64,000 nucleotides of DNA, from NCBI RefSeq assembly GCF_028858725.1, contig NC_084774.1, positions 2,454,001 through 2,518,000 of the forward strand. The letters are read 5' to 3'. Every line of letters begins with the position of its first letter. Positions within the stretch are counted from its first letter, which is position 1. The DNA comes from Colius striatus. Its lineage: Eukaryota > Chordata > Aves > Coliiformes > Coliidae. The translations under genes and the position numbers were made by a program. The notes below the pieces were generated by a model. That model worked only from the letters and a program-made list of their open reading frames with translations. It was not told the DNA's origin and did not search any database. Below are positions 1 through 64,000 of the stretch, piece after piece.

Positions 1-3000
1 AGAGAAAACAACCTAAGTACCGAAGTGTTTGTCAGCGGGCACCTGCATGGGCTTGAACCTGGAGGAGGCTGGGAATTTCCTTAAAAGACAACTCTCAGGT
101 ACCCATGTCCCAGCCAAGAGGACAGAGCTTTTAAGTGCAGGTTCCAGATCTGACCTGATGAACAGTCACCTCAAGAAAGAAATGATAATTAATCAGAAAG
201 CGAGTGCATAAGGAATGGAAAGTGTGGTGTCTCAGCAAGGAAACCCCAGGCTGGTCAGTATAGTAATAAAGGGAGTGTTGCCAGGAGATAAGTTCAATAT
301 AATCTTGTAGAGCATGCCAAAGTGCACACTAAAGCAAAGAGGAGGAAGTCCTTGGGTGTACAAATAAAAGGTAAACCCAGGAGAAAGAGATGAGGCATGC
401 TGCTGCACAGATGAGTTAGAAATAAGACATAACTGAGATGGGCTGCCCAAGTCAACTGAATACATTGCACTGGGTTTAATTACCATGATGAAACAAGAAG
501 AATGGAAGTGATTTCAAATGCATTGGAAGCAAAGTTTGCTTAAAGAGCAAAAATAAAGTCAGATTATTGTCATTTTATCAAAGAAAATCTCACTTGAAAT
601 TAAAGGTCAAGCACTGAGTATTATGCAGTATCTACACATTTAACAGTGAGCAAAAATGATACACAGACATTTGTATTGGTATACAGAAAGTATTGCCTCT
701 GGCAGCCCAAGTACAGAAAGGCAATAAAAATGAGTAAGAGAAACTACTGCAGGAAGCAAAAACCCTTCTGCTGCAAATGGGTATCTCATCAGTTGGAATT
801 AGCTGAAGCAGAGAAGCTGTGTGGGTGGAACTGCCAGTCACCTGTACAGTGCAGCAGGAGGAAGGTCGCTTCAGCTCAAGAGCATCCTGCAGTTTTACTG
901 AGGGGCATGCAGAAGAACTGATCCTGCTGTCAGAAATGCTGCTGAGACTGTGGCTGAAATGCTGCAGGGTGCTCTTGCCACTGACACTCGCCCCAGCACC
1001 AGGGCAGGGGATGCTGCAGGACAGGCCCTGTCCCCCATCTCCTGGGAGGTGAGGTTGCACCTCCATCTCCTGGGCAAAGGCTGAGCTGCAGGGCTTCCTG
1101 GAGGGTTCCTACTCCAGGGGTGTCTGAAAGCAAGGCAGGGAAGGGACCCTGTCCTACAGCCATCCTTTCCCAGACTCCTGTGATTTGTGCCCCAAGGTGA
1201 TTCAGAGCTGGGTACAGGATCTCTCAGTGCAGCAGTTTGTTGTGGAAAAAAAATAATGATAGGAAAATCTTGCCACTTTGAGAAAACTCACACCCACAGT
1301 TCCCTGCAGGGAGGAGCTTCCCAGCTTGCTTGTGTGCTGTGTTGTGCAAGGAAGAACCTCTTCTTGTCTATATTGAATTTGTAACCTGTGAACTTTATTC
1401 AGTGCCTGATTTTTATACCAGAAGAGACCAAAAGTGATGATTCCAGGGCCACTTCCTCATGCCTTTTGTGGAGGAAAAGACCTGTATTGATTTGTGGCTG
1501 GCAAGGCCATCATGTGCCAGTGGGGAGAACTGGATGGTCCTGTTGTGACACAGTGGGCAGTGTATCAGTATGGGAAACTGGGACACAGTAAGGCTTGGAC
1601 CGGGGAGAGTCATAAGGTATCAGTTGGGGGAGTGTATTGCTGGATCTGAGGCTGCTCTTGTTACAGGAGAAAGGGCAGATCATGTGGATGAAAGGAGATT
1701 ACAGAATCACAGAGGCTCAAGGGTTGGAAGAGACCTGCAAAGCTCATCCAGTGCAACCCCCCTGCCAGAGCAGCACCACCTAGAGCAGGGCACACAGGAA
1801 CTCATCCAGCTGGCTTGGAATGTCTCCAGAGAAGGAGCCTCCACAGCCCATCTGGGCAGCCCCTGCCAGGGCTCCCTCACCTCAACAGGGAAGGAATTCT
1901 TCCTTGTGTCTCTTTGGAACCTCTTCTGTTGCAGCTGGGTGTACCTAGTGCATTTCTGCAGGGAGGCAGCACTTGTGTCACTGGGTGCTGGGAGCAGGCA
2001 GAAGGTGGAAGTCATTTCATGAGGGGAAGGAATGAAAACCTAAGCAAGACCTGTTTAGCTCCTGCTAAGGTGAAGCCAGCAGCCTTGATGGGTTGCCTGT
2101 TGTGATGTTCCTGTAAGACTGTTTGAGTCTAAGACACGAGACCTTCTAGCCAGAGTGAGGCAGGAAAGCAGGACCAGTTGCACAGCTCCAGGTCTGCTGG
2201 CAGCAGTGGTGCCAGGCTGGATGAACAAGGGTGGCAGTCATTATCCCTCACTGCCTGGCCAGTACTCACAGGAGAGGAACGTGAGCCTGTCCTCCCAGAG
2301 GAGAGAGTGCTCAGTCCTCTGGGCTCATTTGTGGGTTTGAGGAGTTCAAGTGAAGACAAGTGTGTGAGTGTGTGAGTAAGCAGAGTAGGTTCTGAGTTGG
2401 GATATGTCTGAGCAGTGTGCAGTGTGGATGCAGCACTCTGGTGTAGAAGGGTAACAGCTGTAAACAAAGTGGATGGGAACACCAGCACCCCTGGGAGCCA
2501 GGCTGTGCCCCTGGGATAGACACCTCTGCCAATGTCAATACAGACTACATGAAAGCTTCCCTGTCTGGACTCTTGCCTTTCTTCAAAGAACTTACAGGTG
2601 ACTTTCCTTTGCAAAATCACCTTTCCTATTGGTCATATTTACCTATATGGCCAGTGGTTGTCTTCTTTTAGAAGAGTCTCTACTAATCAGTGCTGTGCAG
2701 TTAGGAGACTTAATGGTCTGGAACATGAAAAACATTATGTCCCAGTAGCAACCTTCCACTCTTTTGTTAACCAAGGCACTTTCCTGTGAGAGACAACACA
2801 TCCTGGTTAGCAGCTGAGCTGTTTCATCCTTGCATTCATTTGTCACTCTTGGGTTAATGTTACCTAGTCCTGCCAGTGTGTTGATATCCTTTCTGATCTC
2901 TGTGGAGATTTCAGTGTGAGACTGATCCTTCCCTCTGTGAAGCTGAGTTGAGGCCAGGGGTCATCCCAAGCTCCCAAACAGTAAACACCGGTGCAGAGGA

Positions 3001-4459
3001 GCTATGTGAGCACTCCTGTAACACATGGACCATGGGGTGTGTGCTAAGTATACTACTTTCTTCAGAACAACACTATGAACCATAACAACTGCACACTGCT
3101 CCAGAAGAAGCCAAGACTTGGCTTTCCTACCAAAAGTTCCCAAACAGCTGTCTTTTGAAGGAAACATGGACAAGGTCCCAAAACACGATGCCAGTGTCAT
3201 GTCCTGAAGTGACATTTACTTGAGGATAATGGGAATTTCCCATCACAAGTGTTTCTGTGATTTCATCCTGCTCTTGTCAAAGTCAGTATGTTGCTGTAGC
3301 AGCTGACAACGCAGCCATAGGATGGCACTTCCATCTCTGAAGGTCCTGTTTTATTTAACACAATGAGTCTGATGATCTGGTTTGGCTATAGCAATAAAAG
3401 AAGCAGCTGATGACTGGGATGGCCAGGAGCCTGGGAAGCTTACTCTGTAAGAGGAACTTCCCTGTTTCATTTATGAAAATGAAGACTGGGAGGAGAAATG
3501 TGGTTTCTATCTGGAGATATATGAGGAGAGAGGTAATTAAGCTACAGTTTGGGCACTAACAACAGGTGGTGTTAAATAGGTAAGGATATTTATGCAGACT
3601 GGAAATTAGTGAAAGCTTCTCCCCAGCTGGGGCAAGGTGACATTTGTTTTAAAGTGTTTTAAATTTGTTTTAATAACAAGGTCCCAGAAAACATCCCAAG
3701 ACATTGTTCTGTAAGAGCAGGCACCTGCTGTGCAAAGCACTCATGAACTTCTAACACCATACATGTCTTAACTGGGCAGCAAGGAAAAGACTAGGGGAGA
3801 CTCACAGCAATTCTGTGGGGTTCTGGAGACCTCTTCTCCTCAAGGCAGTGCCCAAGATCTCCATTCCTTGCCCTCCTGACTGCCTAAGTAGCTCCTTCAA
3901 GTCCACCACATTTCAGGTGTTAAGGACATGCACCTGCCAAGACAAGGGAAGAAAACAGGAGGCTGGGTGTGCCTTCATAAGCCCCCAGACAGCCTCTTTG
4001 TCCTCCGTGTCGCAGTGTACAGCGCTGCCCAAATGCTGAGCTGCAAAACCTGCGATACCAGTTGGGCTGAAAGAGCCCTCCAGTGCCCCATGTCACATCT
4101 CCAGAGAGCTGGAGCTGCCTGTGCCACTGTGCCACTGCCAGCTTGCTGCAAACCGCACACGCCATGTACCCCCCTTGCACGGACTGACACACCTCACCAC
4201 ACAGCTCTCCAACACACAGAGGGAAGGGAATTGGAAATGAGCTTTCCTTCTGGTCAGAGGAAGCTGAAATGAAATGACCATTTTAGGGTTGTTCTTTTGT
4301 AATGATGTGATCAGTGCAATCACCTCGACAAGTAATCCCAGCCCTGCGTACTCCCAGGGAGCTCTAATGCAGCATTGTGTCCCTCGTTGAAGTCACTGCT
4401 GGGTACCTTGGTGTTTTGTAAACTAAAGTTATGAGTTTGTTTTTCTCCTTTCTTTGCAG
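1..4459. other. Intron or 5' flank of FAM83C; no exon recognised
   Basis: This stretch precedes the 3' splice site of the FAM83C terminal exon. FAM83 genes normally have several upstream exons encoding the N-terminal DUF1669 (PLD-like) domain. I looked on the plus strand for the conserved segments that should precede the 'SFTWLCSQVH' block and found none, so those exons are either left of the window or too diverged to see by eye. All open frames here are short and unremarkable. It holds an old CR1 fragment (about 1703-1960) and a small GTGTGTGAG-type simple repeat near 2362-2377. Confidence 0.5.
1703..1960 (-). mobile_element. CR1 LINE 3'-end fragment (old)
   Basis: Read on the plus strand it starts 'agaatcacagaggctcaagg' followed by 'ttggaagagacctgcaaagctcatccag', a 'ggagcctccaca' block and 'cagggctccctcac', the order seen in the reverse complement of CR1 3' ends elsewhere in this window. 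It is 5' truncated and clearly more diverged than the copies at 21366 or 50892. It lies upstream of the FAM83C exon and has no coding content. Confidence 0.75.
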
Positions 4460-5402
4460 TTTCACCTGGCTTTGCAGCCAAGTCCACACCAGCCTGGTGA
4501 CCCACTTCCGTGGCCAAATCGTTGCAGAGTTTGACAAGGAATTCCGGTACTTGTATGCAGAGTCCAAGGCAGTGACCAGCTTCTGTGTGCCAGACCCTGG
4601 GACGTGCCCCTCTTCTCACAACACCTCAAAAGTTGTCCACTCCCTTTTAAAACCCACACAGGGAAATGATGCTGAAACCTTGAGTCCCTCCAGCAGCCTT
4701 TCCAATGTAAGCATCAGAAGCATAAAGGTTTCTCCCTTTCTGAAAACCTCTAGCTGCAATGTACAGCAGGAAAAGCAAGATCCAAGCTCTGATTGTAGTA
4801 ATAAGAAGGGCAAGGAAGACACAGCTCTGAAAGCCACTTGCCTTAAGCAGCAAGGAGAACCACCAGATGCAGCAAACAGTCCTCCAAGTAAGTCCACCTC
4901 GGCCTTGTATCACAAATCAAATCCCGTGACAGCAAGGACATTCTTGCAGCCAGAGCCTTCCCCTGCCCTGAGCTCCAATAAATGTGGCTATCAAGGGGAC
5001 AGTAAGGCTAACAGCAGCCACTGCTCCCCACTAAGGCAGGAGCAGACATCACAGTCCCCTGCGGAGAGTGCTGGGAGCAACGGGACAAGCTTGAAACAGA
5101 AAGGGCCTGCTGCTCCCCCCAGGGAAGGGCCAGCAGAAAATGACACCACAGCTTATGGGATGGAGAAAAGAGAGAGTCCTGGACAAGGGAAATTGGACCT
5201 GCTGTCCCCATACAGCCAGCTAAAGCGAAATAAAAAGCCTGTAGTTCCTTGCTACGACAAACTCCCTGAAGACATGCTGATGGAAAAGAGCAGCACGTAC
5301 GAGCCCGAGAAGAGGATGACCCTGGGGCACAGTAAGCTGGATCTGATCACCAAGTACAACAAGTTAAAGTCTAAACATATCCACAGTCGGTTTGAACTCT
5401 GA
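4460..5402 (+). CDS. FAM83C: FAM83C, terminal coding exon (partial gene)
   Basis: This is the last coding exon of a FAM83-family protein, scaffolds that anchor casein kinase 1 isoforms through the DUF1669 domain. A good acceptor (tttctttgcag) ends at 4459. The exon opens on the third base of a codon and reads FTWLCSQVHTSLVTHF and on, the end of DUF1669. FDKEF at 4530-4544 fits the FxxxF motif used for CK1 binding in this family. About 260 residues of low-complexity Ser/Pro/Lys-rich sequence follow, then a more ordered tail with repeated 'GKLDLLSPY' / 'SKLDLITKY' type blocks ending SRFEL. The stop TGA is at 5400-5402. The exon gives 313 residues, less than half of a full FAM83C by my memory of human length (about 750). 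Choosing C over other FAM83 members rests mainly on its position next to EIF6 and MMP24. Confidence 0.87.
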
Positions 5403-5795
5403 CCCAGGCCCCAAGGTGTCCTTAGGTCTCACTTTCAAGTGGTTGCTTTTCCCCAACAATCATAAGATCTGGGGCTTGAATTCAAAATTGGTGGCAAATT
5501 AGTCTTGTTCCTGTTGGAAGGTGTCTGTGCTGTTTCTCATACATGCAGGTGCCTGTTTCAGATGAGATGAGCAAGTACAGTTCAGATTTTCAATGATGTA
5601 AACACACTCCACACTCCTACATTCCTTTTACCCATCTGGGAGAGAATCATTTCCCCACCAGCTTGCAGCAAGTCCATTGCTACAGCTGGAAACTGTTTGG
5701 TCCCCGAGGTCTTTGGGCTGAACCCAGGTTCTCTTTGTACCGAGCGATTCCAGTGCTGCAAACAAAATGGTCAAAGGCAGGGGAACGTTGCTATG

Positions 5796-5801
5796 AATAA
5801 A
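5796..5801 (+). other. FAM83C: Poly(A) signal AATAAA for FAM83C
   Basis: This is the first canonical AATAAA after the FAM83C stop codon, about 395 bases downstream, giving a plausible 3' UTR of roughly 0.4 kb. No cleavage site can be proven from sequence alone. Confidence 0.5.
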
Positions 5802-5835
5802 AGAGCTGTTCTGCTGGAAAGGGCTGCATTGGGTC

Positions 5836-6364
5836 CCTCGTGGGGAGGTGAACAGCCTGGGCTTGGCCAGGGCCCCTCTGTGCTGAACTGTGCCATGCCA
5901 AGGAGGATGCTGGTGGCATGTAAGCAGTGTCCACACACAGGCGAGATCAGCACACGGGTGGTGTCGGCACAGTGCTGTGTCTCAGCACAGGCAGCAGCTG
6001 ACACTGCTCATGCCTGGACATGGCTGGTGCCTGTACACAAGGGACATGCTGAAGCACTCGAATGGCATCTGGGTCATGGCATGTCTGCAAATGGGTGCTG
6101 CTCACAGCAGATGGCGGCAACGCAAGGATGGTGCTTGGACACAGGTCCCTCCTGGGCAGGGATGGACTGTCAGCACATGGGCAGTGACTGGCCTGTGCTT
6201 GCATCTGTGGTGGTGGCACGTCCAGGAACACAGGCAGCCATGGCAGCCCTGGGCCCATGGCAGCATCCCCAGGTCCAGGCGGTCTGTGAGGGCACATGGG
6301 TGGCCTCAGCCAGTGGAGTCTATCTGGGCACCTGGAGATGTTTGTTGTTATCCCACAAAGTGGA
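5836..6364. other. Intergenic, imperfectly repetitive CATGG/CAGCA-rich stretch
   Basis: Between the FAM83C poly(A) signal and the CR1 tail lies a stretch full of loosely repeated words such as cacatggg, ggcatg, ggcagc and tggcatct. It holds open frames in several phases (for example 5697-6503 plus and 5947-6372 minus), but their translations are Trp/Cys/His-rich, match no family I know and run into the CR1 element. I see no gene; a decayed local repeat is likely. Confidence 0.4.
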
Positions 6365-6768
6365 TCCAGCACTGGAGCATCTGCCTCATGAGGAAAGGCT
6401 GTGGGACCTGGGGCTGTTCAGCCTGGAGAAGAGGAGACTGAGGGGGGAGCTCATCAATAGTTACACTGGTGGGTGTCAGGAGGTTGGGGCAGCACTTTTT
6501 TGATGGCAACTGGACAAGGGCTGATGGGATGAAGCTGGAACACAAACAGTTCCAGTTAAACACAAGGAAAGGCTGTTTCAGTGTTTGAGTGAGGGAGCCC
6601 TGGCCCAGGCTGCCCAGGGAGGGTGTGGAGGCTCCTTCCTTGGAGGGCTTCAAGACCCCCCTGGCCACGTTCCTGTGTGACCTGATCTAGGTGGGAGCTG
6701 CTTCTGCAGGGGGTTGGGCTGGAGCTCTACAGGTCCCTTCCAACCCCACCATGCTGTGATTCTGATAA
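6365..6768 (+). mobile_element. CR1 LINE 3'-end fragment
   Basis: In sense orientation it carries 'ggagcatctgcctcatgagg', 'cctggggctgttcagcctgg', 'agaagaggagactgagggg', 'ggtgggtgtcaggaggttgg', the 'gttccagttaaacacaagg' block and the terminal 'ccttccaaccccaccatg' plus a degenerate 'tgtgattctgat' tail. It is 5' truncated to about 0.4 kb. It sits about 0.5 kb before the GGGGCC tract of the EIF6 promoter region. Same subfamily as the copies near 11730, 21366, 25391 and 50892. Confidence 0.88.
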
Positions 6769-7255
6769 GCCCCGAGTCCACATATCCCGTTACAGAGATG
6801 TGGGTGCTGGAGGGTAACTCCACAAAGCAGCACCTGCAGAGCAGCTCGCAGGCTGTTTGCAGGCAATCGCTTCATGTGCTGCATTCTGATACACAGCCTG
6901 TTACCGTGTGCAGCGATGGGCTGGCAGCCCTTGGCCTGGCCTGGACTCGGTTCATTCCCTCCGGCCTCTTCCCTGTGTCTGGGGTCTGAGCTGCGCAGGT
7001 GGGCTGCAAGCCGGTGGTCACCATCTCCTCCCAACACCTTCGCCTCTCCCCAGTCCTGCAGACGGGCGCTGGCTTCGTGCCCACGCGGCACCGGGAGCCT
7101 TTGGCCCTTCTGAGGCAGCGGGTTCCTCCTCCGCCAGGCTGCAGCCGCCGCGGGAGGACACGGGGGCACCGGTGGAGCCGTTGCTTCAGGGTCATCCTCA
7201 CCGTGGCCCCGCCGTCCGCCCTTCCAGCTGCCACGGCCCGTTTCTCACGGCACTT

Positions 7256-7369
7256 GGGGCCGGGGCCGGGGCCGGGGCCGGGGCCGGGGCCGGGGCCGGG
7301 GCCGGGGCCGGGGCCGGGGCCGGGGCCGGGGCCGGGGCCGGGGCCGGGGCCGGGGCCGGGGCCGGGGCC
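7256..7369. repeat. GGGGCC hexanucleotide repeat, 19 perfect units
   Basis: Nineteen uninterrupted GGGGCC units run from 7256 to 7369, followed by a short G run (7370-7375). This is the same motif as the expandable repeat in the first intron of human C9orf72. It lies 181 bases before the EIF6 ATG. The plus-strand frames read Gly-Ala, Gly-Pro and Gly-Arg; the minus-strand frames read Pro-Arg, Pro-Ala and Gly-Pro. Repeat number in an assembly of such GC-rich DNA may be inaccurate. Confidence 0.97.
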
Positions 7370-7490
7370 GGGGGGCGGCGCTCGCACCTCCCGCCGCGCG
7401 GGGGCGCTGTGGCCGCCGGGCGCGGCCGGGGCCGCTCTGTCCCGCGTCTTCCGGCGGCGCCGCGTGCGTGCGGCGGCGGCAGCGGCGGCC

Positions 7491-7540
7491 CGTCCCGTCC
7501 CGTCCCGTCCCGTCCCGTCCCGTCCCGTCCCGTCCCGTCC
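7491..7540. repeat. CGTCC pentanucleotide repeat, 10 units
   Basis: Ten perfect CGTCC units end ten bases before the EIF6 start codon and are followed by 'cagcccggcc' and ATGG. The tract is pyrimidine-rich (four of five bases) and the following 'cccag' could act as a 3' splice site if EIF6 has an untranslated first exon, as I recall for the human gene; otherwise it is 5' UTR. Confidence 0.95.
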
Positions 7541-7550
7541 CAGCCCGGCC

Positions 7551-7657
7551 ATGGCCGTCCGCGCCAGCTTCGAGAACAACAACGAGCTGGGCTGCTTCGC
7601 CAAGCTTACCAACGCCTACTGCCTCGTGGCCATCGGCGGCTCCGAGAACTTCTACAG
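7551..7657 (+). CDS. EIF6: EIF6 coding exon 1
   Basis: Encodes residues 1-35 and two bases of codon 36, ending GSENFY before donor GTGAGG at 7658. The ATG at 7551 was chosen because it starts the invariant MAVRA(S/Q)FENN N-terminus and has a Kozak-like gccATGG context. Confidence 0.96.
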
Positions 7658-10600
7658 GTGAGGGAGCGGCGCGGCCCGGCCCGGCCCCGCCAACGCGCGC
7701 GGCCCTGACGGCGCTTTCTCGTTGCAGCGTGTTCGAGGGGGAGCTGTTCGGGACCATCCCGGTGGTGCACGCCTCCATCGCCGGCTGCCGCATCATCGGC
7801 AGGATGTGTGTGGGTAGGTGGCGGCCAGGCCTTCCCGGGGAGCCGCTCCGTGCTCGCTCCGCGGCGGGCGGGTCCCCGAGCCCCCACGGCTCTCGTGTTG
7901 ATGCTTCACGTGTGTGACGGGGAGAAAGGAACATCTGAGGCTCACCCGAGATGGGCTCGTGGGGAGCGTGTTCTTCCCGGGCCACCGACACGGGCGAGCG
8001 CGTCCGCTCGCTGCTACACAGGGAGAAGCTTCGTGATTCTTATGGCTCGGTGTCAGCGCTGCAGGGGCAGAGCTTGGGAAGGGGGAAGCATGAGCAAATC
8101 TTAAAGGTTTTCGTGGCCTCTGGCTAGTGAGACTCTGCTCAGTCAGATTAACTTGCTGCTGGAGTTTGGTTCCTGTGGAAAGGGTGCGTTTGCCCATCCC
8201 CATGCACTGTTTCGACACAGTAGTGACTCAGACAAGCAGCATCTGTTACGGGCCAGTTGGCCTCCATGGGGGGAGGTTCCCTGACAAAATGTCTCCTTGA
8301 GAACCTCAGGCGTCCTTTAGTTCTGTGGGAAAGGAGGAGCAGTTACAGATAGTGCTGTTCACCCATTTCTGCTCAGAGAGCTCTGCTTCATCCTTGGTTT
8401 TTCCTTCCTTGTGGCATTGTGTTGTTTTTAAGTGGTGCCGTTTCTCTTGGTTTCTGGGCTGGGCTGGAAGGGAGAGGCAGTTCAAGCCATTCTGTGAACA
8501 CCAGGGAAACAGGAACCATTCTGGGGTTTATTTTTTACCTCTTTCTTTGTGTGTGTGTGTGTGATTTTAGGAAACAGACACGGGCTGCTGGTGCCAAGCA
8601 GCACGACAGACCAGGAGCTGCAGCACATCCGCAACAGCCTGCCCGACTCCGTGCGCATCCAGCGAGTCGAGGAGCGGCTCTCGGCGCTGGGCAACGTCAC
8701 CACCTGCAATGACTACGTGGCTCTCGTTCACCCAGACCTGGACAGGGTGTGTGGCTGGGTAACACCTCTACATCCACAGAGGATGCAGCTGATCACAAGC
8801 TGTGTGTGGGGATTGCGGTGGTTGATGATTGCTGTGGGGATCAGGGGACCTGCACCAGCACCTGAGCTTTGCTGCCTCAGGTTTCCCTTCTCCTGAGGAG
8901 AGAAATCTCAGGATTGGACTGTGGACTGCTGACTTGGTCTCAGTTGGTCTGTTCCTTTTCCCTCTGATCTGCCCCTGTGTGCCCTCTGGCTCTGCAGCTT
9001 GTGCCCTGTGGGGAAGGGGTGGAGTATGGGAGTAGAGTGTCAGGTGCAGTTTGCTTTGTATATCTAAAAGTGAATGAACAAAGAAGAGAGTGTGCTCATG
9101 TGGCCATAAAGCAGAGTTTAGACAGGGCTACAGCAGTAGTTACCAGCTGTTACTGAGCCAGCTGAGATGTGTAAGAGTTGAAAGAGGCCACAGAGGTGGT
9201 GGAGTGTGTTTACAGAGGGGGAAGGAAAAGTGGAAGATTCTCGTATCAAAGCTTAAAGTAAGGGCAGAGGAGACAAAGTTGCTGCTACTTAGTTTCAGAT
9301 CTGGTTTCCTAGTGGCATTAGAGAGGAGTGTTGTGTGGCTACAGGAAGTGAAGGTCCTTACAGTGTTTGCTGTCAGTTTGTGCTAAAGATGATGAAGAAG
9401 TGGACTTGGTGTTAGGAGTTCAAAGGGGAAAACCAAAAGGAAGTGGAGGGGAAGGTAAAGGCAGCATGTTATGTTGTAAGTAAGTGTAAAAAGTAAGGTA
9501 ATATGGCCAGAGAAGGAGAAATGAAAATAATTTGCAGTAAAAGCCTTGCAGGGGAAAGAAGATCTTAGTTATACAGAAGGAGAAGACACCACTGATGTAC
9601 TGCCAGTGGCCTCCAGAAAGGAGAAGAGAGCATCCCTCAGTGAAGGCACAGCAGTTAGTGCTGGTGGCCCAGCTCAGTGTGCACAGGTGTCTGGAAATAC
9701 CTGGAGTACAGAGGTTGAGTGAGCATTTGGTAATGATGGGATTGCAGTGGGTTGTGAGGCTTGCAAAGGGGAGGGTCCCAGCTGATGGCTGCTTGCAGGA
9801 ATAACTCGACTTCAAATTCCATGAGGCTGATGTGCTGAAGACTTCATTCTCTCTGTTTGCAGGAGACAGAAGAGATCTTGGCAGATGTACTGAAGGTTGA
9901 GGTTTTCAGACAAACAGTAGCAGACCAGGTGCTGGTGGGAAGTTACTGTGTTTTCAGTAACCAGGGAGGAATTGTGCACCCCAAAACGTCAATCGATGAT
10001 CAGGATGAACTGTCTTCGTTGCTGCAGGTCCCACTTGTGGTAAGGCATTTGTGGGTTTGTGCTTTCTGTTGCCACTCCCTTCCAGCCCAGTTCTCAGCTT
10101 TAATGGTTCTGCATCTCATGGGCTCCTCAATAGTGTTTCCTCTGCAGAGCTGTTCCAAGCAGGATGTGAGGAGATTTGAATGGAGCAAATCTTAAGTGCT
10201 GTTTTCCCTGCCTTTCCTGAGCCTGAATAAGCTTCTCAGCAGCTTTGCTTTGCTTCTGAAACGTTGCACTGCTGGGATTGTGCAAGTTGTGCTGATTGAC
10301 TCACAGAATGTGAGGTTGTCTGTGGTTTGGCCAAAGGCAGTGTTTAAAAAAAGAAAGTCCTATTCCTGCTGAGTGTGTTGGTGAGCTTCAGCATTGCTGT
10401 GCCTTTGGCCTTCCTGCTGTTGGGTCTCGTTTCTCTGAGTGGCACAGGGTTTTCTCTCCACACATGGAAGGCTTCCCATCACTTTTTTAATCTGAAATCT
10501 CTATTGCTTTGTTGATGGCAGAGGCTTTAATCTTTCCAGCAGTGTGAGCTAAGGCCCTCTGCTAAAGTTTTGTCATAAGGCTGCAGTAAGGACCCCAGGC

Positions 10601-12905
10601 CAGGAGCTGTTACCTCTCAGTGCTCTGGCCCTGTGTAGCTGTTACCTCTCAGTGCTCTGGCCCTGTGTAGCTGTTACCTCTCAGTGCTCTGGCCCTGTGT
10701 AGCTGTTACCTCTCGGTGCTCTGGCTCTGTGTAGCTGTTACCTCTCAGTGCTCTGGCCCTGTGTAGCTGTTACCTCTCGGTGCTCTGGCTCTGTGTAGCT
10801 GTTACCTCTCAGTGCTCTGGCCCTGTGTAGCTGTTACCTCTCAGTTCTCTGGCCCTGTGTAGCTGTTAACTCTCAGTGCTCTGGCTCTGTGTAGCTGTTA
10901 ACTCTCAGTGCTCTGGCCCTGTGTAGCTGTTACCTCTCAGTGCTCTGGCCCTGTGTAGCTGTTACCTCTCAGTGCTCTGGCCCTATGTAGCTGTTAACTC
11001 TCAGTGCTCTGGCTCTGCTAGGCTGGGACAGTGAACCGTGGCAGCGAGGTGATTGCAGCAGGAATGGTTGTGAATGACTGGTGTGCCTTCTGTGGGCTGG
11101 ACACAACCAGCACTGAGCTCTCCGTCATCGAGAGTATCTTCAGGCTGAATGAAGCTCAGCCAAGTACCATTGCTACCAACATGAGAGACTCCTTGATTGA
11201 CAGGTAAGGCCTATGTATAGTCATGATCAAAACAGGCAACATTTTCCTATAAAACTGTTTTCACAATTGATTTATCTCTCTTGTTTGTTTGTTTTGACTC
11301 CTTTCCTTTTGTGGGGTTACTGAGCAGTTACCTCATTGCAGAAGGGTTTCTTTCCTTGTAGCTGATGTGCCTGCTTAGTCCTGTATGGAAAGTCTGAAGT
11401 GGTTTTCATGCAGTTGTAATGCTTTTTGTGAGAAATAACATCCATTTCAACTTTCAGATACACTTTAAAGTAGCTGTTCAGTGCTTAGCTATGGCATGAA
11501 TGGATTGTTTTAAAACAAATCTTCTTTGGAAACTTAAAATGCCAGTGACTTTGACATCTTGGCTTTAGATTATTGTAACCTGTACAATTTGTGCTTCAAA
11601 TGCCAGCTGCAGATGTTTCTGGAGTCAGAATCACTTTGGAACTTCACTAATGCTGCCCTAAATCCTTTTCATTTGAGGCTTCTGCCTTAAAATATTTTTT
11701 AAGCCCTTTTATGAAACTCTTTGGCCAGTTTGCCCTGCTGAGGCCTCATCTGGAGTCCTGTGTCCAGTTCTGGGCTCCCCAGCCCCAGAGGGACAGGGAA
11801 CTGCTGCAGAGAGGCCAGTGCAGGGACACCAAGATGATCAGGGGACTGGAACATCTGCCTTGTGAGAAAAGGCTGCGGGACCTGGGGCTGTTGAGTCTGG
11901 AGGAGACTGAGGGGGGAGCTCATTAATAGTGACAAATATCTCACTGGTGGGTGTCAGGAGGTTGGGGCAGCACTTTTTTTCTGTTGTATCCAGTGACAGG
12001 ACAAGGGCTGATGGGATGAAGCTGGAACACAAACAGTTCCAGTTAAACATAAGGAAAAGCTGTTTCCCTGTTTCAGTGAGGGAGCCCTGGCCCAGGCTGC
12101 CCAGGGAAGGGGGGGAGACTCCTCTCTGGAAGTTTCCAAACCCACCTGGACACGTTCCTGTCCTGATGTAGGTGGGAGCTGCTTCTGCAGGGGGTTGGGG
12201 TGGATGATCTCTACAGGTCCCTTCTAACCCCCCCATGAAGTTGCCTTTCAATGGGAGGGAGTTTTTTGTGCTTTCTGCCTGGACTGGGAGTGGTGCAGCA
12301 CCCTCCCCACTCACTAATGCACATGGTTTTGCAAGGTTTAGGCATATGGATGTTTGGTGAGTGTCCTGTGCAGACTTCACTTGGGCTTTCATGTGATTGC
12401 AGCTCCTGGGATCATTGCACACACAGAGGTGGGGTACTAGAGGTGTGTTCTTGAGCTGCCCGGGCCGTTGCACCTTGGTGTCTCATTTCTCAGTTCAAGA
12501 ATGTGTGGGAATGGTTTTTTGGCATAAGGAATGAATAAGGACCTCCTTGAATGAAGGACCATTGCACAGAGTTCTTTGCTGCTCCTTTTACAGTTCCTAT
12601 ACAAAGGTGTGATGTCTCTGAGCTTAACAAAGCCATAATCAAATGTGCTCTGAGCTGTTGATGACCACCGAGGGTAGGCTGAGCCTGTACTCACTGACAG
12701 ATCTGTTCCTGCACCATTCTGTTCACAGCCACTGTGTCTGCTTCCCTCTTTTCATAGACCCTTGTGTTCTAGGAAGGGAAATTTCTAGGGGGCCTTTGGA
12801 ATTGGAGGTTGAGAACTGACTGTACTGGTGTTTGAAATGCCTTCTGCACTCCCCAGCACTCAGCTGCTAAATCTCTTTTCTGTTTTGTCTTTTAGCTTGA
12901 CATGA
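7551..12905 (+). CDS. EIF6: Eukaryotic translation initiation factor 6 (complete, six coding exons)
   Basis: EIF6 binds the 60S ribosomal subunit on its intersubunit face, blocks premature joining to 40S and acts in nucleolar and cytoplasmic 60S maturation; its release involves SBDS and EFL1. The spliced frame (7551-7657, 7728-7813, 8571-8746, 9863-10039, 11022-11203, 12896-12905) gives exactly 245 codons plus stop, the standard animal length. It begins [20 protein letters not shown] and ends DSLIDSLT. All introns are GT-AG and phases agree. The five pseudosymmetric repeats of the IF6 fold are intact. Serines 174/175 in DELSSLLQV, phosphorylated by CK1 in mammals, are present. The start has a strong context (gccATGG). 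The frame is also open upstream to 6999 through the GGGGCC tract, but no known eIF6 has such an extension. Confidence 0.98.
7728..7813 (+). CDS. EIF6: EIF6 coding exon 2
   Basis: Follows a very short 70-base GC-rich intron with acceptor ctcgttgcag. Encodes [17 protein letters not shown] through RMCV and one base of the next codon; donor GTAGGT at 7814. Phase joins cleanly to both neighbours. Confidence 0.95.
7814..8570 (+). other. EIF6: EIF6 intron 2
   Basis: A 757-base intron. The first part is still in the CpG island; the 3' end has a (GT)n run at about 8548-8564 directly before the acceptor. No other gene or element recognised. Confidence 0.8.
8571..8746 (+). CDS. EIF6: EIF6 coding exon 3
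   Basis: The acceptor (gattttag) follows a GT dinucleotide run. Encodes [20 protein letters not shown] through [12 protein letters not shown] (residues 65-123). It ends AGG before donor GTGTGT at 8747, a weaker donor than those of the other exons. Confidence 0.95.
8747..9862 (+). other. EIF6: EIF6 intron 3
   Basis: A 1.1 kb intron of ordinary composition, with purine-rich sequence at about 9400-9560. I see no repeat family or structured RNA in it. Confidence 0.75.
9863..10039 (+). CDS. EIF6: EIF6 coding exon 4
   Basis: Acceptor ctgtttgcag. Encodes [17 protein letters not shown] through [12 protein letters not shown] (residues 124-182), 59 whole codons. Donor GTAAGG at 10040. Contains the regulatory Ser174/Ser175 pair. 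Confidence 0.96.
10609..11021 (+). repeat. 32-bp tandem repeat, 13 units, ending in a functional splice acceptor
   Basis: Units start at 10609, 10641, 10673 and so on every 32 bases to 10993, with few substitutions (gttacc/gttaac, ggccctg/ggctctg). Each has a pyrimidine-rich stretch and two AG dinucleotides, one in 'cctctcag' and one in 'ctgtgtag'. The thirteenth unit (10993-11021) is shortened and ends in 'ctgctag', the acceptor of EIF6 exon 5. The array looks like repeated duplication of a 3' splice-site region. Confidence 0.96.
11022..11203 (+). CDS. EIF6: EIF6 coding exon 5
   Basis: Encodes [20 protein letters not shown] through NMRDSLID and two bases of Ser243. Its acceptor (ctctgctag) is the end of the thirteenth unit of the 32-bp tandem repeat that fills the end of intron 4. 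Donor GTAAGG at 11204. Confidence 0.95.
11204..12895 (+). other. EIF6: EIF6 intron 5
   Basis: A 1.7 kb intron before the tiny last coding segment. Its middle is a CR1 insertion in the same orientation as the gene (about 11728-12240). The remainder is unremarkable. Confidence 0.8.
11728..12240 (+). mobile_element. CR1 LINE 3'-end fragment in EIF6 intron 5
   Basis: Sense-strand CR1 starting near 'tgccctgctgaggcctcatc' and running through 'cagttctgggctccccag', 'ggaacatctgccttgtgag', the 'gttccagttaaacataagg' block and 'cccttctaaccccccc'. Same subfamily as the copies at 6365 and 21366. Truncated at its 5' end; no open reverse transcriptase. Confidence 0.92.
12896..12905 (+). CDS. EIF6: EIF6 coding exon 6 (last ten coding bases)
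   Basis: Acceptor 'tgttttgtcttttag' ends at 12895. The exon completes Ser243 and adds Leu, Thr and TGA, restoring the conserved C-terminus DSLIDSLT. The rest of this exon is 3' UTR of undetermined length: the first canonical AATAAA on this strand is at 14843, with an ATTAAA at 14157. Confidence 0.92.
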
Positions 12906-14839
12906 ACACTGCTGGTTTCTGCTTCTCAGAAAGCTCCTAAGGAGTGAAGTGTTGAGCTGCACTTTGGATCACAGACATCTAGACCTTCTGATGCTGTTTC
13001 TGCAGGCATAGCCCAAGGAGGATGCCACAAACCCAACTTTTTGTAGTGTTCTGTAAACTGTTATTACAAAAACTGACAAATAACATCCCTCAGTTACAAA
13101 TAAGGAATGCTTTCTATCTCTTTGCTGACACTTGCCAGTTCTTCAGCTGTGCTTTCTTGTTTAGTGATGCTAAGCCCCTCAAATTAGCCCACAGTACTCT
13201 TGCATGTTGTTATCCAATTGAAATTCAATATCCAATCTCTTGGGTATTGATCACTAGAGATTATTTTGCCTTAAGTAACACACCAGTGTTCTGCAGCACA
13301 GGGGTCTGTTTCACACCACCTGTGCACTGCCTTTTCTTTCCACACTCTTGCTAGAGAGTGGTGTTTCTGCTGTAGGTACTGAAGCCCCATTGTATGTCCA
13401 ATACTAAAAATACAGATGTTTACTTGCCATGGAATGGTTTCAGGAGTCATCCCTGGCTGGCTCGCCCTGACCTGCAGCACTTCTCACAGCACTGGTTGTT
13501 CTGGAGCAGTCGACTCCAACTGAAGCTGGAGTTTGATCTCAGGGTCGGTGCAGGGGCTTCCAGCAGCAGCAGCAGCACTGTGTGACTTCCTGCAGCCCCT
13601 GGAGCTGTGGCCCTCAGCTGCTCTGCTGCTGCCATGTGCTGCTGTGGAGGCATCTGCCAGAGAGCCCAGCACAGCGGGCTGCTCCCGTGGGCTTACCTTT
13701 GCTGGGCAGGAGTTGGCCACCCATGGCAGGAAAGTTAGAAGTCAGCAAAACAATCAGGGATTTAAACCACCTCACCTGAAGTTCTCTCAGAGACAAAGGC
13801 TGAGCCATACAGCTCTAACCAGCTGCTCCCTGCAGTCAGAGTTTGCTAATTAAGAGCTCTACCCTTGCCAGGGAGTGATGGTGATGAAAAGGAGCTGTAG
13901 GTACTGCCCTTGGGTAGAAGACTCCTTTTTTGATTGCTTTTGTGCTTTCCTGTTACAGGTGTGCATGGAAATGCCCCCACTGCCCATGCTGAGGGGATGT
14001 GGAAGCTCCTCACTTGGCAGTGGTGCTCTGAGTTCTGTGCTGGCTATGTGTGGGCAGGGCTCATGCTCTCCCTCCTGCTCTGGCCTGCTAGAAAACAAAC
14101 TTCCATTCTTGCTTTATTAGCTGGGTGCTGAGGCAAGGTTTGGTAAGTTTTGGTTGATTAAAGATTGCTCTGAAGTCTTTGATCATAGCAGTCCTGCTGC
14201 CTGCTCTGTCTAGAACAGCAGCTGAGCCAGGGCTGCCATTTGCAGGCATCTCCCTTGCTGCTGGGGATGCCCTGAGGAGCTCAGGCCTCCTTGCCACTGT
14301 GGCCAACAAGTTTGGGTGCTTGTGGTCCCTTTGGTAACTTTCCTGGTACAGCCTCCAGGTTTTCTCCTCTTGGCAGATCTCACTACTAAGGTGAGAAGCT
14401 GCTTTCCTTTGGCCTCTCTCAGGGCTGCTGAGGTGGGGAGCACCCAAGGCCATCAGTGTTGGCTGCACACACGGTGTGACAGGAGCAGGGCTGAAGTGTT
14501 GCTCTGCAGCTTCTTGACATCAGGGGTTTCATTGTGGTTGATATTCAGGAATCCTGGTTTCCACTGTTGATCTTGCTGTGTGTTAGGTGTTAAAAATGGC
14601 TCAGAGGTAAACAAGAAGAAAAAGGCAGTGTCTGTAATCCAGATCCTTCAATAGGAAAGATGGTGGCACAGAGTTGGGGGTGGAGATGTGCCACAGAGGG
14701 TTAGACAGGGGCCTTGCTGCTCTCTGCCACCTCTCCCAAGTGTTGTGTTGAAGGGAGCTGCAGGGGCCAAAAGTGATACCCTCTCAACAAGGGGGTGTGG
14801 GGATTGGGAACCAGTAAGGTGGACTTATGTACCATAAAC

Positions 14840-14904
14840 TGTAATAAAGAATTTCATTAGTAGAAACATGAGTGTAATGAAGAATTTAATTAGTAGAAAC
14901 ATGG
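14840..14904. repeat. Two-copy 33-bp tandem duplication
   Basis: Two adjacent units, each containing 'agaattt(c/a)attagtagaaa' and 'catg', differ at only a few positions. The first contains AATAAA and the second has it mutated to AATGAA. Confidence 0.85.
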
Positions 14905-15328
14905 ATACATGATACCATGAGGGAACAGAACCTCAGTGCTTGAATGGCAGCTCACAGCTTGGGAGACCTGTGGAGTTGTGTAAAGTCCACAGGGATACAG
15001 GGCAAGGCCTGCTGGGTTATTTGTATTCCCAGAGGCACTTGGAAGGTTTTTGTGCCAAAGGCTTTTAAGGATCCTGGTTAAGTGGTCCCATGGAATGAGA
15101 TCTTTTACATGCCTGAGGATAGGGACTGATTGATGATGAAAGTTAGCAACAACTAATCCCTTGCTAGTGGAGGACTCTCTGTGCTTGTCTGTGGTGACTG
15201 TGTGTCCCTGCACGTTTCTACCTTGCACAGACTGGCCTGCTTCACTGCTCATTCAGTTACTTGAAGCAGTTAAAAGTTGGAAAAAAATCCCAAACTCTGT
15301 AGCATGTTTAGTGCAGTCTGGTGTGTGT

Positions 15329-16112
15329 GAGGGGCTGCCCTGCAGAGGGGCTGTCCTGGAGAGGGGCTGTGCTGCAGAGGGGCTGCCCTGCAAGGGGGGC
15401 TGCCCTGGAGAGGGGTTGCCCTGCAGGGGGGCTGCCCTGGAGAGGGGCTGTGCTGCAGAGGGGCTGCCCTGCAGAGGGGCTGCCCTGCAAGAGGGGCTGT
15501 GCTGCAGAGGGGCTGTGCTGCAGAGGGGCTGCCCTGCAGAGGGGCTGCCCTGCAGAGGGGCTGCCCTGCAAGAGGGGCTGTGCTGCAGAGGGGCTGTGCT
15601 GCAGAGGGGCTGTGCTGCAGAGGGGCTGCCCTGCAAGAGGGGCTGCCCTGCAAGAGGGGCTGCCCTGCAGAGGGGTTGCCCTGCAAGAGGGGCTGTCCTG
15701 CAGAGGGGCTGCCCTGCAAGAGGGGCTGCCCTGCAAGAGGGGCTGCCCTGCAAGAGGGGCTGTGCTGCAAGAGGGGCTGTGCTGCAAGAGGGGCTGTCCT
15801 GCAGAGGGGCTGTCCTGCAGAGGGGTTGTGCTGCAGAGGGGCTGTCCTGCAAGAGGGGCTGTGCTGCAAGAGGGGCTGCCCTGCAAGAGGGGCTGCCCTG
15901 CAAGAGGGGCTGTCCTGCAAGAGGGGCTGTGCTGCAAGAGGGGCTGTGCTGCAGAGGGGCTGCCCTGCAAGAGGGGCTGTGCTGCAGAGGGGCTGCCCTG
16001 CAGGAGAGGCTGCCCTGCAGGAGAGGCTGCCCTGCAAGAGAAGCTGCCCTGCAAGAGGGGCTGCCCTGCAGAGGGGCTGTCCTGCAGAGGGGCTGCCTTG
16101 CAGAGGGGTTGC
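15329..16112. repeat. 16-bp GC-rich minisatellite, about 48 units
   Basis: Units of the form gaggggctgccctgca alternate with variants (gtgctgca, gtcctgca, and a 17-bp form with an extra A: gcaagagg). Because 16 is not a multiple of three and the unit has no stop in any phase, long open frames appear on both strands (for example 15161-16132 plus, 15253-16197 minus). They encode Cys/Gly/Pro-rich or Pro/Ser/Gln-rich repeats. I regard these as by-products, not genes. Confidence 0.95.
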
Positions 16113-18891
16113 CACAGCTGTGCTCAGGGTGACCATGTGGCAGGACTCCCCTTGGGCTGCACAAGTGACCAGAGCTCTGGGTTGTCATTCTGGGCACATA
16201 CTCAGAAAAGTCTGTTGCTTGAAAGGTTTGAGTTGGACACAGATGGCTGCTCCCTGTGGTGCCAATATGGCCTGGGGCTCTTTTCTGGACAGGAATTGGA
16301 AGTGACCAGTGTGGAGAGCAGCCACACTGATGGGAGGCACCAGCTGATACTGTGCTGAGCAGGTACCGTGTGTCTGCAGCATGATACAGGATCCCAGCAA
16401 AGAGCTTGGGAGGGTTTGGGAATATTTAGGAACTACTCTTTACATGAATACTGATGTTTGTGCCCAGCCCCAGCTCAGGTGCTGATGTTAACGAGAGATG
16501 ACAGTGCTGTGAATGGCATTGTACTTGGGGCAGTGAGTGCACGGCTCAGCTCCCTGCCCCAGCTTCCCTGCTGCCAGTGCCTGACTGTAGAGGACTGTTC
16601 TCAGCCCTCATGCCCTGGGAAAGCTTAAATATGTAACATCTGTACCAGGAGCCAGTTGCAAAGCAGTCAGAAAAGGCACCAAGCTGTTCTGTGGCTCCTT
16701 GGAGCAGCAGTTCTGAGGAAGGCTGGCTGTTGGCAGCCACGCTGCTGCCTCTGCAGCTCCTTACCCGGTACTGGGCTCTGAACAGACCAAAGTTCTACCT
16801 TTGGGCAGCAGGGAGGACACAGACAACAGCAGACCTTTGGCTAGGTTGTAATTACTTGTTTTTAATGATGGCTGTTGGAAGTTTCTCAAAGGTTTGGGCT
16901 GTCCCAGCCCCGGCGAGACGGGCGCGTACAGGTGAGCCGAGGTGGCTGCGGCGTTCCTCGTGTGCGTCCTGCCACAGCACAGCCACGGAGCAGCAGGGGG
17001 CTGAGCAGTAGCTCCCGTTTCATTTGGTCCTTTGCACTCCTTCACCCATCATGAGACATTATCACATTTTTTTCTCACTAAAAGATTTGCATCTACGAGC
17101 TTCTCACTTTGTAATATGTTTGTAATACTGGGTTTATGTTTGAACACAACAAAGAGCTTGGCTATGGAAATCAATTATGAAGGACAAAATCCAGTTGGAG
17201 ACCATGTGTGATGCAGTCCTGGTGGGCTTCACTACTTGCCTGGCAATATTTGAGCACTAGTTAGAAACTGAGAACGCTCACAATCCTTCTGCTGCTTCAT
17301 TCCTCAGCATGGCAAAGAATATCTTTTAGCATGTTTGTTAGCCTTGGGTTTGTTTGTTCTTAGCCAACACTCTAAAGCTGTGCTTTGCACCGTGCTTTGT
17401 GCTGCACTTCCATTGCTCTGAATGAAATTCAGTTGCAGGCAGAGGGCTGAGGCTCAGCCCCTGCTCCTTGGAGTGAGTGTGCAAAGCAGCTCGTGTGCTT
17501 ACAGGAGTGGCACTTTGTACAGGCTGGGCTTCACCATTCCATGGCACTGCAAGAAACTTCTACTCTTATTTAAGATGGTAGAAATATCAGCAAATAAAAG
17601 AGACTAAGTTTGTGGTTAGGACACACCATCCAAATCCAGCCACAGCTGTAGGAGAGAAGCAGAAGGAGGTGGCGTGGGAAGAGACCTGTGAAATGTTCAG
17701 ATGTTTACCTGGCCTTTGCCTGGTCCTTATGTCTCTGTGGCTAGTGCTGAACTCATTCTACTGTGTGACATGCTTCCTTTGGGCCTTGTCAAATACTTGC
17801 CTGTGAAGAAGTGAGCAAAACTAAGAAACAAATGTCAAAGGCATACAATGTTTGTAACATCTACAGGGACTGGGCTGAGTTTATAAACAGGCCTAATTCT
17901 GTGTCTTGACTATTCCATCAAATACAAGGATGGTCTCACTCCAAACAAACGTCTCCATTCTCCTAGAACCCAACATACAAATTCCACAATCTAGTTACAA
18001 GTGCCACACAACAACAATTCATCTCTTCCCAGCATCTTCCCAGGGGCAGGGTGCAGCCTACGTCTATACACGTTTCTCAGTCCGTCTGTAACCGTCAGTT
18101 CGACCTTAAAACAAGGGTTTGTGACATTTGAATATTTCTTTCATGAATGGCTCCCAAAAGAAAAACATGTATTCCCATGGCTGATTGCTTTAGACCCAAT
18201 TTGTCTTCAGACTGTCCCAGTGTAGGGCTTGATGTTGCCAGGTGTCTGTTTTGGTGCTCCTTGAGCTGCTCGGCACTCGTTCACCTCGTGGAGCGCTTCG
18301 TGGTTCCTCATGCATGGTGCTGAGCGGATTAGTCATGAATGTACAAAATATCTGACCAGCAGCTATTGGAAAATTGTGTCCAGGTAATTCCCTGGACCTT
18401 GTAATAAACTAAGAAGATTTTTTTTTGAATGGTTCAGCATCAGAATGTCTTCTGCTTACAACACTGAATCGTGTGCACAGATTCCATGACCTTGATTCGT
18501 TTATGAGACGGCTGTTAAAAAAATGGTTCTGTTCAGAGGTGGTTTAGCTACACTGGAGAATGCTGGGTTTAACAGGGAGCACTGGTGCAGGGAACTGAAG
18601 GAAGTTTCCTGGGTCAGTTGAAGCCTGTCTTGAAGACTCTGATGTTAGCAGAGAGCCTGTGGAGGATGGCACACCACGACTGAGGCAGCAAAGAGGCTCC
18701 ACGCTGCAAGGCTGCCTGTGCCTTTTCCAGTTTTCCTGCTTCTTTTGGTCCCAGGTTGTCCAAAACTTGTAGGTCACTGAAGTAGTTTTGTTTGGTAGGC
18801 TTCTGAATGGGTTTTTGTTTGTTTTTTTTGTTCCTTTTTCTTTTGTGTCCATAGTCCTCAGATCAAGGAGCTGAAGTGTGCAGCAGCTGTG

Positions 18892-19229
18892 TCATACCCA
18901 CTCCTGGACAGGTCTTTTGTAATACACAACATTCTGCTGCACCTCTTTGTTTTTAAACTGGAAGATTGTGTATACCAAGACAAGGATACACAAAGACAAA
19001 ATGCAAGGGATCACAACTGCAATTGCATTTACAGTGCTGGGCATATCGTTTATTGTCACCATAATATCCACGTCGTCGTGGGGCAGGCGTCTGTCTTTGC
19101 TCCGCTCAACATCCTTCTGGTTACAGCCCATCCAGTCTTTGAGGATCGACCTGGGGTAGCCTGGCTCCACACTCAGCCTCTGGTTATCGAACTTCCAGTA
19201 CTCCTTTCCTTTGTAAAAGTAGGTATAAA
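18892..19229 (-). CDS. MMP24: MMP24 terminal exon: end of hemopexin, stem, transmembrane helix, tail
   Basis: The acceptor is ttttgtctcctag on the minus strand. The exon completes a Phe codon and reads [16 protein letters not shown] through DWMGCNQKD (last hemopexin Cys). A stem with ERSKDRRLP (19087-19104) and [11 protein letters not shown] follows, then a hydrophobic helix [19 protein letters not shown] and a basic tail ending QEWV. TGA is at 18892-18894. In the human stem the convertase shedding motif is RRKERR; here the second Arg is Ser, so no RxxR remains. Confidence 0.97.
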
Positions 19230-22200
19230 CTAGGAGACAAAACAGAGAGCATTTCTCACAATGCCGTCTCCAGCTGTGCTTGTGTGCAGATGTGCAGAAA
19301 GCCTGAAAGGCTGGAGGTGGCAGCTGTCTAGGCCAGTAAAACACATTCACCCAGGGCATCCCAAAACCACTGAGAAGTGAACGTGGTTTTGGAGCTAGGA
19401 TTTAAAGGAGAAGCTATAACCCTGGCTCCTGACTGCAGCTGTTGCCCACAGAGCACCATTCCCCTTGGCTAAGACAAGCTGTGAATAAAGACCCATCTCT
19501 GTGTCCTGCAGTGAGCTGGTTTTTCTAAAGCATCTGTGAAGATGCTCATCATTACAAAGCAATTAAAATAATCTGCAGAAGGACTGTGTGTGACTGCTTG
19601 AAAGAATACTTCAGGTTTCTGTTCACCCAGCCTGAGGAGGTAGGTGCTGAATGAATCCAGATCTGCCCTTTGTCTTGTTCTGCTGCTGATAAAAGGCTGA
19701 TGGTTTATGCTCTGTGTTGTCTGAAGTACCCCTCCTCAGCCCAGATGACTCCTTTTCTAACCATTCTCAAGTGATTAGAGAAGAAAAAGGGAGAAGGGAA
19801 CAGTGGTATTTGGTCTCCTGCACCCACTCTGCAGCTTGGCTGTCTCACTGCACACCTCCAGCCTGGCCCAGCCCTGCAGCCTGTGTCCCACACTGCAGCT
19901 CCACATCTTCACACTGCCTCAATGGCCCAACCTCTTCTGTTAGTTCTTTCCCTAACTGGAAGAAGAGCAAGAAATCTTCAAATCAGAGAAAGAAATGTGC
20001 TGGAAGAAGCCTCTGGGGATCCAATGCCCTACTTAGAGTGTGGCTGACTTCCAGGGGCATTGGGCAGGCTGGAGCCTGTAACAGAGAGAGCTACAGGTAA
20101 GGAAGCAGGAGGAAAGTGTAAGTTATGGCATCCTCAGTGTCAGGGCTCAGGAAAACTCGAGTTGGGACTGTTGTGGCAGCAAGACCAGGAAAAGTGCCCT
20201 TCCCATCCCCTAGAGCTGACACTGTGTGGTTTGGCAGTTGAGGCAATACATGGATTGGGGTGAAGGTCAGGAAGGATCTCAGACTGCCAGTGCTCACAGT
20301 GCCTGTGTCACCCCAGGGCTTCTGAGACTTGATTCCTGTCTCAGGAAATACCCAAAACACCCCCCATGCAACAACCCAACTCCCAGCAGATACGTACAGC
20401 CTTCTTTGCTGATAAAAGCTCCCTGTGGAGCCTGAGGGATTCCTCTCCACACAGTAATGGGCTTTGGGTATCCTGGGTCTGTTGCTCTTTTGTCCTCATT
20501 GTACCTCCAGTACCTGTCACCCTTGAAGAAGTAGGTTTTGCCCACGGGCTCCCAGCGCAGAGCCGTGTCGATGCCTTCCCGGGGCAGACAGCTCCCCAGC
20601 TCCACCAGACTGTGTGGGTAGCCTGGCTCTGCTGTCACTTCTTTAAAAACCCAGTATTTATCTCCTGGAGATGAACAAGGACACAAACAACAAACAGGTT
20701 TGCCTAATTAGTGGTTGAATGGATATGAATGTAGCACAGCCCCAGCGTGCTGAGGACTTCCAGGCTCAACTGAGTTACCTGAAAAAGCTGCTCCTCTGCA
20801 TTTTGAACCTGAAACCACCTGATTGCATTTGCTGCTCCTCAGCTCTTGTTTTGGGAGAGGTGTTAATCCTTTTCCATTTACCTCTTCTAGGCTAATCATG
20901 ATTCCAAAACTTCTCTCATACCCTGTCCTTGTCATTCCTCCCTCAAGCTGAGGGTTCCCTGCAGGTCAGCCCATACTTTTCCATTGTTTCTGTTGCCCTC
21001 CTCTGAGCCTTCTCAAGTACCAATACAATTTACTGAGCTGAGGGACTGAAGCTACAGACAGAAATTCAGGAGACCAGGCACTGTGTTTTTGTACAGGGCC
21101 ACGCTGATGCTTTCCAGCCACCTTTCCTTGTTTACAACTTACTCTCTAGTTACCTGATCCTGTCCAGACATGATCACAGTGCAAGGAGCTGAAGTGAGCC
21201 CCAGCATAAGGTTGGTCATTATATCTCTTTATGAGACAGTTGTCCAGAAATGTGGCCTGGGAGTGCCCTGTACCTGGAGAGACCCTAATGCCCTGCTGAG
21301 ACACGTTCAAGATTGACAGGAGACTGACATGCCCAGGGAAAAAGGAGCTATTTCTTGTTAGCACATAGAATCATAGAATGGTAGGGGTTGGAAGGGAGCT
21401 TTAGAGATCATCCAGTCCAACCCCCTGCAGAAGCAGCTCCCACCTACATCAGGTCACACAGGAACGTGTCCAGGTGGGTCTTGAAGCCCTCCAAGGAAGG
21501 AGCCTCCACCCCCTCCCTGGGCAGCCTGGGCCAGGGCTCCCTCACTCAAACACTGAAACAGCTTTTCCTTATGTTTAACTGGAACTGTTTGTGTTCCAGC
21601 TTCATCCCATCACCCCTTGTCCTGTTGCTGGATACAACAGAAAAAAAGTGCTGTCCCAACCTCCTGACACCCACCAGTGAGATATTTGTAACTATTAATG
21701 AGCTCCCCCCTCAGTCTCCTCTTCTCCAGGCTGAACAGCCCCAGGTCCCGCAGCTTTTCCTCACAAGGAAGATGTTCCAGTGCCCTGATCATCTTGGTGG
21801 CCCTGCACTGGCCTCTCTCCAGCAGTTCCCTGTCCCTCTGGGGCTGGGGAGCCCAGAACTGGACACAGGACTCCAGATGAGGCCTCAGCAGGGCAGAGCA
21901 GAGGGGGAGCAGAACCTCCCTTGCCCTGCTGCCCACACTCTTCTTGCTGCCCCCAGGCTGCCATTGGCTTCTTGCCCACGAGGCCACGTTGCTGCTCATG
22001 GGCAGTTTATTCTCACCCAGCACTCCCAGGTCTGTGTCTGCAGAGCTGCTCTCCAGCAGGTCACCCCCAGCCTGTGCTGGTGCAGGGGGTTGTTCCTCCC
22101 CACCTGCAGGACTCTGCCCTTGTCCTTGTTGAACCTCAGGAGGTTCCTCTCTGCATGGAAGCAGCCTGTCACCAATCAGTATCAGCTTTGTACTGTCCTG

Positions 22201-25200
22201 GCAAGCTCAGCCCACACTAAACTGCATTTGAAGGATTAGTGGCCGCTTGAAGTGTTTTCCTGGCAAAGGACCTTTGCTCACCACCTCCACGCCACAAGGG
22301 TGTGATGTGAGGCAGGTGTGGGATGCTTGTCCAGACATGTACTGTACCTTTGAAGAATACAAACTTCCCATCAGAGCGCTCGTAGGCAGCGTCGATCTTG
22401 GCAGGGAGCCCCTTCCAGAACTGCTCGATCTGCATGGGGTACCCCTCCTGCACGCGGCTGTTGCGCAGGCGCCAGAACCAGCGGTCCTGAGGACAACAGA
22501 GCTCCTTCAGACTGAGCATCTCTAGCTTGCAGAGAAAAACCCAGCCTGGGCATCCAGCATCATGCATTACTAATGCCTAGGCCCCAGAACCATGACAGAC
22601 AGAACTCCTGGTTCGGTTGTCAGCTCCAACCCAGCCCAACGCTGTCTCCAGTGAAGGAAGCATTTGGCAGGGAAGACGGCAGCCAAGTGGGTGAGAAGTT
22701 GGTTGCTGGTGCTGTGAAAAAGGGTGGAGAGCAAGAAAGGAGCAGGGGGAAGCCCACAGTTCTAAGCACTATGAACTCATCTGTGCTTGACCTCTCTGTG
22801 TGGCTCATCACCGAGGTGATGCCCTGGTATAACTGATGCTCAACTGTAAGACCCGAGGAGAGCTCCACAGCCTGAACGTCATCTGGTGACTAAATGAAGG
22901 ACACAGTGTCCAAAGGCATCAATGAGTTACTAAATATCCCTTTGGATATGAGAGCATTCCTTAAAGCTGTAGTGGATGCTCAGAGATGATTAAGACTAGA
23001 ACAGAGCCTGTGAGACTTTTCCTGGAAACTGTCCCAGCCTTCAACTATCTCCAGTCCCAGCATCTTCTGCAGCTGATGTGGTTTGTCCATTTAATGACCT
23101 TCCCTACTCCACAGAGTGAAAGCTCCAGGTATTTTGGGAATGGGACCATGAATTTCTATAATCAAGACACTCTAATGTGGGTTACTGAGCAAAGCCTCTC
23201 CCTAGTCTCTGGCTGCAGACCACCAGCAAGGTCAATGCCTGTGCTCCAAGAGCTTCAGGTAGGCTGAGTGACAGCTACCCTTCAGGTCGGCTGAAGGGCA
23301 GGGTTTGATACATGCCATCTGTGGAGGCAACACAGCTCCATCCCTGGTCAGGTACTGGGATGGTTTTCTGGCTTTACAGGTTGCTCCTTTCTGAGCCTGA
23401 TGGTGTCTGAGTTCTCTGCCAGTGCATTTTGGCGCACAGGCTGCCTGGGCATTTTGTGAATCTCATCAGGCATTGCTTCCAAATATTACAGAGCCAGTTT
23501 GCTTACATTTCCTTCTAGTGGAATGTCACAGGCATTTCACATCCCACTACCTTACACTTCTCTTCATCTTTTCCAGCAATCAAACTAAAGACAGACTCAT
23601 GGGTAAGCAGAAACTCTCAGTACCTTGAAAACAAACATTTCTCCTCTAAACAGAGCCACAGTGTTAAAGTTGCCGTCACAGATGTTCGGTTTCGTGCCAG
23701 GAAGAGATGGCCTGTCACCCAGAGGAGGACTTGGAGGCCTTGGATGTCTCTCATGTTTTCTTTCTGAAGTGGAGTGAATTCTGCGAACAGGGAGGGTGGG
23801 TAAAGGCCTGGTTGGCTCCAGGGGCTCAACAGGAGGACCTAGAAACACAAAAAGAAAAATGAATTAGCAGAAACCTTTGCATTTTCTGCTTCCCTCTTAG
23901 GCATTCCCAGGCAACAGGCTGGATGAACAGCACTGGGAGGAACTGACATACTCCTTATGCTGGGCTCAGTCCCTAGAAGTGGGGGGCAGAATGAGATCCA
24001 CACACAAATGATGTCCCAAAACAGATGGTAGGTCATCCCAAGGAGGCTGGAGCTAAAGGAAGGAGGAGCCACACCAATCATGTTCCCAACTAAACTGAAA
24101 GGCAACAACCTTTGAACAGTGTTTAACAGAGTATGAAAGAACAGAAAAACCAACCCAAACCCAGGGAAAATGTCAGGGTGTGAAAACCAGGGCCACAATC
24201 TAAGGGAATTTAGCACTAGAAAGCAGTTACTTCACTACAGATTAATCACCAGTCTTTGCTTTCAGAACATGATGGGAACTGAGAAAGAGCTGTGAGAAGG
24301 ACCAGCTCCCAGTCAAACAACGCCCCTCCAAGCACAGCTCTCCTCTTTGACCCTTCCCCTTGGAGATCCTTTGAGAGGTGACAAGGCTGTAAGAATGTGA
24401 AGAGCTATAAAAATGAAGTGACTTGGAGCAGAGGTCTGCTTTTAAACCAACTGCTACAGGACAGTTTCATTAACAGGGATCAGAGATTGCTGCTGCTTCT
24501 CAGAGAAGGCCAGAAGTTAACATGCCAATAAGCAGAAGGCTGCTAGAAGCAAGAGATTTTGTCAAGTTTTACATGTGATGTAATCAAATGGGGATTTGAT
24601 TGTGTACTTGCATGGGTTATGGTTTCAATCTCTTTCTAAAGCAGAGCTTTTGAAAGGGCTATGGAGAGACACAGCCAGTGGGCAGAACGGGGGCTCTCAC
24701 AGCTGCTGTGGCAGTCTCACTGTTTTAAGGGTTCAACATCACATCTGATGTGCCTCATGCCAGCTGGTATTGTTGAACACTTGTGCTGGATAAGGCTCAT
24801 CCTCTGAGACTGAGAGAGGATTACATGGCAGTACCAGGACAGAAACCTCCACCTGTGAGTCCCACCATGAGCCTAAAGATTCTGGAGCAGATCCAGCACA
24901 GTCTCCAGATTTCAAGTCACAGCCATCCCTCTGCAATGCACAGCCAGTTGTTCCAAAGGCTAAGCCTTGTCACCACGAAAGTCTGTGTCTTACCTATTGT
25001 GTGAGTTTGTACAGCTTTAGGTTCAGCATTATTTCTCTTACCTCTAGTGTCTCAACACTGAATCATTTACAGACCTCCATGAGGATGACTTGTAAATGCT
25101 ATTTAAGGAGCCACATGGACCAGCTCCTTCTGCCTGTTGCTCCAATTTCTGTTGGTTTTAAGACCTTAAGACTTTGTCTTACAGCTCTTTTCTAAAGCTT

Positions 25201-28200
25201 TTCAAATCGTATTTCCTCCAAGTGACATCCTCATAATGTGGTATCTTGTGCCATTTTATTAGCAATTATGTTCATTTAGTGTTATTCCAGAACTTTAACA
25301 AAAGGCACCGAATAAGAGACGTCCCTTGGATGAGGATTGCCTGTGGGTAATTATTCTGGGAAAGCTGTCTACATGAAATGGATAAAAATCATTGAGTCAC
25401 AGCATGGTGGGGTTGGAAGGGACCTGCAGAGCTCATCCAGCCCAACCCCCTGCAGAAGCAGCTCCCACCTACATCAGGTCACACAGGAACGTGTCCAGGT
25501 GGGTCTTGAAGCCCTCCAAGGAAGGAGCCTCCACACCCTCCCTGGGCAGCCTGGGCCAGGGCTCCCTCACTCAAACACTGAAACAGCCTTTCCTTATGTT
25601 TAACTGGAACTGTTTGTGTTCCAGCTTCAGCCCATCACCCCTTGTCCTGTTGCTGGATACAACAGAAAAAAAGTGCTGCCCCAAGCTCCCTTTACATATT
25701 TATAAATGTTAATAAGATCCCCCCTCAGTCTCCTCTTTTCCAGGCTGAACAGCCCCAGGTCCCACAGCCTTTCCTCACAAGGCAGATGCTCCAGTCCCCT
25801 GATCATCTTGGTGTCCCTGCACTGGCCTCTCTCCAGCACTTCCCTGTCCCTCTGGAGCTGGGGAGCCCAGAACTGGACACAGGACTCCAGATGAGGCCTC
25901 AGCAGGGCAGAGCAGAGGGGGAGCAGAACCTCCCTTGTTCTGCTGCCCACACTCTTCTGGATGTTACACTGGCACTGTGTATTTCTCACTCCTCTCCATT
26001 GTAGCTGTGCAATGCCCAGTAGCTTTGCAGACCACAAAGTTTTGCTAAATAAAATTGCCAAACTGCCACTGCCAGTGATCTGTGAATTCTTCCCAAGTGG
26101 TCTGCAGCAAAGGTCTCCAGACCCTGCCCGGAGCAACAGGGTTGGACCCTCCTGTTAGCCAGGCAGGATGGGCTAACAGTATCAGCAGAGCTTCAGCTCA
26201 GCTCAGGAGTGTGCCTTTGAAGGGCTGCTCTGCCAATTGCAATCTCTGTGCTTTCATTCACACCGAAGTTTATTATTTTTGGACAAAGGTAAACTTGAAA
26301 AAGCACTCTGGAGCACATCTGGGGTACTGGAGCTGCAAACAGACATCCCAGGGCACAGCTAGAGCTGATCCACAACAACCACCCCCTTCCCCAAATGCAC
26401 ACAGAGTCCAGTCCTCAGCACTCCACTGGCTTAACACCAGCCCTAAACACTGCTGTATCTATGGATAATTACCCTTCCTGAAAGCCACAGGCATTGTTTG
26501 CTAACACAGCCACAGGCAACTTACTGGGCTGTGCAAAGGCTACTCCCTCAATGAGCAGCACACTAGCTAGGACTTCTGGCTCATGGAGGTAGGACTGAGT
26601 ACAGAGGGATATGCTGCAGAGGAAGAGATGGGAATGAGGAAAGAGGTTCCAGGCAGATCTTACACCAAGCAAGCTGAGGTTGTGGTTTGTTCAGATGGGA
26701 CACAGGAGCACAGGATTCAGCTCTTGCTTTTGTGATTAAAGGAGCAGGACACTGGCTTGGCTGCCAAAAATGGATGCCAGCTATAGTACCTGAACAAATT
26801 CAGTTTGAAAACCAGCAATTTACATGCCTGGTGAACACAGGAAACAATTGCATTAAGGAAAGGTAACTCTTAACTAGGACCTAAGCAAGGAATCAGTAAG
26901 ATGTGACTTTCTTCTGCACACTGCAGGTCTCTCTGTGTGATGCTGTTGTGCTACTGCCCACGGGGCTTTGAGTGCTTGTGTTTTGTGAATAAGGCTGACA
27001 AAGCTCCATGGCAGGGTTCCGCTGCCAACAGACTCACACAGGGATCACCTTTCTAAACTATAGCACATTGCTATGGAAACACCAGAGCTCTAGTTTTCCT
27101 CTCCCTCCATTTTGCAGGGGCAGATGTTGCCATGCACTGAGCAAACCACAGATGCGTTTCTGCTGCCATCTATGGTGGTCAGTTTAATTGCTACAGTGGA
27201 GCAATTTCATCAGGCAGTTTGCAGAACACAACCACCAGTCCCAGCACAAGACAGGTCCCTGGGTTATGAGGCAGCTAGAGGCAAATTCACGTGTCTGTAA
27301 GCAGGACTGCAAGGGGCACTGCTGCCTTTAAACAGGGTGAGATGTGCAGCAGGCTGCAGTGCAGAGAGGCACAGCTGCTGGCAGAGGGAGCTGCCTGGGA
27401 GGCCAGTCATAGGAGCCACTGTGTGCTATGCATCCAAACTGCTCCCTGGAAAGACAGAGTGTGAAAGGTAGGTTGCCAAGTCGAGGTGGTTCTGCTTCTC
27501 AGACACAGCAATTGCACAGAGATACTTAAATCCAAGAGCAGTTCTGGAATTCCAGGAATAACGAGCCAAAACCTCCACAGTTTGAGAGCAGAAAAGAGCA
27601 GGAATAGAGTTTTACAGAGGTGACCATGAGCAGTAAGATAAGGATGTGGCATTCATTTTTCTCTCTCATTTAAAGCAAAAAAGGGTGAGAGAGGAGCAAT
27701 ATCTAAACAAAATCATGATGAATGTATCTGATGGGTCACAAAACCACCGCATTTGACAGTGAGGTACAGAACAGGGACTGTGGCCAGATGCTAGAAATGT
27801 AACATCTCATGTATTGTTTGAGTTACTAAGGATTCACTCTCTCTTCACAAGTAAGGACCAGGTTACAGCCTGCTCTGTCCCTCCTGCTAGACAGCAGTCA
27901 TTCAGCTCTCTCAGGTTCCACTTAGAAGCCCAAAATGTGTCACTGTCTTCTGTAGAGAGAAGTTAAAATAGCACCTACGACCCAGGGGGCGATGCAGAAG
28001 TTTTCCTTATCCTTAAGGTGCCACTGCAGCAAAGCTGCAAGGCAGAAGCAGTGGTAGACACTGCAATCTACATGGTGCAAATCAGCAGTGATCTGAGAGA
28101 ACCAGAGATCTGCATTAACTGAAACATTTGCTAGAGCAGTGGAAAGAGATGACAAATGTGAACCCACTGCCTGCAATTGCCAAACCAGCTCCTGCACGTT

Positions 28201-31200
28201 GCTCTGAAGGAGGTATCCAGCACTGACAAGACTTCCCACATGTTTTGCAGGTGGTCCTGCAACTTGCTTGGATGCAGACTTTGTCATTAAAACATTCCTC
28301 TTACTGTTTTTCGCTGCCAGTTATGGGTTTTCCTTGCTATCTGTTGCTTCTCTTCTTGTTTATGAGCATTCTGGGCCCTTCCCCTGACTGAAGTTCTGTC
28401 TCCTCTTGTGGTTTTACAGATTACATTTTTGGTTTTAGTTGCTGTCTTGGTCACTGAGTGAGGCTGGACTTAGAGCTAAAGGCAGAAGTTAATCCTACAG
28501 TTAGACACAGACAAAGAGCACACATAAAACCTCCAGGTCCATGTGTCTACAGCTGGGGGGGTGGAAAGCAGAAGCACAGCCCATTCATTGCTGAAGAAAG
28601 ATGTTATCTTGTAAGACCTGAGACACTTGAGAGCACAACCAGGCATGAAAGCAGAATTAATACACCCTATATAGTTTGCCAGTCATTACTCTTTCCAGCA
28701 TCTCATCGCAGTAACCTGCCTCCAACACAGACAGCTAAAGGCAGGCAAGAACAGCAGAGAGGACCATGTGAACAGGATGTTACTCAGGAGAAGCTGGCAC
28801 CTTGGTATTTATTACAGGAACTGACTACACCTACCACTGGTACAACTAACCAGGCACAGTATCACACACAGTTCACAGCCTCCATCACTACCTTTCCAAG
28901 CAACTTCAGAGAATCAGTCAGAACAAATCTCATTGAAAGAAAAATGAAGTGATAGAGGCTACTGCATGGGTCTGCAGTTGGGCCTGAACTGTCACCTACT
29001 TACTGCACATGATGCCAGCAGCAGAGTCAAACCCACCCCAGGGATGAACCTGCAGCCACTTCCACATGGGAAGCTGGTAAGAAACCACCTAGAGCTGGAG
29101 ACCCTGTGTTCTAGAGGGCAGCAACTTGATGGGACTTTACACAGACTGTGTGGAGAAGAAGACTCTCTTCCTCTCTATCACCACCAAGGCAAAGAATGTC
29201 AGAAAGCTTTTGGGTCACAGCAGATCACCTTCAGAGTGTGACTCCCGCCACTGGCACTTAGCCTCCTCCCTTCATGCTTCCTCTGTCGCAGACCATCTGA
29301 ATACCAAGGTGACCTGTGAAGATAACACAGAGAGAGGAGGCGTTTAGGAGCCACTGTGTCGATAGTTGAGGACAAAATAGAATGGTACTGTCCTCCTGGC
29401 TATTGACAGAGTGTTCCCCTCAACTGCAAAACACCTGCCTGGAGGCTCAGCATCGTGTGTGGCTCAGCATCCATCAGCTCTGTGCAAGACAGGAGGCTCT
29501 CCCGGCCTGCCAGTGCAGAGCACAGCCTTTGTTTCAGACCAGGGGAGATAATGACTGACCTGCAAACAAAGGCCTGTCTTTATCTTCTTAATATTCACTC
29601 CAAGGATAAAACTATCATCAACTGGATGTCAGGCAGTTACACTTCCAAATAACACACAGGGGTTTTTTCCACTGTACACATCTGGGCTGCCTGCACGTTT
29701 CTGCAGGACTGTACCAGCTCTCCAGGTGCACAGGAAAAGCTCCTCCATGTCAGATCAAAATGTCTGATCCAAATGAGCCAGGGAGAGTGGGAGGAACCCA
29801 CCTTGCTGCTCTGCTGACTCCAGGGCAGTGGGGAAAGGTTCTTGTTTCTATTTAAATGTGCTAGTTGCCAACAAGCTGTCATCTCAGAGACAGTCCATTC
29901 ACAAAAGCTCAGAGCTCAGGAAGGACTCATTTCCCTTGCTTGCTTGCTTGGTAAACCTGTCCACAGACCTCTTTGCACTTCTGGGGTTAGACTTCAGCAG
30001 TGCAGTGAGATAGTTGTTTCAGTTTGGATATCCTTGCCACAGTGCACCACAGGCTGCAGAATAAGTCCCAGCACCACAGTGTACTCAGAGGCTGGGCAGT
30101 CGAGGCCCTTGTGATCATCACTGAGAGGGCTGGAAATGTTTCTCGAGTGCTTCTCATACAGATGTCTTCCTCCAAGTGACCAGCTGGCACCCAGGTGACA
30201 GAGCATTCATCTGGAAGACAAGCATCCATGGCTGAAATCCTCGCTCTAAGCCCAAGGAAACGCTCTCCTGGGCTCTGTGATGAGGCAATTCAACTTGTGG
30301 TTCAGTTCTCTGCTTTGGGTGCAAGAAAACTGGCTCCAAAATTCCCTGGCTTAGGCAGCAAATGCTGAGAGTTTGGGGCTCTGCAAGACACTGCAGCTGT
30401 GGTGCTCACAGTCCAGGTCCCTTCTGGAAAAAAACTTTAAGAAGCCTGACTTCTGCTCCACAGCAAAACAGAACATTCTCTGTTTGATGCTCTGAAAGAT
30501 CTGTAGGATGAAAGAAGGATTTCATGCCCAGCCACAACATAAAGCAGCGTTGCTCCATCACCTGAGAAACTTTCCAAGAGAGGTGGGCTCCTGCTCTGCT
30601 CCCCCTTCATCAGCAGACAGCTGAGCAGTGTGATCAGCTCCCTCCTCTCACAGCCACGTGTGCAGCTCCAGGGCTGACGTGGGCACGGGTGAGTCCCTGG
30701 GCTGTGGCTGGACCCCAAGGACAGCTCTGGGCACCCAGGTGGTCACTCCCTGCCTGGTTTTCAGATGAATGGGATAATGCCAAGTAAGATTTGGTGGATG
30801 CACCAGAGGTGGAGACTGGTGTTTCCTGATGGATCCAACAGGGAGTTTGGACAGGAGGAAAGGTGCAAATGAAGGGATGCAACGTAGAAAGGGAGTCTGG
30901 TGTGTCTGCAGCATGCCAGACCTGGCCAGGGCAGATCCCTCCAGCTCACTTACTGCTACACATTTTCCTTCCTCTGCTCTCCTACAAGCACAGCACCACG
31001 AGGCATGAATCCAAAAAGTAAGACTCAGATCTTGCATCTTCTACAGATAAGGTCTTGCATGTTACTCTGCTCTCATCCCACACTCAAGAGGACATAATCA
31101 CAAAACACTCCTATGCCTAATGTTTCCAAGTCCTGCACGAAAGCAAAGCTTGCTCTGATGGCTCTGCTCACAATGCAGTGTTACCACATGTTGCATTTTG

Positions 31201-34200
31201 CATCAGGTCTTTCTGCTGGTTCATCACAAGCCATCTCACACATACATGTAAGTTACAGGCATTTGGGATGGCTCGGTGGGCTGCCATTGGGAAAAGGTGA
31301 GGGAGGACACAACACCCATTCTTGCTGCACAGGAGGAATGAGGCTGGCAGAAGGTGCTGTTTCCTCATGGACACAGTACCCTGCTGATCCCCTCTTCCTG
31401 GATGTCAGAGCTGGTGGTGTACAGTTCCTTGGCCAGGGGCTGGTGGGGTTTTATGACCACCCTGGACCTCAGCCCTCATGGGATGCACTAACTGGCAGCT
31501 CTTCTTTCGAGCTGCAGAAAAGATGTGTGAGGCTGACTTGTCCTCAGCAAGATCTGGGACAACCTGGATCCTTGAAGTCATCTCCAGGCTTTATTTTTTG
31601 GTCTATCTGAGTGATTAGGAGATCTTTCCTCTGTGACCTTAGGCTTCGAAAGGGCCTCGATGGTAATGGCCTAGATTACATGCTCTAAGCATCCACGGGG
31701 ACATGAGTTTCTCCTGCACATCATGTCAACTCCTCTGCTCCCCAGGCACAGTTCCAGAAGAGTGACTCCTGCCATGAGAAGCCACATCAGAGCCTACTGC
31801 AAAAGTGTACTTAGAGCAGCACATGAAGAACAGACTGGTGCTGAAGGATGATCAGTTCAGGCTGTGTGACAAGGCCATGGCTGAGTATGTCTCTTCTCTC
31901 CATCTGCACTGTAGCTGCATGCAGCTGTGACTTCAACACCAGCACAACTAAGAGAGGCAGCCAGCTTCAGAGGATATCCAGGGGACCTACGTTACAGCAC
32001 TATTGCCAGTTTATTTCCTTCCTGGGCATTTCACTTGTGACATGTGCACATAAGTACAGTGGGAGATACCCTTCTGAAAGAGACATGCAACAAACAGTCA
32101 TGATATTTCTCTCATTTTGCCAAGGAACATGGTAAAAGCAGCACCCATCAGACAATGCAAACTCTGCTGCCCTGTCTTACAGGCTGCTCTGTCACACAAC
32201 CATTGTAAACATTGACGAGCCAGTGAGAAGCATAAACAAGAGTTCACATCCTCTATTTAGGTGAGTTTTGAACTAAATCCAGCAGAAAATAACTTAGTAA
32301 TTCAACAAATCACAGTGTGACAGATTTAAGCACATTTCACTTCTAATGGCCAAACACAGACACAACATAAAAACACATCTGAAAGACATCATTCTCAAAA
32401 GAAGGAGACAGTGGCTTCAGTAAAGTCTCTGCTCTTTGTTCTACCAACTTCAGTGGAATGAAAATTTGAGGTTTTAACTGAATTTGGTTTTGATAAAGGG
32501 TGCCACAGGTGAAGCAGTGGCTCTGGCTCTGTGATTTATTTTGCATGGTAACTTCCTAAATAATATGTACTGAGTGTATGCTGGTGCACTGTAGAGAATG
32601 TCAAAGCAGCAAGAGAGCAGGAGGTTTTGATTTTTGGACAGCTGGGCTGGTAGATGAGCTTTTGACATTCCCAAGACACAACAAAGAAGATCTGTGCTGT
32701 GGAAATAAACCACACTAGTTGAATGTTCCTGCTAAAGCCACAATAAAGACATTTCAGCAGTCCTGTCTCAGTTGTAGGACTCTGAGATGAAAAGATTTGT
32801 TCTCATATCTCCAGCTCCAAGCAGAAACATAACTTGCATTTTCCAGCTTTTCTTTGTCAACCATGACAGTAAAACCTAGTTTTAAGTTAAATTTTAGGTT
32901 TTGGACTGTAATCCTGTTCTATGGTCCAAAATCTCTACCTGGGGAGCCAAAGCAGAAGCTGCTCCTTCCCCAGACTGGATTAGTTACCAGCTGGCCATCA
33001 ACCACCATCCCCATCCCCAACCCACTCCAGTTCAAAGGCCTCAGAGAAGAGCCTTGTGTGATTCCACTACAGTCAACAAACTAATTCCTAATTACTGCCT
33101 GCACTGGGCAGTAATTCATTCATACTGCATTTTTCAGGCTGAGTAAAACTGTTCAGCATATTATACTGCAGACAGAGATCCCTAACAAAGCAAGAGGCCA
33201 AAGTCTGATGTCTTTGGTGCTGCTGCTGTAGGCAGCGCTGCAGGAGCTCTCTGCTCTCTCACAGCTGTGCACAAGATGCTGTGCAGCGCTCTCACAAATT
33301 GGCAGGGCCCTAATAGGTCTTAATGGCCCTTACCAGCATCATCTGGTGCCTCCACTCCTACTCATGGGCCTGGGAGCCCCATTTCAGCTCAGCCCTGGGC
33401 ATCAGGTCCCTGTCCAAGCTGTGCTGGGAAGTGCTGGCCCCCAGCTCAGACACAGCTGAGGTAGGTTTGACCCACAAACATGAGGAAAATGTCTGTCAAT
33501 TCCTTATCTGCTCCCTTTCCAAAAAGGGATCTGAAAACAGAGAAGCTAGTAATTTGTTCTTGATGCACTTTCACTGTCAGCAAAAAATGAAGACTCTGTT
33601 TAATTTCTGGTCAAAGGGCCCAGGAACTCAACACCACTTCCAAACAGAAACAGTGTGATGACACCTTAGCAGCTTTCAAACATGAAAACTTAGGTATATT
33701 ATTTAATGAAAGTTTAATGCTTGCTACCCCAACACTTGATTTCAAAACCATCCAGAGTCTCTGTTATCCCAAGTATCTGAATATGTATGTAACAGTGTGC
33801 ATAATTACATGGTACCAGAGGATGTCTGCCATGCAACTTCATCCTGGTAATAAACAGTAGAAAGAAATCTCCAGCTGCACTAATGGGAAAGCCAGTTCCC
33901 CCTGGGTGTACTTCAAGTGCTGGACCTTACTTGAACTGAGGATGAGCTGCACTTTGGAAATGCCTGCTTCTTCCCATTGCCAGGGTAGGAGAGAGAGAAA
34001 CTAGCCCATAAAGAGATTTCTCTGCTTTAGGCATACACATTTGAACAAATGAATCTCATTCCAGTCATTAGAAAAACCCCCAAGCTGGCCCAACCCCCAA
34101 ACCCCAACCCAACCCAACCCAGATTCAAACAACTGACACAGACCTCTAAAGTCTTGCTGTGCTGCTGGAGAGTCCCACAGGTCTTGGCACAAGTTCTGTT

Positions 34201-37200
34201 AGAAGCAGTTTCAAATTTCCTGGCAGACTACTGATGCAAATGTTGAGTAGTGCCAGGTGTGTCACTGATCCCAGCAGCAGTCCCTTAGAAACACCAGCTT
34301 TCCCACTGACAAGCATAAGGGTTTTTTCAGGTCTAATTCCTATAATATCTGCCTTTTTGGTACTGGGAGCTAATATTTGATGTTGCAAAGCTCACACAGC
34401 TACACAGCACAGTTACTCTATGCTACATCTATTAACCAGCCTCTCTGTCAAACTTATACTTTCCTCAAGAATGGAATCAAGGTTTGACAAAACCCATTTT
34501 CCCTGTGCTGCCACAGTCTGTACCATTGGTATCTTCTAGCTCAGCCTCCCTTGACTGTGGCTCCCAAAATCTGCATTTCCCTCTGCTCCTAGAGGCTCTT
34601 TCAGCCAATAATTCTCTCAAGTCCTTGTCCTCATACCCTGGTATCCATCACATGGTACCACATCATCTCCAGCCCCTTGGTTTTTTTCTCCCTCTCTTCT
34701 TTTCTGCCTCCTTTTCTCTTTTCCTCGGGCTCATTCTGGTGGCACATGTACAACACTGGAGATTAAAAGAAGTGTTCCCTAAGCAGATCCAGACTTTTTT
34801 TTTTCCCCTGTCTTCTGTAAATGCAGAAAGAAAATGAATGCATAAATACTTTTTACCCTTCCTTGATGTTCTGTGTTCTTTCCCTCTGTTTGCATTGGCT
34901 GTTCCTAACAGACAAACCCTCGGTACAGCAATTGCCTTTCTAATGCTCCTTGACATTAGGGACACAGTGAGAGACAGTGCAGCAGTGAGGTTTGGATATC
35001 CTGGCTTGTACAAAGATACTGTACTGGGAAAGTCACCTGATACTTGCTTGTGGGTGGCTTTACAAGGCCATTCAGCTATGGCAGGAAACCCATCCTGCCA
35101 ACTGCAAGCACTTAGGGGCTATTTGTGTATGGCTGTAGAACTGGCACTAGATTCGAGCTCAGTGCAGACTGATGTGTGGATATTGTTGCTCACCATAGAT
35201 TTTCTGAATTCCTTGGAGGTCATCCTGGGGCAGTTTGAAGTTGTGTGTTTCCATGTACTGGTAGAAAGGAGCCATGATAGCACTGGGATCATTGGAGTGC
35301 TCCAGACCCAGCGCATGTCCCAGCTCATGGACTGCAACCAGAAAGAGATCGTTCCCTGTGGAAAGAAAGGCATGGCCAAGTTAGTACACAGCCAAGTTAG
35401 AACACAGCCACAGCCTGATGCAATCCTGAGCATAAAGCAAGAAGCAAATGCTTTGCTATGCTATTGCACAGGAGGTCACAGTGACAGATTCAGCTCATGG
35501 AGAGAGTTTTAGTCCTGAAAGTCTTGTAGATACTGTCACAGAAGGGGCAGGAGGCTCCTAGCCCATGAGATTACTCATGACCACGAGCACCTTCAGACCA
35601 GGTAAAACAGGCAGCTGTCTGGACTGAAAGGATACTGAGACTCTTTTGTAGAGAGCTTACAGCAAATGGTCAATAAAACAGGCTGCTGATAGCACTGCTT
35701 CCTCATCTGAGTGCTGCCAGTCTGCTAATCAGCAAGTGTACATGGTGGGAAGGGAGCTTTGTTCCCCTTCTGGGTCTTCTGGTGCTGTGCCACTGGACCA
35801 CTATAGCCTAGAGTAGATCTGTAAGGCACCTGAAGGCAGGTGGCAAGGCCAATGTAGCACAGGAAGTACCTGGGACAGCCACATCTCTACCACAGGCTCC
35901 TCAACCTGCTTGTCTTTGCTGGACTCCTGACTCCATGTCTGCAGGAAGAGGTGAGCACAGGTAGTACCATCCTGCAGGGAAAGGCTGGGAGGGATCCCAA
36001 TGGCAGGAGGGAGAAGGAAGGAGGAGTAAAGAAGAGACATGCTTCTGACAGAAAGGCCTGAGGAGCTGGTCCAGAAGCTGGTAGGAGAGTGAGTAGGGGT
36101 ACCTTCACTTCTATGTTACAGGCATACACTCCTCTTCAGTCCCCTGGATCTGGGACTCTCATCTCCTCCATCTAGTGTAGTCCCTGGATGTTCTACTCCA
36201 TGAAGGCATGGGAGGTGACTCAGGCAATGCACTGTGAGGGATGAAGACACAGCCTACAAGGACAGATGTAAGAGTCTCTCCGTGCCAATAAAATGATTGA
36301 GCCTTCAATTCTGCAGCTTCTCTGCTCTGTTTGGCAAGGCACAAACCAAGAGCACTTGAAATCAGACATGGGAGCAAATAGTTGGCAGTGGCAGCTCAAT
36401 GGCTGCTTTGCAGCATTTGCATGTTCAAAGAAGGGCAATGAAGCTGGTGAAGGGTCTGGAAAACAAGCCTCATGAGTGGCTGAAGGTCCTTTGGGTGTTC
36501 AGCCTGGAGAAGAGGAGGCTGAGGGGAGACAGGAGCACTGACACTCCCTGACAGGAGGCTGCAGGGAGCTGGGGGTCGGGCTCTGCTCCCCAGTAACAAG
36601 TGACAGGACAAAGGGAAACAGCCTCAAGTTGCCCCAGGGGAGGCTGAGGTTGGAGCTGAGGCAGAACTGTTTCCCTGAGAGGGGTGTCAGCCCCTGTGCC
36701 AGGCTGCCCAGGGAGCTGGGGCAGTGCCCAGCCCTGGAGGGATCCCAAAGCCGTGGAGCTGAGGTGCTGAGGCCGTGGGTCAGTGCTGGGCTGGGCAGGG
36801 CTGGGACTGCAGCAGCTTTCTCAACCAAGATGATTCCATGATTCTATGACTCTATGATCCCCACACAGTCTATCTCCATCCCCAACATCTCCAAACTGCA
36901 CCTATGTTAGAGGTAACAGAAGTTCAGTTTGTGTACAAGGCTGAGCTCTCTTTGGGACAGGAGTTGCCACAGTGATTCAAGTAGAATTATCTCAACTTTC
37001 TAAATGCTTAATGCTTTGCTGTTACCCAATAAAAGCTAGACACCATAGGTTCAGGGTTCTGCAAGTCTTCATTGCAGGCTGCTTTGACAGCACCCCAAGA
37101 TACCCGAAGCCAGTGACAAACAGTGTCCACCTGGTCACATGTATCACATAAAAATGGTTAAACTGTCTAAACATTTGAGCTGGAAGGTCTAAGCAGCTGA

Positions 37201-40200
37201 GTATGCCAGACACATTACAACCTGCAAATGCACTTCAGAAACCATTTCTTGGAATGCAAATGTCCAAAACCACAAGTGGCTTTACATTTAGGCATGTGTG
37301 TATTTAAAAGTCCAGAACGTCTCTATTGAAGAAATCCAAATAGGGACTTAATTTTTTCTCCTGTGGAAGATCTGGTGTGTGCAGAGCAAGGCAGTAAAAT
37401 GTCCAACAGCATCGTATAAAATGCATGAAGTAGTTTCATGCTGAAGTCTGCAGGACTGCTCAGTCTTCATGGGTTTTCAAAACCACTCAAGCCTGGAACA
37501 CACACTCAGGCTTCCAAAGCAATTCAAACACTCAAAGTCTTGTCGAAAATTAAATGGACTGGACCTCCTATAGAACTTAAGCATCATTTTCATTGCTACC
37601 ACAACTACTCACACATGGAAGTCCATGGTGAAACTCCCTTTCCTTATGGAAGTCAGCTCTGGACTAACTTTCACCAGGGGCTCATGAGCTGTGACCACGC
37701 TGAGGAGTTTTTTTTCCCTCATCAGTTTGGTGGCATTTTCCTCCTTGCTGAAATATTGGAAGAGTTTTTGTACTGACAGCATGTCTAGAACTTGTCTCTA
37801 TGTAAATCTACATAAAATCTATGTAAGTTATTTGCTTGTACGTGCTAAACCTTCAGCAAAACATAAGACAAGTCACTCCCTTAATTTAAGTTAGTTAAAA
37901 CACCTTTAAATCACTTGTTTCTGCCCAAGGCAACCACCAGCACACTGACAGCTGGACAACAGAATCAGAGACTCACAGAACGGTTGGAAGGCACCTCTGG
38001 AGACTGTCTAGTCCAACCCCCCAGCTCAAGCATGGTCAAATAAAGCAGGTTGTCCAGGACTGGGACCAGGCAGGTTTTGACTTTCAAGCTTCTTGTGTTG
38101 CAAAGCCCTGTACAGAGCATTCCAGAGGTGCTGAGTAGAAAGGAAGGATCATCTCCCTTGACCTGATGGCAACGCTCTTGTTAGCGCAGCCCTGCATGTT
38201 GTTGGCCTTCTGCACTGCAGGGTTATGCTACTGACTCATGCTCAACTTGGTGCCAACCAGGACCTACAGGTCTTTCTCTGAAAAGCTGCTTTTCCACCTG
38301 TTGGCCACCAACAAAGCCCAAGCACAGGGCTTTGCATTTCTTTCCACTTCCTGCCAGCCCACTTCTCCAACCTCTCGAGGTCTGTCTGAATAACAGCCTC
38401 ACTACTTAGTGTATCAACCACTCCTCCCAATTCTGCATCACCTTTGAACTTGCTGAGGGTACAACTCTGCTGCACCACTGAGGACATTCATGAAGATATC
38501 AAGCAGTACTGACTTCAGCACAGACTCCTCTGATAAACACTGAACTCCATCCTCTCATGGACTCTTATCAAAGATGTCACCAATCTCCAGATGACCCACT
38601 AGCTTTTCCTTTTCAACAGCTGCTGCTGTTTGGTTTCAAAACACCACTTTGACAGTGGTGTGTGAGGATGCCACAGAGGGTGGAAAATTATGGCTGCAGA
38701 GCTCTGCATCTAGAGGTAAGGGACTGACTAAGAAAAGAACCTCTCCAGTTCTGGCATAGCCACAGAGGACAGGTCAACACTGGAGTGGAAAAGCTCTCCT
38801 CCTAAGGGAGGATACATTGCTAGGAGGCCACTCAAACTGGAGTACTGACGTGTTGGGAGGTGGTGGCTGGAGCAGACAAAGTGGAGCTAAAGAGAATTTC
38901 TAGGAAATGAACTGACTTTCACAGAAAGCAGGTCAAGAAGCTCCTCTTAGTTATCAACAAATACTCTTGATTCTCAGTGCTGCAGTTACTGTTCATCTTG
39001 AAGCCTCCGCTGAAAGACAGGAGAAAGGCACTAGCTAACACATCTCCTTCTCCCTCTGCTCCCTGCCCTGGCCCCAGATTTCTCACCAGTATTTCATCCA
39101 CATACCTTTCTGTTCTAGTCTCCTCTCAGACACATCCATAGTTCTCTTCCTTCCAGCATGCCCACGCTATCTGCCTTCACCACCCTTCTACGTTCTGTAA
39201 GAGGGTCCCAAAACTGAAAGCAGGTAAGTCATTCTCCCAGGGCAAGCAGACAACATGCATTTCATGGGATGAGGAGACAGGAGAAAAAAATATAAGACCA
39301 TTTGTAATCCCAGAGTGCTCAAAAACCCAGCTCTGGATTCATCATCTTATTTCTATTGAGGGGTCAAGTTTATACCAATAACATTGGTGAGAAGTTCCCT
39401 TTATTGTTGTAAATGGCAGGGAGTTTCATAGCCTGGAAGAGAACACATTGTTCTCTAGGCTTTCTTCTGAAAAGAAAACATCAAGGTATAAAACTACTTC
39501 CTGACAGTGTTCTTCGCTCCCCCCACAGCCCATAGGTTGGAGCTGTGATGGATCTTTTGTACTGTTACTCACTGCTGTTTGGCTGCCTTTTGGAAACTGT
39601 CCACTCAGCTGATCTGTAAGAGTCTCCAAAGTAGCCTGTACCTCTCAAATTGTTTCTGTAGCTCTTGAACATGCAGTAAGGTCTCTGACCTTCATGATCT
39701 TCACAGTTCTTGTCCAAACAATAGCATTCATCTTCTTGGAGCAAAATTCGGAAGGGAAAAAAACCCAGCCTAGCTTGATACTTTGCTATTCATATGGAAA
39801 CAAGGTCAGGCAATCAGATGAAGCTCCTTTATTTCATGTTCTACCCCCTTCATCAAGTATTGAGTTCAGTGGATACCAGCCAGCTGAGGAACAGAAGGAA
39901 CTGACTACCCTTGCCTTATATTTGCAGAGAAAGGTCCTAATAGAAATCCAGCAGCTTTTGCTCACTTGCACTATCTATACAAAATAGACAGGTCTGGTCA
40001 GAGACCTGCCTGAGCTTTCTCCTTCCCAGTTCTCAAGAAGTCCACCAGTAAGCACCAGAGGGAGGATGACCCTGTAAAACTGGGGGTTATTTTCTAAGTT
40101 CATCGAGTGGAACAGTTGGACTTGCTATGCTAAAACATAAAGAAACACAGTTAATTTAGCTTTGAAGTTGCTGATGTGTTTTCCTTACCAAAACAAATGT

Positions 40201-43200
40201 TATCACCAGAGAAAGTTATAACTGAGGACACACCTGTAACAATATGAAAGCATTGCCCATTATCATGATGGCAAACCAGGCAAATACACTGCTAACCTTA
40301 CATTCAGTCTAATGGCTCTGTAGTCCCCACACACCCCAAACACAGAGAACACACAACTTGAAACGTGCTTTTCAGTTGAATTAGAAGTCATCCAAATTTG
40401 TGTTCAGAATAAACCTGCTGTTAGCTGAGTGAAGATAAATTGCAATATACAAATCACAAATCAACTCAGCTCTTTGATTAAGCACTCTCACATTGTTTAT
40501 AACACACTATCTTTCTCTGCAGGTAAGAAACACGTGGCTTTACTGCAACCACATGGAGAACACTGTACTCACAGAGAAACTGATTTATGTATGATCTTCC
40601 TTCTAGTCATATACTCCATCCCTCATGATTCTTTGCTTTTCACCTTCAGCTGGAAAAACTGCTGTTAAATTGGGTGACAGACTAGTGGAGCTGCTAGCAC
40701 ATGCCTTCTTGTACAGAACCTGTTAGTACATGCCTTCTTAAGTATGAAAATCCATATCAAAACTCTCTATTTGGCTAAGTAACTAATTGCACAATAGGGC
40801 ATAAAATTGCTGTAGGTCAGCAAAAATATTCATTCAAATGCTCATCAATTTACAGCAATAGGTGACAGGGACACTTTGATGGCAATGGCATGATATTATA
40901 TCAGTGTTTATCCCTGAGCACAATAGTTATGTGTATATACAGCTGTAATGAGTAGGTATACTCTGTAGAGCACCTAGGCACAGAGGAGTGTGAATCCAGG
41001 ACAGAGCTGCTAAAACAACAGAAGTACAAATAATATTGCACATCTTATTCAAAACAGAAGAGCAATTGTGACTGAATCTCTGATCTTTGTCATACTAGCT
41101 TTATACTTTATGAACTGCCTCATCATGCTAAGGGAATAACATCAACACACTGCAGTTTACTCACACATAACTAAAAAGACGTATGAAGGTTCCACGTTGT
41201 GATTTTATTAAAGTAAGGATGATAGTGAAGGAGCCAGATCACTGGCTGTGACAATAGCATGCCTAGAGCAATTACAGAAAAGATAGTGTGATATAAGCAT
41301 GCTTTAAATACACTAAAACAATCCCTTCTGCTCAAAAAGACATGCAGAGACAACTGTTTTCCAAGCACAACTTAAAGAAGCTTTAGGGCTACTCTAAGCT
41401 ATGCCTTGGTTCTTGCATCTTCAGACCTGGTAGGTCTGAACTGCCAAACAGAACACGTCATTTGCCTGTACTGCTCCGTTCACCTCCGCAACATGCTCTG
41501 CTCAAGAAAAGCCTTTTGATCTTCTGAAGACCCTGAAGAAGTGATGATACTGCTTGTCCATTTGTTTGCATCAAATGAGACGTGGAGAATAGTTTTTCTA
41601 CCTAGAAAGGAAGAAAATACATGTTAAAAAGACATCTAGGTTTCATGTTGTTGATAAACCATTATCATTATCAACGTAGCAATGAATATGCTGCCTCTTA
41701 AGGACTCCATGAAAACTCTTAACAGTGTCCTCAAACAGCTTAATTGGAGAAAGGAGAATGAGCAATACACAGTCTTAGCACAAATTGTGCCACAGCCATG
41801 TTAACAAACTGGTCTCCATGAGATCAAGTGACTGCAGAAGAACAGAGAACCAATGTTACCAATAATCATGACAGATAAGCAGTTTGCCTTATTGTTCCCC
41901 AAAAGGCACATGGCACAGATGGCACTACAAGGACAATCTCCTGTAAAAATTCACAAGAGGAATGGAAGATATTTTTCTGGGACGGTGAAACCAAAACTGA
42001 GTGAGTGACGTGGAGGAAAGAGTGGGCAGCCAGAGTGGGGAAGTCGTGACTATTTCAGCTATCTCAGTAAGCCTGACATTCAATGGAGTAAGAGTGTTAT
42101 GTTGAAACACTTTCCTGTATCTCTCACAGGTGTAGGCTGTAATTCAATAAGCAATTCCACACCAAAGAATTACCAATCCCAAAATGAAAACCTATATTTG
42201 CCTTTATTAGCATGTTATCCCCTAATTTGGCAGAAGACATGATAAAGAAAATTACTCATAAACCCATGGAAAATGTAGCTATGACTCTCATGTCAGGTTT
42301 GGAAAGGAGCTGTGCTGGTGGCTTTCTCTTTAGAAATGATTCAGATACAGCAGGGTCTACAGACAGAACTCGACCCACATGCTGAACAACCAGAAAGTAA
42401 CTACAAAAAAACCCAACCCACAAAACCAAAACCAAAACAGAGTATTTTGAAACAGAAAGCTGTCCCAGTGTGTTCCAAACAGGTCCTGAGAGTATCCTGT
42501 GGATACAAACCAGTTTGGGATTCTTTTTTGCCAGTTAAGTTGAAATTATATTTAACTCCTGGTGCTGGTGACAGAGAAAGTGCTGTTCTGGAAGCTATGA
42601 GAGTACCTCTTTGCCACAAAGAGGGTGTTTTCTATCTAGGACAGGAAGACTTACTGTCTTTGTCCTCTCCTGACACAGAAGGTTCCTGATGGGGCTGTAA
42701 AGACTGAGTAAAACTGAGAACTGGGATGTAAAAGACATTCCCTCCTGAAAGCTGTATTCTTGTTGGATTTGGGTAGAGAAGGGAATACTAGTTAAACTGT
42801 CTTCAGATCCTGTGCTGCTCTTTAGCAACAGGAGAGGAAAGAAAACGTTGTTTGAGCAACTGCCATGTTTGCAGCTTGGCTGTGATGTTGAAGTCCAGAA
42901 TACTGGGTGTCACTCACTGCTGGTGCTGCAATCCCACCTCTGACTGCAATGGCCAGCAAACTCTTTTCAAGGATTCACATGCTTTTCATTTTTTCTCTCC
43001 CTGAACTCCTGTTGCTTTACCCCTCTCCCTTTCAGCAGCTTTATCAGATACTGCTGCATTTTGATTTGCGTCATATCAGCTTCTGCTTTACAAAGGAAGG
43101 TGGCAAAAAGAGACTTTTTGGCTCACCTTCATTCCCATGACCTGCCTCTTTCACAGTCTGGGGGATTTTTTCTTCCTTTTTTAAGGGAATGACATCTCAT

Positions 43201-46200
43201 TTTCGTCCTTACTGGCTTCTTCCCATGAATGCCAGAGTATCTCATTCTCTGTGGAAAGAAGTAAAATATTTTACTTTGATGATACAGAAATCAATAGGAT
43301 TCCAAATACCCATGTAACTACTCATAGCTGTGTAACTCTGCTCATAGCTGTGTAACTCTGCTCATAGCTGTGTAACTCTACTCATATAACTGTGTAACTC
43401 TACTCATATACCTGTGTAACTATACTCATAGCTGTGTAACTCTACTCATACAACTGTGTAACTCTACTCATAGCTGTGTAACTCTACTCATATACCTGTG
43501 TAACTCTACTCATAGCTGTGTAACTCTACTCATAGCTGTGTAACTCTACTCATACAACTGTGTAACTCTACTCATAGCTGTGTAACTCTACTCATACCTG
43601 TGTAACTCTACTCATAGCTGTGTAACTCTACTCATACAACTGTGTAACTCTACTCATAGCTGTGTAACTCTACTCATAGCTGTGTAACTCTACTCATACA
43701 ACTGTGTAACTCTACTCATAGCTGTGTAACTCTACTCATATACCTGTGTAACTCTACTCATACCTGTGTAACTCTATTCATAGCTGTGTAACTCTACTCA
43801 TACAACTGTGTAACTCTACTCATAGCTGTGTAACTCTACTCATATAACTGTGTAACTCTACTCATAGCTGTGTAACTCTACTCATAGCTGTGTAACTCTA
43901 CTCATATACCTGTGTAACTCTACTCATAGCTGTGTAACTCTACTCATACAACTGTGTAACTCTACTCATATACCTGTGTAACTCTACTCATAGCTGTGTA
44001 ACTCTACTCATACCTCTGTAACTCTACTCATAGCTGTGTAACTCTACTCATACCTGTGTAACTCTATTCATACTCTGTGTATTAAACAATTACTGACAAA
44101 AGCAATGGATAATCATTTCCTTTATAGAGCACTGTAAACATCAGGTTTGTTTACAAGCACATCACTTTGAAAGTGGAATCTGCAGGTGACCCTTACTAAC
44201 GGATTGCAGTTGCAATCACTAACTATTACTGTCAATCCTGCAAAGCTTTAAAATTCTGATTGCATTGGCACAGCACTATTGTAATGTTACTTCTATGTTT
44301 GCACAATGACAGCACACACAACAAAAGAAAGCACTACTTACAGAGACGCTGTCCAGGAGCAAAGGAGAATCTGAAGACAGCAGTCTTCCACGTGTGCTGC
44401 TGGGCTCTCTTCACTTCTGTAAAAAACCTAATTGGCAAGTTCTCTATTTCAGGCCTTCTGTGTTTGGATTGACACGACACAGATGTCATCTCAAAAACTG
44501 CTGCTGATTTAAGCCACTGTCTTGAGACCATGTATCTATATATTTGCTCAAGTTTGGTTCAATGTTAGTATATGATTTTAGAGAACTCTGGCTTATGAGA
44601 ACAAGTGTCTCTAAGTAGTTACAGCATGAAACCAATGTTAAGTATGTTCTAGAGACTAAATACTGGTGTTCAATGAACAAAAGTACTGACCAACAGCATG
44701 ACCTGGTGAAATGTCATAAAAAGGCACAATGGAATAAATTGAAATTTTAATGCAGCTGGTGCCCTACTTGACTTGCAACATCTGTATGAAAGTCTGACAG
44801 GTAACAGGTCTTCTGTGTGAAAGGACACACGAGCAACTTCCAAGGAGCTCTGACTTTTCACTTGGAAAAATACTGATGTTCGTTTCCAAGGATAGTCAGA
44901 AGCCTGAAAAATGATGGATTCAAAATGTCATTTGTTAGAACAAAACTCTTTAGGTGTGGAGATGTTCTGTACCTGAGGAATCAGAGAGAGAAGATTAAGA
45001 AAGTATTTAACAGCCAAACAGCACAAAGATTCCAAGTGCCCTCCGACACTTGCTCATTATGTTGAGACGTGAAGATTGTCTTTGCTGGCCTCAGTATTTG
45101 CACAGAAAATGAACATGAAATAAATGGTAAAATAAGGAAAAAGAAAAAAAAAGAGACAGAAAGCAAGGTAAAACACAAAGGAAACAGGAATTAATTGAGG
45201 AGAAAAGGCTACCAGGTTCTGGCAATATGCTGGGTGAAAGTACAGGTTAAGGGAAGCTGTGTTTTCTTTTTCAGCAAGTATGCACTGTAGCTGTACAATT
45301 CAGGTAAAGCAGGTTGCAAGCAGATAGTAGAGAGTCAACCTAAAAGTACCACCACAAATCTCAAAGGAAAAAGGCAACAACTGGATCATATTCATTCCTC
45401 TTAGTCCTTTCCCTCCTCCTAAAACATCACAACTGTAATCAAACAAATCGAATAGGATAAGGAATGTTTAATCAGTGATGTTTCCAAAGTGACTGGAAAC
45501 ACTTAGAAGTCTTTGATAACAGAGAATTACCTGACCAGGGGAAAACATGTCAAACCTATCAACACATGTGTTGATAACACATGTTATCAACAGGGGGTCT
45601 GTTATATAGTGTACCCTAACACACACTCAGTGTTTGTAGGACTAATCCAGTGGACACTTACAAAAACCTCTGTGCCTTTTAAAAACATCTCCATGAGAGG
45701 TGGTACCTCAAAAGCATCAAACATCTGGGAAAAAATACTGCCAGCTACTTCTTTAAGCACCTGTGAGCATCAGCAGTCCTCCTTCATCCTCAATGATAGA
45801 TTCCTGGTTTTACAAAGGAATTTGGTGATAGAAGAGAGACTTTTATGAGCTGGACAGCTTGTTCTAGCTCAGAGTTATCATAGGAAGGAACTGCAATTTG
45901 CTCTTTAGCTCTAGGAACTAAAGTTCTGTCTGTTTGACAATGAGAAAGGACTATGGAAAGACTTAGATTGAAAGGTATGTCTGGAAGACATCAAGTTTAA
46001 CTTTCTGCTTCAAGCAAGGCTAATCTCCAGAATACATCAGGGTGCTCAGGGCATCATCCAGACAAGTTTTAAAGTCTCAAAAAGATGGAGTCTCCACAAG
46101 TTCTCCAGATGCAGCCTCAGAGGTTTATCACTGTTAGTGAAGAGCAAGAAGAAAAAAATGCAAGGAGAACATGCAGGGAGAGACTACCAGAGGTCTGAAG

Positions 46201-49200
46201 AAACAAAACTGTACCCAGGACATAGACATGCAATAGCTCTGCTGTGGTTTTATGATCAAGATGTGTATCTTGGAGCTGAAAGGGCAGCAGTCCTTCTTCC
46301 TGCCCCAGCAACCCACTTCTACCCACCTACTCTTTCATTTGGACCCAAGAGCTGGGGCAGCTGTAAGGTAAATCAGATCAGGAGAAGGAAGAGAAAGACA
46401 GGGAAATGGATGTAGCCAAATGCTGTTTGTCTGGTTCACACTGTAGCCACTTCAATGTTCCTCTGGTTCAAAGGGGAGGAGAAAGAGCTACCAGGAAAAA
46501 CATGACAGCAATGGGAGAAAGCATGTGCATAATCCCCTGTGTAGGAGTTTAAACTGTGTGGAGAACTAAATCATCTGGCTGAAGACTTAGAGCACTATTC
46601 TACAAACTTAAATTCCAGAAGCTGAGAGCTAAAAGCATGGTACTTGAATTCTATTTCTCATACAAGGTCAAATTATTTACAGCTTTGAAAGACACTCATC
46701 CCTCCAAGATCCAGCAATTTGAACAGGGAAAGCCATATTCCTAGAGACAGCCTGTAGAAGAATGACCTGTTCTAGCTAGACACAACCCACAAACTATAAT
46801 GACACCGCTCAGTAACTGCATTTTTAGAACAGAAACTCTCCATATTGTATGGCTTCCAAGGTATTGAAGACAAGTGAGTACTCAGATGTGACAGTAAAGC
46901 TAAGAAGTACCAGAAGCATGAGATACCTATCCTCCATAAGACATCTAACATCACCCAAATGGATAAAGGTAAGAGTCAGTGATCTAAATGGGACAGATTA
47001 CAAGCAGATGCTCTGCTGTGGCACAAGATCTGTGGGTGCTTGGGCAATTTTAAGAAATTTGTACTCATAGCATGAATGAAAAGATTATCAGGCCATTCAG
47101 GTTCAAGCTCAAATTAATTTGGTGCACCTGACTTCTTAAAAAGAACAGCCCAAGCTCTGACAGGAAAGTGGCTCTCCAAAGCTTGGCCAAATGCCTATGT
47201 TTGTGCAACTGAATTCCACTGTAAACCTAGAGGAATGGGGATAAAAATGTAAAAAGAATCAAGAAGGTTTGTGATATTAATACTGCCAGGATAGAAAACA
47301 GTACATCTTTGGTGAAGATGTACTTTGAATGTGCTGATTGGCAGATTAAACATCGACTCAAAGCTAAGCAAGTCCCCACCAACAGGTACAACAGGCTGTC
47401 ATGCTCACTGGCTGTTACTAACGCTCTCCTCCAAAATTAGCTACTCTAATCAACATTTTCTCCTTGAGATCTTCGCTGAACATCCACATTAGTCAGCTTA
47501 GACAGTATTTGGCTGTCCTGAAAAACCTGCTCAGGTTCCTGAACATATGTAGTGTCCAGATGGAGGCTTCAGGGGCGCTTGCTCTGTTGCCCGGGCTGAT
47601 GCCCACGGACACAATGCTGGTCCTTGTGATGGAATCGCAGAGAAAAATCTGTCCAGTTCCTCTCCTCTGTGGCTAACAGAAGCCTTCCCAGAAGACAGTT
47701 CAGGCCCTTTTCCTACAGAACTTCTGCAGAAACTCCAGCACTGATTTGGCACCAGAAGTGACCCAGTTGCTCCGAAGAGGAGATAGGAAGTCTCCTTTCC
47801 TGCACCGTTTCTGGCAGCCTCTTGTAAACATTAACACTCTCTTTGGCTGGCTCTTCTTCAGAAGACCTGAACAAAAAGCTTTTCGAAGAAGCCCTTTGAA
47901 GAAACTCACCTGCACATGTTTGCTGTAATGATTACAATATTTATTTACTTGCTGCTGGCAAAGCTCAGCATTTCTCGACAATATCTGAAGAGTAATCACA
48001 GTGGCAACTCTACATTTACAAAGAGAACTAGATACAGGTGTGAAGCTGAGTAACTGGAAGAGAAGATACTGAAAGATGAATCCTGTGAACTGCAAAATGA
48101 TCAAACTTGATGTAAAGTTGTGACACACTAGAGCTGCTATGGGGATAACTCATCAGCTGGGCTGCTTCCTGAAGAAGTTGAAGTGTCAGCCCTTAGGCAC
48201 AATCCCACTTACAACAGCACCCAATGAGCAGATGGCAGAGAGGGTCTCAGAAGATTCTGGTGATCCCTGGCAGGGCACAGACATCTCAGTACTTACCTTG
48301 CTTTTGCATTTAAAAAAGTTATCTGAATGTCCTCTCTAAATCAAGCCTGCTCACTTTAAGCCTTCTACTACTGCTTCAGTGCATTTCCTGACCAGCATGT
48401 TGCCTGGTACACATAAACTTTGGAATGAAATCTCTGTTGAACAGGAAGACTGAGAGCAGGTATCCCCATTGCAGGTGCAGTGGCCCCAGCAGTGGCAGTC
48501 CTGCAACACCAGCAGTGTGCAGCTACAGCCATGGGTAGCTACTGCAGAGGTGGGTGTTGTTAGCACCAGCACAGTAAGAAATAGTCACTGCTATTTGTAG
48601 TGATGGTGACAGAGCAAGTATTGTCACTGCCAATAGAAGATTATAGCTAATACAGCTATATCTATAGAGTCAACATCTGCAGTGGGTTGGCAGGCACCAC
48701 ATTATTAGTGGTATGGTGCTGACAACATGTGTAAGAGCAATAGTCTTCTGCTTTTAAAAGACCATGAAGAAGACTTGCTTGAGATTGTTATTGGCACTAT
48801 TTGCAATGTTAAACTGGAAACTAAAATTGACTTCCTGCAATTGACCTGTGAACCTATTAAACAGATGAAGAGTTGTCAAAGGGATTTAAAAGCAGTCATG
48901 TGTAACGTGGACACTTCAACTGACAGAACTTCCTTTCAGCCACTCTGAACTTCTCATCTTGCTGTTGGAAGCACACACATGTACCATGATTAATTTTATG
49001 CTAGGAGATATTTCATTTGCCTAGTTAACAGATTTTATGCAGAACGTTTATGCTTGAGCTAAGATCAGGTAAGATACTGAGGCAGCCAGGGGAGACAGAT
49101 CCCAGCATAGCCAAGTCTGTTCACCCTCTAACGTAGAATCATAGAATCGTTTCATCTGGAAGAGACCTTTAAGATCACTGAGTGCAGCCTTTGTCCCAGC

Positions 49201-52200
49201 CCCATCACCCACCAGCCCATTGCCCTCCGTGCAACACCCACCCGGCTCTGAAACCCCTCCAGGGTGGGTGACTCCAGCAGCTCCCTGGGCAGCCCCTTCC
49301 AATGCCTGACAGCCCTGGCAGCAAAGAAATTCCTCCTCACATCCAGCCTGAACCTCCCCTGGCACAACTTGAGGCCGTTTCCTCTTGTGCTATTGCTTGT
49401 TCCTAGGGGGAACAGACTGACTCCCACCTTGCTACAACTTCCTTTCAGGTAGTTGCAGAGAGCACTAAGGTCTCCCCTGAGCCTTCTTTTCTCCAGGCTA
49501 AACACCCCCAGATCCCTCAGCCCTTCCTCATCTACCATGTGCTCCCAATCCTTTCCTAGCTTTGTACCTGCCTCTGGATCCTCTCCAGCACCTCAGTGTC
49601 CTTCTTGTAGAGAGGGGCCCAGAACTGGACACAGTATTGGAGGTGCAGCCTCACCAGAGCCGAGTCCAGGGCAATGATCAGCTCCCTGCTCCTGCTGACA
49701 GCACTGTTCCTGATCCAGGCCAGGATGCCCTTGGCCTTTTTGACCACCTGGGCACACTGCTGGCTCATGTTCAGCTGCTGTCAACCAACACTGCCAGTCT
49801 GGCAGCTTCCAGCCTCTCTTCCCCAAGCCTGTAGCACTGCTGGGGATTGTTGTGGCCCAAGTGCAGGACCCAGCACTTGCCCTTATTGAAACTCATGGCA
49901 CTGGCCTTGGCCCAGCCATCCAGCCTGTCTGGGTCTCTCTGTGGAGCTTCCCTACCCTCAAGCAGATCAACACTTCCACCCAGCTGGTACCATCTACAAA
50001 CTTAGTAAAGGTGCACCCTATCCCCTCATGCAGATCATTAACAAAGATGTTAAACAGGAGTAGCCCCAGCACTGAGCCCTGGGGGACACCACTCGTGACT
50101 GGCCCCAACTGGAGTTAACTCCATTGATCACAGCTTGTTGGACTCGAACATCTCACCAGTTTTTTCCCCCAGGAAAGTGTGTGCCCATCCAAGCCAAGAA
50201 CATTCCAGAAGAACGCTGTGGGAAACAGGGTCAAATGCCTTACTAAAGTCAAGGTAGACAACATCCACAGCCTTTCCTTCATTCAACAAGCAGGTCACCT
50301 TGTCAGAGGAGATCAGGTTTGTTAACAAGGACCTGCCCTCATAAAGCCAGGCTGACTGGGCCTGAGCACCTGGTTGTCCTGCATGTGCTGCATGATAGGA
50401 TCATCAGCTCCATCAGCTTCCTGGGCACTGAAGTCAAACTGACAGGCCTGTGATTTCCTGGGTGATCCTTCCAGCCCTTCTTATCTCTGGGTGTTACATT
50501 GGCTGACTTCCAACAGATGGGACCTCCCTAGTCAGAACTGCTGATACATGATGGACAGTGGCTTGGTGAGCAGCCCTGCCAGTTCCCTCAGCACTCTGCA
50601 ATGTGCCCTATCTGGCCTCATAGATTTGAGTGCATCAATGTGGAGCAGCAGGTCACTGACCATCTCCTCCTGAATTAAAGGGGGAACGTTTTGCTCCTTA
50701 CCCCTGTCCGTTGGCTTGGGGATCTGACTTTCCCCAGTGGAAATGCTCCTGTTATGAAAGGCTGAGTCAAAGGCAGCACTGAGCACCTCAGCCTTATCCT
50801 CACCTTTTATTCCCAAAATTCCTTCTGGCTCTAAGAGGGGATGGAGGCTCTCCCTGGGCTTTCTTTTATTGTTCATGTATTTGTAGAAACTTCATAGAAT
50901 CATAGAATGGGAGGGTTGGAAGGGACCTGCAGAGCTCATCCAGCCCAACCCCCTGCAGAAGCAGGTTCACCTAGATCAGGTCACACAGGAACGTGTCCAG
51001 GTGGGTCTTGAAGCCCTCCAAGGAAGGAGCCTCCACAGCCTCCCTAGGCAGCCTGGGCCAGGGCTCCCTCACTCAAACACTGAAACAGCTTTTCCTTATG
51101 TTTAACTGGAACTGTTTGTGTTCCAGCTTCATCCCATCACCCCTTGTCCTGTTGCTGGACACTATAGAAAAAAGGGATGTCCCAACCTCCTGACACCCAC
51201 CAGTGAGATATTTATAAATGTTAATGAGATCCCCCCTCAGCCTCCTCTTCTCCAGACTGAACAGCCCCAGGTCCCGCAGCCTTTCCTCATAAGGCAGATG
51301 CTCCAGTCCCCTCAGCATCTTGGTGTCCCAGCATTGGCCTCTCTCCAGCAGTTCCCTGTCCCTCTGCAGCTGGGGAGCCCAGAACTGGACACAGGACTCC
51401 AGATGAGGCCTCAGCAGGGCAGAGCAGAGGGGGAGCAGAACCTCCCTTGCCCTGCTGCCCACACTCTTCTTGCTGCCCCCAGGCTGCCATTGGCTTCTTG
51501 CCCACAAGGGCACGTTGCTGCTCATGGTCAGTTTATTCTCACCCAGCACTCCCAGGTCTCTCTCTGCAGAGCTGCTCTCCAGCAGGTCACCCCCAGCCTG
51601 TCCTGGTGCAGGGGGTTGTTCCTTCCCAGCTGCAGGACTCTGCCCTTGTCCTTGTTGAACCTCAGGAGGTTCCTCTCTGCCCAACTCTCAGCCTGTCCTG
51701 ATGTCACTGAATGGCAGCACAGCCCCTGGGGAATCAGCCAGTGCTCCCAGTTTGGTACCAGCAGGGAACTTGCTGAGGGTCCCTCTGTGCCCTCACCCAG
51801 GTGGTTGATGAAGATGTTGAAACAGACTGGCCCCTGTGGAACTTTTCCTATTACCCTTTACCTCTAAAGCCAGTTTGACTTCTAGCTGGGCTTTTGACCT
51901 TCTGATTAATTCCCTACATTACCTCACAACGTTCCTGTGCTCACTGTGAACAGTCTGCCCCTTCTTCCCCAGGCCATAAACTTGCTTCTTTTCCCTGATT
52001 TTAATCCAAATCTCCCTATTCAGCCAGTCCAGTCTTTGCCTCTGGCTCACCTCACAGCATGTAGGGATGATCTGTTCCTGGGCCTTTAAGATTTCCTTCT
52101 TAAAAAGTGTCCAGCCTTCCTGGACTCCTATACCCACCAAAACTGACTCCTAAGGGACTCTATAAAGTAATCTCGTAAACAAGTCAGTCTGCTCAAAGTG

Positions 52201-55200
52201 TCAGTTTTGCTGCCCCACCTCCTAACATCTCTACTTAATAATTTCATGGCCACTGTTGCCTAGACAGCTTCCAGCTACCACATCCTCCAAAACACCTTCT
52301 CTGTTCACAAACAGGAGGTCCAGCAGGGCACCCTCCCTGGTAGTTTCATTCAGCAGCTGTGTGAGGAAGTGATCCTCCACATATTCCAGGAATCTCCCTG
52401 GTTTGTTCCCTCTCTGCTGTGTTTTATTCCCAGCAGATACCTGGGAAGTTGGGAGTCTCCAACAAGAACAATGGCAAGTGACTGTGAGATTTCTCCCAAG
52501 TGCTTATAGAATGTTTTGTCTACTTCACTACTCTGTTTGGGAGGTCTGCAACCGACTCCCACAGCAATATCAGCTTTATTAGCCTTGCCCCTTAACCTAA
52601 TCCAAACACTCTCAACCCCATCATCACTATACTCAACTTCTGAACATTCATAACAGTCTCTAACATAGAGGGCCACCCCACCACCTCTCCTTCCCTATTT
52701 ATCCCTCCTGAAGGGCTTGTACAGGCACAGGCTTTGCTGCCTACAGCAAGCAACACATGTCAGCAGCTGTGAGTCTTCAGTGGGCAGTTTAAAGTTTGCC
52801 TGGCTGTTTCTACAGCATATTTCAAGTAAAAAAAGAGTTGGAGAACGCAGAGCAAGCTCACCCTTGGTGTCCCTCCTGGCAATGCAAGCATCTGGGATAC
52901 TGAGATATGTAATGCAGTGACCAAATGCTGTGCCTAAGCAGTCAAGAGGAGTCACTTGGCCTGCGAGCAGCTTCACAAAATGTACCACTAAATGACACTG
53001 ACTCTAAAACAGCTTCTGTTGCCTCCAAGTGCCTGTATCTCAAACACTAATAAGCAGGAGCCCTTGCTGCCACAAGTCTGGGACAAGCTAAAGGACGAGC
53101 TGCTTTCATTTCTATTGAGGTGCACCTTTCAGGAAAAACGTTCAGCCCACCCCACCCCACTGTGACAAAGCCAGTTGCTCCTCACTGCGTGGCTGTGTAG
53201 ATGATTTCTCTCTAAATGCAGAACCACACTCCTCCTGTTTGCCATATAATTTTTCTGATTTGTCTTGATCCCAATTCCAATATTCTGCTTCGTGCTTCTA
53301 AGTGCTCCCATTGACATTCTCATCTGAAAAGACATTAATTCTGTATCCTGTGATCCCAGTTAATAAGGACTGCTCCAGGAGTTCACCTTCCTACCTGCTT
53401 TCACATATCTTCATCACAATATTATCTAAATTAATCTTCCACAGCTTGCTTATGGGAATGGCAGAGAAGGCAGCACAATTCACATGATAAATAGGCAATC
53501 ATGGATTCAAAGTACAGTATTAGTCAGGAAAAGGGGCTGTATGCATGAGTGAAACTGTAATCAATATCCAGGGGGAAGGAAACTTTGCATTTGCTTTCAA
53601 AGCCTATGTGGGGTTCATAAAGCCTATTCGAAAGCCAGTTCTTCACAGAAGAGAACAGAAACGTTGGTGCATGTGCTCCTATTACCACGGTCTCAGAAAG
53701 ACAACCAAGAGCATCACAGCTATTAGGACTACACAAAAAATGTGAATGGATATAGTAATGGAGATGCTGTCCCTAAGGGGCAGAATCAGTGCAATAATGA
53801 TCACACAAAACAAAACAGAAATACATAAACCACAACCAACTATGCACTAACTGGTTGCCCATGGCTGGGATTGGCATCCTCCTCCTGGGGTGGCAAACTG
53901 CCAGGATGGCTGGGCCCTGAGAGTCGTGGGGAATGGAGTTAAATCCAGTTGGTGGATGGTCACTGGTGGTGTTCCCCAGGGCTCAGTACTGGGGCTTGCT
54001 CTGTTTAACATCTTTATCAATGATCTGGATGAGGGGATCAAGTGCACCCTCAGACAGTTTGCAGATGACGTGAAATTGTGTGGGAGCAGAACTCTGTTTG
54101 AGGGCAGAAGGGACCTGGCCAGGCTGGAGTGATGGACCAAGGGCAATGAGATGATGCTTGACAAGGCCAAGTGCCAGGTCCTGCACTTGGGCCACACCAA
54201 GCTGAGGCAATGACGGCCTGGACGGCTGGGGCAGAGGGGCTGCAAAGCTGATGGGGGTGTTAGCAGTGGCTGAACAGGAGCCAGCAGCGTGCCCAGGGGG
54301 GCAAGAAGGCCAAGGGCATCCTGGCTGAGATCAGCAGTGCGGTGGCAGCAGGAGCAGGGCAGGGATTGTCCCCTGTGCTGGGCCCTGGGGAGGCTGCAGC
54401 TCCAGGGCTGTGTCAGTGCTGGGCCCCTCACTCACTGCTACTGAGGGGCTGCAGCGTGGCCAGAGCCGGGCACAGAGCTGGGGAAGGGGCTGGAGCACAA
54501 GGGGCTGGGGAGGGGCTGAGGGAATGGGGGTGTTGAGCCTGGAGAAGAGGAGGCTGAGGGCAGACAGGAGCCCTCTCTGACACTCCCTGACAGGAGGCTG
54601 CAGGGAGCTGGGGGTTGGTCTGTTCTCCCAAGTAACAAGTGATAGGACAAAAGGAAATGGCTTCAAGTTGCAGCAAAGGAGGTTTAAATTGGAGATCAGG
54701 AAGAAATTCTTCCCTGAGAGGGGTGTCAGCCCCTGTGCCAGGCTGCCCAGTGAGGTGGGGGAGTCCCCAACCTTGGATCTATTGCAAAGCCGTGGAGCTG
54801 AGGTGCTGAGGGCCAGGGGTTAGTGGTGGGCTGGGCAGGGTGAGGGGAGGGCTGGGACTTGATGATCTTAAAGGTCTTTTCCAACTGAAATGTATCAATT
54901 ATTCTACAGTGTGCTAAATTGCTAGTGAGCCCTAGTGCACTACCACAAGTTACCTTTACAAGAGAGAAGCTTTCCTCAGCAGACAGATCATGTGCAAATC
55001 AGAGCTTGCTGCCTTCACAGAAAGATTTGTTAAAACCATTTTTTTCTGACTGGATGAGAATTGATGTGAAATGTTTTGCTTTTATCCCTATAATTTGCAC
55101 CTCATTGGATGACAGCTGCATCTAAACACAGACTTAATGATTAACTCTTCAGATGCCACACCCCAGTAAGACAAATGTAGGCCAATAAAAGCAAAGCTTC

Positions 55201-58200
55201 CGATCCTACTAGTTTGTAACAAAACTATATGGACTAAATAGACTAGCCAGATATTCTTAGGACCTACAGTGCCAGTTTCAGCATCCTGCCCTGTTGACCA
55301 GAGATTTTCTTTTACTGCTGTTCCAAGGCTAAGAGCTTTGAGGCAGATTGTTCCAATTTTCCCTTGAATTAATACACATTCTTGTAGGGATGGAGTCTAA
55401 ACAACTAAAGATACTACTGTAATTTCATGGCTATTTTAAGATTTCTATAATCACTGAATGGATGCTGAATGAACAACACAGGGTGGGGTTTTTTGCATAT
55501 GAACAAATGAGAGCTTTACTAACAGCTACTGGTGTGGTATTTTTATTCTTTCACTGAGAGATTTCTTCAGTTTGAGGCTGAACAAACCTATTGCTCCAAA
55601 ATATGTATCATAAGGACAAGCAAGACCATGTTTGAAGAAATATTTCCTGTTAAAGACACAGTATTGTCCTCACTAACACCTTATTTCCAATGAAATTGCA
55701 GCAGGCTGATCACGGTGCCCAAAACCTCTGACCAAGAAGAAACTCTTTCAGACCTACTAACAGCATTTCAAATACAACACATCAGAAGTGGGAACCTGTA
55801 GCTCCAATGACAAGAAATAGTGAAACAGAATGAAAAACCCTCTTAAAAAGGTGTTGATCATCCAGGGAGGAGACAGGACATTTTCATGTTTGCATACCAA
55901 GGCTAAGAACACTGGCAAACCCAGATTCCTCATATTTAACGCTCCCATCTGTAACGTCCTGGCTGCAGGCTTATCCCTGTCAGCCTCAAACCACAACATT
56001 CCTTTTCTATCATCAGTGCTTCCTCCAGGTGTTGGGGACAAATATGACTTCACCATTCTCAACATCCTTGCTAGTAACTTTTAAACAAGATTTTTGAAAC
56101 AATCATGCCACTCACTCCAGGTGGCAAGGTTATCTGAAAGCAAACACACAAATGACGTTTATCCTCTGGAATGGACTCTTCTACCAATTGTCCTACTTGG
56201 GAGTGCACACCAGCCCCTCAAATACCAATTATATGCAGTTTGAGAACACTACTCATGACAGTCACTCAGCATGCCAGTGAAATACATCATGTTTTCGAAA
56301 GAGTGTTAGAAATAGCATTTATGTTAAAAAGAGACCCTCTGATCATTGCTTTCAGACACCATCCTGAAAACTATACCAAAAAAACCCTCAAAAAAAGTGA
56401 GAATCTATGTCAGAACATCCCACTCAGTGGAAAATTTTCCCCAGAGCCATCCCTGCCAGTCTTTAAGCTGCCTCCCAACCTTTCCAAAGCTTACCATGAG
56501 GAACTTTTTTGTGTGGAAAAAAGAAATACAACTTGTCAAAACCTTCTCTTTCGCCTTCCTGTGAAGATCTTCTATCCCAGACACCAACACCCCCAGGTCT
56601 CACACAAGGACTTACCTGGGAAGTCACATCAAGCACATCATACCCAATAGCTGAGATGGAATAACTGTTAACACACTGAGCTTGCACGGACCACGGTTAA
56701 AGCATAAACACACCTAACTGCTGCAAAAGCAGCTCTGAAAAGGTAATCACTCATGCTCTGATTGTCCATCCTGATCCTCAAAGGAAACCTATAAATTGCC
56801 CTCCAGCCACAAACCTAGGAATAAAAATGTGTACCATTTCAAGATAGGAAGGCAGGACTTCTCTGCCACGCCATAACTTCCCACACTCTCACACTCTTCT
56901 CCCTCTGTATCCCACAGGCTATGACCTCTCTCTTTCTCAGTATACATCTAATCTAGTCATTTAGACATGCCAGGAAACATTACCTCTCTTTCCCTGAGAA
57001 GTATCGTTATCATTTCTGCTTTCCTACACATTAGCATTCCCACACTGAACTTGACAGCTCCATTTCCTTTCAAAGATGATCTGATAGATACCCACTCAAA
57101 ACTCGGAGGGATTTTCTCAATTTGCATTCCAATCTGAAAGCAAGCTGTCACTTTTAGGTCAGGCCTGAAGGTGGCTTGCATGCCTGAAAGCTTTTCTCAC
57201 TTTCAGTCTATACTGTTGGGTCTCATGGCAGACATTGCCTTTGCATGTGACCTTAGATATTGTGGCTACAACAATGCCACCAGGTTTTTACACAGTTTTT
57301 AAAAAAATCAAGCCATATTTACACTCCCAGGAAACTTCTAATTGTTCTAAAATGTTTCAAAACCTGATTTTGAATCCCCAAGGGTTTAAAGACAAGTTGT
57401 CCTTCCCAAATCACTAAAACTGTGGAGTGGTATTTTATGAAGCCACTGTAAAATTCCGATTTTCCCATTTAAACTTTTTACTATCCTAGATCTAAGGTTT
57501 GTAAATACATCAGAAAATGCTCATTGCCATTAGAGAGAAAGATAAAGCTGGAAAGATGCAGAAACTCTTCATTGCTTCTCAAAAACAGTTGTCCTAATCA
57601 TTAGCCTTCTCTTAACATCCAGCCCTAACCTCTGATGGGAGGAACTATGACCATACTGAGACTGTGGGAAAACAAATATGGATCAAAACGACTTGACATT
57701 CAAACGTCTTCACTCTCAACTTTCTATTCACCCTTACAACTAACTCTAATTGCCCTTGTTAAGTATTCTATGAGATACACCACTCTCTTGTTTAGTTTTT
57801 CCCTCCCAGAGCCACGTTTTTTGTAGCAACTATGGTCCAAATCTTGAGGGATAGCAAGAGCCAGCAGCCATACACTTCTGCTCACTCCTCAGCATTCACA
57901 CACGTGCAGAGAGGCACACAGAGTCACAAACTTACTAATAAAATTATTAAGCCACTTAGGATGGAATACGTGTTTTAGAAAACATTTGAACCGTTGTAAG
58001 GGAGGTAAAAGCTCCGCTAACCAAATACTTTCTAGTTGAAAGTCTGTCAGTTCAACCTGTTTTGAGAAATGACCTGTGATCTTACCATCATGATTAGAAT
58101 TTCCCAGGGTCCATGGCTCATCTGAATCAAAGTGAGTGTCTCCTCCTATTCCTGGTCCAGGAAAGTAAGCGTGAGCTAGGAATCCACCTTCTCCATCAAA

Positions 58201-59950
58201 CGGAGAGCTGTCTCCATGGAAACCAGAAGCAAAAAATATCATAATATCTGCCTCCTTTCTGTCATTTTTAATTTCATGGTAAGGGACCTCTTCAAAGGTA
58301 AGTGGTGTCACTCTCTGCCAAACATCAAATGCCTGACGAATGGCTCTCCTTGTATCAATCTCTCCAACCTTGGGGGTATAGTTGTGTACGCTGTGTGAAT
58401 GAGAAAGAAGCGTTGTTGAACTTCACAGAATACAACCGACACTCCTCGTTGTCATTCCAACACATAGCCTTCCCACAACTGTAAATGGTAGCTTGAAAAG
58501 TGCTGGTCACAAGATGTTTTTCTTGTGTGCATATATAACAGGCTCAGGACCTATTAAACTTGTCTTGGGGAATATGAAACACCTACGTCATGGAAACAGC
58601 TTTCAGTCTTTAATGACAGTGGCTCAATTTAATATCATGACCGATGCGTGAAAGACACTGTAACATATCCAGTGGTAAAACACATTATCTGTCACTTGAA
58701 TGGCACACAACAAAGACTGAAACTGTAAAGTTAAACAACTACTAGTTTGACAATGGCAGAAGTGATGCCATTTGCCAACCTGCTTCCTGTGGCTATGCAT
58801 ATGTTAAGATATGTTTTATTGATACAGTTATAGACCAGCTTTTCCTCACACCCAGAAAAGGTCAGAAGCAGGATCGGACTTCAGATCCCCACATACAGAA
58901 GGTGTTCCTTTACTATTTCAGTTACAGGGATGGTTATTGGTGGAAACTTTGAACTAGTCCACTGAACTAGTCCCTCCTCTGAGTCTCTGCAGTCCCTTGC
59001 TGTTACTTCAAGAATCCTCCTTTCTCAAAGCTCTCAGCAGAAGCAACAGAGTGACCCAGCCCAATTCTCTTTCCCTTCACATCACCATATCTCTTCCTAC
59101 GCATTCTGGCACTTTCCCTATGTTGGTCACTCACAGTTGTACTCCTTCACAATAGACTTTCTTTCTGTCTCAGCCTTCTCATTCACATCCTCCTAATGTT
59201 TACATTCCCAATTTTCACTCCTCTGCAACCTCCTTTCCCTCTCCAAAGAAATGAAAAGGCTTCACTTTCAAATTGGCTTTCAAACACTACAGGCCTAAAT
59301 GACTCAAAACACATCTCTAGCAAACCAGGTAGCATTCATGTGACACCTATAGCCCACTTCAGCATACTGCCTCAGCAGGCCTAAGTCTGGACAAAAGCAA
59401 GACTTCTAATATATGAGCAAAAAAATCAAACCTCTGCAAAAATAGGTATCCAGTAAAATGTTGCAAAACAGTAGAGGGAGAAAGCATCACACTTTTAGAC
59501 AATGAAGTTCCTTCTGCTTTAAAGGTCTGTTAAAGAAGACACATAATCTAAGGGCTAGAGATGTAGATTTCCAGGGAACAGAAAGGAGCTTGTCCTGCCC
59601 AAATTACACAACTGATGGCTGGAATTCAGCTTATCAGTAAAGGCACCTATTTGCTAATTGAGAATAGACCCTTCAGTTACTCCAGTGCTCTGAAAGTATT
59701 CCCTTCCAGAATGTTCTGAGAATAAAAGCTTCAACTAGGCATTAACAGGCATAATCCAGTACTTACAAAATTTGCATACCAAATAACATTTTTTTTTTGC
59801 TCCAAACAAACAGGGGCAGAGAAGGGACTGTACCTGTAGGTTATATGCTTCTGCCTCCACTTTTGTCCAGTTAGTGCATACCGCTTTTTTCTACGGCTGT
59901 GGCGTAAGTGTGGATGATCTGGAACTCCACATCGAGGCTTCTTCATCCAC
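18892..59950 (-). CDS. MMP24: Matrix metalloproteinase-24 (MT5-MMP), exons 3-9 of 9 (5' part outside window)
   Basis: Type I membrane-anchored zinc endopeptidase, mainly neural in mammals, acting on N-cadherin, APP and matrix proteins. Seven spliced exons read in one frame (59950-59834, 58390-58086, 35355-35194, 23838-23624, 22486-22348, 20664-20398, 19229-18892) and give about 514 residues; the human protein has 645, so roughly 130 N-terminal residues are missing. In order: Cys-switch PRCGVPD, convertase site RRKKR before YALTG, catalytic domain with an MT-loop-like [13 protein letters not shown], zinc site [11 protein letters not shown] and Met-turn region, hinge, four hemopexin blades (Cys pair in PNICDGNF and WMGCNQ), stem, a transmembrane helix and a 20-residue tail ending EWV, a PDZ ligand. 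All phases match. The hinge ([15 protein letters not shown]) distinguishes MMP24 from MMP14/15/16. Confidence 0.97.
19230..20397 (-). other. MMP24: MMP24 intron 8
   Basis: A 1.2 kb intron with donor GTACGT beside exon 8 and acceptor at exon 9. No repeat family or further exon recognised. Confidence 0.75.
20398..20664 (-). CDS. MMP24: MMP24 exon 8: hemopexin blades
   Basis: Minus-strand acceptor 'ttgttcatctccag'. Encodes [20 protein letters not shown], then [23 protein letters not shown] and [21 protein letters not shown] through [11 protein letters not shown], with one base of the next codon before donor GTACGT. Repeated YW(R/V)(Y/F) and DPGYP / EPGYP motifs are typical hemopexin blades. Confidence 0.97.
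20665..22347 (-). other. MMP24: MMP24 intron 7
   Basis: A 1.7 kb intron, about half of it a CR1 copy (21366-22165) in the same orientation as the gene. The remainder has no recognisable feature. Confidence 0.75.
21366..22165 (-). mobile_element. CR1 LINE 3' portion, about 0.8 kb
   Basis: On the plus strand it starts 'agaatcatagaatggtaggg', the reverse complement of the CR1 3' tail. It continues through 'cccctgcagaagcagctccc', 'ggtcacacaggaacgtgtcc', 'cttatgtttaactggaactg', 'cttgtcctgttgctggatac' and 'cccagaactggacacaggac' to 'ttgaacctcaggaggttcct'. This is a young-looking copy, closely matching the one at 50892-51855. It ends about 180 bases upstream of the MMP24 exon 7 donor on the plus-strand coordinate. 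Confidence 0.95.
22348..22486 (-). CDS. MMP24: MMP24 exon 7: hemopexin blade
   Basis: Minus-strand acceptor 'ctctgttgtcctcag' at 22487. Encodes [20 protein letters not shown], then [20 protein letters not shown] and KFVFFK plus one base, before donor GTACAG. Phase 0 start and phase 1 end match the neighbouring exons. Confidence 0.97.
22487..23623 (-). other. MMP24: MMP24 intron 6
   Basis: A 1.1 kb intron without recognisable repeats or exons. Confidence 0.75.
23624..23838 (-). CDS. MMP24: MMP24 exon 6: hinge and first hemopexin strand
   Basis: Minus-strand acceptor 'tttttgtgtttctag'. Encodes the proline-rich, basic hinge [20 protein letters not shown] through [20 protein letters not shown], then [22 protein letters not shown], containing the first hemopexin Cys. 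Donor GTACTG at 23623. This linker is the part that most clearly separates MMP24 from other membrane-type MMPs. Confidence 0.97.
23839..35193 (-). other. MMP24: MMP24 intron 5 (11.4 kb)
   Basis: Contains a CR1 copy at 25391-25958. The remainder (26000-35193) shows only short random open frames, among them 28458-28952 plus (164 codons) with no recognisable domain. A short ACCCA-rich simple stretch lies near 34080-34120. I see no nested gene. Confidence 0.65.
25391..25958 (-). mobile_element. CR1 LINE 3'-end fragment in MMP24 intron 5
   Basis: The plus strand begins 'gagtcacagcatggtggggt' and follows the same block order as the copy at 21366: 'cagaagcagctcccacctac', 'cactgaaacagcctttcctt', 'cccagaactggacacaggac', 'gcagagcagagggggagcag'. 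It breaks off after 'ctgcccacactcttctgg'. Same orientation as MMP24. Confidence 0.94.
35194..35355 (-). CDS. MMP24: MMP24 exon 5: zinc-binding catalytic core
   Basis: Acceptor 'cctttctttccacag' and donor GTGAGC on the minus strand. Encodes [20 protein letters not shown], then [20 protein letters not shown] and [13 protein letters not shown] plus one base. The HExxHxxGxxH zinc ligands lie at 35297-35329, and the Met of the Met-turn follows in AIMAP. The correct frame has no ATG before the motif because it starts from a spliced codon. Confidence 0.97.
36437..36862 (+). mobile_element. CR1 LINE 3'-end fragment
   Basis: Sense-strand CR1: 'gggcaatgaagctggtgaag', 'gttcagcctggagaagagga', 'gacaggaggctgcagggagc', 'ccctgtgccaggctgcccag', ending in 'tgattccatgattctatgac' and 'tctatga', the octamer-like 3' tail of CR1. 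It belongs to a different subfamily from the copies at 6365/21366 and resembles the copy at 53870-54900. Opposite orientation to MMP24. Confidence 0.93.
37964..38520 (-). mobile_element. CR1 LINE fragment (older)
   Basis: The plus strand begins 'agaatcagagactcacagaa' and 'cggttggaaggcacctctgg', then 'ctagtccaaccccccagctc'. Beyond about 38090 it shows CR1 upstream sequence (first-ATG-proximal 3' UTR and ORF2-end type text such as 'gcccaagcacagggctttgc' and 'aacttgctgagggtacaact'). Diverged and internally deleted. Confidence 0.8.
43312..44082. repeat. 20-bp minisatellite, about 38 units, in MMP24 intron 4
   Basis: Units of tagctgtgtaactctactca (20 bp) are interspersed with 20-22 bp variants whose first part is tacaactg, tatacctg, tataactg or tacctg. 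The variants recur in partly regular orders, suggesting higher-order duplications. AT-rich, unlike the GC-rich arrays around EIF6. Every unit contains an in-phase TAA, so nothing is coded. Confidence 0.95.
45960..46125 (-). mobile_element. Ancient CR1 3'-end remnant
   Basis: The plus strand shows a degraded version of the CR1 3' region: 'gaagacatcaagtttaactt', 'aagcaaggctaatctccaga', 'tcagggtgctcagggcatca', 'tccagacaagttttaaagtc' and 'gatggagtctccacaag'. Much more diverged than any other copy in the window. Confidence 0.6.
49134..50891 (-). mobile_element. CR1 LINE, 3' part (3' UTR and reverse transcriptase remnant)
   Basis: The 3' tail on the plus strand is 'agaatcatagaatcgtttca'. The minus-strand open pieces show non-LTR reverse transcriptase text: [19 protein letters not shown] (about 49893-50108), [19 protein letters not shown] (50128-50328) and an upstream RT segment (50532-50876). 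The frame is broken, so this is a dead copy. It is interrupted at about 50891 by another CR1 and resumes at about 51856. Confidence 0.93.
50892..51855 (-). mobile_element. CR1 LINE copy nested inside an older CR1
   Basis: The plus strand starts 'catagaatcatagaatggga' and follows the same subfamily order as the copy at 21366-22165, extending further to about 51855 ('gttgaaacagactggcccct'). Sequence on both sides belongs to one CR1 ORF2 (linker before, reverse transcriptase after), so this copy inserted into that element. Short 'aactt' matches flank the ends (50886-50891 and about 51839-51844); I cannot say whether they are a target-site duplication. Confidence 0.9.
51856..52735 (-). mobile_element. 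CR1 LINE, 5' continuation (endonuclease and linker remnant)
   Basis: Minus-strand pieces read like the CR1 apurinic-type endonuclease: [40 protein letters not shown] and a following LVGDSQLP (52350-52676). The linker [20 protein letters not shown] (51919-52140) precedes the reverse transcriptase. Joined to 49134-50891 it would make about 2.6 kb of one element. Stops and frame breaks show it is inactive. Confidence 0.9.
53870..54900 (+). mobile_element. CR1 LINE 3' portion with reverse transcriptase remnant
   Basis: Sense orientation. 53890-54132 reads with [20 protein letters not shown] followed by FADDVKLCG, the RT catalytic ADD motif, and stops at 54130. Downstream are CR1 3' UTR blocks ('gcctggagaagaggaggctg', 'ctgtgccaggctgcccagtg') ending 'gatgatcttaaaggtctttt' and 'ccaactgaaatg'. 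Same subfamily as 36437-36862. 5' truncated and inactive. Confidence 0.93.
58086..58390 (-). CDS. MMP24: MMP24 exon 4: N-terminal part of catalytic domain
   Basis: Minus-strand acceptor 'tttctcattcacacag'. Completes a Ser codon and reads [20 protein letters not shown], then [40 protein letters not shown] and [20 protein letters not shown] through [12 protein letters not shown] plus one base; donor GTAAGA. It contains the membrane-type-specific insertion region ([13 protein letters not shown]) and the structural zinc/calcium ligands ([14 protein letters not shown]). Confidence 0.97.
58391..59833 (-). other. MMP24: MMP24 intron 3
   Basis: A 1.4 kb intron; no repeat family or exon seen. Confidence 0.75.
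59834..59950 (-). CDS. MMP24: MMP24 exon 3: Cys-switch and propeptide cleavage site
   Basis: Minus-strand acceptor 'ttctttcctccgcttccag'. Reads [20 protein letters not shown] then [18 protein letters not shown], with two bases of a Ser codon before donor GTACAG. The Cys of PRCGVPD (59929-59931) keeps the zymogen latent. RRKKR (59881-59895) before YALTG is a good furin-type site, showing intracellular activation as in other membrane-type MMPs. Confidence 0.96.
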
Positions 59951-62900
59951 CTGGAAGCGGAGGAAAGAAGAAGCAAGCTAACAAAGAGCTTGGAAAAGAT
60001 TCAAAAGCACTCAGAAGGTGTGGCCACCTCTGAGGGATGGCCAATGGAGACACTAAGAAGGGGTCGGTCTTAGGTTTGCCTTCTTTCCACAGAGCTGTTC
60101 GCTCCACCTCTGCTGGCAATCCACACACCTCAGCATGCCGAGAATTCATTTTTCCTTCTGGAAAGAAGATCAGGTAGCCCTTATGCTTGACAAGAACCTA
60201 ATGATGATAACACCACAAAAGACACCTAGATCAAAATTCCATGTGTGTATGCACTGGGATCAAACTCTCTCATCACCTACTCGATCCACTCTCCATTTGT
60301 TAAAGTACTACTGAGCCAGAAAAAGTCTTCAAAACTCTCTAGATAAGACTGAAAAAGTGAGAACATGACCCTCACAGATAATGACTAAGGCTTTCACCTG
60401 TAATAACCAGAACAGATAATTCCAAACTCTGTGTTCCAGTCACCAAATTCTGTTAGGTTCTCCCTATAATCCCGGGCTCCTTTAACGTCACCCATGATGT
60501 AGGGAACTCTTCCCTCTATGGCTAGGTGAACTGAAGAGCAAAGGATGCTGTTCCTTGTATGGTGATCCATGCACTGTGCACAGAAGGCAGGTGTCCTCCC
60601 CTACTACCTTTACCTCCAGCTTTAACAGATATTTTTCCTGTTTCTCGCACGAGCTTGAGGGTGGTCAAACGCTGGCATAGGTTGCCTGGAGAAGTGGTAG
60701 AGTTGCCATCCTTGGAAGTACTCAAAACCCAACTGGAAGTGGTCCTGGGAATCCTGCTCTAGCTGTTCCTGTTTGAGGAGGAGGTTGGAGTAGATGATCT
60801 CAAGAGGTCTCTTCTAATCAAAATGATTCTCTGACCAGAAGAATTAGTACCCCAGAATACTAGCCTACTTGTTGGTGTGGGCACACTCCAGCAAAGTAGA
60901 AGTGGCTTATGGAAGAATGAATCGGCCCATCACTGCAAGTGGCAGCAGGGGAAAAAGGAGACAGAAACTGAGGAACTCCAGCTACTGGTCTCCAAAAGTC
61001 TCAGCGCAGCAACTTTCTGTTCCAGCCACATTCTTCAGGATTTTGCAGTGAGGTCTAGGACAAGAGACCAAAGTCAAAGGAAAACATAAGTAGTCTCTGG
61101 TCATACCCTCCAAAGCATACTGGCACTGTGCTTAGACATAAGGTGCTGCTGGGGGACATTGTCACTGGTATTCTCCAGGCATTGTATGCATTTAATCCTC
61201 TTACTGCAATGGCAAAGGCAACTGTCCACTGTGACACTGCCTTAAGAACACACTGCAGGACACAGAAACATGACACTGACTACGCATAAGAGCAGTATCA
61301 TAGCCAATCCCAGCAGATGTCTGACATGCGACATCAAATTCTCTCCCTTTTCCCCAGTAGGGCTTCCCCCACATCCCTGGGCCACCTGGGGGACAATTTT
61401 GGCTTCCAAATGCAGACATTCTTCCAACTGCAGCCAGACGTTGGCAAGTAGCCCATGTGCACCCACATGCTTCAGCCTAAACAATGTACATCTCATCTAT
61501 CAAAACAGATAGACACACCTTCCGAAAGAGTATGTTTTCCCATCACCAGTAACCGTTTACAACACTTCTTTCCAGGACACTTTTAAAATACAAAGCAAAT
61601 TGATACTTTACAGCCTCAACGAGAACATTCTTTCACTGCACACATACCTGCTCCCAGCTCAGACAGCCAGGCAGCTGACCTTTACTTGGCTACTTCCTAG
61701 ATGTAAAAACTACAGGTGCTTACAAATTTCAGTGCAGTCATCTGTCATCTTCTCTCCACCAAGAACAGAGCAAATGAGAGTCTGACAAACCGCTTGCATA
61801 AAGCTAGCGCAGATCTTTCCTACTTACGTTACTTTATCAATATGGTATGTGTCTCAGAAATCTAAGAAACCTGTGGAAATCAAATCTGTGTTGCCCACAC
61901 AACTGCTGCCACCTTCAAAGAAAAGCATTACATCTAAGGTTTGCTTTTAGAAAAGTTGCATTAGTTCAACCTCAATACACAGTGTTTTCCCAAGTGTCCT
62001 TTATTTGTGTTCTTTTGCCCTGCTGCTATCACTTTGCTGGAGAGGTGTCAGCCTGTATTCTCCTAGCTATTTCCTAAGGATTTCTTTGTAAAATTCAGTC
62101 ACGTGACATGCTACAGAGTTTTCAGCAGAACCTTACACAAACTGTGGCATGAATTGGGTTTTCATCTCTTGAGCTTCATGAGAACTCCACTACTCTGAAC
62201 ATTACCATCATCAAGCACTGAATACAGTCAGAAAAGTACCTTCTATCTTTCCCAGTATCATCTAGAAGACAAAAGGGTAACACGGGAGAGCTACCAAACC
62301 CACATGGATATGTAGGAAAGGTCACCAGGACCTTCCAGGACAGTTCTAGCTATGCTGACACACTAGCAATACATTGCCAGGTCTCCCACGCCTCAACGTT
62401 TGTTTCATGTACAAGCACTATCTGCACCTTCCCAACAGCTGCCCTATGCCGAGCAGGCTCCCAGAAATCAGCCCCCACATAGATTAGTCCTGTGCTACCA
62501 AAGCCAATCAGAACTGCACAGAGATCCAATCAAAAGTTCATTCCCTCAAAGACAGTCAAACTCCCTGCCCCATATCAGCTCCATCACAACATAAGGAGAC
62601 AGGGCAGGGCAGGAATCTGTTCCAGAGGCAAGCAGCAATACCAGCAGCCAGGGGCTTCAAGGGCTTGAGCCCAGCATCAGCGTTCGCAGAGCTGGCACTA
62701 GACTTGCGCTACACGTGGCTGCCTAACTCCTCTTTCAACCCCTCTACACTTATGTCTGTCTGAATCCTCATATTCTACCACAGTGTGCTCCAGAGCTCAG
62801 CTACACACTTTCTAAACCAGATCTCATTAAAAAGCCCAACTACCTGGTTGTAGGCAGTACTCAAGTTGTCAACAGCCTGTGCTAATGGCAAGCTGAGAAT

Positions 62901-64000
62901 GTTTATCTGGACCAGTTCCCTAATTCAACTTACTTCCAAGACATACAGGCCCTCCTCTAACCACATGGGCCAGGGTCCAAGTCCAGCAATCTCCTCTCAG
63001 CAGGGCAGATCTAAGGCAAACCAATGAGAAAGCTGCAGCTTGCTACTGTTGGTCTTCACCAGATGAGCTTTTTGTCAGCAGTTCTCTACTGAGCAGTTTG
63101 GATAACCCTTTCTGTGTTCCAGGGGACTTACAAAAAGACATTGCATCCAAACCAACAGAAGACAATTACTTGGAGCAGGATTCAGATATTTATGGTTGCT
63201 CCCTTACACTTTTTGTTTTAAATGAGGCACCAATAACACCATTTTTTAGAACATCCAGATTTACACTTGGCACTTTTCACATACAGACAATTGCATTCCT
63301 CCAGCTGCTTGGCATGCAGAAAACAGGTGATTTCCAAAAGCAGTGACTTCCAGCTCTTGTCCAGACACAGACAACTGCTTTCCCCTGTTCAGGCTCCAAG
63401 GCCTCCACAGGACTCTCCTAAACAAAGGAAATTGTCACTTTCAATTGCCTGCTATTGAGCTGGTGGGAGTGCTGTCTTCAAACACCCGTGTATCCCAAGG
63501 TGAGGGACCCACATAACAGGCTTCACAAGGCTTACAAGACACAACACAAGACTAATACTTGGTTCCCTCCAGGGCCATGTGATTGATTACAACAAACACA
63601 ACAGTGACCACTTCTGTGAGGTGCCAGCACGCTGCCTGTCCCAGGTGCTCCCAGGACTACTCGCTTGCCTATTGCTGAGCAAAATTCCAGTTCAACCCAC
63701 TAGCTGCAGGGAGACACAAAGTTTGCCAAGTTTTTTGATTGCAGGGTATGAGAAGGCCTTTCTAGGTACTATCCCCTGGTTTCCTTACAGGAAACTACAT
63801 ATCCTCCACTGAACAGACCTCCACCCTACCTTCCTTTCAGGTGTTGTTCCTTCCCTCTTCCCACTGGCAAAGCCTGTAAGGTATTCCTGCTGCACCTTGC
63901 CATACAACATATGGACCTACTGATTCTGGTCAGATGGAGCTACAGCAACTGTTCAATACGCCTGTAAAGCATAAATGCACTTGGTTGTATCTGAGTTGTC
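59951..64000 (-). other. MMP24: MMP24 intron 2 (incomplete) or upstream region
   Basis: The exons for the signal peptide and most of the prodomain should lie upstream on the minus strand, that is, to the right. I searched for the conserved prodomain text (YGYL..., FYGIPVTGVLD) and did not find it, so this stretch is most simply the left part of intron 2. Apart from an old CR1 tail at 60640-60833 I recognise nothing; the open frames are short. Confidence 0.6.
60640..60833 (+). mobile_element. Old CR1 LINE 3'-end fragment
   Basis: Sense-strand remnants of the CR1 3' end: 'aaacgctggcataggttgcc', 'tggagaagtggtagagttgc', 'catccttggaagtactcaaa' and 'ggagtagatgatctcaagag', ending 'gtctcttctaatcaaaatga' and 'ttctctga'. 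Diverged; short. Confidence 0.85.

Follow-up and report, generated by a model that had tools for sequence, protein, structure and literature searches.

A pure GGGGCC microsatellite beside EIF6 in the bird Colius striatus

The window analysed here, a stretch of 64,000 nucleotides (64 kb) of the Colius striatus genome, carries a SACK1/FAM83-type frame (+), EIF6 (+) and MMP-type exons (−) in that order, which presumably equals the human arrangement FAM83C-EIF6-MMP24. The identity of EIF6, proposed in a first-pass annotation of this DNA, is confirmed by the protein joined from five coding exons on the forward strand (7551–7657, opening with the ATG at 7551, 7728–7813, 8571–8746, 9863–10039 and 11022–11203), a 243-residue query that contains a Pfam eIF-6 domain (E 5.3e-79) and aligns from Met1 over residues 1–242 to residues 1–242 (of 245) of PDB 6lqm chain 6, which we take to be human eIF6. 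The end of exon 4 was set at 10039 by its fit to eIF6, leaving an alternative donor at 10036 (score −1.0) unused. A likely last coding exon from 12896 (+) was chosen among 24 candidates because it ends in SLT and a stop, SLT being, we assume, the human eIF6 ending. Upstream, Pfam recognises a SACK1/FAM83-type frame (4422–5402, +) that ends about 1.9 kb before the array described below, and 3′ of EIF6 on the reverse strand, matches to Hemopexin/DUF3377 (18892–19401) and Matrixin (Peptidase_M10; 57889–58422) identify exons of a membrane-type matrix metalloproteinase, which we take to be probably MMP24. Repeats presumed to be of CR1 type also occur in the window, for example at 6360–6765.

A divergent coding gene sharing a promoter with EIF6 was considered and set aside: the four upstream frames scanned show no sign of one, and the nearest recognised upstream coding exon, the SACK1/FAM83-type frame, lies on the same strand. 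These four, out of 20 open frames in positions 1–7000, were the SACK1 frame and three frames crossing the array; in the Pfam scan the latter returned an eIF-6 fragment and two weak matches (TrAA12 and CFAP143), each under its curated cut-off, with one frame blank. When the EIF6 exon at 9863–10039 was compared with other collections, none of the 25 pattern matches among viral contigs was confirmed, and two of the 357 among genome contigs (a set without birds) were, both of them archaeal (L001 and L002) and therefore of no use for promoter comparison.

The sequence preceding the EIF6 ATG belongs to a CpG island of 1,240 bp (6951–8190; GC 0.72, CpG o/e 0.90), the only one of at least 400 bp in the window. 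Inside this island, where the first-pass annotation had placed it, lies a perfect GGGGCC array whose 19 error-free units (7256–7369, +) and spacing of 181 bases between the last full unit and the ATG both agree with the original description. The perfect period-6 run continues to 7373 (118 bp, 19.7 units, 100% matches), so that the start at 7256 stands and the end, originally given as 7375, moves in by two bases, both of them G. The array consists of G and C only, with 19 CpG dinucleotides and neither TpG nor CpA. Its chance expectation is below 1e-47 per 1 kb of island-like sequence, judged by composition, and, when a first-order model is applied to the 64-kb window, below 1e-78. Slippage enlarges tandem repeats, so such figures indicate that the array is not random sequence, and nothing more.

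No second GGGGCC or GGCCCC array of at least two units occurs in the 64 kb, where lone GGGGCC hexamers outside the array number five on the forward and 11 on the reverse strand. Outside the array, a scan of the forward strand of the window returned a single 11-bp word that keeps the phase of the GGGGCC repeat, GGCCGGGGCCG at 7424–7434, which is possibly a relic or sister of the seed that founded the array. Perfect STRs (unit 2–6 bp, at least six units) are limited to three in the 64 kb, (GGGGCC)19 being the longest and (CCCGT)10 the second; both sit just 5′ of the EIF6 ATG, and the third, (TG)8 at 8548–8563, is located in an EIF6 intron.

The second of these repeats is a perfect (CCCGT)10.6 array at 7489–7541 (+; 10 full units at 7489–7538), which reads as GGGAC-type repeats on the reverse strand and is separated from the ATG by nine bases, with an acceptor-like CCCAG directly 3′ of the tract. 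Together, the GGGGCC and CCCGT arrays flank the only copy of CTTCCGG in the window (7448–7454; CCGGAAG on the reverse strand), a putative ETS/GABP-like site. When 20,000 island-like sequences of 177 bp were simulated, 997 (about 5%) contained a 7-mer of the CTTCCGG type, and the match at 7448 is therefore suggestive only. A GGGCGG hexamer at the 3′ edge of the GGGGCC array (7373–7378, +) is of Sp1 type.

The link to G-quadruplexes drawn in the first-pass annotation holds as a prediction by pattern: using a motif definition of at least four G-runs of at least three bases with loops of 1–7, a quadruplex motif is predicted on the forward strand of the array (7256–7375, G4Hunter 2.07), and another on the reverse strand across the CCCGT tract (7489–7546, G4Hunter −1.68). 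The same pattern yields four motifs per strand in the 64-kb window, and the top 25-bp G4Hunter score is found elsewhere (2.44 at 54506–54507, against 2.36 at 7352 for the array), so the GGGGCC array is not the strongest quadruplex candidate of the window. Predicted RNA folds were −224 kcal/mol for a leader including the array (7256–7553; z +2.3 against shuffles) and −32.8 kcal/mol for one without it (7455–7553; z +2.6), with 200 of 200 shuffles folding at least as well in each case. Both folds being weaker than those of shuffles, their stability reflects composition only. An unusual single-strand fold in the array was likewise discarded as a candidate, being not clearly above shuffles (DNA z −0.8 on the forward and +2.6 on the reverse strand; RNA z +2.3); DNA folds of the CCCGT stretch gave z +1.5 and +3.3. 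These fold outputs contained no quadruplex, a structure that we assume to lie outside the fold model.

The motif had been called C9orf72-type, and the identity of the repeated unit stands. Human C9orf72 repeats of 3–25 units are normal and those of more than 30 pathogenic (PMC11006399), so the 19 units at EIF6 are high-normal on the human scale, and the disease analogy rests on the motif alone; the likeness to neurodegeneration is one of motif identity, and any shared mechanism is hypothetical. More specifically, GGGGCC stands on the coding strand at both loci, close to the 5′ end of the gene, but the bird array has 19 units in one sequence, below the expanded range, belongs to another gene in another species and is a candidate for transcription only. 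The R-loops and dipeptide-repeat proteins invoked in the original description would both require transcription through the array. At C9orf72 a CUG in a favourable context is in frame with poly-GA, and this feature has no counterpart at EIF6: CTG codons in the GA frame occur 5′ of the array at 6941, 6986, 7004 and 7139, and none of those in the stretch scanned from 6990 combines R at −3 with G at +4. The C9orf72 codon is described as a near-cognate CUG 5′ of the repeat (PMC8106499).

Other known repeats offer partial parallels. The CSTB dodecamer CCCCGCCCCGCG (EPM1) and the XYLT1 and FMR1 repeats are similarly GC-rich and situated in a promoter or 5′UTR, and their length can change gene dose, whereas the EIF6 array is known here from one reference sequence. 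NOP56, like EIF6, is a ribosome-biogenesis gene, and its GGCCTG repeat (SCA36) is a GC-rich hexanucleotide at the 5′ end, although of another motif and in intron 1. The NOP56 repeat can also encode poly-GP (PMC8106499), and its pathogenic length is put at 650 units or more (PMC11006399) or at more than 100 (PMC8106499). A further class is that of avian promoter STRs (Abe and Gemmell 2014, PMC4203960), perfect repeats of at least six units near the start of CpG-island genes. By the definition of unit 2–6 bp, at least six units and no more than 2 kb upstream of the transcription start, the array would belong to this class if its distance is taken to the ATG, 181 bases away. Roughly 10% of the genes of chicken, duck and zebra finch have a perfect STR of at least six units within 2 kb 5′ of the start, tetra- to hexanucleotide repeats in avian promoters have more units than dinucleotide repeats, and chicken core promoters are enriched in quadruplex motifs (PMC4203960). 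The 20 motifs in Table 1 of that paper include neither a hexanucleotide nor ACGGG, the class to which CCCGT belongs.

How far the comparison with C9orf72 can be carried depends on transcription through the array, and on this the evidence is divided: the CpG peak and the ETS-like site point to a start downstream, and human gene structure to one upstream. CpG o/e is 0.65–0.78 in the three 100-bp bins of 7001–7300, 0.85 in 7301–7400 and reaches its peak of 1.17–1.23 at 7401–7600. Human EIF6 is reported to have seven exons, the first of them noncoding, and a main start lying 498 nt 5′ of the ATG (PMC3279413), in a passage that does not state whether this is a genomic or an mRNA distance. Were birds to share this gene structure, the array would be transcribed, in the leader or in an intron. 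The human promoter is further described as TATA-less with CpG islands (PMC3279413), and GABP as the best-characterised EIF6 regulator (PMC3279413 and PMC9189357, citing Donadini 2001, 2006).

We posit, with a modest preference, that the array is a slippage-grown GC-rich microsatellite in the EIF6 promoter region, with the transcription start downstream of it and a possible slight tuning of EIF6 transcription. Replication slippage acting on a short GGCCGGGG-type seed would have produced the array, and the word at 7424 may be a relic of that seed. Its purity, with 19 CpG and no TpG, would be due to growth that is recent or ongoing and to an island unmethylated in the germ line. The main start would lie between about 7400 and 7550, 3′ of the array, in which case any effect of the repeat would be exerted at the DNA level: it would be a nucleosome-excluding, quadruplex-prone and Sp1/KLF-friendly spacer just 5′ of a core promoter that may be ETS/GABP-driven and TATA-less, with array length perhaps slightly tuning transcription. 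Array purity, the CpG peak at 7401–7600, the sole CTTCCGG at 7448 and the predicted quadruplex motifs on opposite strands suggest such an arrangement, and the TATA-less, CpG-island, GABP-regulated human promoter is consistent with it by analogy. The limits of ribosome scanning make very stable leaders poor ones, and a leader that included the array, at a predicted −224 kcal/mol, would suit a housekeeping mRNA badly, even as an effect of composition. Further suggestive points are the lack of any sign of a head-to-head coding gene and the precedents of avian promoter STRs and quadruplexes. Against the promoter reading we count, by analogy, the human start 498 nt before the ATG, together with the roughly 5% chance of an ETS-like match, as well as the RNA folds weaker than those of shuffles and the stronger G4Hunter score elsewhere in the window.

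Less probable, though to be taken seriously, is the view that EIF6 transcription runs through the array, which would then belong to the 5′ leader or to a first intron separating a noncoding exon 1 from the exon with the ATG, a gene position like that in C9orf72, and would act through RNA quadruplexes, R-loops or altered splicing. The five EIF6 coding exons found by protein match and the likely sixth make up the count expected if a noncoding exon precedes them, as it does in the seven-exon human gene, and the CpG island begins at 6951, 5′ of the array. Splice-site scores, based on a consensus table, point to a candidate intron around the array. A donor-like CAG/GTGGGC (6996–7004, +; exon end 6998, score 8.6), the best-scoring in 6800–7545 and assigned speculatively to a noncoding exon 1, compares with 11.4 (7657), 6.4 (7813) and 7.1 (8746) for EIF6 donors; the acceptor-like CCCAG/C after the CCCGT tract (7529–7544, +; exon from 7544, score 6.9) compares with 8.9, 4.0, 12.9 and 5.7 for four EIF6 acceptors. 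This acceptor is mediocre, however, and four acceptor-like sites 5′ of the array outscore it (7138, 10.5; 7054, 9.2; 7062, 7.6; 7228, 7.2); also adverse are the low CpG o/e before the array relative to 7401–7600 and the ambiguity of the human distance of 498 nt.

Transcription from 5′ of the array would also be required for a further reading, in which a near-cognate codon initiates an N-terminally extended eIF6 with GP and RPVPS repeats. An open frame at 6990–7661 (+) reads the array as poly-GP and runs in frame into EIF6, with no ATG before 7551. In this frame an ACG in Kozak-like context (gctgccACGg; 7233–7235, +) begins 23 bases before the array, much like the FMR1 poly-G product, whose translation begins at an ACG situated 32 nt 5′ of the repeat within a putative Kozak element (PMC8106499). 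However, 6,095 of 20,000 simulations contain a near-cognate codon of this kind within about 57 nt when one given frame is considered, and each of the three sense frames crossing the array stays open beyond 7551 (GR to 7917, GA to 7708, GP to 7661), so an in-frame GP-EIF6 fusion is a one-in-three event. The five-base CCCGT unit means, moreover, that most changes in unit number would break the GP-EIF6 frame. Judged by the one-in-three frame and the simulation frequency, the arrangement is likely due to chance; as a designed fusion it was rejected and is kept as a curiosity, and production of a poly-GP-eIF6 protein is scarcely credible. The fuller scenario, in which EIF6 of this bird lineage has a transcribed, length-variable GGGGCC repeat in its leader or first intron, making a ribosome-assembly gene the natural non-human equivalent of C9orf72, with in-frame poly-GP-eIF6 from some transcripts, we regard as very improbable.

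It is quite unlikely that the unit number or purity of the array is an artefact of assembly or consensus and not the animal's own. GC-rich bird promoters and quadruplex-bearing tandem repeats are known sources of assembly trouble: older bird assemblies lost GC-rich promoters, and the absence of some regions has been attributed to such repeats (PMC9516821, PMC6792250). The usual trouble described in those sources is loss of sequence, however, not a clean single array, and the window contains no N and no further GGGGCC array. That loss may be why an array of this kind has gone unreported. Consistent with the original claim that no such report is known, no GGGGCC repeat at EIF6 was found among the open-licence papers listed or in the eIF6 passages of PMC10928199. 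The array is a clean, unusual GC-rich microsatellite beside EIF6. Were it both transcribed and variable in length, a natural GGGGCC locus not far below the human threshold would be available in birds, on a translation factor, for studying the stability and tolerance of such repeats. As promoter DNA only, it would illustrate a kind of GC-rich repeat often lost from older bird assemblies, and would be a candidate cis-acting tuner of EIF6.

Longer tandem repeats accompany the genes elsewhere in the window. A 32-bp minisatellite (10605–11017; 12.9 copies, 95% matches) occupies the last part of the EIF6 intron that precedes the exon at 11022, whose acceptor (CTCTGGCTCTGCTAG/G) resembles part of the diverged last 32-bp unit. 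A GC-rich minisatellite 3′ of EIF6 (15329–16113) has a 16/33-bp period, with about 24 copies of 33 bp at 88% matches, and several frames open through it on both strands, and between the two MMP-type exons a 20-bp repeat at 43318–44081 is organised in a 104-bp higher-order unit (7.4 copies).
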